The notes under the pieces: generated by a model
Seen by the model: the letters and a program-made list of their open reading frames with translations, nothing else
What the model was told of the DNA's origin: nothing
The model's database searches: none
Part shown: positions 1 to 64,000 of the stretch, one piece after another
How positions within the stretch are numbered: position 1 is the first letter of the stretch
How the letters are laid out: each line of letters opens with the position of its first letter
Translations under genes and position numbers: made by a program
From: Dioscorea cayenensis subsp. rotundata
Lineage: Eukaryota > Streptophyta > Magnoliopsida > Dioscoreales > Dioscoreaceae
Assembly (NCBI RefSeq): GCF_009730915.1
Contig: NC_052489.1
Span: 29,505,916-29,569,915, forward strand
Direction of reading: 5' to 3'
Length of the DNA: 64,000 nt

Positions 1-474
1 GATACAATGATAATAAAGAATTATCGATTATAGATATAGGTTTGCAACCAACACCTTCATCATGTATTATTAAGTGAGAACGCATCATGCGTATGCCCTT
101 CAAAACTTGTTATATTTGTCATTAAAAAAAAAACATGTGAAAAAAATGAATTAAGAGAAGGACATGTATTTTTAAATCGACATCAATAATTATTAATCAA
201 CAGGCACTTAAAACAAATAAATAAATCTCCTTTATAATTAAAAATTTTAAACCAATCACTGAAGTTCCCAAAGCGCGCTTTGAGATTCGCAGCGGATGAA
301 ATGGTATCCGATGCGAGTCCGGATGAACACAATATCGGCATTGAAAAGGCCGAACATTCCTGGACCGTGCATCACTGTCTCAAGATCCGTTTAACTCGAT
401 AAAGTAAAGAATAAGCGGCACGATCGTACTTAATGATACAATTCAAGGGCATCTCCGTAACATCACCCCCCCTT

Positions 475-510
<36 letters not shown>

Positions 511-958
511 TAGGCGTTGTTCATAATTAAGAGTAGTAGAGTAGTGAAAAGAAAGATGGTGGAGAAGAGGAGAGCAATGAGGAGGAGATATCAGAGCCGT
601 CCGATTCCAAGGAGAGGCCAAGTGAAGGCAGCCATCGCCGTCGGATTGGCTCGATCGGTCGGTTCATTTTTTCTCTATGGCTCGATGTGGAACCGGTTCT
701 TACTCGCGGCTCATGAGTCAACCTGGTCCAGCCAGTCATTGATGGTCTCTTGCATCTCTTCTTTGTGGTCTGTTTTTTAGTTGCTGAAATAAGATCGCAT
801 GGTTCTTTGATTCGGTCTTATGATTCTGTTTGGTTCCTTGATGGATCGATTAGTTTAAATTTTGTTAGGTTTGAGGTGAATTTTCATTGTTTTGATTTGT
901 AATAAAATAAATTAAAATATATGTGAGCTCTTTTGAATCTTGTTCATTTCTTTTGAAT
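1..958 (+). repeat. Direct repeat copy A (about 0.95 kb), promoter-like with a short ORF
   Basis: This segment matches 1523-2470 almost base for base, with small differences in TA-tract length and scattered substitutions. It begins at the window edge, so it may extend further left. It holds a TATA-like box at 475-482 followed by a (TA)n run, then a short reading frame at 556-780 starting MVEKRRAMRRRYQ and ending in a Trp/Ser-rich tail. The frame shifts between the two copies (the other copy reads differently downstream), so I do not think it is a conserved protein. The layout (TATA, purine-rich leader, T-rich stretch after 780) looks like a duplicated promoter and 5' leader of a gene I do not recognise. 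Confidence 0.75.
475..482 (+). promoter_or_regulatory. TATA-like box in repeat copy A
   Basis: TATAAATA stands at the head of a (TA)n tract, about 75 bases before a purine-rich leader. The same arrangement is kept in the second copy at 1996-2003. That both copies keep it is the main support for a promoter. No downstream gene was identified, so function is inferred only. Confidence 0.35.
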
Positions 959-1522
959 CTTTGGCCATCTTTATGCGGAATATATATATATATATATATA
1001 TTCTTGAAAAATCCATTTTAACTCTTCCCCAAATTTTGTAAACGGTAAAAATAGAATGGTTTAATGAGTTGAGTAGATTCATGCATCACCAAACCCAATA
1101 AAAAACAAATCCAATTTTGTAGATCTTGTACTAACTAAATACACATAACACATCTAATATTTCAAACACCATGAATAACACATTCCATCATTTATCAAAA
1201 AATCAATAATAAATGCTGTACGGCATTCACCAATTCCGACCAATATTGCAATTAAGCATTTTCCACATGAATGTATTAAAAAAATTCTGAATTATTGCGG
1301 TAAAATGCAAGCATTATTTCTTCTAATTATCATGTTCAATCAATTCCATCAGAGTGAACAGTTTTTAAACACTAATTACAATTTTATATTCCTGTCCCAT
1401 AAAAATATATGTTTTAAAAGAAATACATCGGAAATTAAAGGATTTATAGTCAAACTACATTGACCCATTGTGAAGGATATTAGGGTGAGACATTTAAAAT
1501 ATTTTGAGTTCAAATCTCATTA
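959..1522. other. AT-rich spacer between the two repeat copies
   Basis: There is no coding frame of note. The spacer contains a TA microsatellite near 981-1001. Near 1490-1515 a stretch ending in gagttcaaatct resembles a pol III B box, directly before the second repeat copy. Nothing else is recognised. Confidence 0.5.
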
Positions 1523-2470
1523 GATACAATGATAATAAAGAATTGTCGATTATAGATATAGGTTTGCAACCAACACCTTCATCATGTATTATTAAGTGAG
1601 AACGCATCATGCGTATATGCCCTTCAAAACTTGTCATATTTGTCTTTAAAAAAAAACATGTGAAAAAAATGAATTAAGAGAAGGAGATGTATTTTTAAAT
1701 CGACATCAATAATTATTAATCAACAGGCACTTAAAACAAATAAATAAATCTCCTTTATAATTAAAAATTTAAACCAATCACTAAAGTTCCCAAAGCACGC
1801 TTTGAGATTCGCAGCGGATGAAATGGTATCCGATGCGAGTCCGGATGAACACGATATCGGCATTGAAAAGGCCGAACATTCCTGGACCGTGCATCGCTGT
1901 CTCAAGATTCGTTTAACTCGATAAAGTAAAGAATAAGCGGCACGATCGTACTTAATGATACAATTCAAGGGCATCTCCGTAACATCACCCCTCTTTATAA
2001 ATATATATATATATATATATATTTAGGCGTTGTTCATAATTAAGAGCAGTAGAGTAGAAAAGCAGCAAAAGAAAGATGGTGGAGAAGAGGAGAGCAATGA
2101 GGAGGAGATATCAGAGCCGTTCGATTCCAAGGAGAGGCCAAGTGAAGGCCGCCATCGCCGTCGGATTGGCTCGATCGGTCAGTTTGTTTTTCTCTATGGC
2201 TCGATGTGGAACCGGTTCTTACTCGCGGCTCATGAGTCAGCCTGGTCCAGCCAGTCATTGATGGTCTCTTGCATCACTTCTTTGTGGTCTGTTTTTTAGT
2301 TGCTGAAATAAGATCGCATGGTTCTTTGGTTCGGTCTTATGATTCTGTTTGGTTCCTTGATGGATCGATTAGTTTAAATTTTGTTAGGTTTGAGGTGAAT
2401 TTTCATTGTTTTGATTTGTAATAAAATAAATTAAAATATATGTGAGCTCTTTTGATTGATTGTTCATTTC
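1523..2470 (+). repeat. Direct repeat copy B (about 0.95 kb)
   Basis: Second copy of the segment at 1-958, in the same orientation, with a TATA-like box at 1996-2003. Its short frames (2030-2299 and 2076-2261) differ from those of copy A through small indels. On the minus strand copy B is open over 1720-1974, whereas copy A has a stop in the equivalent stretch, so neither strand shows a conserved protein. High identity suggests a recent duplication. Confidence 0.75.
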
Positions 2471-3840
2471 TGTTTACCTTTGTGCCAGGTTTTAGTAAGG
2501 AAAGCATTTAAGCAATATATACACTGGATAGAAATGTTTTTTTTTTGTTTTTTTGTTTTTTTAACAATGTGGATAAAATATTATAAACATATATTATTAT
2601 TAAAATCTCAACTATTCATTAAGAAAGTTGAGAATTTTAGATTTTTGATATGAGTCATATTTTAACTGTTAAGTTATTATTATGATGGCTATGTAGAATA
2701 AAAGTATATAAAAGAAAATAACAAATAGTAAATAATAAAAAAACAAAAAACAAAATGAGACAATATGATGTATGAAATGAGGCTATATAAAATAAGCAAA
2801 ATATCCATTTTAATAATACTTAATAAATTATTATAAATAATGGATTATCCACTCTAAATAGCACTTATTAGATGAGTAAAAGAGTTTAACTATTTAAGCA
2901 GAGGCGCATGCGGAGGTATGTCATATTTTTCTCATTCTTGATAAGCATATAATGTGTTAGGTACTTACACCATGGGCGTTAAATTTTATAATACTTGTGC
3001 TTTTCACATGAGCCACCCTTCACTAATACAAACATCTAATACAAGAAACCCATTATTAATTAATAGACTAAATGATCATTAGTAACTTCGTAGACTACTA
3101 TTGGTATTTTATATAGATGCCACTTTTAAAAAATAAAAAATAAAAAATAACATAGACAATTTTATTTTTCATATACTCTCTAAATCCATAAATATCCAAT
3201 TGGATGAGCTCTAGGGTTCTAAAAGGTGTGACTGCGGATCAAAATATTAGCCATCGTTGTAAAAACCATCTTTGTATTTTTTATGAATTTTTTTCTCACA
3301 AAAATAAAAATTTATGGACAGTATTAATTGCATATATATTTTTATTAATACCAAGAGATCATAATCCAACAATATTGACTTTATTGAGAAAAACGAGTGT
3401 GAAATATTTAATTACTAGCTTGAATTTCACTAGATGTAATGGTGTAATATGTCATCGGCACTGGTTTATTATCCAAATTTTATGTCACCAAATAAAGATG
3501 TGCAAGTTAGATGATCAATTTCAAGTTTGTGCACTTTTTGATGTATATACGGTTTCTTGCTTTTATCAAAAATATTTTTATTAATATAAAAACTACCGTA
3601 ATTATTAGTGAGTTCTATTTCATGCCTTGGAGGTATTTATAAATTATAATCACCCCAACAAATTCAAAGAATTAATACAATTAGGAAAAAAAAACATAAT
3701 GAGTTATCCTCCACTATAGAAGACTTTAGAAGACATGGAATAAAAACCTCTTATTTTCAAAAACATCCGCAAGTAGTTTAGAGTGCCTCGAGATGGAACC
3801 ACACAAATAATAACCCAATCTCGAGATCACACACCAATTG
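2471..3840. other. AT-rich intergenic region
   Basis: Noncoding as far as I can see. A 126-codon open frame at 3204-3584 (+) has an AT-driven composition and no recognisable motif. I treat it as chance. Homopolymer A and T runs are common. Confidence 0.5.
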
Positions 3841-3842
3841 CT

Positions 3843-3906
3843 AAAACCCTAGTATGAGCCAAACCCTGAAAACCCTAGCATCATCGTCGTCCCTCCAAAA
3901 ACCCTA
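3843..3906 (+). promoter_or_regulatory. Cluster of three telo-box-like motifs upstream of NAF1
   Basis: Three AAACCCTA or AACCCTA(A/G) motifs lie within about 65 bases, just before the presumed start codon of NAF1 at 3929. Telo boxes are known in promoters of plant ribosome-biogenesis and translation genes, which suits a snoRNP assembly factor. The motifs are seen directly; the regulatory role is inferred. Confidence 0.5.
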
Positions 3907-3928
3907 ATCGCTCCTCTCTCTTCTGGCG

Positions 3929-6682
3929 ATGGTGGGATGGCGAATCCCAGCCATTAGAGAAGCTCCTGGTCAACCCTTCCTGGATTCCGTGCTTGATTTC
4001 GATCCCGTGGTTGAGTGGCTTGTTGATCCTGATCTCTCTCCGATGTCAATCTCTAATGCTAGAGACGCCAAAAATTGAGCCAAAAAGAAGATGATGTTCC
4101 TGCTCTACATGAATCCAGAGTCGAGGAGTCTGAGCTTCCAAAAAGAAGATGATGTTCCCGCTGTGCATGAATCCAGAGCCGATGAGTCCGAGATTTTTAG
4201 GTTCTCCAATCGATGAGAAAAATGGATAAGGTTTCTCTTAATCCAGTGATCAATGGCGGCAGTGAATCTGTGGCTAGCCCTGATGAGAAAATCAAGAAAA
4301 TGGAGCATTTTGAGGAGGTTCTCGGTAGTGAACAAGCGAATGGCACACAAGGAGTGGGTTTGGTTTCTAAGGGGGAAGAGGAGGAAGTTGGCAGTGAGTC
4401 TGAGAGTGATGAAGAGTCTTCGAGTGAGGAGTCTTCTAGTTCTTCTAGTGGTGAAGAAGAGGGATGATGATGGAGGTGATGAGGTGGAAGAAGCGGAAGA
4501 AGGTGAGATTATGGAGAATGTGATTGTTTTCAAGTGACGAGGAAGGGATTGTCATGAAAGGGCCTATTAAATCAAAGAATGAGATTGAGGTAATTATTTT
4601 CCTTGTCTTTCCTTTATCCTTTTTTGCTTGAATGCATGAACTTGCATGGAGATTGGGTAACTAGTCTGATGGATGATTTATGCAAATAGTGAATTTGGGG
4701 ATTCATGAGTATGTGCTGCTTATATCTTTGATCGATAGTATTATATTTTGGAGGATTTGCTATGTTTATCTCTTTGGCATTAGCTAGGTTGATACTTCCA
4801 TCCTGGGTATCTTGATGATTTATACAAACAATAAATTGAGGATTTATGAGTATGTGCTGCTTATATTTTTGATCTGTTGGAATTATATCTGCTTATATCT
4901 CTTTTGCTGTTATCCATATTAATTAGAGATGTGGTTTATGTTTGCATTGCAGTTTCTTGATCATTTATGCAACTTTTGAATTGGGAATTTGTGAGTTTGT
5001 TGTGCTTTGAATGTTTCTGATTCATTTCTAATACATGTTATATGTGTCTTTGTGCATTTTGGTGGGATGTAATAATGCTAACCTTTTATTTGTTGTAGCT
5101 CAGCAGGGAGGTTGTTCCTGCTAATGCATTCATGTGCATGGTAAAACTTGGATTATTTCATGGATTATTGAATACTTATGGATGGTTTATACTGCAGGAT
5201 CTTCCTCCAGTTCCTCCCTGTTGATGTGTGCTTGGAACCACATCATCAGACTTTGCCGGTTGGAGTGATTTCATCTGTGAGTTTGCCTAAAAGAAACTTT
5301 TAACGTACTGAGTTTCAGTTAATAATTTACTTGTCCCTCTGTAGGGTTGAAGTTGTTTTATAAATTTGATTTTTATTCAGATAATTGGGAGCAGAGTCAT
5401 TGTAGAAGGTTCAGAGAAGCACAATCCTCTTAGTGAGGGTTCTATCCTCTGGATTACTGAAACCAGGTCTCCTTTGGGTGTGGTTGATGAAATATTTGGA
5501 CCTGTTAAAAATCCTTACTATATTGTGAGGTACAATTCTGATACAGAAATCGCTGATGGAGTGAAGGAAGGCATGAGTGTCTCATTTGTTCTGGAGTTTG
5601 CAAATCATGTTCTCAATGATAAGGACATCTACAAGAAAGGGTATGATGCATCAGGTGAGAATGACGAGGAGATGACAGATGAGGTGGAATTCTCTGATGA
5701 TGAGAAGGAAGCTGAATACAGGAGATCTCTTCGGCAGGCAAAAAGAGCAACTGGACACAGTATGCATAGCAATAGGGAATGTGGTGTGAATAAGAAAAGA
5801 AATGATCGGAAGGTTGCCGGAACTAAGAAAAATGCGAGAGCTCCTAACCTTCATGCTCGTGCTGCTACAAACCAATCATTGCCTTTTGGTCCTGGAACTC
5901 ATGCATCATCAGGTACAAGTAGTGATGGTAATCCAGCTTTCTCTTCTGGAGGCAGTGCTTTCCCTATGCCACCAACAATTCTTCCAGCTGAGCGAACAGG
6001 CGCTTGTCTAAATCATCCTCTTGATCAGTCATTGCAGCATCCACTGAACTCTGTTTGGGCACATTCATTACCTCCTCCTCCTCCTCCGCAGCAGCAGTTA
6101 AATGCTTCTGGGCCAGGAATGCTATTACAGCAACAACCAAATGTCTGGCCAAATGACATGCTGCCGCAGCAGCAGCTTGGTGCTTGGGCACTTGGAGTGC
6201 TGCTGCAACAGCAGCAGCAACAACAACAACAACAACAACAACAGAATGCATTGGCACAGGGATTCTCACCTCTGCACCAGCTTATTGGTTTACAAGGAGG
6301 ACTTGGTGGTGCTTCATATCCACATCCTCAGAACCCGGCCTTGAACGCTTATTCAAATGCAATGGCTTCTCAACGGCCGTTCCTACCTCAGTCTAGCCCC
6401 CCGCTTGGTGGACCATGGAATGGAGGAGGACTGTTAAATCTCCCTGTTAATCCTATGGTGACAAGGCCCTTTGGTCAGACTGGCTTTGGTCTGGCACAAA
6501 TTGGACCTAGCAATGCTCAAGACCCTAGGGTTTTTGAGGGACAGAATCCAGCAGCCATTCGACAAGCAGGGCAACAGCCCCAGCCCTTCTCACCTGGAAG
6601 GTCATCTCCTCATGGAAGGAGGCCACACGGCAGAGGAGGTCGTCATTCCTTTGGTAGAGGCAATCGGGCGCGGGGCAGGTAG
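3929..6682 (+). pseudogene. NAF1: H/ACA ribonucleoprotein assembly factor NAF1, 5' part broken
   Basis: NAF1 loads the H/ACA snoRNP core (dyskerin/Cbf5 complex) in the nucleus before Gar1 replaces it. The last exon (5381-6682) is one clean frame. It holds the Gar1/Naf1 beta-barrel core (motifs GSRVIVEG, LSEGSILWITETR, GVVDEIFGPVKNPYY), an acidic stretch, a basic region, a Pro/Gln-rich segment with a run of Gln near 6207-6245, and a Gly/Arg-rich C-terminus. Upstream, the first frame from ATG 3929 (MVGWRIPAIREAPG) stops after about 50 codons. A 58-base tandem repeat shifts frame, and the acidic/serine region (4213-4590) needs at least two frame changes. The short exon near 5200 (LPPVPP, then PHHQTLPVGVISS) also carries a one-base shift. 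Introns lie around 4591-5199 and 5278-5380. It is either a decaying gene or a consensus with indel errors. Family identity is secure. Confidence 0.8.
4081..4196 (+). repeat. 58-bp tandem duplication inside NAF1 5' exon
   Basis: Two units starting CAAAAAGAAGATGATGTTCC at 4081 and 4139 are nearly identical. Each encodes QKEDDVPA.HESR when read in its own frame. The period of 58 is not a multiple of three, so the duplication puts the second unit out of frame with the first. Confidence 0.8.
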
Positions 6683-7368
6683 GATAAGATATGTATCTAC
6701 TAGTTCTGGGTAAATTTTGTGTATGTTGGGAACTTGTTCTTTAAAGACTGTTTCATTAGAAAGAATAGCATGGTATGTATTAAGTTTTTATTTTTGTATT
6801 ATTTCTTATTGGTAAATTTTTGTTTGCCAGCTATTTGTTATACTGAATTTTGTTTGATTATGAATCTTTTAAAGTTGAAAAAAGAATATTGCTGTTTGAA
6901 AATTTTGAAAGGAATAATTGTAAAAACGTCGCATTTATAAAAAAAAATTAGTGAGGATAGTTATTAATTGATTTCAGACCTGATTTCAATCACTATTTTT
7001 CATCAGCTGCTAATTCGCAATAATTATATACCAAACATCCTTGTACATTGCATCATAAGCAAACATTCACTGGTATGAGGCTTCAGAATACAACTATTTT
7101 AGCCTCCAGATTTCTTATTACAACTTATGTATTTTTCAACTGTTCAAAGTTGAATGTGCAAATACAACACCAAAGATTTAGAAAGAAGTAAGGTAGTAGG
7201 AATTCTGAATAGATAAGGGCGCTACTACTCTACCAGTGAAGGTAATGAGAGATTGAAAATTGTTATGGAATTAGATATCTGGATATCTCCAGGACTAGCT
7301 TCTTCACTGCTTAACAAGCACTCAGGCGTGTCTCATTCAATGACACACAATGATATGAAGCACATGAT
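6683..7368. other. Noncoding region downstream of NAF1
   Basis: This is the 3' UTR-like, AT-rich stretch after the NAF1 stop, then sequence with no recognised feature. Short frames at 6719-6940 have no family resemblance. Confidence 0.5.
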
Positions 7369-7655
7369 ATAGGCAAGCTATTGAAGAAGTATTCATCTGC
7401 ATCACAAATACCAAGAGAAGGTATTAAAATTAAGCCGTATCTCAGTCAATGACACACAATGATATGAAGCACTTGCTATGAATTAATGACAGGTACTCAC
7501 TGGGTGCATTTTACTTGTATGACATATGATATGTGGTGATTTAATTATTTCATCTCACAAATTTGTCAGTTTGAACCAGGGGAAAAAGAATGAAAGATAA
7601 GGATGAGATTACCTCCGGGAGTGCTTTCTGGTGAGGCATTCTTATAGAAACAATG
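7369..7655 (-). pseudogene. Fragment of an S1/P1-type nuclease gene (last two exons, decayed)
   Basis: Read on the minus strand, 7611-7652 gives FYKNASP.ST followed by a splice-donor-like GTAATC. This matches an internal exon of the intact nuclease gene at 26610-26683 (VYKNASPGSTLG). The adjoining intron sequence, near 7569-7610, also resembles the intact copy. Further along, 7372-7397 reads DEYFFNSLP, like the start of the final exon (DDYFFTRMP). No other exons remain. It is a degenerate relic of an ENDO-family paralogue about 19 kb from the functional gene. Confidence 0.7.
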
Positions 7656-8417
7656 GTTTTTTTTTTTTTTTTAATTTTTCATTTGGAAGTTTTTACCAAG
7701 CGTTTTTAGTGTAATTTTAGTAACTTATGTTTTTTTAAGTAGCCAGAAACTGTTAAAAAAAGATTAAAATATTTCCCGGACACTCTTCCTTTTCAACTAA
7801 AATCTAAAAATTCTTAAATTTGTTTAAAAACTAAACTATTATTTAGTACTATTCAAATTAAGTGTTGGTAGTTTGTTCATGTTATAAAAATTTATCTTGT
7901 CACACTTAATAAGTGACTATCAAAATGACTAGGTTTGTTGGACAAGCATTCTCACATGACTCAATATCAATGGCAACCTTGGGTGAAATACCAACCGTAT
8001 AATTCCATATAATATTAAATTTATATGTAATTGGTACAAATTTAATATTTATTATATTATGTTTTATTTATTTTTGAAACATGCGTTATGATATCATTAA
8101 CAAATATATATACATATATGCTGAACACAGTTTGTACTTCACCAAAATACTGCTAAAAAACGTGTAAGGGATTCAATTTGATTTGACAGGTTCATTGACT
8201 TTTCTTCTTCACCAATATCAATCTGTGTCCCACCTCATGCATGATTAACATTTCAATCAATCAACCAACCTGGCGCTAATTCGCAATAAAAATTATATCA
8301 AACAGTGAAATATAAACACTGTAATTAAAAATTTATTGTATTTTTAATTATACTTAACCGAATACTAATTTTTATGTGGTTTTAAAATGTCACCTGGCAC
8401 CATATCATATTCCAAAA
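7656..8417. other. AT-rich intergenic region
   Basis: No gene or clear repeat is seen. Includes poly-T near 7659-7675 and low-complexity AT sequence up to the outer MULE boundary. Confidence 0.5.
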
Positions 8418-8435
8418 ATAGCATTACTCATTTAC

Positions 8436-8443
8436 ACAAAATG
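8436..8443. repeat. Target-site duplication of inner MULE, left copy
   Basis: ACAAAATG directly precedes the GGGGTTAAAT terminus. The same eight bases (nine if one G/C of the terminus is shifted) directly follow the right terminus at 15464-15471. Mutator-like elements typically make 8-11 bp duplications, usually 9. Confidence 0.85.
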
Positions 8444-8705
8444 GGGGTTAAATTTTCAGGAGGTCACCCAACTTTACTTGGTTTTCAATTCGGTCACCCA
8501 AGTTCAAAACGCATAAAAACGATCACCCAACTATGATTTCTTTTCACCGGCCAACATCCCGACCAATTCCAGCCCTCATAAACCCACGCGGCAGCCGGAA
8601 CGGCCTCGCTGCCAGGGTTGTGCCGACTCGTAATCCCGATGTGGCATGTCCACGCCCTGCTTTTGTGATCCCCGCCGCCAGAGAACCGCCACATCATCTT
8701 CACCT
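8444..8705 (+). repeat. Left terminal inverted repeat of inner MULE
   Basis: Pairs with 15200-15463 in inverted orientation at high identity with a few small indels. The match runs from the outermost GGGG through the region ACATCATCTTCACCT. Short open frames on both strands here are by-products of its relatively GC-rich composition. Confidence 0.85.
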
Positions 8706-9084
8706 CAAAAAGGGGAAAGTAGACCGTTGAGAAGACATTGAGCTTTTTCCTTCTCACCTTCTTTCTCATTTTCACCAAAGCAAAGGCTTTGTGGTGACTG
8801 GTCGAGAGCAAAGGATCGAGAACCTTACCATCGGTGAGGTAGCAAGGCAAGCAAGAAAGACTTCAACGCAGAATGGCGGTGAATCGGGAGGTCCGTCCCA
8901 AGCAGCGACGGTCCACCGTAGTATTGTAAGCTCCATGAAACCCTAATGCCCTTATTGCATTATATGTTTACTTTATAGGTTGTAGTGTCTATTTGAAGCA
9001 AAATAAGGTTATGGTTTACAAGTGAAAGTCAGTGGTATGTGTTCACAATGCCGAGGGTCCACCAGTAGTACATTAATTTTTTTC

Positions 9085-9480
9085 TTTTTTTGTTGTTGTG
9101 GTCCCTAGCTAGTAGTTGCATAAGTTTTGTTATTGAGTGGGTGTTTTGGGTTTTTTTTTTCCTTGGATGTCTTGGGTTTTTATGTTGAATGTGGTCCCTA
9201 CTGTTAGTTGTAGAAGTGTTGTCATAAATGGGTTTTTTTGGGTTTTTGTTTTTACTCGTATGTACTAAATTTTGTGTTGAATGTGGTCTCTAGTCGTTGA
9301 ATATAGAAGTATTGTCGTTAAGTGGGTTTTTATAATCTGGATGTCCCTAAATTTTTGTCGTTGAATGTGGCCCTAGCCATTAGTTGTAGAAGTGTTGCTA
9401 TGAAGTGGATTTTTTTGGTTTTTTTTTATATTAGATGTCCTTGCTTTTTATGTTGAATGTGGTTCCCAGCTTGATGGCCA
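9085..9480 (+). repeat. Minisatellite of about 90 bp units, roughly five copies
   Basis: Imperfect tandem units carry the core TTGAATGTGGTCCCTAG, then GTTAGTTGTAGAAGTGTTG, then a T/G-rich stretch. Units start near 9095, 9188, 9280, 9362 and 9453. The block sits between the left TIR and the transposase, as is common in autonomous MULEs. Confidence 0.7.
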
Positions 9481-9964
9481 ATTTTTAGTCCTGCTTTTTT
9501 TAATGTGATGTTATTTGATCTCAAACAGCTTGTAGAATTTTTTTGTCAAATAGGGTTTTTTTGTTTGGTTTATACTATGGATGTGCTTTCCATCAACACA
9601 ATTCATGTGGTGCTATGTTCCCCGGTTTGAGTTAAAATTTTTCGGAATGTGCTTTCCTTGCCACAAATTCCATATTTCTAAATAAGGGTGTGGTAGAATT
9701 GGGTAAATTTAATTATGGTTTGTTAATTTCCCTCAACACAATTACATTGGAAAGCTGGTTTGTGTTATTTGCCTCCATATAACTTTATTTTGGTTTGTGT
9801 TATTTTCCTTGACACAATTTTTTTGATATAAACTTGTAAAGAATTGGTTCAAAGGACTTGTCATTACCTATGTGATGGTTGCATTATGTAGTGATATGTA
9901 CATTGTTATAAACAGCAGATCAAAAACAATGAATTAATCGTGTATATTTTCTTTTTTTATTTCA

Positions 9965-12900
9965 GCATCTACAACCTGAGTTGTTTAGTATAAGGATGCA
10001 CTACATGGTTGGGGGTATAGAGGGATTGGTCGGGTTTGTAGACTTTTTGTCGTGGAGATCAAATATCTAGGGCTCGGAGTTGCTAGCTATGGCCGTGGGA
10101 GTTTCAATTAGATGTTGAAGGGTGCACTGTATGGTGGCTGGATGTAGGCAGTGAAAACAGGGGTTTAAGGGAGATATGCACTGACATGGATGCACTAGCC
10201 ATGGCTATGGCAGTAGGTAGTAACAGGGAGGTTCAGGTTTGTGTAAAGCTTGCAAGAAGTGGACAATCAATTTTAGAAGAAGTGGAAGGAGGATCTAGTG
10301 AAGAAGATAGAGACTTGGAGGAGGAATTAATTAAAGGAGATGGTAAGAATAAGGATGTTGAGGAAGATGACTTTCATGATTCTGATTACAGTTTTAGTGA
10401 TGTTTCTGAGCAAGAAGTAGGGGCTACTAGCCATAAACACAGGACCATGGTGATTACTCATGGAGAACCTCCAAATCTAGCAGGTGAAGATGATGTTGAC
10501 TCAAACTATGCAGGGTAGTGAAGAGTTAAATTCAGCGTCATCAATGTATGAAGAGGAGATAATTAGTAAGAAGCCCAAATATTCAGAATTTAATGAAGAG
10601 GTTGATATGAACAATCCTCAATTTAGAATTGGAATGAAATTTAGGAGTTTTAAACAATTCAAGGATGCAGTGAAGGCTTATGGGATTAAGAACAGATATG
10701 TAATGAATTTTAGACCTAATTCCCAAAAAAGGTGCAAAGCCTTTTGCAAGAAAGGATGCCCTTTTTACCTATGGGCATCACCTATGGTCAAAGATGGCAG
10801 CACAGTGCAGATTAAGGCAGGGAAATTAGAGCATGAATGTGCACGAGATCACAGTAATAGGCATGTAAATGCAGAGTGGATAGCCAAAGCCTATCTTGAG
10901 CAATTTCGAGCAGATCCTTCATGGAAATTAGCTGGGATTGTCCAGGCTGTGAAAATTAACCAAGAAGTGGATATCAGTAGGTTGAAAGCATACAGGGCCA
11001 AGTGCCTTGCACTCAGGTAAATTTAATGCTTAAGTCTTATTTAATTTATAGTTTGCTATCTCTTATCTGTAAGTTAATTTATTTGCTTCAATTTTTTTTC
11101 CTACATTCAAACTAGGATCATAGATGGTGATGAAAAAACTCAGCTCGAAAGACTTTATGACTACAGATTGGAGCTATTGAGGACTCACCCGGGTTCATGC
11201 ATTAAATTCAGGTGTAACCAAGGTGTTTTTGAGTGCATGTATGTTTGTCTAACACCTTTGAGAGAGGGTTTCTTAGCAGGATGTAGACAAATTCTATCAC
11301 TCGGATGGATGTTTTTTTTAAAAAAGCCTATATGGGGGGGGCGCTTGTTAGTAAATGTAGGGATAGATGCAAATGATCGCATCTATCCCTGCTGTATGGG
11401 CTACATGAAGCAAAGAGAATAAGGAGAATTGGAAGTGGTTCTTGGAGCTACTGGCAGAAGACTTGAAGATCACAGATAGCTATCAATGGGCATTTATGAG
11501 TGATAGACAGAAGGTAATTTTCTTCTCATCTTTATTAGCATGAGTGGACTCTAGAATTGGTTTGCTTTACATGTTTCTATACTGCTTGATATATGTATAA
11601 TCTGTGCTTTTTTTTTATATGTTTCTATACTGCTTGATGTATTTCCTAATATGTCCTGTTAATTTCCTAATATGTCCTGACATTTTATTTCGCTTGTTTC
11701 TATAATGGAATTGGTTCTATACAACTAATATGTCATGTTAAGTTTCTATACTGCTTGATATATGTATAATAAATTTGCCATGCTTAACTAATAAGTTCTC
11801 CAAATTTGTGGTTTTTTTTTATATGTTTCTATACTGCTTGATGTATTTCCTAATATGTCCTGTTAATTTCCTAATATGTCCTGACATTTTATTTCCCTTG
11901 TTTCTATAATGGAATTGGTTCTATACAACTAATATGTCCTGTTAAGTTTCTATACTGCTTGATATATTTCATAACATATATGATTGCTTCTTTGGTTATA
12001 TACTGACATTTGCTTGCCCTTGTTTCTTTTCTTTGTTTTGAACTGTGGTGGTTGTGTGTATATTAAATTTACAAACTTAGGGTTTAATACCTGCATTAGA
12101 AGAGTTGTTTCCTCACAGTGAACATAGGTATTGTGTTAGGCATATCCACACTAATTTCAAAAAAAATTATAGAGGGAAAGCACTAAAAGATCAATTGTGG
12201 AATTGTGCCAAATCTACATACCTACCTGCCTATGAAAGAGCAATGGACATGTTGAATGTGATGTCCGCAGGTGCCCATGAGTACATGAAGAAGATAGACC
12301 CACACCACTGGAGTAGGGCCTACTTCCAAACTAGATTCAAGTGTGATATATTGCTTAATAACCTTTGTGAGTGCTTCAATAGCCACATCCTTGAAGCTAG
12401 GATAAAAGGCATTGTAACAATGAATGAGATGATCAGGACAAAGTTGATGGTTAGGATTCGAAGAGAAGGGATGCCATGAAAAAAATGCACCACGTTCAAC
12501 GCCCTAGGATACTTAAAAAAAGTCGGAAAAAAACAAGCAACTTAGTTGGTTATACAATTCAATTTGGTCCGGTGGTGATCGAGTATCAAGTGGTTGGGCC
12601 TCGATGGCCAATTTGTGATTAACAAAAAAATGAGGGTACTTGCACATGAGGAAATGGCAACCGACAGAATTCCCTGCAGTCATGCCATTTCAGTCATTTA
12701 CCACAATAAAGACAAGCCAGAAAATTTTTTAGATGATTGCTACAAAATCAGTACCTTCTTGGAGACATATAGACACACATTAAACCCCACACAAGACAGG
12801 GACTCATGGCCTAAAAGTCAACAAGGGCCCATGATTCCACCTGAGCCAATCACCAGGAGAAAGGGTAGGAAGACACTGCTCAGGAGAAGGGAAATTGGTG

Positions 12901-13637
12901 AGGATGAAAGAGGCTTTACAAATGGCAGAGTCAAGAAGACAGGGGTCACCATGAAGTGTAGTATATGTGGTGCTCCAGGCCACAATAAAAGGCACCATCA
13001 ACGACCACAGGTAATTGTTTTGTATTAAGTGTTATATTTTAAATTTGATGCTTGTGTCCTTATGGATTGACTGTTTATAATAGGGTGAACCCTCAAGTGA
13101 AGCAGGACAACATAACCCAATGGATGACATTGATCCACATATCCTGGAGGAGCATTTTGCACTGGTAGGGACAAATTTTTCTGCTTATTTTTGTATTAGT
13201 CTAGTTTCATATTTGAATTTCATTATTAACTCTTCTTGAAATTAGGTTGATGCTATGTATGGACCCAGCCAGTCAGCAGCTACAACACAGACACAACCCA
13301 GTGTAGACCCTTCTTCACAGGTAAAATTAAATTATAGCTTTTTAATATAACTATATATATATATTGGTAAATCATTGTCTGAACCTTGGGTTACTTGTTC
13401 TGTCAATGACAGGTGATCAATCCACCTCAACAGGGTTTCCCTACAACACAAACTGGTACTCAATCTGGGATGAAGATGCACAAATTGCCTGCATGGGGAG
13501 GTAAGGGTTTTGATGCTGCCACAAATATTGCCAAGACTCAATATAAAGATAAAGGCACTGATCGCAGAAGTAAAGAAGGAACTCTTACAAGAAGGAAAAA
13601 GGCATGGGTACCCCCAGGAACATCTAGTGGACATTGA
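9965..13637 (+). pseudogene. MuDR-type MULE transposase (degenerate)
   Basis: Encodes a DDE transposase with an acidic N-terminal region (10186-10518), a MuDR N-terminal domain (10520-11020, FRIGMKFRSFKQFKDAV and KKGCPFYLWAS), a MULE catalytic domain (11116-11515 then 12080-12480), a SWIM zinc finger (near 12650-12700, IPCSHAI) and a CCHC knuckle (12956-12995, CSICGAPGHNKR). The C-terminal exons end at TGA 13637. Catalytic residues seen are MSDRQKGL for the second Asp and NNLCECFN for the Glu. The first Asp motif (DGCF) is present in sequence but displaced by an extra G near 11303. Other one-base shifts lie near 10515 and around 12475-12600, and the first 220 bases (9965-10185) are shifted too. 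No longer able to give one protein. Confidence 0.85.
11609..11970 (+). repeat. Direct repeat inside a transposase intron
   Basis: A segment of about 155 bases starting TTTTTATATGTTTCTATACTG (11609 region) is repeated near 11813-11970. It has internal short repeats of CCTAATATGTCCTG and TTTCTATACTGCTTGAT. Lies in the intron between the two halves of the catalytic domain. Confidence 0.75.
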
Positions 13638-13729
13638 AATTAGTGTTCTGCAAATTTTTTTTTTTTTATCTGTAAGGGCATGTACCTTTGACTCTTGTGA
13701 CAGAAATTAAGTTCAATTACCTGTTTCAG

Positions 13730-14700
13730 TGACATCTTCAGTTAATCTAAAGTGAATTTTTTGTTTCAGTGTCTTATTTTGTAAATCTGCAGATTTGAAT
13801 TTTGTAAATCTTATTTTGTAAATCTGCAGCTTGTTGTAGTTTGCAGCGTACTGGAGTAAGTGTTTTATTTTGTAAATCTGCAGATCTGAATGTGTGTGAC
13901 TATTTACACTCAAAGCTTTTCTTGGTTTCAATATTTTTTTTTAGGATTGAATGTCTGCAGATCTGAATTTGTGTGAGAAATTGAATTCATTGCTTTTTTT
14001 GGTTTCTGTATTTTTTTTCCTGAGCTGAATACCTGCAGATCTGAATTTGTGTGAGAAATTGAATTCATTGCTTTTTTTGGTTTCTGTATTTTCTTTTCTG
14101 AGCTGAATACCTGCAGAGCTGAATTTGTGTGAGAAATTGAATTCATTGGTTTTTGGTTTCGTATTTTTCTTTTTAAAGTGAATACTGCAGATGAATTTGT
14201 GTGAGAAATTGAATTCATTGGTTTTTTTGGTTTCTGTATTTTTTTTTTCTGAGCTGAATACCTGCATATCTGAATTTGTTTGACCAATTAAGCCCAAGCC
14301 TTTTCTTGGTTTTAGTATTTTTTTCTGAACTAAATGTCTGCAGATCTGAAGTTGTGTGACAAGGTGATGCATTGTTTTTTTCAGTATTCTTTCTGAACTG
14401 ATTACCTGCAAATCTGGATTTGTGTGACCATTTAAACTTAAGCCAATACTTTTTCCTCCTAAACTGAATGTCTGCATATCTGAATTTGTGTGACAAGTTG
14501 ATGCATTGCTTTTTTTTGTTTCAGTATTATTTCTGAACTGAATACCTGCATATCTGGTTTTGTGTGACCATTAAAACTTTCTCCTGAACTAAATGTCTGC
14601 AGATCTTAATTTGTGTGACATTTAAACTCAAGCCTTTTTTTGGTTTTAGTATTCTTTTTTTCTTAACTGAATGTCTGCATATTTGAATTTGTGATCTAAG
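13730..14700 (+). repeat. Subterminal minisatellite of about 75-80 bp units
   Basis: About a dozen imperfect units share CTGCAGATCTGAATTTGTGT, then GA(G/C) with AAATTGAATTCATTG or a TTAAACTCAAGC variant, then a T-rich tract and a TGAACTGAAT core. The stretch between transposase and right TIR holds no gene. Long minus-strand frames across it are repeat artefacts. Confidence 0.8.
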
Positions 14701-15199
14701 CTTTTGACCATTTAAACTTCTTTTTAGAAGCGTGAATTGTCAACATTTGTTTTACTTGTCCACTTCAACTCGAGTGTCTCAGTACATTTTATTATTGTTT
14801 ATAGCTTATGTTCACACAAAAAGTCAAAACAAATTAAGCTAACAAATTATATCCAATGAATTTATGATCAAAAAGAAATTATCAATATTTGAATTTCTTT
14901 TGACTTACCAAAGATCTGGGAAAAACCAAAAATCCAATAAAACATACAAACTTCAATGTAATCAAGGGAAACAGTGTCCCCATTCATCAACACAACTATA
15001 ACAAAACTTCAATTTGAAAGTAAACCCTAACTGAAGCTTTTGACTGAAGCTCTTTCCTTTCCTTCACACTCGCATGATGCATCTGCCATTTACTTTCCTT
15101 CCTGCATGGACGACAGAGCTTCCATCTCCTTCCCTTCCTCTCTCTCTCAAACATTCGGTTCTTTGTGACGAAGGATGAAAGATGAAGATGAAGACGAGG

Positions 15200-15463
15200 A
15201 TGAAGGTGAAGATGATGTGGCCGGTTGCTGCTGACGGGGATCACAAAACAGACGTGGACATGCCACATCAGGATTCTGAGTCAGCACAACCCTGCTGACA
15301 GAGCCGTTCCGGCTGCCGCGTGGGTTTATGAGGGCTGGAATTGGTCGGGTGACTGACCGGTGAAAGGAAATCATAGTTGGGTGATCGTTTTTATGCGTTT
15401 TGAACTTGGGTGACCGAATTGAAAACCAAGTAAAGTTGGGTGACCTCCTGAAAATTTAACCCC
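15200..15463 (-). repeat. Right terminal inverted repeat of inner MULE
   Basis: Reverse complement of 8444-8705. The terminus AATTTTAACCCC-like end abuts the target-site duplication copy at 15464-15471. The inner side runs into a GA-rich stretch (15170-15215). Confidence 0.85.
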
Positions 15464-15715
15464 ACAAAATGGCCACACTACTCACGTGGCCCATTTTCAT
15501 CTTTCCTACTCAACACTCTAATATATTGAAGAAAAATATTATGCATTAATTCATCTTTCTTTTCTCTGCTTCATCACCGATCCTCATCTTCGCACCATCA
15601 TCGAACCCGTCACCGGTCACCCGCCCATCACCTGATCCTCATTTTTGCACCATCATCAAACCAGTCACCGGTCACCCGTCTGTCACCCCAATCCTCATCT
15701 TCGCACCATCATTGA
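15464..15715 (+). repeat. Left TIR of outer MULE, part inboard of the insertion
   Basis: Continues the outer TIR begun at 8418-8443. Matches the reverse complement of about 21560-21790, including two to three blocks of a roughly 60-base subrepeat with TCCTCATCTTCGCACCATCA and GTCACCGGTCACCCG. The first eight bases are the right copy of the inner element's target-site duplication. Confidence 0.8.
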
Positions 15716-15959
15716 ACTTTTTATTTAACCTTTCACGCAGGCCTTGCCTCTTCTTCTTCTTCGAAGAAGGAAACGATCTTCGTTTTCTTCTTTGACGATT
15801 CTAGGGTTCCTAGTCGTCATCTTGGTTTCGATTTGGATCTTGATTCTTGGATTCCTCTCATGCTGGTTCTCTTGAATCTTTGAGGTATTCTAGGGTTTTC
15901 ATTTTGAGGTAACATGCTGCTGCTTCTACTCGGGTGTTCATTGATGAAGGAGTGGAGCA

Positions 15960-16074
15960 ATGACGAAGGAGAGGCGCGGGAGAACCCATTGCTATTTGAA
16001 CGTATGTGATTTAACACCGATTAATAACTACCTTTATTGGTCTGGCCTCGACATCTTCCACTCTGGGATCGAAG
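15960..16074 (+). pseudogene. Captured fragment of a deSI-like (PPPDE) peptidase gene, first exon
   Basis: Frame from ATG 15960 reads MTKERRGRTHCYLNV, then DLTPINNYLYW and GLDIFHSGIE, up to a GT splice donor (GAAG/GTGAAC) at 16074. DLTPIN..YW.GL.IFHSGIE is the hallmark start of plant PPPDE/deSI proteins, with the catalytic His in FHSG. The sequence upstream (15780-15959) resembles a 5' leader with CTAGGGTT motifs. No second exon was found. It lies between the outer MULE's left TIR and its transposase, so it looks like a transposon-captured piece. Confidence 0.75.
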
Positions 16075-16903
16075 GTGAACTTTTTTGGCTTCTATTAAAT
16101 ATATTTATTTTTCTTTGATTTTTTATTGTGAGATCTGAACTGAATTTTAGGCTAGTGTTGCTTGTTTCTTTGCATCTTGATACTTTTCTTTGTGCGATTT
16201 TATTTGAGATGTTGAAATTGTTTGGATTCTTGATGGTATTTGCTTTGTGTGAAGTTGTTGTGAAGGACTTTTAGGTTTATTTGAGATTAATCTCTGGCTT
16301 TGCAGATATCAAGTCATTCTCATGTATCTGTAGTTTCTTTTATAGGTTGGAATGCAAGAGAAAACAATTTGTATGTATGGAACTGTTGCTAGGGCTTTTG
16401 TACTTGTTAAAGCATGGTAGACAACATTTTTCTAAGGATTAAGATTTTATTCTGGCACTGGGCGCCTAATCTTTAAACCTTTGATATATGCATGAGTACA
16501 AATAAAATGAAAGAAAGAGCAATCATTTCTCACTATAGAAAACAATTCCTTGCAGCCTGAATTGTGATATGCTTTCTTTGAGGAAAAAGATACAATTTAA
16601 TGTGGTTTTATATATTTTTTTGTGGAGCAATCACAATAGTATCACCTAATATTCTGCTTATATAAAATGTATTATTTTGCTTCTTATTTTTTCATCAATT
16701 CAGGTTATGTTGAGCCCTTACCAGTTGATTTTGAGTAGCTTGACAAATTCTACCAATTGATTGCAACAACTAAGTTAACTGTATATATTCAATATTTTAC
16801 CTTAGAAGGACTTTTACCAACTCTATTATACATTCACAATTTCTTTTATCGAACCATACAAAATTTCATGTTTGTGTGTATCTTCTTGAGTTTATTCAAT
16901 CAG

Positions 16904-17302
16904 GCACTATCTAAGCGAATCCATTACTGCAAATTTGTCACAGAGGCGAAATTCCGTGAAAATCCTTCAGCCTATGAAACTGCCATCAAATCTCAAGTAT
17001 CATCCCAAACTTATACATTTCATCAGTTATTTCTGCAAATCTCTACTAATAATCTGAACTTTACTTTTCGAAAATTGCTTTATATAGGATCTTGGCTTGC
17101 TTATGAAGATGTAAACATATGAATAAGTGGTAAACCACAATCAAAACAGCGGGTAGAAACCAAGGCTAAAGTCTTCAGCCAGGAAGTCGTGATGACTTAG
17201 AACGGGAACTGCGTGCCACCGATTTACAAAATCGAACTTGACATCATTGTCGAGCTCTACGGTGTCTGGATAATGCCATTAACCAAGCAAGTTCAAGTAC
17301 AG
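16904..17302 (+). pseudogene. Captured fragment of chorismate mutase, two exons with intron
   Basis: After an AG acceptor, 16904-16999 reads ALSKRIHYCKFVTEAKF then RENPSAYETAIKSQ, followed by a GT donor. From about 17137 comes KQRVETKAKVFSQEV, then (after a stop) PPIYKIELDIIVELYG and WIMPLTKQVQVQ. These match the C-terminal half of plant chorismate mutases (LSKRIHYGKFVAEAKF, YKI...VVELY..W.MPLTKEVQVEYLLRRLD). The intron is kept, so the piece was copied from genomic DNA rather than mRNA. In-frame stops show it is not functional. Confidence 0.8.
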
Positions 17303-17742
17303 TAACTACTGAGGAGGTTTGGACTGAGAAAATCACAGCCTGCTAGCACACACATGCCTGTAAAAGCATAAAACTGAAGTTGGTTGTTAAAATGCTTGTA
17401 GCAGAAACATTGAGATTAGAAAGAGAATTGAACTCTGCATTGAAGGATGAGAGATGCAAAATTTGAGAACATGACTCATAGAATATAAATATGCTTGAAA
17501 CTATGAAGAAAAGTGTTTTTCATTTCATATAAACATTGTCTTCCACATAAGGCAATATTTTTAAATTGATAATCAGAATACTTGCAAGTATGTAATAGAG
17601 AAGACTTATTTTATTAATTTATGAACACTAGTAAGCAACAACATAGGCTTACACATCATTATAAAAAACAAAGTATGCCACCTGTAAACAATTTTTTATC
17701 AAAATTCTTGAAGGAAAATTCATTAGAAACAAAATTGAAGGA

Positions 17743-17853
17743 AAGATCACTGTCTTCTGTTATCACAACATCAACACCAACTTCATCAGCATCAAGAGTA
17801 GACAGATAAGCTAACTGAGCATCAGCTTCATAACGAGTAACAACAAACTCAAC
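17743..17853 (-). pseudogene. Captured fragment of EXO1 (XPG-I nuclease region)
   Basis: The minus strand reads VEFVVTRYEADAQLAYLS, then TLDADEVGVDVVITEDSDL. This is the XPG-I motif of plant exonuclease 1 (usual form VEF.VAPYEADAQLAYL..LD.D..G..AVITEDSDL). Ala-Pro before Tyr is replaced by Thr-Arg. Sequence on either side does not continue the EXO1 protein. The metal-binding EADAQ and EDSD residues are kept, but the piece is only about 37 codons. Third host-gene fragment in this element. Confidence 0.75.
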
Positions 17854-17874
17854 ATTAGAAGGCATATTACCACC

Positions 17875-18260
17875 ATCGAAACATAAATATGCACAATTCA
17901 AAACATCAACAACACACTTTAAATTAGCAACTGCACACTTCAAAACATAAATAAGCACAATTTAAAACATCAACTGCACATTTTAAATCAGCAATTGCAC
18001 ACTTCAAAACATCATATGCACATTTTAACTAAGGCATACAAAACCATACAACACAAAGATGTATGATAACATTATCAGCACACTTTAAGTTAACAAAACA
18101 TACAACTACATAAAACTCATCCATTAAGGTTGACAAAACCATACAACACCTACAAAAAGTCATCCATTAAGTTTGACAAAACCATACAACACCTACATAG
18201 AACTCATCCATTAAGGTTGACAAAACATTGAATTCATCCATTAAATATAGAACACATTGT
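17875..18260. repeat. AC-rich minisatellite blocks in outer MULE
   Basis: From 17890 to 18030, units of about 40 bases carry CAATTCAAAACATCAAC or CACTTCAAAACAT. From 18060 to 18260, units carry CATCCATTAAGGTTGACAAA then ACCATACAACACCTAC. Both lie downstream of the minus-strand transposase. Confidence 0.7.
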
Positions 18261-18445
18261 TGAGCTCTGGTCACATTGGGTCTGTATTCCTCTATTAATA
18301 AATTCATAACAATTAAACAATAAACATGATTAAGAAAATTTATGTTATAGTTAAATAAATCAAGAAAAGAATAATTGGAATACCATAAAGAAGACATTGG
18401 ATTCTTGTGTGAATGACTGAATGTCCCGGATTTAGCGAAATGAAG

Positions 18446-20963
18446 CTATCGAAAGTTGAAACAGAGTTTGAATTTACCTAAACGAGAAAAGTATACTCTA
18501 ATATGTTTAAAAAAATATATATAAAACATAATACCAAATATAAATTTCAAATATGTAGTGGTAACCGTGCTTTCTTGTGTATAAATTTCGGCTTGTTTGT
18601 CATGTTGAGTTTGAGTTTTTTTCCTTTGATTGAGCCTTCTAAAAGAATTAATAGTAATGTTAAGGAAAATAATAATTGTGATATTAATTTTTTTTTTATA
18701 AAATATAACTACCTTTTTCTTATTTCTAATGATCATTTCTTCTATTTTAGACTTCTTCCTCTTTGATGGTGGTAGGCCTTTGCTCCGTACTTTTAGAGGA
18801 CTTTGAGATTTTACACTTGAACTTGTGCTTCGGCTTTGCTCACTATCTTCTTCTAAAAACATTGGATGTAGAACTTCATTAGAATGACTCCCATAATAAT
18901 ATGCATTGTCCATCAACTTTTCTATTGCTTCATCCACGTATTTCATCATAAAATTATATCTCTCCACAAAGGCGACCCCAATTTCAACAGCTTTAGAAAA
19001 ATGAGAACATAATTTATTGTATCGCACATTTTCCTCACTAGTTTGTGGGGCATCATAGCAATTCACCACACATGTATGCCTTCGTTTTATATCCATTCTC
19101 CACCGGGGTAAGGTATATCAGTATGGGATTTTTTTTCACATTCTTCTCAATCAAAACCTTGCAAATGTGTCTGCAAAGATTCCTCTAAACTCAAATAAAT
19201 TACATGAGCATTTAATATCAAGTTCGGCTTCATTGTGATGCATATTGAATACCACTTGCCTTCTGACTTTAATTTCTTCTTTTCCCCTGAAAATGTTTGT
19301 CACTTAGAATGTACATATTTGCCCATTTAATCTGATAAGTGTAAGATTACAATACAACATTCCCCACAACTCATCTTGAAACAACTTAAAGATTTCATTT
19401 GTATAGGCTTCTTGTAGTTGCTTCTCAAAATAACAATCAGTTAGCATTAGAAAAGTTGAGTTAAAAGATCCCAAATCATCCTTCCTTTCCTTTTCAATCT
19501 TACTTTTCAACACGTTATCATATTGCTCCACAAATTATTTCAATGATGTTGTTGGACCAACACCCATAAAAAAAAACATTAATGCTTTCACTTCTTTGAG
19601 TTGTGGACATCCCCACCCAAAAAATATCTCTCACATATAGGGGAGCCCATCGATGCCGAATTTTATACAAAGAATTCATACATTCATTTTTTTCAACATT
19701 ATAGTCCTTTACCATCATCAACCAAATGTCTTCAAATCCTTAAATATCAACTGCTTCGTAAATGATACTTTTCAAAATTTTCTTTATTTCTTTATATTCA
19801 GTCAGTCCACCAAGCTTCTCAGGAACCTTCTTCATAATGTTAAAAAGACAGAGACAATGATGAGAATTTGGAAAGACCACTTTAATAGCTCCTTGGATGG
19901 CCATGCATTGATATGTAATGATGGCTTTGGGGGCTTTACCCGACATGCATTCTAGCCAAGTTTTGAACAACCATATGTAAGTTTCAATATCTTTATTTGA
20001 TAATAAACCGTATCCAAACAAGATCGTTTGCCCGTGGTGATTTACACCAACAAATGGAGCAAAAGGCATATCATACTTATTCGTTAAGTATGTTGTGTCA
20101 AAGGAGATAACATCGCCGAAGGCTTCATAAGCCGCTCTGGACCTTGCATTTGCCCAAAAAACGTTTCTTAAACGGCCTCCCTCATCCATATCAATGAGAT
20201 GAAAAAAATTAGAATTTCTCTGGTGCATGCGCAAGAAATAATTTGCATTGCCTCAGCATCCCCAACTCCTAGTTTGAACTGCCTTGCTTTTACAATGTAG
20301 TTCTGACAATCGTTCTCGGTGTATGTAAGATTTTCATATCCCCCACATTCAACAACTAAAGAATGAAAATTTTTGCTTAAAGTTATGCCTACTGGATCAT
20401 TTACTTCAAGCCTTATTTAACATTTTGCATCTAATTTTTTATTGCACTTTTGGAAATGAGATTTATGTGGACTCAATGCATGATTATGCTCCAAAATAGC
20501 ACTAGAAATAGTAAAGCATCCATCATTGCCAACAATCACGTTAATCTTGGCTTGACAATTTGTTTTGGTGGATAACCTTATATTGAAAGAATTTTTTTGT
20601 TGTTGATATCCTTTTCTCACTTTTTACACATGCAAGTGTGTAATATTTCAATTTTCCATCATCACCCAACCTTGTACGATTTTTTGTAATACCAAACCGT
20701 TCATGCCGAGCATACTTAATATAGAAATTGTAAACTTCTTCTTTAGAATTAAGCACCATACCGGCTGTTGACACAATCTTCTTAGGCAATGAATCCTCTG
20801 GGTGTGTTAATTGATCTTTCTCTTTGTTCAATATTTTTGCACCAAAAGATCCAGCCATGGTCTCGTTCATGGCCAGTTCAGAATAACCAACTTCTAAATC
20901 TTCCATATTTTCCTTGTTGGAATCTATAATGATAGATAAATACAAGTGAACAAGTGAGTGCAA
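18446..20963 (-). pseudogene. FAR1/FHY3-type MULE transposase (degenerate)
   Basis: Domains on the minus strand from 20963 down: FAR1 DNA-binding domain (AGMVLNSKEEVYNFYIKYAR, TRLGDDGKLKYYTLAC, then ILEHNHALSP), MULE catalytic domain (19740-20234; SFDTTYLTNKYDMPFAPFVG, GKAPKAIITYQCMAIQG), YVRDIFWVGMSTTQRSES (near 19600), and a SWIM-type finger (CSCNLFEFRG near 19190). The C-terminal region (18640-19096) ends in a Lys-rich tract. Frames change several times (near 20417-20640, 19740, 19530, 19150). In the catalytic core the second Asp, normally ITDQ, is Tyr (ITYQ). It is therefore dead both by frame and by active site. It could be called a FAR1-related host gene, but flanking TIRs argue for a transposon. 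Confidence 0.85.
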
Positions 20964-21318
20964 ACAAAACTTTCACACACAAAATTCAGCAATGGCTATA
21001 ATCATTGAGGGAAAACATTACAATTAAGTGTCTGCTTAAAAAACAAAAAATAAAGTTCTAATGAAATGAAAATCATAGTGAAGCATATCAAATATATTTG
21101 GAACAGGGAATAAGACTATTTCATTAAATCAAATTTTTTTAACAGAAACCATTAAATACTAAAAGAAGTTAGAATTAAACACATAATCAAACATTCAGGA
21201 GCTCAACCAATGGTCGCTTTAAATTCACAGTTGAAGCCATCAAAAGAAATCTTACCAAAAAGAAGGGATTCAACTCATGTGAGCATTAAAACATTCCAAA
21301 TTAAAAAAAAAAAAGAAA

Positions 21319-21358
<40 letters not shown>

Positions 21359-21559
21359 AAAGGCCTCCTTTTTTTTTTTGTTTCTTCCTTTTTGTTCTTC
21401 TGATGAACAAACTCAAACTAAAAAATCAAGCAAATAGAAGAAAGAAAGAAAAACTCAAGAAACCAAATTTTAAACATCATTCACACAAATCAGATTTCAA
21501 ACCTCAAAAACCAAACAAAACACAAATCCAACACGATCGGCTACGAAGATGAAGGCGGT
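20964..21559. other. Noncoding upstream region of the FAR1-type transposase, with (GT)n
   Basis: Leader-side sequence of the minus-strand transposase. Contains a (GT)n microsatellite at about 21325-21356 and an A-rich stretch. No gene is seen. Confidence 0.55.
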
Positions 21560-21810
21560 GAGCGACAAGTGACAGGCAGGTGACCGGCGATGGGTTCGAT
21601 GATGGTGCGAAGATGAGGATCGGGGTGACGGGCGCGTGACCGGCGACAGGTTCGATGATGGTGCGAAGATGAGGATTGGTGGTGAAGTAGAGAAGAGGAA
21701 GAGGAATTAATGCCTAATGTTTTTCTTCAATGTATTAGAGTGCTGAGTAGGAGAGATGAAAGTGGGTCACGTGAGTAGTGTGACCATTTCGTGTAAATGA
21801 CTAGTGCTAT
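21560..21810 (-). repeat. Right terminal inverted repeat of outer MULE
   Basis: Reverse complement of 8418-8443 joined to 15464-15715, with scattered substitutions (about one in ten). Outermost bases on the plus strand are GTGTAAATGACTAGTGCTAT. The following ATAACATTA differs by one base from ATAGCATTA at the left end, but the positions do not fit a simple duplication. Confidence 0.75.
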
Positions 21811-22689
21811 ATAACATTACTCTATTCGAAATTACGGACGATTTATCTTTAAAATATTATAATTTTTGAAATTATTTATGAGAATGCGTATTTGGTGCAT
21901 TTTGTCTGAAAAGACAGGCTACTACTTGATAGAAAACTGCAAACAGTTTACCTTATTTAAATGATAAACTGTAAGACTAAAAATGATAAATAAATCAATG
22001 TTTTCCATGTTATGCATTACACTTCACCCATAAATATATTATTGTTTAATTACCATATTGGTCCCTCTATTATAGTGAAAGTACCATTTTAATCCCTCTA
22101 ATATTTTTTTGTCCTCAAGAGGTCCCTCTATTGTTCATTTTGAGAAAAACCAGTCCCTCACCTTGACACCCGTTCTATTTTCCGTCTTCCCATCTGAAGT
22201 GGCATGGAATGTGATTAAAATATTAATAAAATATTGCAAAAAATTCTATAAAAATCCATTAGTCAGCTAACAACTTAATTACGTTATCAGGTTCAGATCT
22301 TAAATAACTAAGGATCCGAACCTAAAAACTAAACCATTCTCCATCTCCTCTAATCCATTCTCCCCCTCTCCACTCCATGATAACAACAAGGTTGAACAAC
22401 GCTGCAACCATTCTCCATCTCCTCTAATCATTTCTCCCACTCTCCACCGCATCTAACACCTCCGGACGAAGAATTCTTACAACCAGGAGTGAACGAGGTC
22501 GTTCTCAACGCCACCATCGCCATCGACAACATTGTCCTCTTGCCATCCACCATGACATTTGGCGCCTAACAACAACAACAATAACCATAGAACACTTGAT
22601 TTTGGTGTATAATTTTACAAAGGTAACAACTATTATTCAAAACTGTAATTCACCATAAAACTATAATTTTACTGTTTCACAAGAGCCGG

Positions 22690-24370
22690 TTACACAGGAC
22701 CCATCAAGGAAGGCAGGAATAGAACATGTGTCAAGATAAACCACCTGTCAAATTTAAGGATTACATATTATAGTGAAATGCAGTATAATGATGGTTGTTT
22801 GGGATTACATATTAATGTAATTAGGAGTAGAATATTCGGAATGGTCGTGGTTACATTGTTAGCTGTCCTGGCATAGCAGGTGCTTGTTGAAATGCCAAAG
22901 TGGCAAAGTTTGTTAGTATTGTAATGATTCCTATTAAGTCTGATGATGTGGATTGACATTATATGACAAGCCAAGTGGTGTCATGGCAAGAGGATGATGA
23001 CGTGGCATGTGGTGACTCATCAAAGGAAAAGATGACTAGGATGATGATGTGGCAAAGGATGTTATCATGAATATCAAGGTAGAGATTTAATGGAGATCAA
23101 GGTGGAGATTTGATTAAGATCTAGATTTAATAGATATTTCTCTCAATACAATCATGTGATGATAAACTATTTTTGGAAAGTGCATCAAGACTATAGGATC
23201 TTTTCTAGAAAGGCAAGTTTTATTTTAGATATGATTATCTATCCTTGGTAAGATCCGGGATGATAATTCATATCTTTGATAGAGCTCCTTTTTAGAAAGA
23301 TCTATTTGAAGAGAGAGAAATATTCTATTATTGGCAAGTGTTCAAGATCATGAAGATTATTTGAAGCTATTTGAAGACACAAAGATTTAGTTTGGTGTGA
23401 AGCTATTTAAAGACACAAACTAAATAAGGTAAAGATATACCAAGGAGATCATCAAGACCATATTTAGCATTACTATATTGAAGGAAGATTCAAGAGTTAT
23501 CTATGGGCGGAACTATTCATGGAGACCAGTCATATGAGGAGATTGATTGAAGATTGCATAAGATATGATTAGAGATTTGAAGATCCAAGCATGGATGATT
23601 AAAGATCATGCTTAAAGATATTGAAGGCTAAACTTGGATGAAGACAAGATCAAGTTTAGTAACAATATTTCCATGAGTCAAACAAAGATCATTTGGAAGA
23701 CCAAACTTGGGCCAAGTTTGGAAAAGAAGATCGGGAGATCTTCGGTGGCTATCTTCGGTAGGATGGTCACGTGTGCCTTGGTGGGCACGCCCCTCAGGAG
23801 AGGAAGACCTTCTGAAGTGATGTGAGGAAGGAAGCAGCTGCAAGCAGGAGGAGCTCGGGTCTAGTCAACTGCTACGAGGCGGACTGAAGGAACCAGGAGG
23901 TTGAAGGTCGCAGATTCGGGTGCATCCGCTAGAACTCGATCATGTTCGATGAGGTGGGCCATGTTGCATCGGGTATTGCAACATCTAACTTTGGAAGGTG
24001 TCCAAGTTAGGAAGTCGCGGAGAATTCTAAAAAGAGGTAACTTTGTAGACGCGTCGGTGCCTCATATAAGACATCCCGCTCCAAAAATTTAGGGATGGAG
24101 CCAACAAGTGAGAGACTCTTCGGGTGAGAGTTGAGTGTGTGACCGTCGGGCAATCTTGAGAGGATATTCTTTGTATTGAGAGAGTGAGTGAGTGTTGTAC
24201 TCCTTGTTCTTATACCTATTTCAGTGGATTGTTTCTCCGGGCCTGGCCCCCCAGATATAGGCAAGGTTGTGGCGAACTGGGTTACCAATTTGCTTGTCTC
24301 CTTTATCTTGCTTTGATTGTGTGTGAGTGTTTAATCCTTGAGTGAGTTTTTGAGTGAACTTAACACATCA
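22690..24370 (+). mobile_element. Probable solo LTR of a Copia element (SIRE/Maximus-like)
   Basis: A fossil of about 1.6 kb with no coding domain. Its right third has U5-like features known from SIRE-type LTRs: a TATA-like TCATATAAGACA near 24062, short GAGTGA/GAGAGA repeats near 24110-24195, and a block CTCCGGGCCTGGCCCC with GGTTGTGGCGAACTGGGTT near 24234-24285. It lies within the long-TIR element. The exact ends and the flanking duplication were not resolved, so the coordinates are approximate. It could be a different repeat class. Confidence 0.5.
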
Positions 24371-24544
24371 CACCCCCACCGGAACCATCAATTCCATATA
24401 AACAAATGAATGACGAATGGAGAAAGGCATCTTTGGCCGTAAATATATTTTTTTTCTCCTTCTATCTCTCTCGTCTTCTTCCTTTCTTCTCTCCTCTTCC
24501 TTTTTCCTTAGCCTTTCCCTGAAATTCCTCCAGGATTATCCAAT

Positions 24545-24830
24545 TCAGTGCTATAATTTTACCATAGCATACATCCCGAAATTTCGGTGTATAATTTTAG
24601 ACATCCTGGCAACATCCACCACAATTATTTTTCAAAACTCTTTCTCAAAAAACTGTAATATCTGCTCAATATACAAAGGCAACAATTAGTATTCAAAACT
24701 GTAATTCACCACAAAACTATAATTTAACCATAGTATACATCCCAAAATTTCGGTGTTTAATTTTAGACATCTTGATAACATCCACCACAATTATTCTTCA
24801 AAACTTTTTCACAAAAAACTGTAATATCTG
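24545..24830 (+). repeat. Direct repeat of about 160 bp inside the long-TIR element
   Basis: Two tandem units carry ACTATAATTTWACCATAG, CATACATCCC.AAATTTCGG and CATCCACCACAATTATT, at about 24547-24680 and 24712-24830. A third partial match lies at 22600-22680 on the other side of the LTR. Confidence 0.7.
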
Positions 24831-25320
24831 ACGTGGTGATGGTTGCATTGAGAACGACCTCGTTCATTTTTTGTTGTAAGAATTCTTCGTCGGGAGACGT
24901 TGGATACGGGGGAGAGGGGGAGAGAATTAGAGGAGATGAAGAATGGTTGCAGTGTTGTTTGACCTTGTTATCATCATGGAGTGGAGAGGGGGAGAAGGGA
25001 TTAGAGGAGATGGAGAATGGTTTAGTTTTCGGGTTCGGATCCTTAGTTATTTAAGATCCGAGCCCGATAATGTAATTAAGTTGTTAGTTGACTAATGGGT
25101 TTTTAATAAAATTTTTTACAATAATTTATTAATATTCTAATTATATTTCATGCCACATTAGATGGGAAGATGGAAAATAGAATGGGTGTCAGTGTGAGAG
25201 ACTGATTTTACCCAAAATGAATAATAGAGGAACCTCCTAAAGACAAAATATTAAAGGGATTGAAAAAGACACTTTCACTATAATAGAGGACCAATCTGAT
25301 AATTAAAGCTTGTTTTTTCA

Positions 25321-26182
25321 ATGATTTATGATACCTACAGTTAATCATTATCTTAACATCTAAAACATGGGGTTCAATATTGCAATATTAACAATTTATC
25401 ATTTTTAATGTGATACAATAAATTGTTTACAGATTCAGGACACGATTAAAAACATTCAAAATTATATAAGATTATACACAAATGATCTTTTTTTTTTTGC
25501 CCTATCATGAGCCCTATGTTGAAAAAATATACTAAAAAAGGACCTAGTAAATTATCACCATATAAAATTAAAAATGATAAATTATTATTGGTCTAACGTG
25601 AAAAACCATGTTTTGAATGTTTATAACATTGAAAACAATTGCCCGTTTCCGTTGTATGGTTTTAGTGTAATATATAGCACCGAAAAAAGTAAATTGTTTT
25701 TTAGTGTTTCCATATAGCAAGTTGTTTACCATTTTTAATGTTGAATGTGCATTTCTGGACAAAATGCACATAATAAGCATTCTTATAAATAATTTTAAAA
25801 GTTATAATACTTAAAAAAATATAAACCCCAAATTACCTGCAATAAACGCGCATTTTAGCTCCACTCGATTTACAATGTTCAAATAGTCAGATACAAACCA
25901 ATCATAATAATTTTAAGTTTGATTCAAAATGAACAAAATAATGTAAACTTTGATAATATTGTTAGAGCTTAACATATTAAACATGGGTCTAATTTAATCT
26001 AAAATCTTAGGCTAACTGAATGAAAAACACATGCCTATATATTTAAATTTATATTTTTTAAATTAACCGATCTAAATCTATTAGTTACTCTAATAGTAAT
26101 TACACCAACAAGAGGTATAAAACAAGTCTACTGTGATGTTTGAATAACGAGGAGCTATATAGCTCCTGATTAGCTTTGCTGC
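25321..26182. other. AT-rich intergenic region
   Basis: No gene is seen. The part up to 25810 includes the outer arm that weakly pairs with 21845-22010; beyond that it is low-complexity AT sequence. Confidence 0.5.
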
Positions 26183-27779
26183 TTAACATGCACTTTGGTT
26201 TTCTCTATCACAAATGGTGTTTGAACTGCACTCTGGAAATATGTCATCAGTTAGGTGGTAGAGGAGAGAGTACCCGCCGAGGAAAATGCGATTTAGGGTG
26301 GCGGCAAGACGGACACCACCTTGGGCCAGCCTTTTCCGTACGTGAGGCATGCGAGTGAAGAAGTAATCATCTGTATCATGGACAATCGGTGATCGATGTA
26401 TGAATACACAATGAAGAGTAGTACACCAAAAGATGATTTGGATTAATAACATGTTGTCCCCAGGTCTAATTTAGCTACATATATCTCACACTTGCACCAA
26501 TTTAGTTATAGAAAAGATGATATGTGATTTATTACATCTCATAAATTTATACAAATGGGAATGCTTATCTTTTCGCTTTGAACCAGAACAAAGAGAAGAG
26601 TGAGATTACCTCCAAGAGTGCTTCCCGGTGAGGCATTCTTGTATACAAATTTGCATGCTACGCTGATGCTCTCTGCAGCATACCTGGTTAGTAAACCATT
26701 TATCACTCATAAGTTCATTGCATATCAGTATGTAATGCCACTGATACCATTACCGTTAAGTTTCATGATGTGCAGAGCAATGTACATTTACAAACACTGA
26801 AATTAAATATATCAATTTCAGCAGAGAGCCTGATTAAAAAACCAGTCAAATCCATGGAAAGTTTATCTTGTTGGTTACTTGACCTACCAGTTTGGGCACA
26901 CAGTCTGATTTACTCCACAACTTTCCCATGCTGGCACATCACTGGGCCAGTCTTCCTGCTCAAAAACAAATGAAAATTTGGAGAGAGATGAGGAATTGCC
27001 AAATAGAAGAGCAACATCATACAAATAAAATTTGTCTTTCAATCCTTTGATCAATGCCAAAAACATAACATTTTAGTAAATACTTAAGTTCTGCAAGCTA
27101 TATTAACAGCACAAATAAAGTTGTTTGTTCTAGCTTAGTTGCAGCTTTAGTATTTGCAGATTAAATTTATATTTTAATGGCAACTTCTATATTGCCATGA
27201 TCTCACATGCATTAAGTAAGAAGGGAAGATTGCTACACACACACACACACTAAAGTCTCAGCATACCCATATCTGTTAACAGAATATTTTTCAGGCCGCC
27301 TCCAGCGGCTGACTAAGAGAAACCTACCAGTATGCTTGTCCGGATGTCTTCTATCATCATTGACAGATCCATGTTGTACTTTTTCAGGGCTGTCTCTATG
27401 ATCAAGGTATCCCATACCTAAACAACAAAGCAGCCACTCATGAGATAATATCAGAGCATAACAATTGTGATGATCAATTAGTATTCAGATGTTATTTCCA
27501 CTGCCCAAGCAGAGGAACAAGATCTGTTCGTAATTTTGTATGGATTTGATAAGTGTCTAAATGTTGAGGGACACACACCAGTTTGCATTTTCAGCAGCAT
27601 TGCAGCTGCCCACAATACCTTGTGGATTGAAACTTGGTACACAGAAGCAATCAGAAAACAAGTGGACGACTGAGATTGAATGAGTATTTGATTTTTGGGT
27701 TACTGAGCAGTCTAACATGAAGATTATTCATGTACAGCTGCTGACATCTATAATGCTTGAACCATATCCAGAGCAGGAA

Positions 27780-27811
<32 letters not shown>

Positions 27812-29353
27812 AAAATGTAACATTTTATTCGCTTCTAATGGCCAAGTTTCCTTGATACCTAAAATACTTACATTTCTCAGGTTTTGTTTTTCCGCAAATG
27901 CAGCATGAACTTAAGATGCAAAATTCTTTTTGTAACTTACATGGTGTAAATTGCTCTTGCGGCGATACCAGTGAAGTATTATTGTGTTCCCACCTTCGTC
28001 TCCAAGGAAACCACAATGCAATGGCTATCGTATATGGAAGAAAGACAAAAACAAAAGCATGATGCCAGTTAGCTTCCTTGAAACTCATTTTGCAAAATAC
28101 AAAACTTGTTTTAAGGGAAGGGATGAATGGGAAACCATATATTTTTTTTTTTAATTTTGTGTGAATTTGCTTACATTTATATTTTCCACTCAGGCATATA
28201 AACCTAGAGATCATTATTCATTATAGTAAATAGTAGGTTTTGCAAACTGCATTAATTGACAATATGGAAGGCCTTATCTTTATACAAAGCTGTAGTTGAT
28301 AGACCAAAGGGTCGTAAAGAGTTACTATTAGTGCGGCAATGGATCATAGAAACTAGTAAAACCTATCATAAAGAAGTCAGATTATCCAAGCATAGTTCAG
28401 GAGAGTGCTAGGGCAAAGAATGAAGAAAACAAATGGAACTATAATCAAACTTCCTAACCTGCACTTATAAAATTTTATCTCAAATTCTCTTTATAAGCAG
28501 ATTTGCAAACTTTAAACTTCACAGATTTTATGCACAATCACCAAAATTTTATGACACTGGAATTAAATCAGAACAGTTTTTCTGTCATAAACTTGCTAAA
28601 TGGGGTTCAACTAAAAAACAGACCTGATGGATGTCTCCCACAAAATGAGATAGGAACAAGAGAGCCTCTGTGAGATTATCTGAAAACCCACAGGACAACC
28701 ATACACTATAATCAGACAAAAGAAAGTGTTAAAATTTCAAAATGGTTTTGACAGAGGAATTTTGGTTTCATACATTGGTCAGTAAACTTAGAATTCTTAT
28801 AAGTTGATAACTGTGCTGAATAGTTATAGATTGCTCCAGTTACACATCTATTTCTGCTTCTGGCAAAGTCATGGCAATCACCTGAAGAAAGCAATTTGTT
28901 GTGGAGGACAATACTATCCACATATAAAAAATGAATACCAAATGAAAATAGTCACAAGATGAACCAAACATACGACAATAATCATAGTTGCATCGAAAGT
29001 CAGGTGTGTCAACATAATGCAAAGGACTACTCCACCTCCATCCAGCTCGGTGACTTACTTCATCTGGCCAAGAGCAAACAGAAGCCAGATCACCATTAGC
29101 ATATTCTGGAAGCAGTGATTTCACAGCTTCGGAAGCTTCTCTAGACAATAGCCCCTACAAAATGCATCGCAATTGTTCTTGAAATGCCCTGATATATGAA
29201 AATTAACACTCCCATTGCAGCAGGTATGTGAGAATCACTTACCTCTGCTATTTTGCATGTGATGTAGTGTCCTTCCTTACCCCAAGAATGAGTTCCCGGA
29301 AGCACGTAGAGAAATATAAACACTATTCCAGTCAAGAATATCAGCAGAGACAT
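26183..29353 (-). CDS. S1/P1-type bifunctional nuclease, ENDO4-like
   Basis: A secreted zinc-dependent nuclease that cuts single-stranded DNA and RNA, and in plants also mismatched DNA. Nine coding exons on the minus strand: 29353-29243, 29154-28974, 28881-28774, 28679-28624, 28024-27941, 27417-27328, 26955-26888, 26683-26610 and 26370-26183. All junctions have GT-AG sites and consistent phase, giving 319 residues. Residues 1-23 are a signal peptide, so the mature enzyme begins at Trp24, the first zinc ligand (WGKEGH). All nine expected ligands are present: W24, H29, D68, H83, H145, D149, H155, H179, D183. Conserved blocks include SPLHYVDTPD, RDCHD, LSHFVGDIHQPLH and RLAQGGVRLAATLNRIF. Where family members usually end, this frame runs on for about 32 residues (LGGYSLLYH...QSAC). 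ENDO4 subgroup is inferred from RCNYDYCRDCHD. Confidence 0.9.
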
Positions 29354-29385
29354 GCCTAAAAAACACCAAAAACAACAGTAAATAA

Positions 29386-29765
29386 AGAGTTCATCACCGA
29401 CATGCTTTTCAATATCTTATGATACTCAACAAGCCATTCCCTTTCACCAATTTGTACCCTTAGAATAAATTCACAGTGGAGACTAACACAAAAGAGCTCA
29501 ATTTGTATGCATAAATAAAGTTCATAACTGAAATTCTTTCCAACGCCTTGTGATCTTCAATAAGACATTCCCTTTCATGAATCTCTGTCCTTAAAACAAG
29601 TTCCCAAAAAAAACCTAGAATTTACATGATTCATCACTGAAATGCTTAAAAATATCTTATGATCTTCAACAAGCTATCCCCTTTCATCAACCTCTACCTT
29701 CAAAACAAGTTCCAAGTGATAAATCCAACCCAAAAAATGTTAGAATTTACATGCATAAACCATTC
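29386..29765 (-). repeat. Three imperfect tandem repeats (about 110-130 bp) in the nuclease 5' intron
   Basis: Units starting near 29387, 29518 and 29627 share TTCATCACTGAAATGC, TCTTATGATCTTCAACAAG, CCCTTTCATCAA and AAAACAAGTTC. They lie in the intron that splits the 5' UTR. Confidence 0.7.
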
Positions 29766-30009
29766 AATCATCACTAATTTTCTCAAAAATGATTAAAAAA
29801 GAAAATAATTTCAACAAAAAAAAAGTTAAAACAAATAAGTTGATGAACTGGAAAAAACCTCAACCAGCTGCAAGAACTAGGGTTTCAACATCATAACGCA
29901 TTGGATCACAACATTTATCCTCTTAAGATCAAATTTCACTAATGATCAGATTGAATTCAACTCCAAAAACAGTGCTGATTTTGAACCTATGTTTTCATCG
30001 ATAACTCAC

Positions 30010-30078
30010 CTGCAATAGAGCTCTCCGAGCTGGATGTTCTCTGCGATGTTTGCCGCGAATGCGTTTGCCGTTTATAAA
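30010..30078 (-). promoter_or_regulatory. TATA box and first noncoding exon of the nuclease gene
   Basis: On the minus strand a TATAAA (30071-30076) is followed at once by a GC-rich leader, ending in a clean donor (CTGCAATAG reversed: TTGCAG/GTGAGT) at 30010. The matching acceptor (TTTTTTAG) lies just before the ATG at 29353. The distance from TATA to leader is short, so transcription start is probably within 30030-30050. Confidence 0.55.
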
Positions 30079-31190
30079 AGGAATATATGTGTGTATATAT
30101 AATAATAATAAATATTATTATTAATTATAAACAACAATTTATTTACGAAAAATCTTTTTTAATATATTTTAATAAACCTAATTATATGTGCTTATTATGT
30201 AATAAAAACCAGTAATTTTTCACTAAACTGATTATTTAATATATAATACTAAAGAAGTTTATTAATAAATGCGTGATAAAATTAGATTTTAATTGAATAA
30301 AAATATTAAAAACCATCAAAATGATCAGTAAAATAAGCCAACATTAGTATGTTTTAGTGGTAAGACACTTGGCAGTGAAAGAACGCGAGTTCAAATCTGC
30401 CATTCGATAACTAACATTATAAAAATATTGTATATTCACTGTTCAATGTTCACTATATCCATGTACTGTAAAGTGCTTTTTTATTCACTGTTTTTATTAG
30501 GTTCTCTGAGAAAGATCATATGCTGTACCCCTTACATGGTGCGGGAATTACCATTATGTAATCATGTTTCATGATATGTCATCATGAGTTCACATGGCAG
30601 TCCTCATTGCTCGGGTATTAGTTTGTTTTATATGATCTTCCTTTCGTTCTTTTTTACTTGTCATATTTAGGAGCTTTTGTTTGTTCTTTTTTACTTGTTC
30701 ATTTTAAAATTTTGTGCAATATTAAATAATTTTTTTTCTCAAATTTACTCTTTTAATTTAATGCACTTATACAATTTTCAATAAATTACAATCAATTAAG
30801 CATAAAATCATATATTTCACTCAGTGGAATTTTAAATAGGGGTAGTTTTGAAAAGTATATAGATTCTTTTTATAAAATTTAGATTATCAACTAATTTTAA
30901 TAGATTTTTTTAATCAGTATGAATTAAGTAAAATTAATAAGTAAAAAAAAAAGAGTAAATAGGGCCGCTAAACTATTATTATTGATTAACTCTTGTACCT
31001 GTTTTTACACCCCTTAAGTAAGATATGCTTGTTACTTAAAATCTTTCCTTTCACGAAGCTGACCTTGAAAAAAAAAAAAATCATGATTGTATTAAAGTCT
31101 CAATTCACAAATTAAAATTTATATGGTTAAATGAGATTTTAGCAGCATCGGATTCGGGTTTGGCTTACTGTTAGATCCGACCCGTTAGCA
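30079..31190. other. AT-rich intergenic region with a tRNA-like (SINE-like) patch
   Basis: No gene. At 30345-30403, TAGTGGTAAGACACTTGG followed about 30 bases later by GAGTTCAAATCTG resembles pol III A and B boxes of a tRNA-derived SINE. No tRNA fold or clear repeat boundary was found. Confidence 0.4.
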
Positions 31191-31742
31191 GCACCGTACT
31201 AGAAAGTGGAAACTCCGTAAAACATCGTGGATCTCGTTGTTCTCTCGATCTCCCAGGTGCGTCTTTCTTTGCCCTAGATCTTCCTCCATTTTCTATTTTT
31301 CTGGTTCTCTGATCGGAAATTCTAGGTATTGATTCTTAGTTTCCAGTGTTTCTCTTGTAGATTTGGATAACTAATGTTTTGAATTTTGCAGAAAAGAACT
31401 TTTTTTCTACTTCGTTCACTAAATGCATTATTGTCAATGGTTATCGTGAATTCTGTTTTCAAAATGGTGTATTTTACTCGTTTCTTCGTTTTCTAGCTTT
31501 AATATGATAGAATTGATGTGTTTTTGTTTTTTTTAAAAAAAAAAAATTATGTTTTGGATGTTTATTTTGATGTGTTTCAATCTAAGTTAGAACAGTTCGG
31601 AGTTTGGAAGATGAAATGGCGGAAATGCTGGAAAATCAAAGAAGTTTTCTTTGTTTGGGACTTCTTATTCATTTGAATGGACAGTTTGAATGTGGCATAT
31701 TCATTAAATTTGTTATCTTTGTAGCTAAGAGAACTGTTGATA

Positions 31743-33564
31743 ATGGCGAGGTCAACAGCCAATGATGCTCAAGCTCTTTTTCGATCTCTTCGTTCTGCTT
31801 ATGCTTCCACACCAACCAATCTTAAAGTAAGTTAATTTTTTTGTTCCCATGATTCTGTTTGTTTCTGGGCGTGATTCGTCTTAACCATAGTTTTTATCTG
31901 TTTAAATTGAGTTTGCAGATTATTGATCTCTATGTAGTTTTTGCAGTGACCACCGCCTTAATTCAGGTAAAAGCAAATGCTTTGTTCTTTTACATGGTCA
32001 ACTTATTTAAGTTTGTTTTAAAGTTTATTTTATTTTTGCTGAGATTATGAAGCTTATGCTTTGCTTCCCTCTCTCTGTTTGACTATTGAAACAAACCATC
32101 AGATGTATACACCAATATGTATTTCACTTCATGTGCATTTGATTGGTGTAGTATCTTGTGTGTTGATCACTCCTGAAACCTTTGCAATGTTAGGTGCATT
32201 CCAAATGATGTTTCTCCCTGAAATCTATTGTTGGGGATAAAGTTATGATATTGCATCAATTTCTTCACTGTTTGGTTATTGGCCTAAGATAGTTCTACTA
32301 GCTCATGCTCTGGCCCATTGATAAGCATTTTTGTGCTATGTCAGCATGTGCAAACAATGTTATTTTGGATGTTTGGAGTTTTAGTCAAGTTAGGCACAAT
32401 TGATGTTGCGAATAGCTATATGTAGGTGATAGCTATAAATTTTGTGTACAAACACTGAAATGGTCTTGAATCTTGATTAAGGGAAGAAGCTGTCTATTTT
32501 TGTCCTTGGCTTTGTTTGTCTTTTCTGCTTATATATTTGTTATGTAGACAGAATTTGTTTTTTTTCTTTTTATTTGGCCATGGGATAGAATGTTGTGTGG
32601 GTGACTCTGTAGAGGATGGTTGTACAGTGATCAATGCTACCATCGCTTTCAGATGAGTTTGACTTAGTTGGATTGCATGTCAAGTGAAAGCTCCATCAGG
32701 ACTTCAACCTTGATGTAACCATCTCATGACATCCTATTTAACTAAAATATGTTCATTGCATTACTGTTGTTTTTGAGACTCTTTTGTTCTGTGAATCTTG
32801 TCGCAAATCTTTTGCTTTCTAACTACCCATTCTCTATAAAAGGCTATTTATGTAACAGATCTGTGCATGTGTACTGTCTTTCGAGTAGTTATGTAGGTGT
32901 TTTATGTAATTCTATGCATTCTTTACTGCAATTTCTTGTGGTTAATATATAACATTTGGTGACATTATGCTTCTAGATCAAAATCATATTTGATTACTCA
33001 GCAAGCTAGCCAGATGTTAGGTCTAGTAACATGTGCGGTTCTAAAATTCTCACGACAGAGAAGTTTGCTGGTGAAGCCCAGATTTGTTTAAGTTTCGCTA
33101 TGTCATTGATCTTGTTCTTCTTGTTTGATTTAACCATCATCAGTTGATAATGTGATATAATTTTATGTCTATCACGATGTAACAGGTGGTTTACATGGGT
33201 ATTGTTGGATCATTTCCTTTCAATTCATTCCTGTCGGGTGTGCTTTCTTGTGTAGGAACTGCTGTTCTTGCAGGTAGGAGCTGATGCCCAACTCCATTTT
33301 AATTCCTTGTGAAGGTCATTCTACTTCAAAATAATTGATTGGATTATTAAACTTAATTATATGCAGTTTGTCTTCGGATTCAAGTCAACAAAGACAACAA
33401 GGAATTCAAGGTTATCTTTAGTAACTATAACCTTTTGGGCCTATGATTTTGTTGTCTCAGTTAAATAATGATCATTGCAGGATTTACCACCGGAGCAGGC
33501 ATTTGCGGATTTTGTTCTTTGCAATCTTGTGCTTCATTTGGTGATCATGAACTTCCTCGGATAA
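31743..33564 (+). CDS. DAD1: DAD1, subunit of the oligosaccharyltransferase complex
   Basis: DAD1 (Ost2) is a small ER membrane subunit of the complex that transfers the lipid-linked glycan to Asn in nascent proteins; its loss triggers cell death. Five exons: 31743-31826, 31919-31966, 33186-33273, 33367-33410, 33481-33564, all with GT-AG junctions and consistent phase. The product is 115 residues, the usual plant length. It starts [64 protein letters not shown] and [13 protein letters not shown] are the near-invariant blocks. Three hydrophobic segments are visible. A noncoding first exon probably ends at the donor near 31256. Intron 2 is long (1.2 kb). Intact. Confidence 0.96.
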
Positions 33565-34361
33565 ATACTAATGTGCTGTCATCCCAGAATTTCTCATTTT
33601 TGGTGTTGCTATCAAGAAAAACCCTTTAGTTTCCCTAAGTCATGGATTGTCAATCCTAAGGTTCTATTTGAGCTAGCTATCCACATGTAACTTGAACTTC
33701 TTCAGTAATTGGATGTGAGACTTAGCAGAGTTATATTTTTTCGGATGGAGTTCAGATATTTATGTTTGAATGGTTAAAGAGATTTCTTGCAGGTCTTTTA
33801 TATCTTCCATCTTGTTTATTGTTTCAGAGAAACAGCATTCTCGTGCTTAGTCTTCACGGCGTGAAATACATAATATTTTATTTTCGCTATTTATATGTAT
33901 TAATGTTTTATGCAAAATCTTCAAGAACAATGTCTGAATCTGTTTCTTCTGATGTGCTGTTCCGAGACATGTTAACCCCTTTTTTTCTTGTCTTTTAAGA
34001 TCATTGAAGTAAACAAATAAACATAAAAAAAATAAAAATAGCCAACAAAGCGGCATATTTTGTTTAAAAAAATTGCAATATCAAGCATTCAAGCCCCAAA
34101 CACCGCAGAGTGAACCGTAACACTTTCTTGTCATGGTTTTGAGCTTTTTATCAATATTTGCAGTTTTTCTAATCGAAGTTGGTTTGCTCACCTTTTTTTT
34201 TTAAATACAATATTGCAAAAATGTTGATTTCATCCAGATGAATATATATATATATATATATTATATAATTTGAAATTAAAAGTAATTAAAAAAAGCCTTC
34301 TAATCCCCATTTCCCACGCACAGTGTGAGAGGGCGCGAGACAGATCAGTGTTTCATCGGCG
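33565..34361. other. Noncoding spacer between DAD1 and the first quinone oxidoreductase
   Basis: 3' UTR of DAD1, then AT-rich sequence with a (TA)n run at about 34246-34262. The last 150 bases resemble the sequence before the second quinone oxidoreductase copy. Confidence 0.6.
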
Positions 34362-37300
34362 ATGAAGGCGATCGTGATAACGAGCCCCGGCGGGCCGGAG
34401 GTCCTCCAGCTCCAGGACGTCGAGGATCCCTCCATCAAAGACGACGAGGTTCTCATCCAGGTCGCCGCCACTGCTCTCAACGGCGCAGACCTCAGCCAGC
34501 GAATGGGCTCCTACTCTCCTCCCAAGGGCGCCAGCCCATACCTCGGTCTTGAGTGTTCCGGCACCATCCTTGCCGTCGGCTCGTCCGTCCACCGATGGAA
34601 ACCTGGCGATCAGGCACGCCGATCTCGACTAGGGTTTCTTTTGTGAATTTGTTCTGAAGGAGCTGGTTTTCTGTTTTTTGTTTTTTTTTTTTTTTTTGTT
34701 TTTTTGTTTTTTTTTTGTTTTTGGTTTGGTTGTAGGTTTGCGCTCTTCTTAGTGGAGGTGGGTATGCTGAGAAGGTGGCCGTCCCGGTAGGTCAGGTGCT
34801 ACCCGTGCCTGAAGGCGTCTCTTTGAGGGATGCCGGGGCCTTGCCAGAAGTAGTGTGCACCGTCTGGTCGACGGTGTTCATGATGAGCCACTTGTCACCA
34901 GGGGAGTCTTTTCTGGTATATGTTACCTATTTCCTGGACTTTTGAGAATCCTTTGATGCATGCTTAGGGGTTAGAATTGGTGTCTTTTGTAATAATTTTT
35001 TATTGTTGATCTTTTATAGTGAATTCAATGTGCTGTTGTGGTGTTGATTCGTCATCTTTTCCTTTTATATGGTTTTCGATTTTGTAATGGTTGGGAAATG
35101 CTGAAACTTTACTAGAATTGCATGATTGGATGTGCATTGGTGTTTTAGAATTCTTTTAATCAAAATACTTAATCGCGTTTGTACTTTCCTATTAAATCCT
35201 TTTAATCCCATTGCTCGTATATGAAGGAGAGTACAAGTTTTGCGAGGTTTCCTCAAGTGTTGTTTGAAGGAGAGACCCTAATTCCATTTTTATGGTTAAG
35301 CAAGCCATGCTGCTTAATCAAGGGAGTAGGTGGCAGTGTAATTGTAACATCAGGGTTGTGTTTCTTATTTGTGGGACGAAACAACATGAATTTTGTAATG
35401 TAGATTTAGTTGACATGTTAATGATGGAAGCTTTAATTTGGAAGATGAGTTTTGTTATAAATGTTGGCTTACACAGTATTAATGCTTTAAAAAAATCTTA
35501 TAGAACCAATTTCAAGAACAGTAAAGGGAATGCTTAATTGCAAGTGGTGTTGGTACTGGTATTTTCGGTTGTGGTTGTTGCAAATGGTATTGGTAGCCTA
35601 CAAGCTCCTGTCTTTATGGTCATCTTGTTTCTTGTAAAACTAGACGATTTTTGTAATTAGAGAATAAGGAGAGCCATGTTGACAACAAGAAAAATGACTT
35701 GCCTCGTCAGTATGCTTATTCCCTCATTGAGGTTAAATTTATTTGGATAAGGATGTTGATAAGTTCTTGACTGAATTCCTATACTGAGCCAGAATTTGTT
35801 GTCAGATTCATGGAGGATCAAGTGGAATTGGTACATTTGCTATCCAGATTGCAAAGCACCTTGGAGTGAGGGTATTTGTTACCGCAGGTCAGAGGTTCTG
35901 GGAGTAAATGTTATTTATTGTCTTCAAATATGTAGCAGATATTGATAAATTCAACCTTAATATGTTCTAAACAAATCCAAATATCAGGAAATGAAGAGAA
36001 ACTTGCTGCCTGCAAGAATCTTGGTGCTGATGTATGCATCAATTATAAGACTGAAGATTTTGTTGCTCGAATAAAGGAAGAAACAGGAGGGAAAGGTGGG
36101 TCTATGCTAATGATGCTATCATCTCAACTTGCTTCTGTTTGGTATAATATAAGTATTTGGTGTTTTGATGCAGGTGTTGATGTTATATTAGACAATGTTG
36201 GTGGCCCTTACTTACAAAGAAATCTTGAAAGCTTAAACATTGGTGGAAGGCTTTTCCTCATTGGTTTCCTAGGAGGTGCAGTGACAGAAGTTAACCTTGC
36301 ACCTCTGCTAATAAAGCGTCTTACAGTGCAAGGTAATAGATTTTCTCTCTTTTGGTGTTGGGGTTGAAGAAAATACCATCCAACTTGTTGTCCTACTTAC
36401 AGTTTTGATCTTGTGGTGTAATCTAACTTAAATAGTTAAGTAAGTTGGGTTTCTGAACAAGGTGGCCATTCTTGATTTTTTATTGGCGCTTGTGATTCAT
36501 GTTCATTTGCCCCATGATTGAAAGTTTGAAACCACAATGATTTCTGGGAAATTGAAGTCTTAGCGTCATATATTCTGCATTGTTTGTTTAAGTGTTATTG
36601 TGTTAATGAAATTGGAAAGAAGGGAAGAAACTTGCTAGGATCATATACATGGAGTTACATACAGCATACACCATTGAGCATTTGGAATTTAATGCATGTT
36701 TTTTGCTGCTCCATTTCACTTCTATGAAAAGATGGACACTGAGCATAGTATTGTAAACTGCTGAGATGGTGATGATTCACAAACCACATCCTGTAAATTT
36801 GGGGATAGCCTTTAGAGGACGTTTCAATAACATTGGTTGTTATACATTGACATAGAGATTTGTGTATCACTCATTTGTTCTTAATCTTCAGTTTAGTCTC
36901 AAATCCAGTTCTTTTTGTGCAGCTGCTGGGTTGCGGAGTAGGAGCCCCGAAAACAAGGTGGAAATAGTGAAGGAGGTGGAGAAGCATGTCTGGCCAGCAA
37001 TAGCTGCCAGCAAAGTGAAGCCTGTGATCTATAAGTCTCTACCATTATCTGAAGCAGCAGAGGGTCACAGGCTTATGGAAAGCAGCATTCACATTGGCAA
37101 GATAATTCTTATCCCCTGATTTGCAAAACAAAGCTAGTACTGTATCTGTTTGGCAGAGTGCTTGTGCGAGTGTTGTGTATAGTGTATATCCATTTAACAA
37201 TTTGATGATCCTCATTTGGTGGTGTGCCTGGATGTTTATAGACAACCAGATCAATGCCTTGAGTATTTTCCTATAAAATGATGATTGTTGTTGTTTGCTC

Positions 37301-37450
37301 ACATTCATCTTCAAGCTGTTATAGTCATGGATGAGTTTTACACAAATTTTTAAGACATTCTTCTTTTCATACAGTATATATTTTTTACTAATTAAACATC
37401 AGAAAAACAGTTTTGTTGTTTTATTTTTCTTTCTTTTTGTTTTTACTCAA
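34190..37450 (+). repeat. Tandem duplication unit 1 (PIG3-like gene and flanks)
   Basis: About 3.26 kb repeated head to tail as 37451-40705. Similarity covers the promoter TA tract, all exons, introns and the 3' flank to the T-rich end (GTTTTTACTCAAG). Exons are nearly identical and introns differ by small indels, so the duplication is recent. Confidence 0.9.
34362..37119 (+). CDS. PIG3-like NADPH:quinone oxidoreductase, intact copy
   Basis: A zinc-less medium-chain dehydrogenase/reductase that reduces quinones with NADPH; cytosolic by family. Exons 34362-34613, 34736-34915, 35806-35887, 35988-36095, 36174-36332, 36923-37119 give 325 residues, the family length. The N-terminal GroES-like part holds LQLQDVEDPS and GLECSGTILAVG. 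The Rossmann motif HGGSSGIGTFA starts at residue 146. Further blocks are VTAGNEEKLAACKNLGADV, DVILDNVGGPYL and EAAEGHRLMESS.HIGKI. The first intron starts with GC rather than GT (GATCAG/GCACGC), a known rarer donor type, and this is kept in the duplicate. The start is supported by a GC-rich first exon directly after the leader. No break is seen. Confidence 0.92.
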
Positions 37451-40400
37451 GTAACAATATTGCAAAAACGTTGATTTCATCTAGATGAATATGTATATAT
37501 ATATATATATTATATAATTTGAATTTAAAAGTAATAAAAAAAGGGCCTTTTAACCCCCATTTTCAACGCACAGTCACAGTGTGAGAGCGCGCGAGAGATA
37601 TCAGCGTTTCATCGGCGATGAAGGCGATCGTGATAACGAGCCCCGGCGGGCCGGAGGTCCTCCAGCTTCAGGACGTCGAGGATCCCTCCATCAGAGACGA
37701 CGAGGTTCTCATCCAGGTCGCCGCCACCGCTCTCAACCGCGCGGACGTCAGCCAGCGAATGGGCTCCTACCCTCCTCCCAAGGGCGCCAGCCCATACCCC
37801 GGTCTTGAGTGTTCCGGCACCATCCTTGCCGTCGGCTCTTCAGTTCACCGATGGAAGCCTGGCGATCAGGCACGTCGATCTTGACGAAACACACACTAGG
37901 GTTTCTTGTGTATTTGTTCTAAAGGAGCTGTTTTTTTAGGTTTGTGCTCTTCTTAGTGGAGGTGGGTATGCTGAGAAGGTGGCCGTCCCTGAAGGTCAGG
38001 TGCTTCCCGTGCCTGAAGGCGTCTCTTTGAGGGATGCCGGGAACCTTGCCAGAAGTAGTGTGCACCGTCTGGTCGACGGTGTTCATGATGAGCCGCTTGT
38101 CACCAGGGGAGTCTTTTCTGGTATATGTTACCTATTTCCTGGACTTTTGAGAATTCTTTGATACATGCTTAAGGGTTAGTATCGGTGTCTTTTGTAATCA
38201 TTTCTTATTGTTGATTTATTAGTGAATTCAGTGAGCTGTTGTGGTGTTGATTCGTAGTCTTTTCCTTTTATATGGTTCTCCATTTTGTGATGGTTGGAAA
38301 ATGCTGAAACTTTACTAGAATCGCATGATTGGATGTGCGTTGTTGTTTTAGAATTCTTTTAATCAAAATGCTTATTTGTGTTTGTACTTTCTTATTAAAT
38401 CCTTTCAATCCCATTGCTCGTATATGAAGGAGAGTACAAGTTTTGCGAGGTTTTCTCAGTGTTGTTTGAAGGAGAGATCCTAACTCCATATTCGTTGTCA
38501 AGCAAGCTATGCTGCTTAATTAAGGGAGTAGGTGGCAGTGTAATTGTAACATCAGGGTTGTGTTTCTTATATGTGGAATGAAACAACACGAATTTTGGAA
38601 TTGAGATTCAGTTGACATGTTAATGATGAAAGCTTTGATTTGGAAGATTAGTTTTGTTATAAATGTTGGCTTACACAGTATTAATGCTTTAAAAAAAATC
38701 TTAGAGAACCAATTTCAAGAAAAGTAAAGGGAATGCTTTATAGCAAATGGTATTGGTATTGGTGTTTTTGGTTGTGGTTGTCGTAAATGTTATTGGTTGC
38801 CTACAAGCTCCTGTCTTTACAGTCATCTTGTTTCTTGTAAAACTAAAAGATTGCCACAGTCATCTTGTTTCTTGCAAAACTAAAAGATTGCCTTATTTAG
38901 AGAATAAGGAGAGCCATGTTGACCACTAGAAAAATGACTTGCCTGGTAAATATGCTTATCCAATATCCCCTCATTGAGGTTAAATTTATTTGGATAAGGA
39001 TGTTGATAAGTTATTGACTGAATTCCTATACTGAGCCATAATTTGTTGTCAGATTCATGGGGGATCAAGTGGAATTGGTACGTTTGCTATCCAGATTGCA
39101 AAGCACCTTGGAGTGAGGGTATTTGTTACTGCAGGTCAGAGGTTCTGGGAGTAAATGTTATTTATTGTCTTCAAATCTGTAGCAGATATTGATAAATTCA
39201 ACCTTAATATGTTCTAAACAAATCCAAATATCAGGAAATGAAGAGAAACTTGCTGCCTGCAAGAATCTTGGTGCTGATGTATGTATCAATTATAAGACTG
39301 AAGATTTTGTTGCCCGAATAAAGGAAGAAACAGGAGGGAAAGGTGGGTCTACACTGATGATGCTATCATCTCAACTTGCTTCTGTTTGGCATAATATAAG
39401 TTTTGGTGTTTCGATGCAGGTGTTGATGTTATATTAGACAATGTTGGTGGCCCTTACTTACAAAGAAATCTTGACAGCTTAAACATTGGTGGAAGGCTTT
39501 TCCTCATTGGTTTCCTAGGAGGTGCAGTAACAAATGTTAACCTTGCACCTCTGCTTATAAAGCGTCTTACAGTGCAAGGTAATAGACTTTCTCTCTTTTG
39601 GTGTTGGGGTTGAAGAAGATACCATCCAACTTGTTGTCCTACTTGGTCTTGTGTAATCTAACTTAAATAGTTAAGTATGTTGGGTTTCTGAACAAAGAGG
39701 CCATTCTTGATTGTTTATATGCGCATGTGATTCAAGTTCATTTGCCCCATGATTGAAAATTTGAAACCCCAATGATTTCTGGGAAATTGAAGTCGCAGCG
39801 TCATATATTCTGCATTGTTTGTTTAAGTTTTATTGTGTTAATGAAATTGGAAAGAAGGGAAGAAACTAGCTAGAATCATATACATCAAGATCCATGCTGC
39901 ATGCAGCATGCACCATTGAGCATTTGAGCATACACCATTGAGCATTTGGAATTTAATGCATGTTTTTCGCTGCTCCATTTCACTTCTATGAAAACACACT
40001 GAGCATAGTATTGCAAGCTGTTGAGATGGTGATGGTTCACAAACCATATCATGTAAATTTGGGGATATCCTTTAGAGGAGGTTTCAATAACATAGGTTGC
40101 TATGCATTGACATAGAGATTTGTGTATCACTCATTTGTTCTTAATCTTCAGTTTAGTCTCAAATCCAGTTCTTTTTGTGCAGCTGCTGGGCTGCGGAGTA
40201 GAAGCCCCGAAAACAAGGCGGAAATCGTGAAGGAGGTGGAGAAGCATGTCTGGCCAGCAATAGCTGCCGGCAAAGTGAAGCCTGTGATCTATAAGTCTCT
40301 ACCATTATCTGAAGCAGCAGAGGGTCACAGGCTTATGGAAAGCAGCATTCACATCGGCAAGATACTTCTTATCTCCTGAATTGCAAAATAAAGCTAGTAT

Positions 40401-40705
40401 TGTATCTGTTTGGCAGAGTGCTTGTCCAAGTGTTCTGTACATCCATTTAACAATTTGTTGATCCTCTTTTGGTGGTGTGCCTGGATGTTTATAGACAACC
40501 ACATCAATGGCTTTAGTATTTTCATATAAAATGATGATTGTTGTTGTTTGCTGACATTCATCTTCAAGCTGTTATAGTCATGGATGAGTTTTACACAAAA
40601 TTTAACATATTCTTCTTTTTCAAACAGTATATATTTACTAATAAAACATCAGAAAGCAGTTCTGGTGTTTTATTTTTCATTCTTTCTGTTTTTATTCAAG
40701 CAACA
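37451..40705 (+). repeat. Tandem duplication unit 2
   Basis: Second unit of the head-to-tail duplication. It ends at the T-rich stretch near 40700 (GTTTTTATTCAAGCAAC), the equivalent of the junction at 37440-37460. Confidence 0.9.
37618..40379 (+). pseudogene. PIG3-like quinone oxidoreductase, second copy with a frameshift
   Basis: Exons match copy 1: 37618-37869, 37940-38120, 39053-39134, 39235-39342, 39420-39578, 40183-40379. Exon 2 is 181 bases instead of 180: near 38038 GGGGCC of copy 1 reads GGGAACC here. The frame then becomes NLARSSVHRLVDG in place of ALPEVVCTVWSTV. This removes the C-terminal two thirds, including the Rossmann domain. All other exons are open and nearly identical to copy 1, with mostly silent or mild changes, so the break is recent or a sequencing error. 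The GC-AG first intron is also present. If the extra base is an error, this is a second working enzyme. Confidence 0.8.
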
Positions 40706-42188
40706 CTCTGGCGAGCAAAACTTGTGTGAAGAGCATACTTCTGTTTGTATCACCTTCTCCAATTGATAATTTTTTGAAGTATTGGCAGAATTTTTAGTTT
40801 TTTTTACTTTTTTTATTTCTATAAATCAGTCCAAATATGCCCCTTTATTTCATAAAATACTCATATCAAATGTTGAATGCTTATTTAAAAAAAAAATGGA
40901 TGCAAAATAATCACTTCTTTTGTTATTTTAATAAATAAGCTAAAAATTACCTAAAAGCATTTTATTATTTATTAGTGTTTGTTTACATACAAAAGCTTGA
41001 AATTATATAAAAGGATAAGAACAATATAGAAATACTCCCAGACTTTCAGCAAGTAAGCATTTATCACATTTAAGAGAGGTTACTACCAAAACTTAATTAA
41101 TTAAGAAATTAAATTTCCAATTGATATTTATCACAACTTTAACTGAATAGCTTACTATCATTGAGTCAATGAGATAATTGCCTCTTTGTTTGATCACATA
41201 CAAATCAATGTTAAAATAAAACAAATTCAAGTTCAAAATTTTAATACTGTCAAAGTTATCAATATGCAAAAATTACATTTAATTAAGAAAATCACAATGT
41301 TTTTGGGAAAATTATAGAGAAGTTATTTTTGGAGGAAACTCTTTAAGGTAGGGAGTGTTATACTGACTCTAGATTATAGATTTAGTGAAATAAATTTATT
41401 AATTATGAAAAATTAATAAAAATTACAGAAATAACAATTGAATAATAACCTTAATGTTGCAGAGTTATTTCTGTTTGTTCCAATTTTACATTTACTAAAT
41501 GATTCTCAAAGCACTTTCTTTCAAGTTGTATTTAATTGCAGATTAATCAGACCCAATTAAAGTAGAAATTAAAACACATAAACACACATTTATAAGTAAA
41601 TAAATCAACCATCAACTTCCAATCACAACTCATTTCAGAAAACTTAAAGATTGATCTTTAAAAAAAAAAATAAATAAATAAACAATTGCTGACCATCCTG
41701 ATTACAGCTCCATTCTATATTATAAAATCAGCAAAAAGTTTTCTCATCTTTCCAAAACATATTATATAATTAATCACTACTAATTAACAGTTAAAAATCC
41801 TCAACACATTGAATCTGCAGAACTTGGGCAATCATTTTAAAAATTATACTCAACAATTCATGCACATAAAGTTATAAACATGCATCAAATAAAAAGTTAA
41901 AAACCCATAATTAATACATTAAAATATTTGATTCCTCAAATTAAATATATATATATAAAAATCTAAATTAGTAAATCCAAGTTTCCTAAAAAAGGAATTT
42001 TTATAATATATAATTTTTTAAAAATTTTTAGTTCAAATGCATCTCTTCATATGATACCAACGAAGGAGGCAAAGGGCTTCATTAGAGGGCGCGATGGCGC
42101 TACATCCTTTCAAAGTTCCAGTCACCGCCCTTTACGGTTACCGCACCCTTTCTCTTCCTCATCTCTCCAACCCTTGGAATGCTCATCC
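40706..42188. other. AT-rich intergenic region and 5' flank of the LDL2-like gene
   Basis: Low-complexity AT sequence with A-runs (for example 41659-41675). The last 150 bases turn GC-rich and form the leader of the histone demethylase gene. An upstream ATG at 42094 opens an 88-codon frame overlapping the main start. Confidence 0.55.
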
Positions 42189-44696
42189 ATGGATCCCGCT
42201 GCCGCTCCTCACCGCCGACCTCGCCGCGCGGCCGCCTCCAAAACCCGCAACTACTCCGAGGACCTCGTCGATGACCTGCTCCTCGGCCAACTCGGTCCCG
42301 TGCGGAAGCGCCAGAGAAACGCTGCGGATCATCAGCGTGAGACCGAGACTGAGGCTATGATTGCGCTCTCTCTTGGTTTCCCTATCGATGCTCTTCTCGA
42401 CTCTGAACTCCGCTCCGATGTGCTCCCCCGCCCGGATGACCAGAACGCTTACATCGTTATCCGCAACCACATCCTCGCCCGGTGGCGTTCCTCTGTTCGC
42501 TCGTTTCTCTCCGTTGACAACGTCCGTGAGACGGTGGAGCAGCGTTGCGCGCCTCTCATCGCCTCTGCTTATCGTTTCCTCTCTGAGAACGGGTATATCA
42601 ACTTCGGCGTGTCCCCTGCCCTCCGGCCCCGGTTGTCCGATGACCACGAGGGTGGGTCTGTCATCATTATTGGGGCGGGTCTTGCAGGGCTTGCCGCTGC
42701 TCGGCAGCTTCTAGGGTTTGGGTTTAGAGTTTTGGTTCTTGAAGGTCGTGATCGGCCGGGAGGTAGGGTTTACACGGCGAAAATGGGGGAGACTGGGTCT
42801 GCTGTGGCTGTTGATCTCGGCGGCAGTGTCATCACTGGGATCCATGCGAACCCGCTTGGGGTTCTTGCGAGGCAGCTTGGAATCCCTCTTCACAAGATCA
42901 GAGAAAAGTGTCCCCTTTTCCGGCCAGATGGAGGTAGTGTCGATGAGAAGTTGGACCAGGAGATGGATTTGGTATTCAATAAGCTTCTTGAGAACGCCAG
43001 TAAGATCAGGGAGTTGTTGGGAGAGTTTGTGCAAGGGGTCTCACTTGGCTCTGCCGTTGAGAAGTTGCGGAAGCTGTATAATGTGGCCATAAGCCGCAAC
43101 GAAAGGGAGCTTCTTGATTGGCATCTTGCAAACTTGGAGTATGCCAATGCAGGTTGCCTTTCAGAGCTCTCACTGTTGCATTGGGACCAGGATGACCCCT
43201 ATGAAATGGGTGGTGACCATTGCTTCCTCGCTGGAGGGAATTGGAAATTGATCAATGCACTCTGTGAGGATGTGCCGGTTCTTTATCAGAAGACTGTTAG
43301 GAGGATCAGCTATGGTGAGTCTGGTGTGGAGGTTGTGGTTGAAGGTGGGCAGGAGTTTCGGGCTGATATGGTGCTCTGCACTGTGCCTTTGGGAGTCTTG
43401 AAGAGCTCTAGCATTGTTTTTGATCCACCATTGCCTGATAGGAAGCTTGAGGCTATTGAGAGGCTCGGATTTGGATTGTTAAATAAGGTTGCGATGGTCT
43501 TTCCTTCTGCCTTTTGGGGAGATGATCTTGATACATTTGGTTGTCTTAACAAGGAGAGAAGCAAGAGAGGGGAATTTTTCCTTTTTTATGGGTATCAAGC
43601 TGTGTCTGGAGGTGCTGTCCTCATTGCATTGGTGGCTGGAGAAGCTGCATTAGAATTTGAGCACACTGATCCTGTTGTCATGCTCCATAGAGTCCTGGCT
43701 GTTCTTCGAGGTATTTGTTTATATTTATTTGTCAGCTAGCCCAGATTTCGTCATACTGCTTGAATATTCCTTATAAAATCAGCTTTTTCTGGTTACCGCA
43801 TGCAATGATGCTGTCTAAACAATTTTGTTTAGTTATTTGGCACCAATATGCATGAATTAACTTCAAGTCCTTTTGGCTTTTGTGAATTTGCAGCAATTGC
43901 CAAGCGGAGAAATATTGTCGTGCCTGACCCTATCCAAACCATTTGTACTAGATGGGGAAGTGATCCACTTTGTCATGGCTCGTATTCTCATGTCAGGGTA
44001 GGCTCTTCAGGTGATGATTATGATATTCTTGCTGAAAATGTAAATGAGCGGCTATTTTTTGCCGGAGAGGCCACAACTAGGCAATACCCAGCGACAATGC
44101 ATGGTGCTTTTTTGAGTGGCTTAAGAGAAGCAGCTTGCATTTTTCATGCCTCAAGGAGTAGGATGTTTGTGAATGAGGATGCTAAAGCATGCTCTCAGAA
44201 GAACTTGAAATTATGCGGAGACCTTCTTGCGGAGCTATTTAGGGATCCTGATTTAGCATTTGGAAACTTCTCTTTTGTGTTTGATTCATTATCAATGGAG
44301 AATCCAAAAGCAATGGGGCTAATGAAGGTTACCTTGAACGACCGCATGAAGAATTGTTCAGGAAATGGCTTAGCGGAGAAAAATCAATCCACTGATCGAG
44401 AATTGGAAACTTTGCAACTGTATGCTATTTTGTCTCTAGAGCAAGCATGCCAAATGCAGACGATGAGTGAGGATGACAAAAGCAGATTATCATTGGCATG
44501 CAAAAAGTTCGATTTAAAGCTTATGGGATTTAGCAGCACATGTGCTGTAGGTAACTCTTTAATCACTAGCATTTCCAATGGACGGAAAGGTAGAAATAGG
44601 CACCGGCAGTCTGGGCTAAAAAACCATGGTCTTAAAAATGTACCCATCCAAAATGGTTCTTCATTTGTGCCTACTAACTCTCTTGTAAAACCATGA
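42189..44696 (+). CDS. LSD1-type lysine-specific histone demethylase, LDL2-like
   Basis: FAD-dependent amine oxidase that removes methyl groups from histone H3 lysine 4 in the nucleus; plant LDL proteins act with FLD in repression. Two exons, 42189-43710 and 43894-44696, joined by a phase-1 GT-AG intron, give 774 residues. The SWIRM domain (about residues 58-145) contains ALSLGFPID and [16 protein letters not shown]. The FAD motif [18 protein letters not shown] is near residue 156, then [14 protein letters not shown] later block is [19 protein letters not shown]. Exon 2 has [20 protein letters not shown]. The tail resembles LDL2 rather than LDL1 or FLD ([24 protein letters not shown]). I chose the start [13 protein letters not shown] because it matches the family start. 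An in-frame upstream ATG at 42051 would add 46 unlikely residues. No break is seen. Confidence 0.92.
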
Positions 44697-45799
44697 TCCT
44701 TAGGCATTGAGTGTTTGACTAACTTCGTAATTCATGATAAGCATCTCATAGATCCATTCCTTGTTTTTTTCCGTCTGTTAATTTTTAGGTTAGTGCAGAA
44801 AATTCCAATTTTGGAACCAATAAGGACTAGCATAGTTTCGGCATGCACATCAGAATATTCCTGTCGATGTTCATGTGTAAATACATTTGCTATTAATAGC
44901 AATGATGTTAATGTTCTCTTGGGCATTATCTTCAAATGAATGAATGCTTATTCTAGCAATTTTTCCCGCTCAATTACACTCTATTTTCAAATATTTGTAC
45001 AAAGCTTACTGCTTTATTAAATGCAATTTATTCTTTAAGAATTCTTATGTGCTATAGATCACTTTAAATTAGTTATGTACTAATAAATGCTGATGGCATT
45101 TTAATTCTTTTGAGTTAATACAGTGGTGGGTACATGCACATAGTGCCAGTGTGACAGTGTTTGTGTTTCTTTAATAGCTTGTTGTTTTGTTTGGTTATCA
45201 TTATTTTTGTTAGATGCAAACCAAGCATATTGTTTGGTCCGATTCAAGTCAATAGCTCAAGTTGATTGGATGAGAAATCCATGTTTATGTATTCAAATTC
45301 ATATTTTTCAAGTTAACTAATATGAGACTATTAATTACTCTAACATGTTTACTTGATATGTGTTGATCTGGCTCCATGCAACCCAAAAGTTTAAGCTAAT
45401 AGAGAAATCTAGGTTTATTTATTCAAATCCATTTTTTCTAAATTAACCAATTTGGGACTATTAGTTACTATAGATTTTTTTTTCTTTTTCTGCTACATTC
45501 ATTGTGCGTGCATGCTTGCTTGTTTGTAAGTGATTCATTTCCCTTAAACTGAGAAGGAAAAGCACATTTTCTTGGTGCATCTTGATTCATTATGCTTCTA
45601 TGGCATTTTTCAGTGTAAAATTTATCAGAGTACAGGTTCTTTTGAGAATTTGATAGGATGTTCTCTTTTAATCAAAAGGTGTTCTTCCTACTTATCTCCA
45701 ACTTGAGTTCTTTTTTATAGTTTCAGATTTAAGTCATTTTACATCAGGTTTCCATAGCTCATCTATTATAAAGTACACATACTGCAGTCTTTTACATAG
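44697..45799. other. 3' flank of the LDL2-like gene and AT-rich intergenic sequence
   Basis: 3' UTR-like sequence, then noncoding AT-rich DNA. At 45230-45470 a segment of about 125 bases is loosely repeated (AGAAATC.ATGTTTAT.TATTCAAAT and AATTA.CCAAT.TGGGACTA). No gene is seen. Confidence 0.5.
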
Positions 45800-46670
45800 T
45801 TTAATTGCAAAGTGACAGCAAACTGAGAAGACTCTTCTCTCAAGCCCTCTGTTAATTCTGCCATCTTTTTCATAGTTTCAGAAATCACCCTTAAGTAAAC
45901 AGCTAGACGTTCTATTGTATATTCTAATTATTCTCTTGTGACTTATCTTCTGATGCTTTACTGTTTATGCAAATTTTGATATGATTACAAACTTACAGAT
46001 AAAGTTTGATGATCTTCCAGCTTACAAAAATTAATTAATTAATCTATTTATTTATTATCTTAATGTTCAAATTCAGTAAATAGAATGTCTCTCTCAGCGT
46101 GAAACAATACGATACGTTGATAAACTCATATTTTATGCACTATTTAATTATGAATGTAAACGAGTTCTTGGTTTGCATGTAAACATGTTTCTGTTATTGT
46201 GGTGGTTGTTGTTAGATGAATCAAATATATATGTATATATATAATTTATGTTAAGAAGTTCTAAGATAATATATAGTTTTCTATTTAATTACATCTAAAG
46301 AAAGATCCCTCTCACCAAGCTGCCTTGTAATTCGCTTTAGTCTAATTTTATTATTAAATAAAATTTTAAATAGTGAAATAAATCCACTTGGATGGACCAC
46401 ATTACTCAACTGAGATAACCCACCAAGTTTTCCATCACATTATCTATGAATTGTCTTTTATCATTAGCACTAATCCTATCCATTCAATTGGGACAAAATG
46501 AAGTACTTGAAGCCGTGCTCTTTCATAACATCTTGAAATCAATAAATTAAACCAATTTATAAATTTATTACTTAAAAAATCTGAGACTTAATGAAACATA
46601 AATTAAATATATGCAATACATTTGAAAATAATTAGGTAAAGTTTAGGGGTAAATGTTAAAAAAAAAAAAA
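45800..46670 (+). repeat. Dispersed direct repeat, copy 1 (about 0.8 kb)
   Basis: Matches about 50960-51715 in the same orientation. Shared landmarks are AATTATGAATGTAAACGAG, AAGTACTTGAAGCCGTGCTC and TAAATATATGCAATACATTT, ending in a poly-A run. No coding capacity. Nature unknown. Confidence 0.8.
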
Positions 46671-46915
46671 AGTTTTCATAAGGCAGAAAATGAGATGAGT
46701 AAAGAATATTAGAACAACATATCAATATTCTGGGAAATCAACACCACTTCCGCTAAGATTGTTGAAATAGTTTTCAAAGAGATTCGAGGTTCCGAAGGAG
46801 GTGGTTATTGAAAAAATCTCATTTTTTTGCGTAATTTGTGCTTGTTCAGATAGTTGAGTATGAGAGAGATCTCAACGCACCGATTGTAGAATCGACAAAT
46901 ATGTCTTGACCAACT

Positions 46916-47062
46916 ATGGAAATCATCGAAGATGAAAATACTCAATTTGAAAATTTTGTGCTTCGATATAATCAAATTGAAGACAAAGAAGCTCATGTTG
47001 CATTTCGTAATGCATTAATAGAGTGTTTGTGGGAGCAATATACTAATTTAGAAGGTTCTTAA
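46916..47062 (+). pseudogene. C-terminal scrap resembling a PIF/Harbinger-type transposase
   Basis: A 48-codon frame reads MEIIEDENTQFENFVLRYNQ, then IEDKEAHVAFRNALIECLWE, then QYTNLEGS and a stop. The pattern RY.QI.DKEAH..LR.ALI..LW..YTN is like the C-terminal tail of plant HARBI1/ALP1-like nucleases, with the preceding RDLNAPIVES in another frame. Nothing of the catalytic part was found. Assignment is tentative. Confidence 0.4.
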
Positions 47063-48980
47063 CACCGATGAAATGATGTCTATTGCCTATATTATGTTGT
47101 AATATTATGTATTTGTTGTATGCTTGTCTATACTTTTTAATGTAAAATATTTAATTAAAACAATTCTTTTGTTGTTAAAATTATAATCAATGATATGTTT
47201 GAGTGTTAAATATTTTTGTGCTATATGAAAAAATAATTTTATTATTTATCAAGTCAATTAAAAAATTCATAATTAAATTTCTAAATAAATTAAATCATAA
47301 ATTAAAAATATTTTAAGTTGTTAAATATTTTAAATTATTTTCATTAGTAAATATTAAATTGTAATAAATTTTTAATTAAATCATGATTAAAAATAATTAA
47401 TTTCAAATATTTTTTGATTGAATAGTAATAATAAAAAAAATGAGATGTATAAAGAATATTCTGATAATATATTTTTTTGGGTAAAATTTAAAGTTTGTGA
47501 TTGGAGTATAATTTACTGTATCAGAGCCAAATTTAAAATTTAGGATAAAATTTTATAGTTGTGAGTTGAAAGATGGTCTTAATAATAGACTTCTCTTTAA
47601 GCAATGAGCTTTTGTATTCTTAATTTCTTTTATAGATTACAACAACCAGCAATTATAGCTAGTTTTAGAATATTTCAAATAGCTAGGTGGTAGCTAGTTT
47701 AGTCTCAGTGATTTTCCCCAATATACTATAACTTCATTAGTGAATCTGTTTTTAGTTATAATTTATTCTTAGATATGGTCTTCTGGTTGCTTGGAAGAAT
47801 CAAAGACATCTAAATGACTTCAGATTAAGCTATTGATTCTCTAACATCATAATTGGTGAGAAGTAACATAGATATTATATTTTATAGTAGATTTTTGCTA
47901 ATATTGGTATTTTATATGAACCAGTGTGCTCATATTTTTTTTCATAAAGGGCTAGTTATTATGTGTTGCTATATTTTTTTATTCTTTTATGTTGCAAAAG
48001 TTTAATAGGCTTTTGATGGATAAAATCAAAGTTGGCATATTACGGTTATAAGTCAGAGGCTTCTTGTCTCTTCAAAATGTAACTACTGTTGAAGTTGTGC
48101 TCTCCCTTATCTTTGTATATGTACCTATTTTTAGCAGTCTAGTTTTTCATGAAAAATGATTAAAAATAATACTTTTCTATTTTTATTATCTAAAATGTTG
48201 CCTTATGTAATTTCAATTTTCCATTATTTAGAAGGATAATAATATGTTTGTTGGTCTTGAACAAACTATATGCTTCTCATCCTTCTAAAGTGATAGCCAT
48301 AACTATGAATTCTACCCAGCATTTTTCCACTATAGCTTGGTTGGTTATGTGAAATCTTCTTTTTCAATTCTAAGGAAGTACCACATGTTGTTAACCTTGG
48401 ATGCAATCACTACTGTACAAATTCTTCCTTTGATAACCTGGATCTTCTCTTTGTTTTTCATCGAAAGTGGAAAAGAAAAATCTGAAATAATATTTTTACT
48501 TTGATGCATACTTATTTTTGATAGTATAGTATTATTTTCCACAGCTTCTCTTTCCTTTTCAAGTACACTGACCTTTTCAGTTGCAGACAGTTGCATAAGT
48601 TGATTTTCTTATGTTTGTCCCTTTTGGTGGGTTTGTTTTAGGAATTTTTGGTATCTTACCTAAGTATGATATAATAATATGAGGTCTTGAAACTTTTTTT
48701 CTTTTGTTATGAAACCATCCAAGTATTGATACCACTAGTGGCGCAATAATACTTGCAGCATTTTGTGGCATATTGGGATTCTGTCCTTCACATGGGTCTG
48801 TCTTTAATACTGACATATATTGTTGTTAATTAAAGATATCTTGTTATTCCATCAAGACTGCAGTATTTCTGTTGTTATCCTCATCATGCTCACTAGTTCT
48901 ATTGGATAAGCTCTAATATGTTATTGATAATTATATTTCAAATTTATGGCATATGGTGGTTTACGAAGGATCCAAATATC
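47063..48980. other. AT-rich intergenic region
   Basis: No recognised gene. Minus-strand frames at 48345-48596 and 48577-48816 (the first with a heptad-like KVSVLEKEREAVENN) overlap in different frames and match no family I know. They may be a decayed gene or chance. Confidence 0.45.
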
Positions 48981-50930
48981 TTACATTGTGTGGGCCTTGA
49001 ATTTATAGACAAGCATGCAAATTGGATTAAACGCAATAAGACTGCGGTCGGTTCATGTACATACACACAACTAGATGGTTCATTGAATGCTAATGATACA
49101 CATATTGTTCATTGTCATTCTGTGAGAAATGAAATCCGATTGGCTATGAATGCTCTTTTGAAGGTGAATATGTTGAATTTTTTTTTCTTTGGACCTTGAA
49201 AGTATTGCTCTTTAAGGCTTATAGTCCTCTTTTTTTACTTAGCCCTTGCATAATACTCTAATCATATATGCAAATACATCCTTGTATTAGATGTTTGGAA
49301 ATGATCCTAACTGCGACAAATACTTCAGGAGTATTTCTAGTTTACCACAATTAAGAATTGTTTGAAATTCTTCTATATCAAAAGAAAATTGCTTTCATCT
49401 ACAAACATCATTGATCGTTCTCTCATTAATAGAAGAATATAGAAAGTTGCAACATAATTTTAGTTAACACAAGAAATGAGAAGACTCCCTTCTTGGCTTA
49501 AATCACTCGCTGATACCATGAAATTGCTTCACAGGTTAGTTGCAATTTATGCTATGGACTACTTCTTGAGTGTAATGCATATGACCTTGATATTGATGAG
49601 CTAACTCTAGTTCATAATGTTATTTGATCGCTTCCTTATCATATTCATATTTATGTTGCTCAAGGTAATTACGGTATCGTTGTTCTTAGTTTTGATAGTA
49701 GCGGTGTTTGGTTTAGGGATTGGTTTATGTTGCTCAAAGTAATTACAGTATCGTCGTTCAGTTTTGATAGTAACGGTGCTTGGTTTAGGGATTTGGCTGG
49801 ATGGAGATTTACCCCATATATTTTTCATTTTAATTTATAAAAAATAATTAATAAATTTAAAAAAATATAAAAATTTCTAAAGAAAAATGTTAATTTAGGA
49901 TTTAAAATTATTATAAAAAATAATTTATAATTTATAAAAAATATTTTAGAAAATAAATCTTATAATTAATTAAGTGTGGTAAATAAAAAGTCATTTCATA
50001 CTCGATATTAACAAAAAAAAATGTTTATATCACGTCTCTTCATTTATGTCAATCAACACTCAAAAAATATGTTTATTCTTTTCGCATCCCTATCCAACTA
50101 TATCCTCATGGAGGATCGATCCATTCAAGTAATTAAACATACCATTTTTTTATCTTCTTTGGTTTGGCTTAAGTTATCTGAGTCCTATTGATGTTACTAT
50201 GATTGTAACTGTGTTTTCCAAGAATATAAAGTTATAAACAAGTTTTATGTCCATCCTTCCTCAACTATTGACTCTATTTTATGCGGAATTTACAGGCAAG
50301 CATGCAAAAGGGATTAAATGCAATAAAACTACGGTTGGTTCTTGTATTTACACACAACTAAATGCTTCATTGAATGCTAATGATACACATATTGATCACT
50401 ATCATTCAGTGAGAATTGAAATCCGAATAGCTATAGATGCTCTTTTGAGGATGAATATGTTGAATTTTTTTTCTTTGGATCATGAAAGTATTGCTCTTAA
50501 AGGGTTGTAGTCATTTTTTTTATTTACTCCTTGCATGATACTAAATGCTTCATTGAATGCTAATGATACACATATTGATCACTGTCATTCAGTGAGAAAT
50601 GAAATCCGATTAGCCATAGATGCTCTTTTGAGAATGAATATGTTGAATTTTTTTTTCTTTGGACCATGAAAGTATTGTTCTTAAAGGGTTGTAGTCATAT
50701 TTACCCCTTGCATGATACTCTCATCATATATGCAAATACATCCTTGTCTTAGATGTTTAGACTGATCCAAACTACAACAAATATTTCGGGAATATTCCTA
50801 GTTTACCACAGTTAAGAATTGTTTGAAATTCTTCTATGTTAAAAATTGTTTTCATTTACAAACATCCTTAATCGTTCTTCCAGAAATAGTAAGAAAATAG
50901 AAAGTTGCAATATATTTTTAGTTAACACAG
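48980..50930 (+). repeat. Unit of about 250-480 bp present three times
   Basis: Copies at about 48990-49470, 50290-50540 (shortened) and 50543-50930. All carry TCATTGAATGCTAATGATAC, GTGAGAAATGAAATCCGA and ATATGTTGAATTTTTTTTTC. Two of them keep an open frame of about 85-95 codons with the shared core YTQLNASLNANDTHI. I do not recognise the protein. The third copy directly follows the second, as a tandem duplication. A 70-base tandem pair (49655-49725 and 49727-49795, TTTTGATAGTA.CGGTG) lies between. Confidence 0.7.
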
Positions 50931-50959
50931 GATGCTAGATGGTTTATTCTAATTGCAAA

Positions 50960-51715
50960 GTGATAGTGAAATGAGAAGGATCCCTTCTCGGCTTATAATC
51001 CTCTGTTATTTTAATCGCTAAATGCTTTACTGTTTCTGCAAATTTTGATCTGGTTTCAGATAAAGTTTGATCACTTCAAGCGTACTAAAAATTTTATTTA
51101 TTTATTTATTATTTTAATGTTCAAATTCAACAAATAGACCGTCTCTCTTAGGGCATCTGTGAAACAATATAGTTTGATACGTTAATCAACTCATGTTTTT
51201 AGACACTTTTTAATTATGAATGTAAACGAGTTCTTGGTTTGCTTGCCAACATGTTAATGTTATTGTGGTGGTGGTTGTTAGATAAAAGTGTTAAGATAAT
51301 ATATATTATTTTTTCTATGTAATTACATCTAAAGAAAGATCCCTCTCACCAAACTCCCTTGTAATTCGCTTTAGTCTAATTTAATTATTAAATAAAATTT
51401 TAAATACCGAAATAAATCCACTTGGATGGACCACATTATTCAACTAAGATAACTAGCAAGTTTCCATCACATTATCTAAGAATTGTCTTTTACTATTTAA
51501 AAAAAAAATTCTCTTTTATCATTAGCACTAATTTTATCCATTCAATTGGGACAAAATGAAGTACTTGAAGCCGTGCTCTTTCATAACATCTTGAAATCAA
51601 TAAATTAAACCAATTTAAAAATTTATTACTTAAAAATTTGAGACTTAAAGAAACATAAATTAAATATATGCAATACATTTGAAAATAATTAGTTAAAGTT
51701 TAGGGGTAAATGTGC
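50960..51715 (+). repeat. Dispersed direct repeat, copy 2
   Basis: Second copy of the 45800-46670 segment, similar in order and orientation, again ending in a poly-A run near 51716. Located immediately 5' of the glucuronosyltransferase leader. Confidence 0.8.
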
Positions 51716-52323
51716 AAAAAAAAAAAAACAAAAAAACAAAAAAAACAATGAATTTTGTTGCATATTAAAATAGAAGGTTATATTTCCTACGCAACGGACA
51801 CTATCAGCTTCGCTTTGAAGCTTTGTGGAGTTCGGAGTGCGCCTGTTTTCGTTTCTTTTTTGGAGAAATTTCTCTTTGATCGGTGATTTCCAAGTGAGGA
51901 TCTGCAACAAGGTTGCTTCCTTTCGTGCAAAATCTTTCCTTTTTATCCGATTGAGGTATTCAGCTTTGATTTCGTCTTTCATTAACGAAAAGGAGGATTT
52001 TTTTTTCTCCTTTTTTTTTTGTGGATTTTATTTGGATCTGAATCTATTTGGCCCAAATTTCAGATGGGATTTGCTTTATTGAAGAAATTTTTCTTAATTT
52101 GTATGCATCTTAGTGAGAAAGTTCCAAACTTTGGCTTGGTTAGATTTTGATTTCTCTTTTTTTGGTGGTAATCAGCTGGTGATTCTCTTGATTGAGAAGG
52201 AATTTTGAAATTGTTTTGAGAAAGCTATCAAATTTGGAATTAGAGCTGGAATGAGTGTTCTTTAAGAAGTACAGCTTTGAATTTTATCCAGAGATCCTGA
52301 GTTAGTGATTGTTTTAGTGAAGT

Positions 52324-54490
52324 ATGAGAAAGAATGGGATTTTTCACCCTGGTAGGGCTTTTAGTGATAAAAGATGGCTCCTCCCCTTCTTGGCAAGCTT
52401 GCTAGTCTCACTGTCTCTCTGCTTGGCCACCATTTTCGGGCTCTTCTCTCCTTCGTATTATGGCGACTCCCTGTCATTTGATTTCATTTCTTTCAGTAGT
52501 TTGGAGGAGTCAACTGGCTACTTTGAAGAAACCGAATCAAATAAATCTTTGGAGTTGCCATTAGATTCAGAACCGGAAGCTCCGCGAATTGCCTACCTCA
52601 TTACTGGCACAAAGGGTGATAGTTTGAGGATGCGAAGAACTTTGCAAGCTATATATCATCCAAGGAATCAATACATTCTTCATTTAGATTTGGAAGCTCC
52701 GCCACGAGAGAGGATAGACTTGTCTATGTATGTCAAGGATGATCCGATGTTCAGTGAAGTTGAGAATGTGAGGGTGATTGCTAAGGCCAATTTGGTTACC
52801 TACAAGGGGCCTACGATGATTGCGTGCACACTCCATGCCATTGCCATTCTTTTGAAGGAGAGCGCAAAATGGGACTGGTTTATAAACCTCAGTGCTTCGG
52901 ATTATCCTCTTATGACACAAGATGGTTACTTCTCACACTTAATCCTTTGATTGAATTTTTCTAGTCTATGTTGTGCTTTTTAGCATGCTGATAAATTTCA
53001 TTCTGAAAAGTTTACATAACTTAGCTAGATCTCTTTGTCCCAATATGCTTTGATTGGTTTGTACAGGATGACCACGTAGAAGCTTTCAACTCATTTTCAG
53101 AACTCCTTGTGTTAATATTGGACTTTAATTATGATGTATTCAAAGAACTTTAGTTTCAAACTCGAAATTCATGTCCATAATAATCATTCATCCGTTTTCC
53201 TGTGAGTCACAGGACCTCGAAGTTATATTTTCGCCCTGAATGGAGTAGGTTTTATTGATACCAAGGTTCAGATTGGCTACATTAATAACATGAAATGTGA
53301 GATTGTTCTCAACGGGATCTATGCTAGTCTCCATTGTTTATTCTTATTGTTCCCATATGAACTCTGGGAGGGTCTTTGTTAAGGCTGTAGATACTTTGTG
53401 CAATTTCTGAGTTGAAGCATCCTGTTTGTTTTGCTTCTGTTGAATCTTGAACGTATGTTGCATAAATGGAATGATTGCTCTTAATAGTTACTGTATTTTC
53501 ATACATTTATTAACCAAAAAAAAAAATTCCATTCTCTGCTGTAAATATGCTGCAGATTTGCTGCATGTTTTCTCAGCGCTGCCGAGGGATCTCAATTTCA
53601 TTGAACACACTCAGAGCACTGGATGGAAAGTGTAAGCTTCACAAAAGACACTTGCATCAGCATTTCCTTTTTCTGCTACTCTCTTTTTTTACAATGTTGG
53701 CATGGCTCTGACATGCAGAAACCAGAGAGCAAGACCGATAATAATTGACCCGGGTCTATACTTGTCCAAAAAGTTTGACATTGTCGTAACCAATGAACGC
53801 CGAGAGCTACCGGCAGCTTTCAAGTTATTCACTGGTAACTAATATTTCAGATGACACATTTGGTTGTATTTAACCAGGAACAGGCATTTTCTCATCTTCA
53901 ATTCAAAACACATGTTTTGACAACAATCTCTTCATCCCTCTTCATTAGGTTCTGCATGGGTAATGCTCGCAAGACCGTTCTTGGAGTACTGTATATGGGG
54001 ATGGGATAATCTTCCCCGAATCATCCTTATGTACTACGTGAACTTTGTCTCGTCTCCTGAAGGCTATTTTCACACCGTTGTCTGCAACTCCAATGAGTTC
54101 CAAAACACCACAATCAGCCATGACCTGCACTATATTGCCTGGGGCAACCCTCCGAAACAGCACCCACTTTCCCTTACCATCAAGGATTTCAGCCAGATGG
54201 TCAAGAGTGGGGCACCGTTCGCTCGGAAGTTTGCAAAGAATGATCCAGTTTTAGACAAGATTGATCGGGAGCTCTTGGGACGTTCTGAAGGGCGGTTTAC
54301 CCCTGGTGCTTGGTGCATTGGGGAGTTGGATGGTGGTGCAGACCCCTGCTCCTTCAGAGGCAATGACACGGTGTTTCGGCCAGGCCCAGGGGCCGAGAGG
54401 TTAAAGGAGTTGATGCAGAAGCTGCTTTCTCCAGAGGTCCGCAACACCAGTTGCACTGATCATAGTTTTGACAAGACTAGGATGTTATAG
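52324..54490 (+). CDS. Beta-glucuronosyltransferase GlcAT14-type (GT14 family)
   Basis: A Golgi type II membrane enzyme that adds glucuronic acid to the galactan chains of arabinogalactan proteins. Exons 52324-52924, 53556-53631, 53719-53834 and 53949-54490 join with GT-AG sites in consistent phase to give 444 residues. A single membrane anchor spans about residues 18-41 (WLLPFLASLLVSLSLCL). The Core-2/I-branching domain begins at APRIAYLITGTKGD and runs through YILHLDLEAPPRER, GPTMIACTLHAIAILL, WFINLSASDYPL, TQDDLLHVFSALPRDLNF and PIIIDPGLY. Later come WDNLPRIILMYYVNFVSSPE, GYFHTVVCNS and GAWCIGELDGGADPC. The leader (51780-52323) contains T-rich sequence. Its stop is only about 240 bases from the stop of the convergent DUF1295 gene. 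Intact. Assignment to the GlcAT14A/B/C group is by family resemblance. Confidence 0.92.
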
Positions 54491-55950
54491 ATTACATTCT
54501 TTACATCAAGTGTTGTTCAATGTTTTGTTACATCTGCAATTCGGTAAATTTTACCTGGAATATATCAATGAATGCAGGAAATTTTACAGTGCAGTGAAAG
54601 CTCTTACAGATAAATCATTGATTTTGATACATCATACTAGTTTGTTAACTTCATCTCATGCCAAAAAGGCGGAGAAAGACACATAAGTGCAGATGCCTTG
54701 TACATTTTTCGAACCTGATAGATACAACATAATTAACTTGACTTATCCTTGAGGTTTCTTTGAGTATACATCGGAAACTCGAAAAGGAAAGCTGCTTTGA
54801 ACCATGCAGGCAAATTTCCATAAAGAGCATGTGGCAATGGAATCAGAGGGCTGCAAGTTACGGTAACGACAACTTATTAAACACTCCATTCTCTCAACTG
54901 ACAGAAGAAACATGAATCAAGAGATTTAAAATAAGGAAAAGCAAACCTAGTTGTGTTTTTGTATGCGTGGTACTCTCTTGAAGCACCATAACGCTTATCT
55001 GCTGGTTTCTGCTTTGCACTAACAAATAAATTTAGGGACATGGTTGATATACATCATCAGGACAAGCTTACCAAGTGTCAAAGACAAACCTCAAGAAGCG
55101 GAATGCCACTGATAAACAACAGAAGAAGTTTCAGAAATATAGGACCAATTATCACAAGCCATTCGACGCCATTGAGAACCGGTGTCGAAGCCACGAAAAC
55201 TCCCCACCAAAGGAGAATCTATATGCATCATAGCGACGAAAAATGAGTCATACCAGTGAATACATTCCATTCGTGATTTCAAAATGAAATCGTATTTTTC
55301 ACTTTCTAGTTTCTCCTAGATTTACCACGAGCTAATTGCAAATATAAACATAGAGGTCCATGCAAATGAAAACAATAAGAAATTCAGAAATGAGATTGAT
55401 TAACTCACTTCACCAAAGTAATTTGGATGCCGAGAATATTTCCAAATACCCACATTACACCACTTCCCATTGTTTTTCGGAGAATTTTTGAACAACTTCT
55501 GATGATCAGCAATTACTTCAATGGTTATGCCAATGAACCACATTATCCAGCCAATAACATCAAGGGCTTGAACAGGGGGATTTTTGTCACTAGAATTAAC
55601 AATTGTGAGAGGCAAGCTCACTGTCCATACCCAGGCAGCCTATCATAAAAATTAGGTAGATAAGACAATCTTGCTTATTGGCTTTCTGAGAAAACTAATA
55701 CCATAATACATTGCAGCAAACAAACCTGAAATGTCCAAAAAAATACCAACTTTCCAAAATTATTACGTATTTTATCAAGACGACGATCTTCTCCCCATTT
55801 TAAGATTCTGTTTATGACCAAGAAAGTACTAAGATTTTACATTTGAACTTCAGTATGTAGGAATACAATCAAAGTCATATAAAACAGTACTAGTTTCGCA
55901 AATTGGAAAGGTGAAGGCATACCTCATTAGTAAAAATATTCCCAACCGAA

Positions 55951-56156
55951 TGTTAGTAATAATCCCAAATCTGATAAAGCTTATCATTTAGAGATCTTGT
56001 GTTATCTTATCTTCATTAGTTTAGTTTAAATTAATGATTATCTTTAAAAAGTTTGTTTCTAGTTATGGAGTCCAGCCTTTAAAAGGCCTAGTCATTCAAT
56101 GTAATTCTTAGCGAATTCTCTAATAAAGTGAAGCACTTTTTGTTTTAAATCCATCG
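55951..56156 (+). repeat. 5' LTR of the Copia element
   Basis: About 206 bases, nearly identical to 60281-60488, starting with TGTTAG. Contains an AATAAAG polyadenylation-like signal near its end. Confidence 0.9.
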
Positions 56157-59100
56157 GATCGGCATCGAGCCATGGCGAATCCTAGCAGTGACACAATTAA
56201 TCCCATTCTTCCTACTCTAGATGGGAAGAACTACAATCGTTGGAGTGTGCAGATGAAGGTGTTGTTTGATTTTTCAAGAAGTTCTTCTTTGTTGTTGAAA
56301 ATGGAGTTCCTTCCTTGGAGAACAATCAAGCTGAAGCTCAAAAGGCAGACCTCACAGGAAGCGAGAAAGAAAGATCGGAAGGCTCTCTATTACATCCATC
56401 AAGGAGTTAATGATGAGATTTTTTTGAGAAGATAGGCATGTGCGGATCTTTGCAAAAGAGGCGTGGGATATTCTTGCAAAAATCCTGAGAGGTGTTGAAA
56501 GAGTTCAGAAGGTGAGACTTCAAACTCTTAGAAGGCAGTTTGAGTTGCTACAGATGGAGAACACAGACACTGTGGCAGAATATACATCTCGAGTGCGAGG
56601 CCTTGGCAAATAAGATGCGACTCAATGGAGACAAAGTCGAAGAGCAAACATTGGTGGAGAAGATCTTGCGAGACGGTCACAGCAGTTTGATCCCATTACT
56701 CACGCCATTGAGGAGTCAAAAGACCTTTTCGACATGATGTTGATGAGTTGTGGGGCTCTTTGGAAGCATATGAACAACGCATCAATGCAAAGTTCTCAGA
56801 AAAACCTCTTGAAAAGGCTTTTCAAGCTCAACTTTCTATCAAATCAGAACAAGAAAAGGAAGCTAAAGGAAACAACAGATATCAAGCTGTGCATAAGAAA
56901 TATGAACATGGAACAAGAAGTAATTTTGGTGCAAGAGGAAGAGGTAGATATTCCCAAAGAAGCCATGGACGAGGAAGAGGAAGGTATGATAAAAACAACA
57001 TTAAGTGTTTTGCATGTAATCGATTTGGTCATTATGCAAATGAGTGCAGATTTAACAAAAACAAAAGCTATGCTGAAGTATCTCAAGACAAGAAATCTGT
57101 AGAAGTAGTTCAGTTTGCACAAGAAGAGGACTTTGAAGACCATGCACTACTAATGGTTTCAAATGACAAAGAAGATTATAACTTCAACACTTGGTATCTT
57201 GACACAGGATGCACCAATCATATGAGTGGTAAAAAAGAGCTTTTTGTGAATTTAGATGAATCAGTACAAAAAGTTGTTAAGTTTGCAGATAATAGCATCA
57301 TTCCTGTTATGGGCAGAGGTAGAATCTTGATACAATTGAAGAATGGAGATCATCAATTTATCTCAGATGTGTTTTATGTGCCAGGGATGAAAAACAACCT
57401 GCTGAGTATGGGACAACTCCTTGAAAAAGGATATCGCATGGAGATGAAGAATGGTCATTTAACCATTCTTGACAGAAGTGGCAATGTCATCCTTAATTCA
57501 GTTATGTCAAAAAACAGAATGTTTCGCATTGACATAAGAACTGATATATATCACTGCTTTAGTGCTATTATTAAGGATGCATCATGGTTATGGCATCTCA
57601 GATTTGGGCATCTGAATTTTAGAAGTTTGAAATTGCTTGCTCAAAAGAACATGGTGAATGGATTGCCTTTACTTTGGATCATCTACGAACAGATTACGTG
57701 AAGGATGTATTCTTGAGAAGCGACATAGAAATTCCTTTTCAACTAAGAATAGCGGCATGCTTCTCACCCTCTAGAAGTTGTGCATTCAGATGTGTGCGGA
57801 CCCATGAATACACCATCCATTGGTGGGAATCGATATTTTTCTTACTTTTTGTTGATGATTCTGACGGGAAAAATCTGGGTGTATTTTTGTGCGACAAAAA
57901 AATCTGAAGTGTTTGGAGTTTTTAAAAAAATTTCAAAGCCTTTGGTTGAAAAGCAGTGGGCATTCAATTCGGATCTTAAGAGCGATGGTGGTGGTGAATA
58001 CATGTCTAATGATTTAGTTTGAGTATTGTGCGAGCATGGAATTGAACATGAAGTCACTATCCGTTATACTCCTCAACACAGCGGAATTCTTTGAAAGGAG
58101 AAATAGGGACAATCATGGACATGGCTAGGGAGCATGCTTAAGGCCAAAGGTATGCCTAACTATCTTTGGGGCTGATCTTTGTTTCATGCTCTGTTTATTT
58201 ATTGAACAGATCACCAACCAAAAAATTAGAAGATGTTACCCACGAAGAAGCTTGGAGTGGATTCAAACCAAGTGTCAAACATCTCAAGGTGTTTGGTTCA
58301 ATTGCATATGCCCATGTACCGGAGAAACAAGAACAAAGCTAGATGAGCGAGGAGGAGAAGACCGTGTTTGTTGGATACAAGCACTGGCCATCTTGGTGGA
58401 TCTGATTATTTAACCCAATCACAAAGAAATTTCTTGTTAGTAGAGATGTGATCTTTGGCGAAGTGGATCATGGAATTGGAGTGATCATCTTGAAGCTAAT
58501 TCACAAAAGATTTCTATCCTTGAAGAAGAAACTACCTCAGTTGAAGATGTAGAAGTTGTTACAAATGAAGATCAAATTGGAGTTGTAGCTCAAAGATCAA
58601 GGAGGAATGTACAACCATCTTCTTGGCTAAGGAACTTTGAGGTAATTCACGATAATGCTATTGACAATGATGGAGAACTAGTTCACTATGCATTGTTTTG
58701 CGATTGTGATCCTATCAAATTTGAAGAAGCTATTAGAAATGAGAAATGGATCAATGCCATGAAGGAAGAAATAAAAAGCAATAGAAAAAATAAAACTTGG
58801 GAGCTAACCAATCTACCATATGGAAAGAAAGCAATTGATGTGAAGTGGGTGTTCAAGACAAAAAAATCAAAGCCAGCTGGTCGGATAGAAAGATATAAAG
58901 GCAAGATTGGTAGCAAAAGGCTATGAGCAGCGTCTTTGAAGTTGATTATCAAGAGGTATTTTTCCCCTGTTGCTAGAATTGAAAGCAGATTAAATTAATT
59001 GTTGCTACTGGTACTGCTCAAAATAGGTGGAATATCCACCAAATGGATGTCAAGTCGGCTTTTTCTTAATGGTCCTCTTGAGGAAGAAGTCTATGTCAAG

Positions 59101-60280
59101 CAACCGGCGGGGTTTGTAAAAGAAGAAATGCGAGAAAAAAAGTATATAAACTCAAGAAGGCATTATATGGGCTCAAACAAGCCCCAAGAGCATGGAATAA
59201 GCGGATTGATGATTTCTTTCAAGCTAACTGACCTTCTAAAAGTGTCCAAGTGAGCATGCTTTATATGTGAAAATTACTTGATTCGGGTGACATATTATTT
59301 GTTTGTCTTTATGTTGGCGATATTATCTTTATGAGGGAACAATCAAAAATATGATCAAGGAATTCAAGAAAACTATGATTTCAGAATTTGAGATGACTGA
59401 TCTTGGTCATATGTCATATTTTTTGGGCTTGGAAGTAATTCAGAATAAAAATGGAATTTTCATTCATCAACAAAAATATGCAGCGAGACATCCTAAATAA
59501 ATTTCGGATGCTTGATTGTAATCCATGCGTACTCACGTAGAGGTTGGTACCAAATTATTCAAGGAAGGAGAAGACTCGGTGATTGATCAATATACTTTAA
59601 GAGTATTGTTGGTAGTCTCGAGGTTTTTATCACATACTAGACTGATATTTCTTATGGTGTTGGATTAATTAGCAAGTACATGGAGAGACCTAGACAATCT
59701 CATTTTCATGTGGCTAAAAGAATTTTACGCTATATCAAAGGCACACTAGATCATGGCTTATTCTATGAATCTTCTAACAAGAATGAGCTTGTGGGATACT
59801 CGGCGGTGGCTGGGCGGGTGATCGGGGATGATAGGAAAAAGCACTCTTGGATATGTGTTCAACTTTGGCTCTCGACAATATCTTGGTCATCTAAGAAACA
59901 ATCCATTGTGGCTTTATCTACTTGTGAAGCGAGAATATGTTGCGTGACTTCTTGTGCATGTCAAGCAATTTGGTTGAGGAATGTGATGAATCAAATTCGA
60001 GGTTCAATTACGAGTCCTACAAAAAAATCTTTGTGGACAACATTTTACTGCAATAAATTTAACCAAACATCCAGGGCATTCATGGGAAAAAGCAAGCACA
60101 TTGACATGAGATTTCATTTTTCTTAGAGATCAAGTCAACAAAAAAAGAGATTGAAGTTTTCTATTGCAAATCGAGAGGACCGAGGTTCTTGATATCCTCA
60201 CTAAACCTCGAAATTTGATTCATTTGTTAAGCTAAAGAAGAGTTTAGGCATGGCTAGTCTTCTGATTTGGTTTAAGGGGA

Positions 60281-60488
60281 TGTTAGTAATAATCCCAAAT
60301 CGATAAAAGCTTATCATTTAGAGATCTTGTGTTATCTTATCTTCATTAGTTTAGTTTAAATTAATGATTATCTTTAAAAAGTTTGTTTCTAGTTATGGAG
60401 TCCGAGCCTTTAAAAAGGCCTAGTCATTCAATGTAATTCTTAGCGAATTCTCTAATAAAGTGAAGCACTTTTTGTTTTAAATCCATCA
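60281..60488 (+). repeat. 3' LTR of the Copia element
   Basis: About 208 bases, preceded by TTTAAGGGGA (polypurine-tract-like), followed by CCGAG where the host exon resumes. Confidence 0.9.
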
Positions 60489-61150
60489 CCGAGGGGAGTC
60501 CCCATATAACAACAAACAATGTCAGTACAATCTGAAAAAGATTATAAGTGAGAGATTTTTAGTAGTGAAAAATTGTTGTAATGAGATTAAGGGTGAAATG
60601 TAGACATTTCTTTGGCCAAATAACTTGACATGGTTATATATCAATATTGTGCACATCTTATAAATGTTACCTGTCTGAGATGCACATGATGCCTTCAAAA
60701 GTGAGTGTTACTATAGCAAGTACAACAAAATTAGAGCAACCTGTGGAAAAGATTAACAAACACTTGAGATCAACCTTTAAACAACACTCCCCCAATATTG
60801 AGTATATATATATATATATATGTATATAATTTATATAATAGAAAATCTTATAGAAAAGAGGAAGACAATAATCCTAATAAGAGAAAACAAATACCATAAA
60901 AACCATGTTTGATAGATTAAGCATTTTTCTCATTCCTATATTTGTTCTCATAAAAACATGACATGTCTTTCCGATTGATGGCAATTTCATAAGTGTGGAA
61001 ACAATTTCCATAATACAGTGGAAAAAGGGGAAAAAGATTCCAATTGGATGGGCATGAAATTGGAATTACCTGCGGAAATCGGTGACCTTGTCAAACTTGA
61101 GAAAGCACAGTGATGGTGAGCAGCAGCTGATAACTAGAAGCAATTGAAGG

Positions 61151-62466
61151 AAGAGGAAAGATTGAAAAGATAGAGAGAGATCAGTGAGGAATAAAATACA
61201 TACAGTGAGGAAAGCAGTGAGCGGAAGGAAATGGAGGTTTTTGGAAAGAGGGCGAGGTGAGCGACGCTAAGGCAGGAGATGCTTGCGATCTCGGGTGAAA
61301 CAGGTGGGGATAAAGGCCGCGATTCGGCAGTGGGTGCGAGGCAGTAGATCTGACTGGCTGATCGAAACTCAAAAATGTGTCGTCGGTGAAAATTGAGCTA
61401 TATCTCAGCCGATGAGGTTAGCTCGATGTTTAAACTGTCTCTCAACGTAGTCAAGGTCGTTGGCGGAAGGAAATGGAGGTTGCCAATGAGCCTTTTACAT
61501 CTATGTGCTAGTTTCAATGTTCCTTTTTTTCTTTTATGTATTAAAATTAAATATTTCTCTTTTATTAAAAAATTTATAAATTTGCAACTATAATTACCTC
61601 GCATGTATATATATATATATATATATTTGTCCAAGTAGGTCATGCTCCAACAAAGAATAATGTCAACTAGTGGATTGATTGACCATACAGCTCTAAGCAA
61701 GATTAGCTAAGAATTACCATACTGATTACCTTCGAATAATAATATATATATGCCTTCTGTAATTAATAAAAATAAAAAATCGCATCATGCACCACAGTAG
61801 AGCAAGGGTGATGATTATCCACATTATTGTTGGAAATTGAACCGCCAACAAATAAACTACCTGTTACTATTTGTCTCTTCACATTATCGCCAACTGCCAC
61901 AATTAACGTATTTTATTGGATTTGATTTTAAATGCACAATAATATTTATAAACATTACTGTGCTGATGAAAAATCCAACACACGTAAAATACCCTTTTTT
62001 TTTTTTCTCTCTCTCTTCATTTGATACTGTTAAAACGTCGGCAATTGACATATTATATATATATATATTACAATATTTTAAAAAAATAGAGATATATATA
62101 CAAACTGCATATTCACATCCTCAACTTTGGTTTTTTGTTGGGTATTATTGTTTTATTGCCAAAAATCCATGTTTGAATAGATATAAATCAGTTATCAATG
62201 TAAAAGTACTAACTTTTTGTTGACGGTTAGAAGCTTTTTGGGTTTTCTGGTTTTTAATTCACAAATAATTTCAACTGATATATTGCACCATTTACTTACG
62301 TTAGCTCAAACTATTCAGTCCCTGAAACATATCAAAGATACATCTAATTGTGTGTTTGTGTGTATTTGGTTTTGGCATTTATTCAGAATTCCTCCATTGA
62401 GCGTGTGATTACATGGAAGATCATAAGCAGTATATCTGTTATTAAATAAACACCGGAGATGGTTCT
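61151..62466. other. Noncoding region between DUF1295 and PHYH relics
   Basis: Up to about 61400 it is a GA-rich leader/promoter side of the DUF1295 gene; GCGGAAGGAAATGGAGG occurs there twice (about 61219 and 61464). The rest is AT-rich with (TA)n at about 61601-61626 and 62052-62068. No gene is seen. Confidence 0.5.
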
Positions 62467-64000
62467 TCAGTTTTGAACAGAACTAGCATGTGGATGCGGA
62501 TGCTGATGCTGATGCTGAGCTGCTGCTGCGACACACGAATTAAGAGACATGAGGGGTTCTGGATCAACCTTTCTTTGAATCCTGACAAAATACAAAGGGA
62601 ATTAATTCAGAAGCCAAGAAATGTTACTGAAATATATACACAAGTAGGCCATGCAAAAGTAAAATCAGATTGGAAAAGTACATCACAGAATATCAAGAAA
62701 AGGTAAATCAAATTGTTACTAGAAAGAAACGTTCATAACCATATTTCTTGCTGCCAAAGAGCTAATTATATCAACAGCTGCAAAACTATGTCAGCCCACA
62801 ATAACATATGCGGGGATTCATGTTGTATATTTAACCATCTGAATGTATTCTGGATATATGAATGATCTCTCAGATCATCATGCTTCAAATTTAAAAACTC
62901 AAAAAGCATAAGCAAGGTGTGAACAATGGGTATAGTGATGCATTTAGAAGGAACCAACAGTCATCCCTGGTCCACAATGAATGACGTATTTTTCCTTATG
63001 TATTTAGACTAGAGGGTGAAAACAAAAAGATGAGCAAAATGCCAAAACACATCAACTGAGTATTTTGTAGCAACCTGTCCAATGTATTGCGTATGTGTTG
63101 AGACAGGAGATACGTTTAAGCCATTGTTCATGTCACAGGAACATCAGTGTAGTGACATTTTAAAATACAATAAATGTGATGGTGTGTCAAAGAACCAATA
63201 TTTTGGCATGAAAAGAAAGTGCCAGCACGAAAGAGTAAAGATAATCAAGATTAAGATCAAGGGTGAAGCAGGAAGTCAGAAGTATGGGCATTGTTCCCAT
63301 CCATACTATTGAGGAAGTTCTCAGTTCTCTCTGTGGTAAATTGAAGAGTTTTAGTTTCAATACTGGTAATGAGATCTGGTCATCCGATTGATGGCCATCT
63401 TCTGAGCCTCATAAATTCCAAAGTTATTATGTAAAATAGTACAATAGCATCGGTGGATGGATTAAAAGAGCCCAACCAATTGTCCTTGATCCATGAACAT
63501 CTGTCGAGTGTCCACCGCATGCAGGCTAAAAGCATGTCTTGAACTAGGTGGTGTTTTCAAAAGCTGCAAAATTGATACTCAATGAGAACTTGATTGAGTT
63601 GAAATTCAATTATACAGAAATGATGCATCACCTTTGATGCACAAGATCACCATGTATCACCACAAAAGAGCCTGCTTTCACCTCTAGTGGCACAAATTCT
63701 TTAATATCATATGATGGCGAAGGATGATCAAAGTGCACCCATCTTTATCTCGTATGAACTTTTTCTTACTAGGCCATCTAATGGCAAAAAGAACAAAAAT
63801 CATAAATGAGGAGGGATCATATCAGACAAAGCAGAAATAAATGCCAATCCAAGTAAGGAAAGACTACTCTTGTGGGAGACTCTAGATTGCCCAAAGGCAA
63901 CCGTTAACAATAGTTGCATCTTCAATGCTAATAAAGTCCTGTGCATGATGGAGGCTCTGTCACGAAGAAAAGGTATCCTGGTCTGGAACAACTTCCCCAC
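62467..64000 (-). pseudogene. Phytanoyl-CoA dioxygenase (PHYH) pseudogene, runs off the window
   Basis: PHYH enzymes are Fe(II)/2-oxoglutarate dioxygenases that hydroxylate branched-chain acyl-CoAs in peroxisomes. Minus-strand pieces match the plant family: 63800-64000 reads GEVVPDQDTFSS, a stop, then EDATIVNGCLWAI; 63632-about 63790 reads KFIRDKDG and [33 protein letters not shown]; 63477-63563 reads FENTT, SSRHAFSLHAVDT, then KDNW; 62467-62581 reads WIQRKVDPEPL followed by a new tail rich in Ala, Gln and His. Splice sites are partly kept. There are at least two in-frame stops and three or more frameshifts. The iron-binding HxD (normally PHQD) is PDQD here. The distal iron-binding His (IHGDL region) remains. 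Clearly decayed. Confidence 0.85.

Follow-up and report, generated by a model that had tools for sequence, protein, structure and literature searches.

Results

A single TIR pair bounds a degenerate FAR1-type MULE

Within the window (the whole 64-kb stretch of DNA analysed), one pair of TIRs bounds a FAR1-type MULE together with pieces of host genes and a transposase, as a sequence-only reading of the locus had proposed. The termini of this outer element lie at about 8418 and 21810. TIR-type MULEs usually carry TIRs of 100-500 bp and are flanked by a TSD of 8-11 bp. Here the left TIR, on the plus strand, is severed by a nested element into an outer tip (8418-8444) and the remainder (15473-15717), while the right TIR occupies 21569-21810 on the minus strand. 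When the left TIR was joined across the nested element and aligned, as far as 15686, with the reverse complement of the right TIR, 211 of 242 positions were identical (K2P divergence 0.140). Tandem repeats of about 55 bp lie inside both TIRs, three on the left and two, of about 56 bp, on the right; repeated motifs inside MULE TIRs are described in PMC3310237. A 25-base pattern taken from the TIR had no match in viral contigs.

No clean TSD was found at the ends of the outer MULE. The nearest approach to one is a pair of 11-mers that differ at a single position (TAGCATTACTC/TAACATTACTC), and to accept it would offset the two ends by about 13 bp. This ambiguity could be read to mean that the locus is not one unit and that the TIRs of two related elements flank host pseudogene fragments and a transposase by chance. 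Such a coincidence appears highly improbable: the TIRs are opposite in orientation, alike to the extent given above and furnished with common internal repeats, and the transposase between them is of FAR1 type.

The degenerate transposase lies on the minus strand at 18750-20972, the outer limits being approximate. Its MULE domain (PF10551, E=7.1e-33) falls at about 19827-20111. The FAR1 domain (PF03101, E=2.1e-6, 28.8 bits against a cut-off of 28.1) is partial and adjoins a frame change; Pfam confirmation covers the FAR1 and MULE stretches only. This FAR1 DNA-binding domain would fit membership of the FAR1/Jittery clade. By hand count over three frames, the gene has three in-frame stops and five frame changes, some of which may be unrecognised introns. 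A stretch that we take to be the second catalytic aspartate motif, ITDQ, reads ITYQ. It is very unlikely that the outer MULE, judged from its coding sequence, is still autonomous. A search of viral contigs with the transposase ORF matched a pattern in six stretches, none of them relatives.

The nested element is a MuDR-like MULE on the plus strand (8445-15463) that interrupts the outer MULE's left TIR. It is flanked by a perfect 9-bp TSD, ACAAAATGG, with copies at 8436-8444 and 15464-15472. Its TIRs are 90.5% identical over 262 columns, and Pfam finds a MuDR-type DNA-binding domain (DBD_Tnp_Mut, 3.8e-8) and a partial MULE domain under the cut-off (E=0.0044). The nested MULE is younger than the outer one: TIR divergence (K2P 0.086 vs 0.140) agrees with the nesting order, within the limit set on such dating by the fact that a MULE's two TIRs may already differ at insertion. 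An array of tandem repeats of about 78 bp occupies 13839-14660 within this element.

Pieces of three unrelated host genes lie between the left TIR and the transposase

The three unrelated gene pieces named by the sequence-only reading were all recovered where it had placed them, between the left TIR and the transposase. The chorismate mutase (CM) piece, on the plus strand, comprises two exons and their intron, again as proposed. The penultimate exon (ALSKRIHY...IKSQ, 16904-16996) follows an AG acceptor. It is separated by a retained 91-bp GT...AG intron (16997-17087), where homology breaks, from a degenerate last exon (17088-17327), which ends with a TGA (17325-17327) at the expected position of the C terminus. 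The borders of homology coincide with an AG before 16904, a GT at 16997 and an AG before 17088. We joined the two exons by hand into a 104-residue query, writing X for stops and for the frame change, and compared it with PDB sequences. The best matches were 6hjw (E=1.6e-27) and 4ppu, "Chorismate mutase 1, chloroplastic" (4.3e-22), and 9 of the 10 sequences at E<=1 were chorismate mutases. On the ORF of the first CM exon, Pfam CM_2 scored under its cut-off (E=0.036, 14.7 bits against 27). The homology thus makes the predicted chorismate mutase identity firm. The last exon carries four stops and two frame changes by hand count. Pack-MULEs keep the introns of the genes they capture. The CM intron retained here argues for capture at the DNA level, and the earlier argument from the intron is supported.

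The second piece is an EXO1-like XPG-I segment on the opposite strand (17743-17859, minus), with 39 codons without a stop and no frame change. Its assignment holds, as the XPG_I family exceeds its Pfam cut-off on the minus-strand ORF at 17659-17961 (E=2.5e-6, 28.2 bits against 24.9). All five PDB sequences at E<=1 were Exonuclease 1, the best with an E-value of 0.0043 over the whole sequence, or 0.04 when the aligned stretch is taken by itself. Together these matches provide good grounds for a predicted EXO1 identity. Tandem repeats of 64 bp and 43 bp fill 17876-18241, between this piece and the transposase, and the EXO1 reading frame continues into the first of them.

The third piece is a candidate first exon of a deSI/PPPDE (Peptidase_C97) gene, on the plus strand at 15960-16074. 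It runs from an ATG to a GT donor at 16075 and spans 38 codons plus one base, with no stops or frame changes. The sequence-only reading was right about its position, and PF05903 is the sole Pfam family at E<=1 for both the ORF and the exon. The match is weaker than that reading had implied, scoring 14.8 bits (E=0.026) on the 56-aa ORF and 15.5 bits (E=0.016) on the 38-aa exon against a curated cut-off of 29.2. The family had been named beforehand, which makes 0.016/24,736 models, or about 6e-7, the fairer figure. A putative close likeness of the exon to plant deSI proteins serves as a lead.

We considered whether one of the gene assignments, of which deSI is the most exposed, could be a chance match. 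Besides scoring under the cut-off, PF05903 dropped out of the listing when the deSI frame was scanned as 900 aa, and none of the seven PDB sequences at E<=10 was named deSI. Against chance stand the family's position as the only one at E<=1, its having been named in advance and an exon that runs from ATG to GT donor. A spurious assignment thus seems decidedly improbable, and deSI is the least firm of the three predicted identities, being in part inferred.

Several further searches concerned the deSI and EXO1 pieces. A pattern search of viral contigs with the deSI ORF brought out 16 stretches, none of them relatives. Three phage records matched the deSI piece at E of 3-4 and were not relatives, and PF05903 was absent from the one phage record scanned. 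Among 14 control genomes, PF05903 had a match in one, Methanocaldococcus jannaschii, under the cut-off. Four plant deSI and EXO1 peptide strings had no match in a literature text search.

A fusion of deSI exon 1 with the CM exon by splicing was rejected: the joined frame runs for 41 residues before it meets a stop. When 67 AG sites were tried as acceptors for deSI exon 1, three led into a CM piece, and none of these was the 16904 or 17088 boundary.

The interval with the gene pieces contains no evident nested TIR elements

Two AT-rich stretches, 16075-16903 and 17328-17742, separate the pieces and together make up about 1.2 kb. When the interval 15700-18401 was searched for a fourth gene in six read-through frames, Pfam returned CM_2 (0.14), XPG_I (1.7e-5) and Periphilin_C (0.071). 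We took Periphilin_C as a chance match; as a short ORF it reached 0.0024, under the cut-off. At 16704-16790, an acceptor-like site is followed by GYVEPLPVDFE, a stop and LDKFYQLIATTK, a possible fourth gene piece. The GYVEPLPVDFE stretch matched no Pfam family, either in its ORF or in the read-through frames, and the stretch after the stop had one PDB match (E 1.7).

In blastn, 15718-18450 had no match at E<=0.01 in the rest of the window. In tblastn, the four pieces were each found only at their own place in the window (next best E=0.058), and Rfam gave no match at gathering scores across the window.

Pieces that lie on both strands with AT-rich stretches between them might have arrived separately, by nested insertion of small Pack-MULEs, Helitrons or elements of that sort into the outer MULE after its death. 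A repeat search (find_repeats) listed four inverted pairs within 15718-18450, none of them longer than 20 nt or more than 81% complementary. A nested TIR pair is therefore not evident there, and small nested TIR elements are unsupported. The CM piece also has a higher density of lesions than the transposase (6 in about 335 nt vs 8 in about 2,150 nt; P=0.007, or P=0.052 once the lesion-free deSI and EXO1 pieces are added, from post hoc hand counts with approximate denominators). This excess speaks weakly against a late arrival and would equally be expected if the CM copy was broken before capture. Overall, separate insertions seem decidedly improbable.

Discussion

Probable gene capture by an old FAR1-type MULE

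The account that we favour is one of gene capture. An old FAR1-type MULE would have acquired DNA copies of deSI, chorismate mutase and EXO1 fragments in the interval from its left TIR to its transposase. The likeliest route would be gap filling, in which the template is switched while a break within the element is being repaired; a process of this kind is described for animals in PMC8277862. Decay would have followed, with stops and frame changes accumulating in the transposase and the left TIR receiving a second MULE. The gene sequence lies downstream of the transposase, a layout that PMC2528002 also gives for grapevine MULEs. Against the account weigh the outer TSD, which is not clean, the deSI score under the Pfam cut-off and the unassigned 1.2 kb or so between the pieces. 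Taken as a whole, capture by an old FAR1-type MULE, probably through gap filling, followed by decay and a nested insertion, is in our judgement highly probable. In which order the captures came, and whether the gene pieces ever travelled with the element, can only be inferred.

The gene pieces are most likely without function today. It is conceivable, at long odds, that they were carried while the transposase was active and that read-through gave rise to RNAs, antisense or small, that targeted the parental genes. EXO1 follows the direction of the transposase and deSI and CM oppose it, which is why read-through RNAs could be antisense to parental genes. If so, the element would have moved with its own set of regulators, directed at a peptidase, an enzyme of the aromatic pathway and a DNA-repair nuclease.

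Comparison with known captures

Host-gene fragments lie between the TIRs of the outer element (CM and EXO1 firmly, deSI weakly identified), as they do in Pack-MULEs of rice and other species (PMC4858842, PMC3903597). Pack-MULE fragments often derive from more than one parent, and Pack-MULEs by definition lack a transposase (both PMC4858842). The outer element differs in retaining transposase remains (MULE domain, E=7.1e-33). Because a transposase is present, it is strictly not a Pack-MULE but a transduplicating coding-MULE: transposase and host-gene fragments lie within one TIR pair, and the 91-bp GT-AG intron kept between the CM exons marks a DNA-level copy. Multi-locus Pack-MULEs were reportedly described by Jiang et al. 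in 2004.

The sequence-only reading had regarded the sharing of one element by a transposase and captured fragments as unusual. That combination had already been published, and the transposase here is broken. PMC2528002 reports genes captured beside mudrA or other MULE transposases in grapevine, Arabidopsis, melon and rice, and cites cases of capture in Arabidopsis, Lotus, melon and rice. The grapevine MULEs described there likewise hold captured host-gene sequence, which in the ULP cases lies downstream of the transposase in either orientation. The outer element differs from them in its three unrelated sources, in the single copy seen (within the window) and in its broken transposase. For the cellulose synthase family, the passage of PMC2528002 leaves transposase retention unstated. 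In the Arabidopsis KI-MULE (Kaonashi), as presented in PMC2528002 and PMC13317346, the latter a review of gene capture, a captured gene also stands beside mudrA in one MULE, in reverse orientation. That element is of the non-TIR type, encodes a 200-residue ULP protease domain and is present in high copy, whereas the fragments here are short and broken.

As a transduplicating coding-MULE, the outer element is ordinary: it is decayed, draws on three sources, and joins a transposase to captured host-gene sequence in a way already known. No MULE with a captured chorismate mutase was among the literature matches listed. Its interest is as a multi-source gene capture in a MULE that still holds transposase sequence. 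The surveys in PMC4858842 and PMC8903248 exclude transposase-bearing elements before counting captures, and the latter, on Pack-TYPE elements, classes any element matching a transposase as autonomous. Because such elements are set aside first, captures in transposase-bearing MULEs may be undercounted. Should captures prove common among coding-MULEs, loss of the transposase would not be a prerequisite for them.

Other features of the window

A third MULE-like element adjoins the outer MULE at 22045-25307, with inverted repeats of about 475 bp (K2P 0.1375); the six frames of 22200-25201 had no Pfam match at E<=0.5. Two duplications were also noted. A direct one at 241-2455, its copies about 1.52 kb apart, is 97-99% alike in the two longest listed blocks. 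A tandem one at 34319-40603, its copies about 3.2 kb apart, is 89-98% alike in the listed blocks, and its first copy carries an ORF for a zinc-binding dehydrogenase. Further Pfam domains in the window are Core-2/I-Branching enzyme, Pol polyprotein and gag pre-integrase. Together with SWIRM, amine oxidase and the plant-like chorismate mutase, these domains suggest a plant nuclear origin for the window. A gene at 42000-44693 has SWIRM and amine oxidase domains (Pfam) and is presumably LSD1-like.
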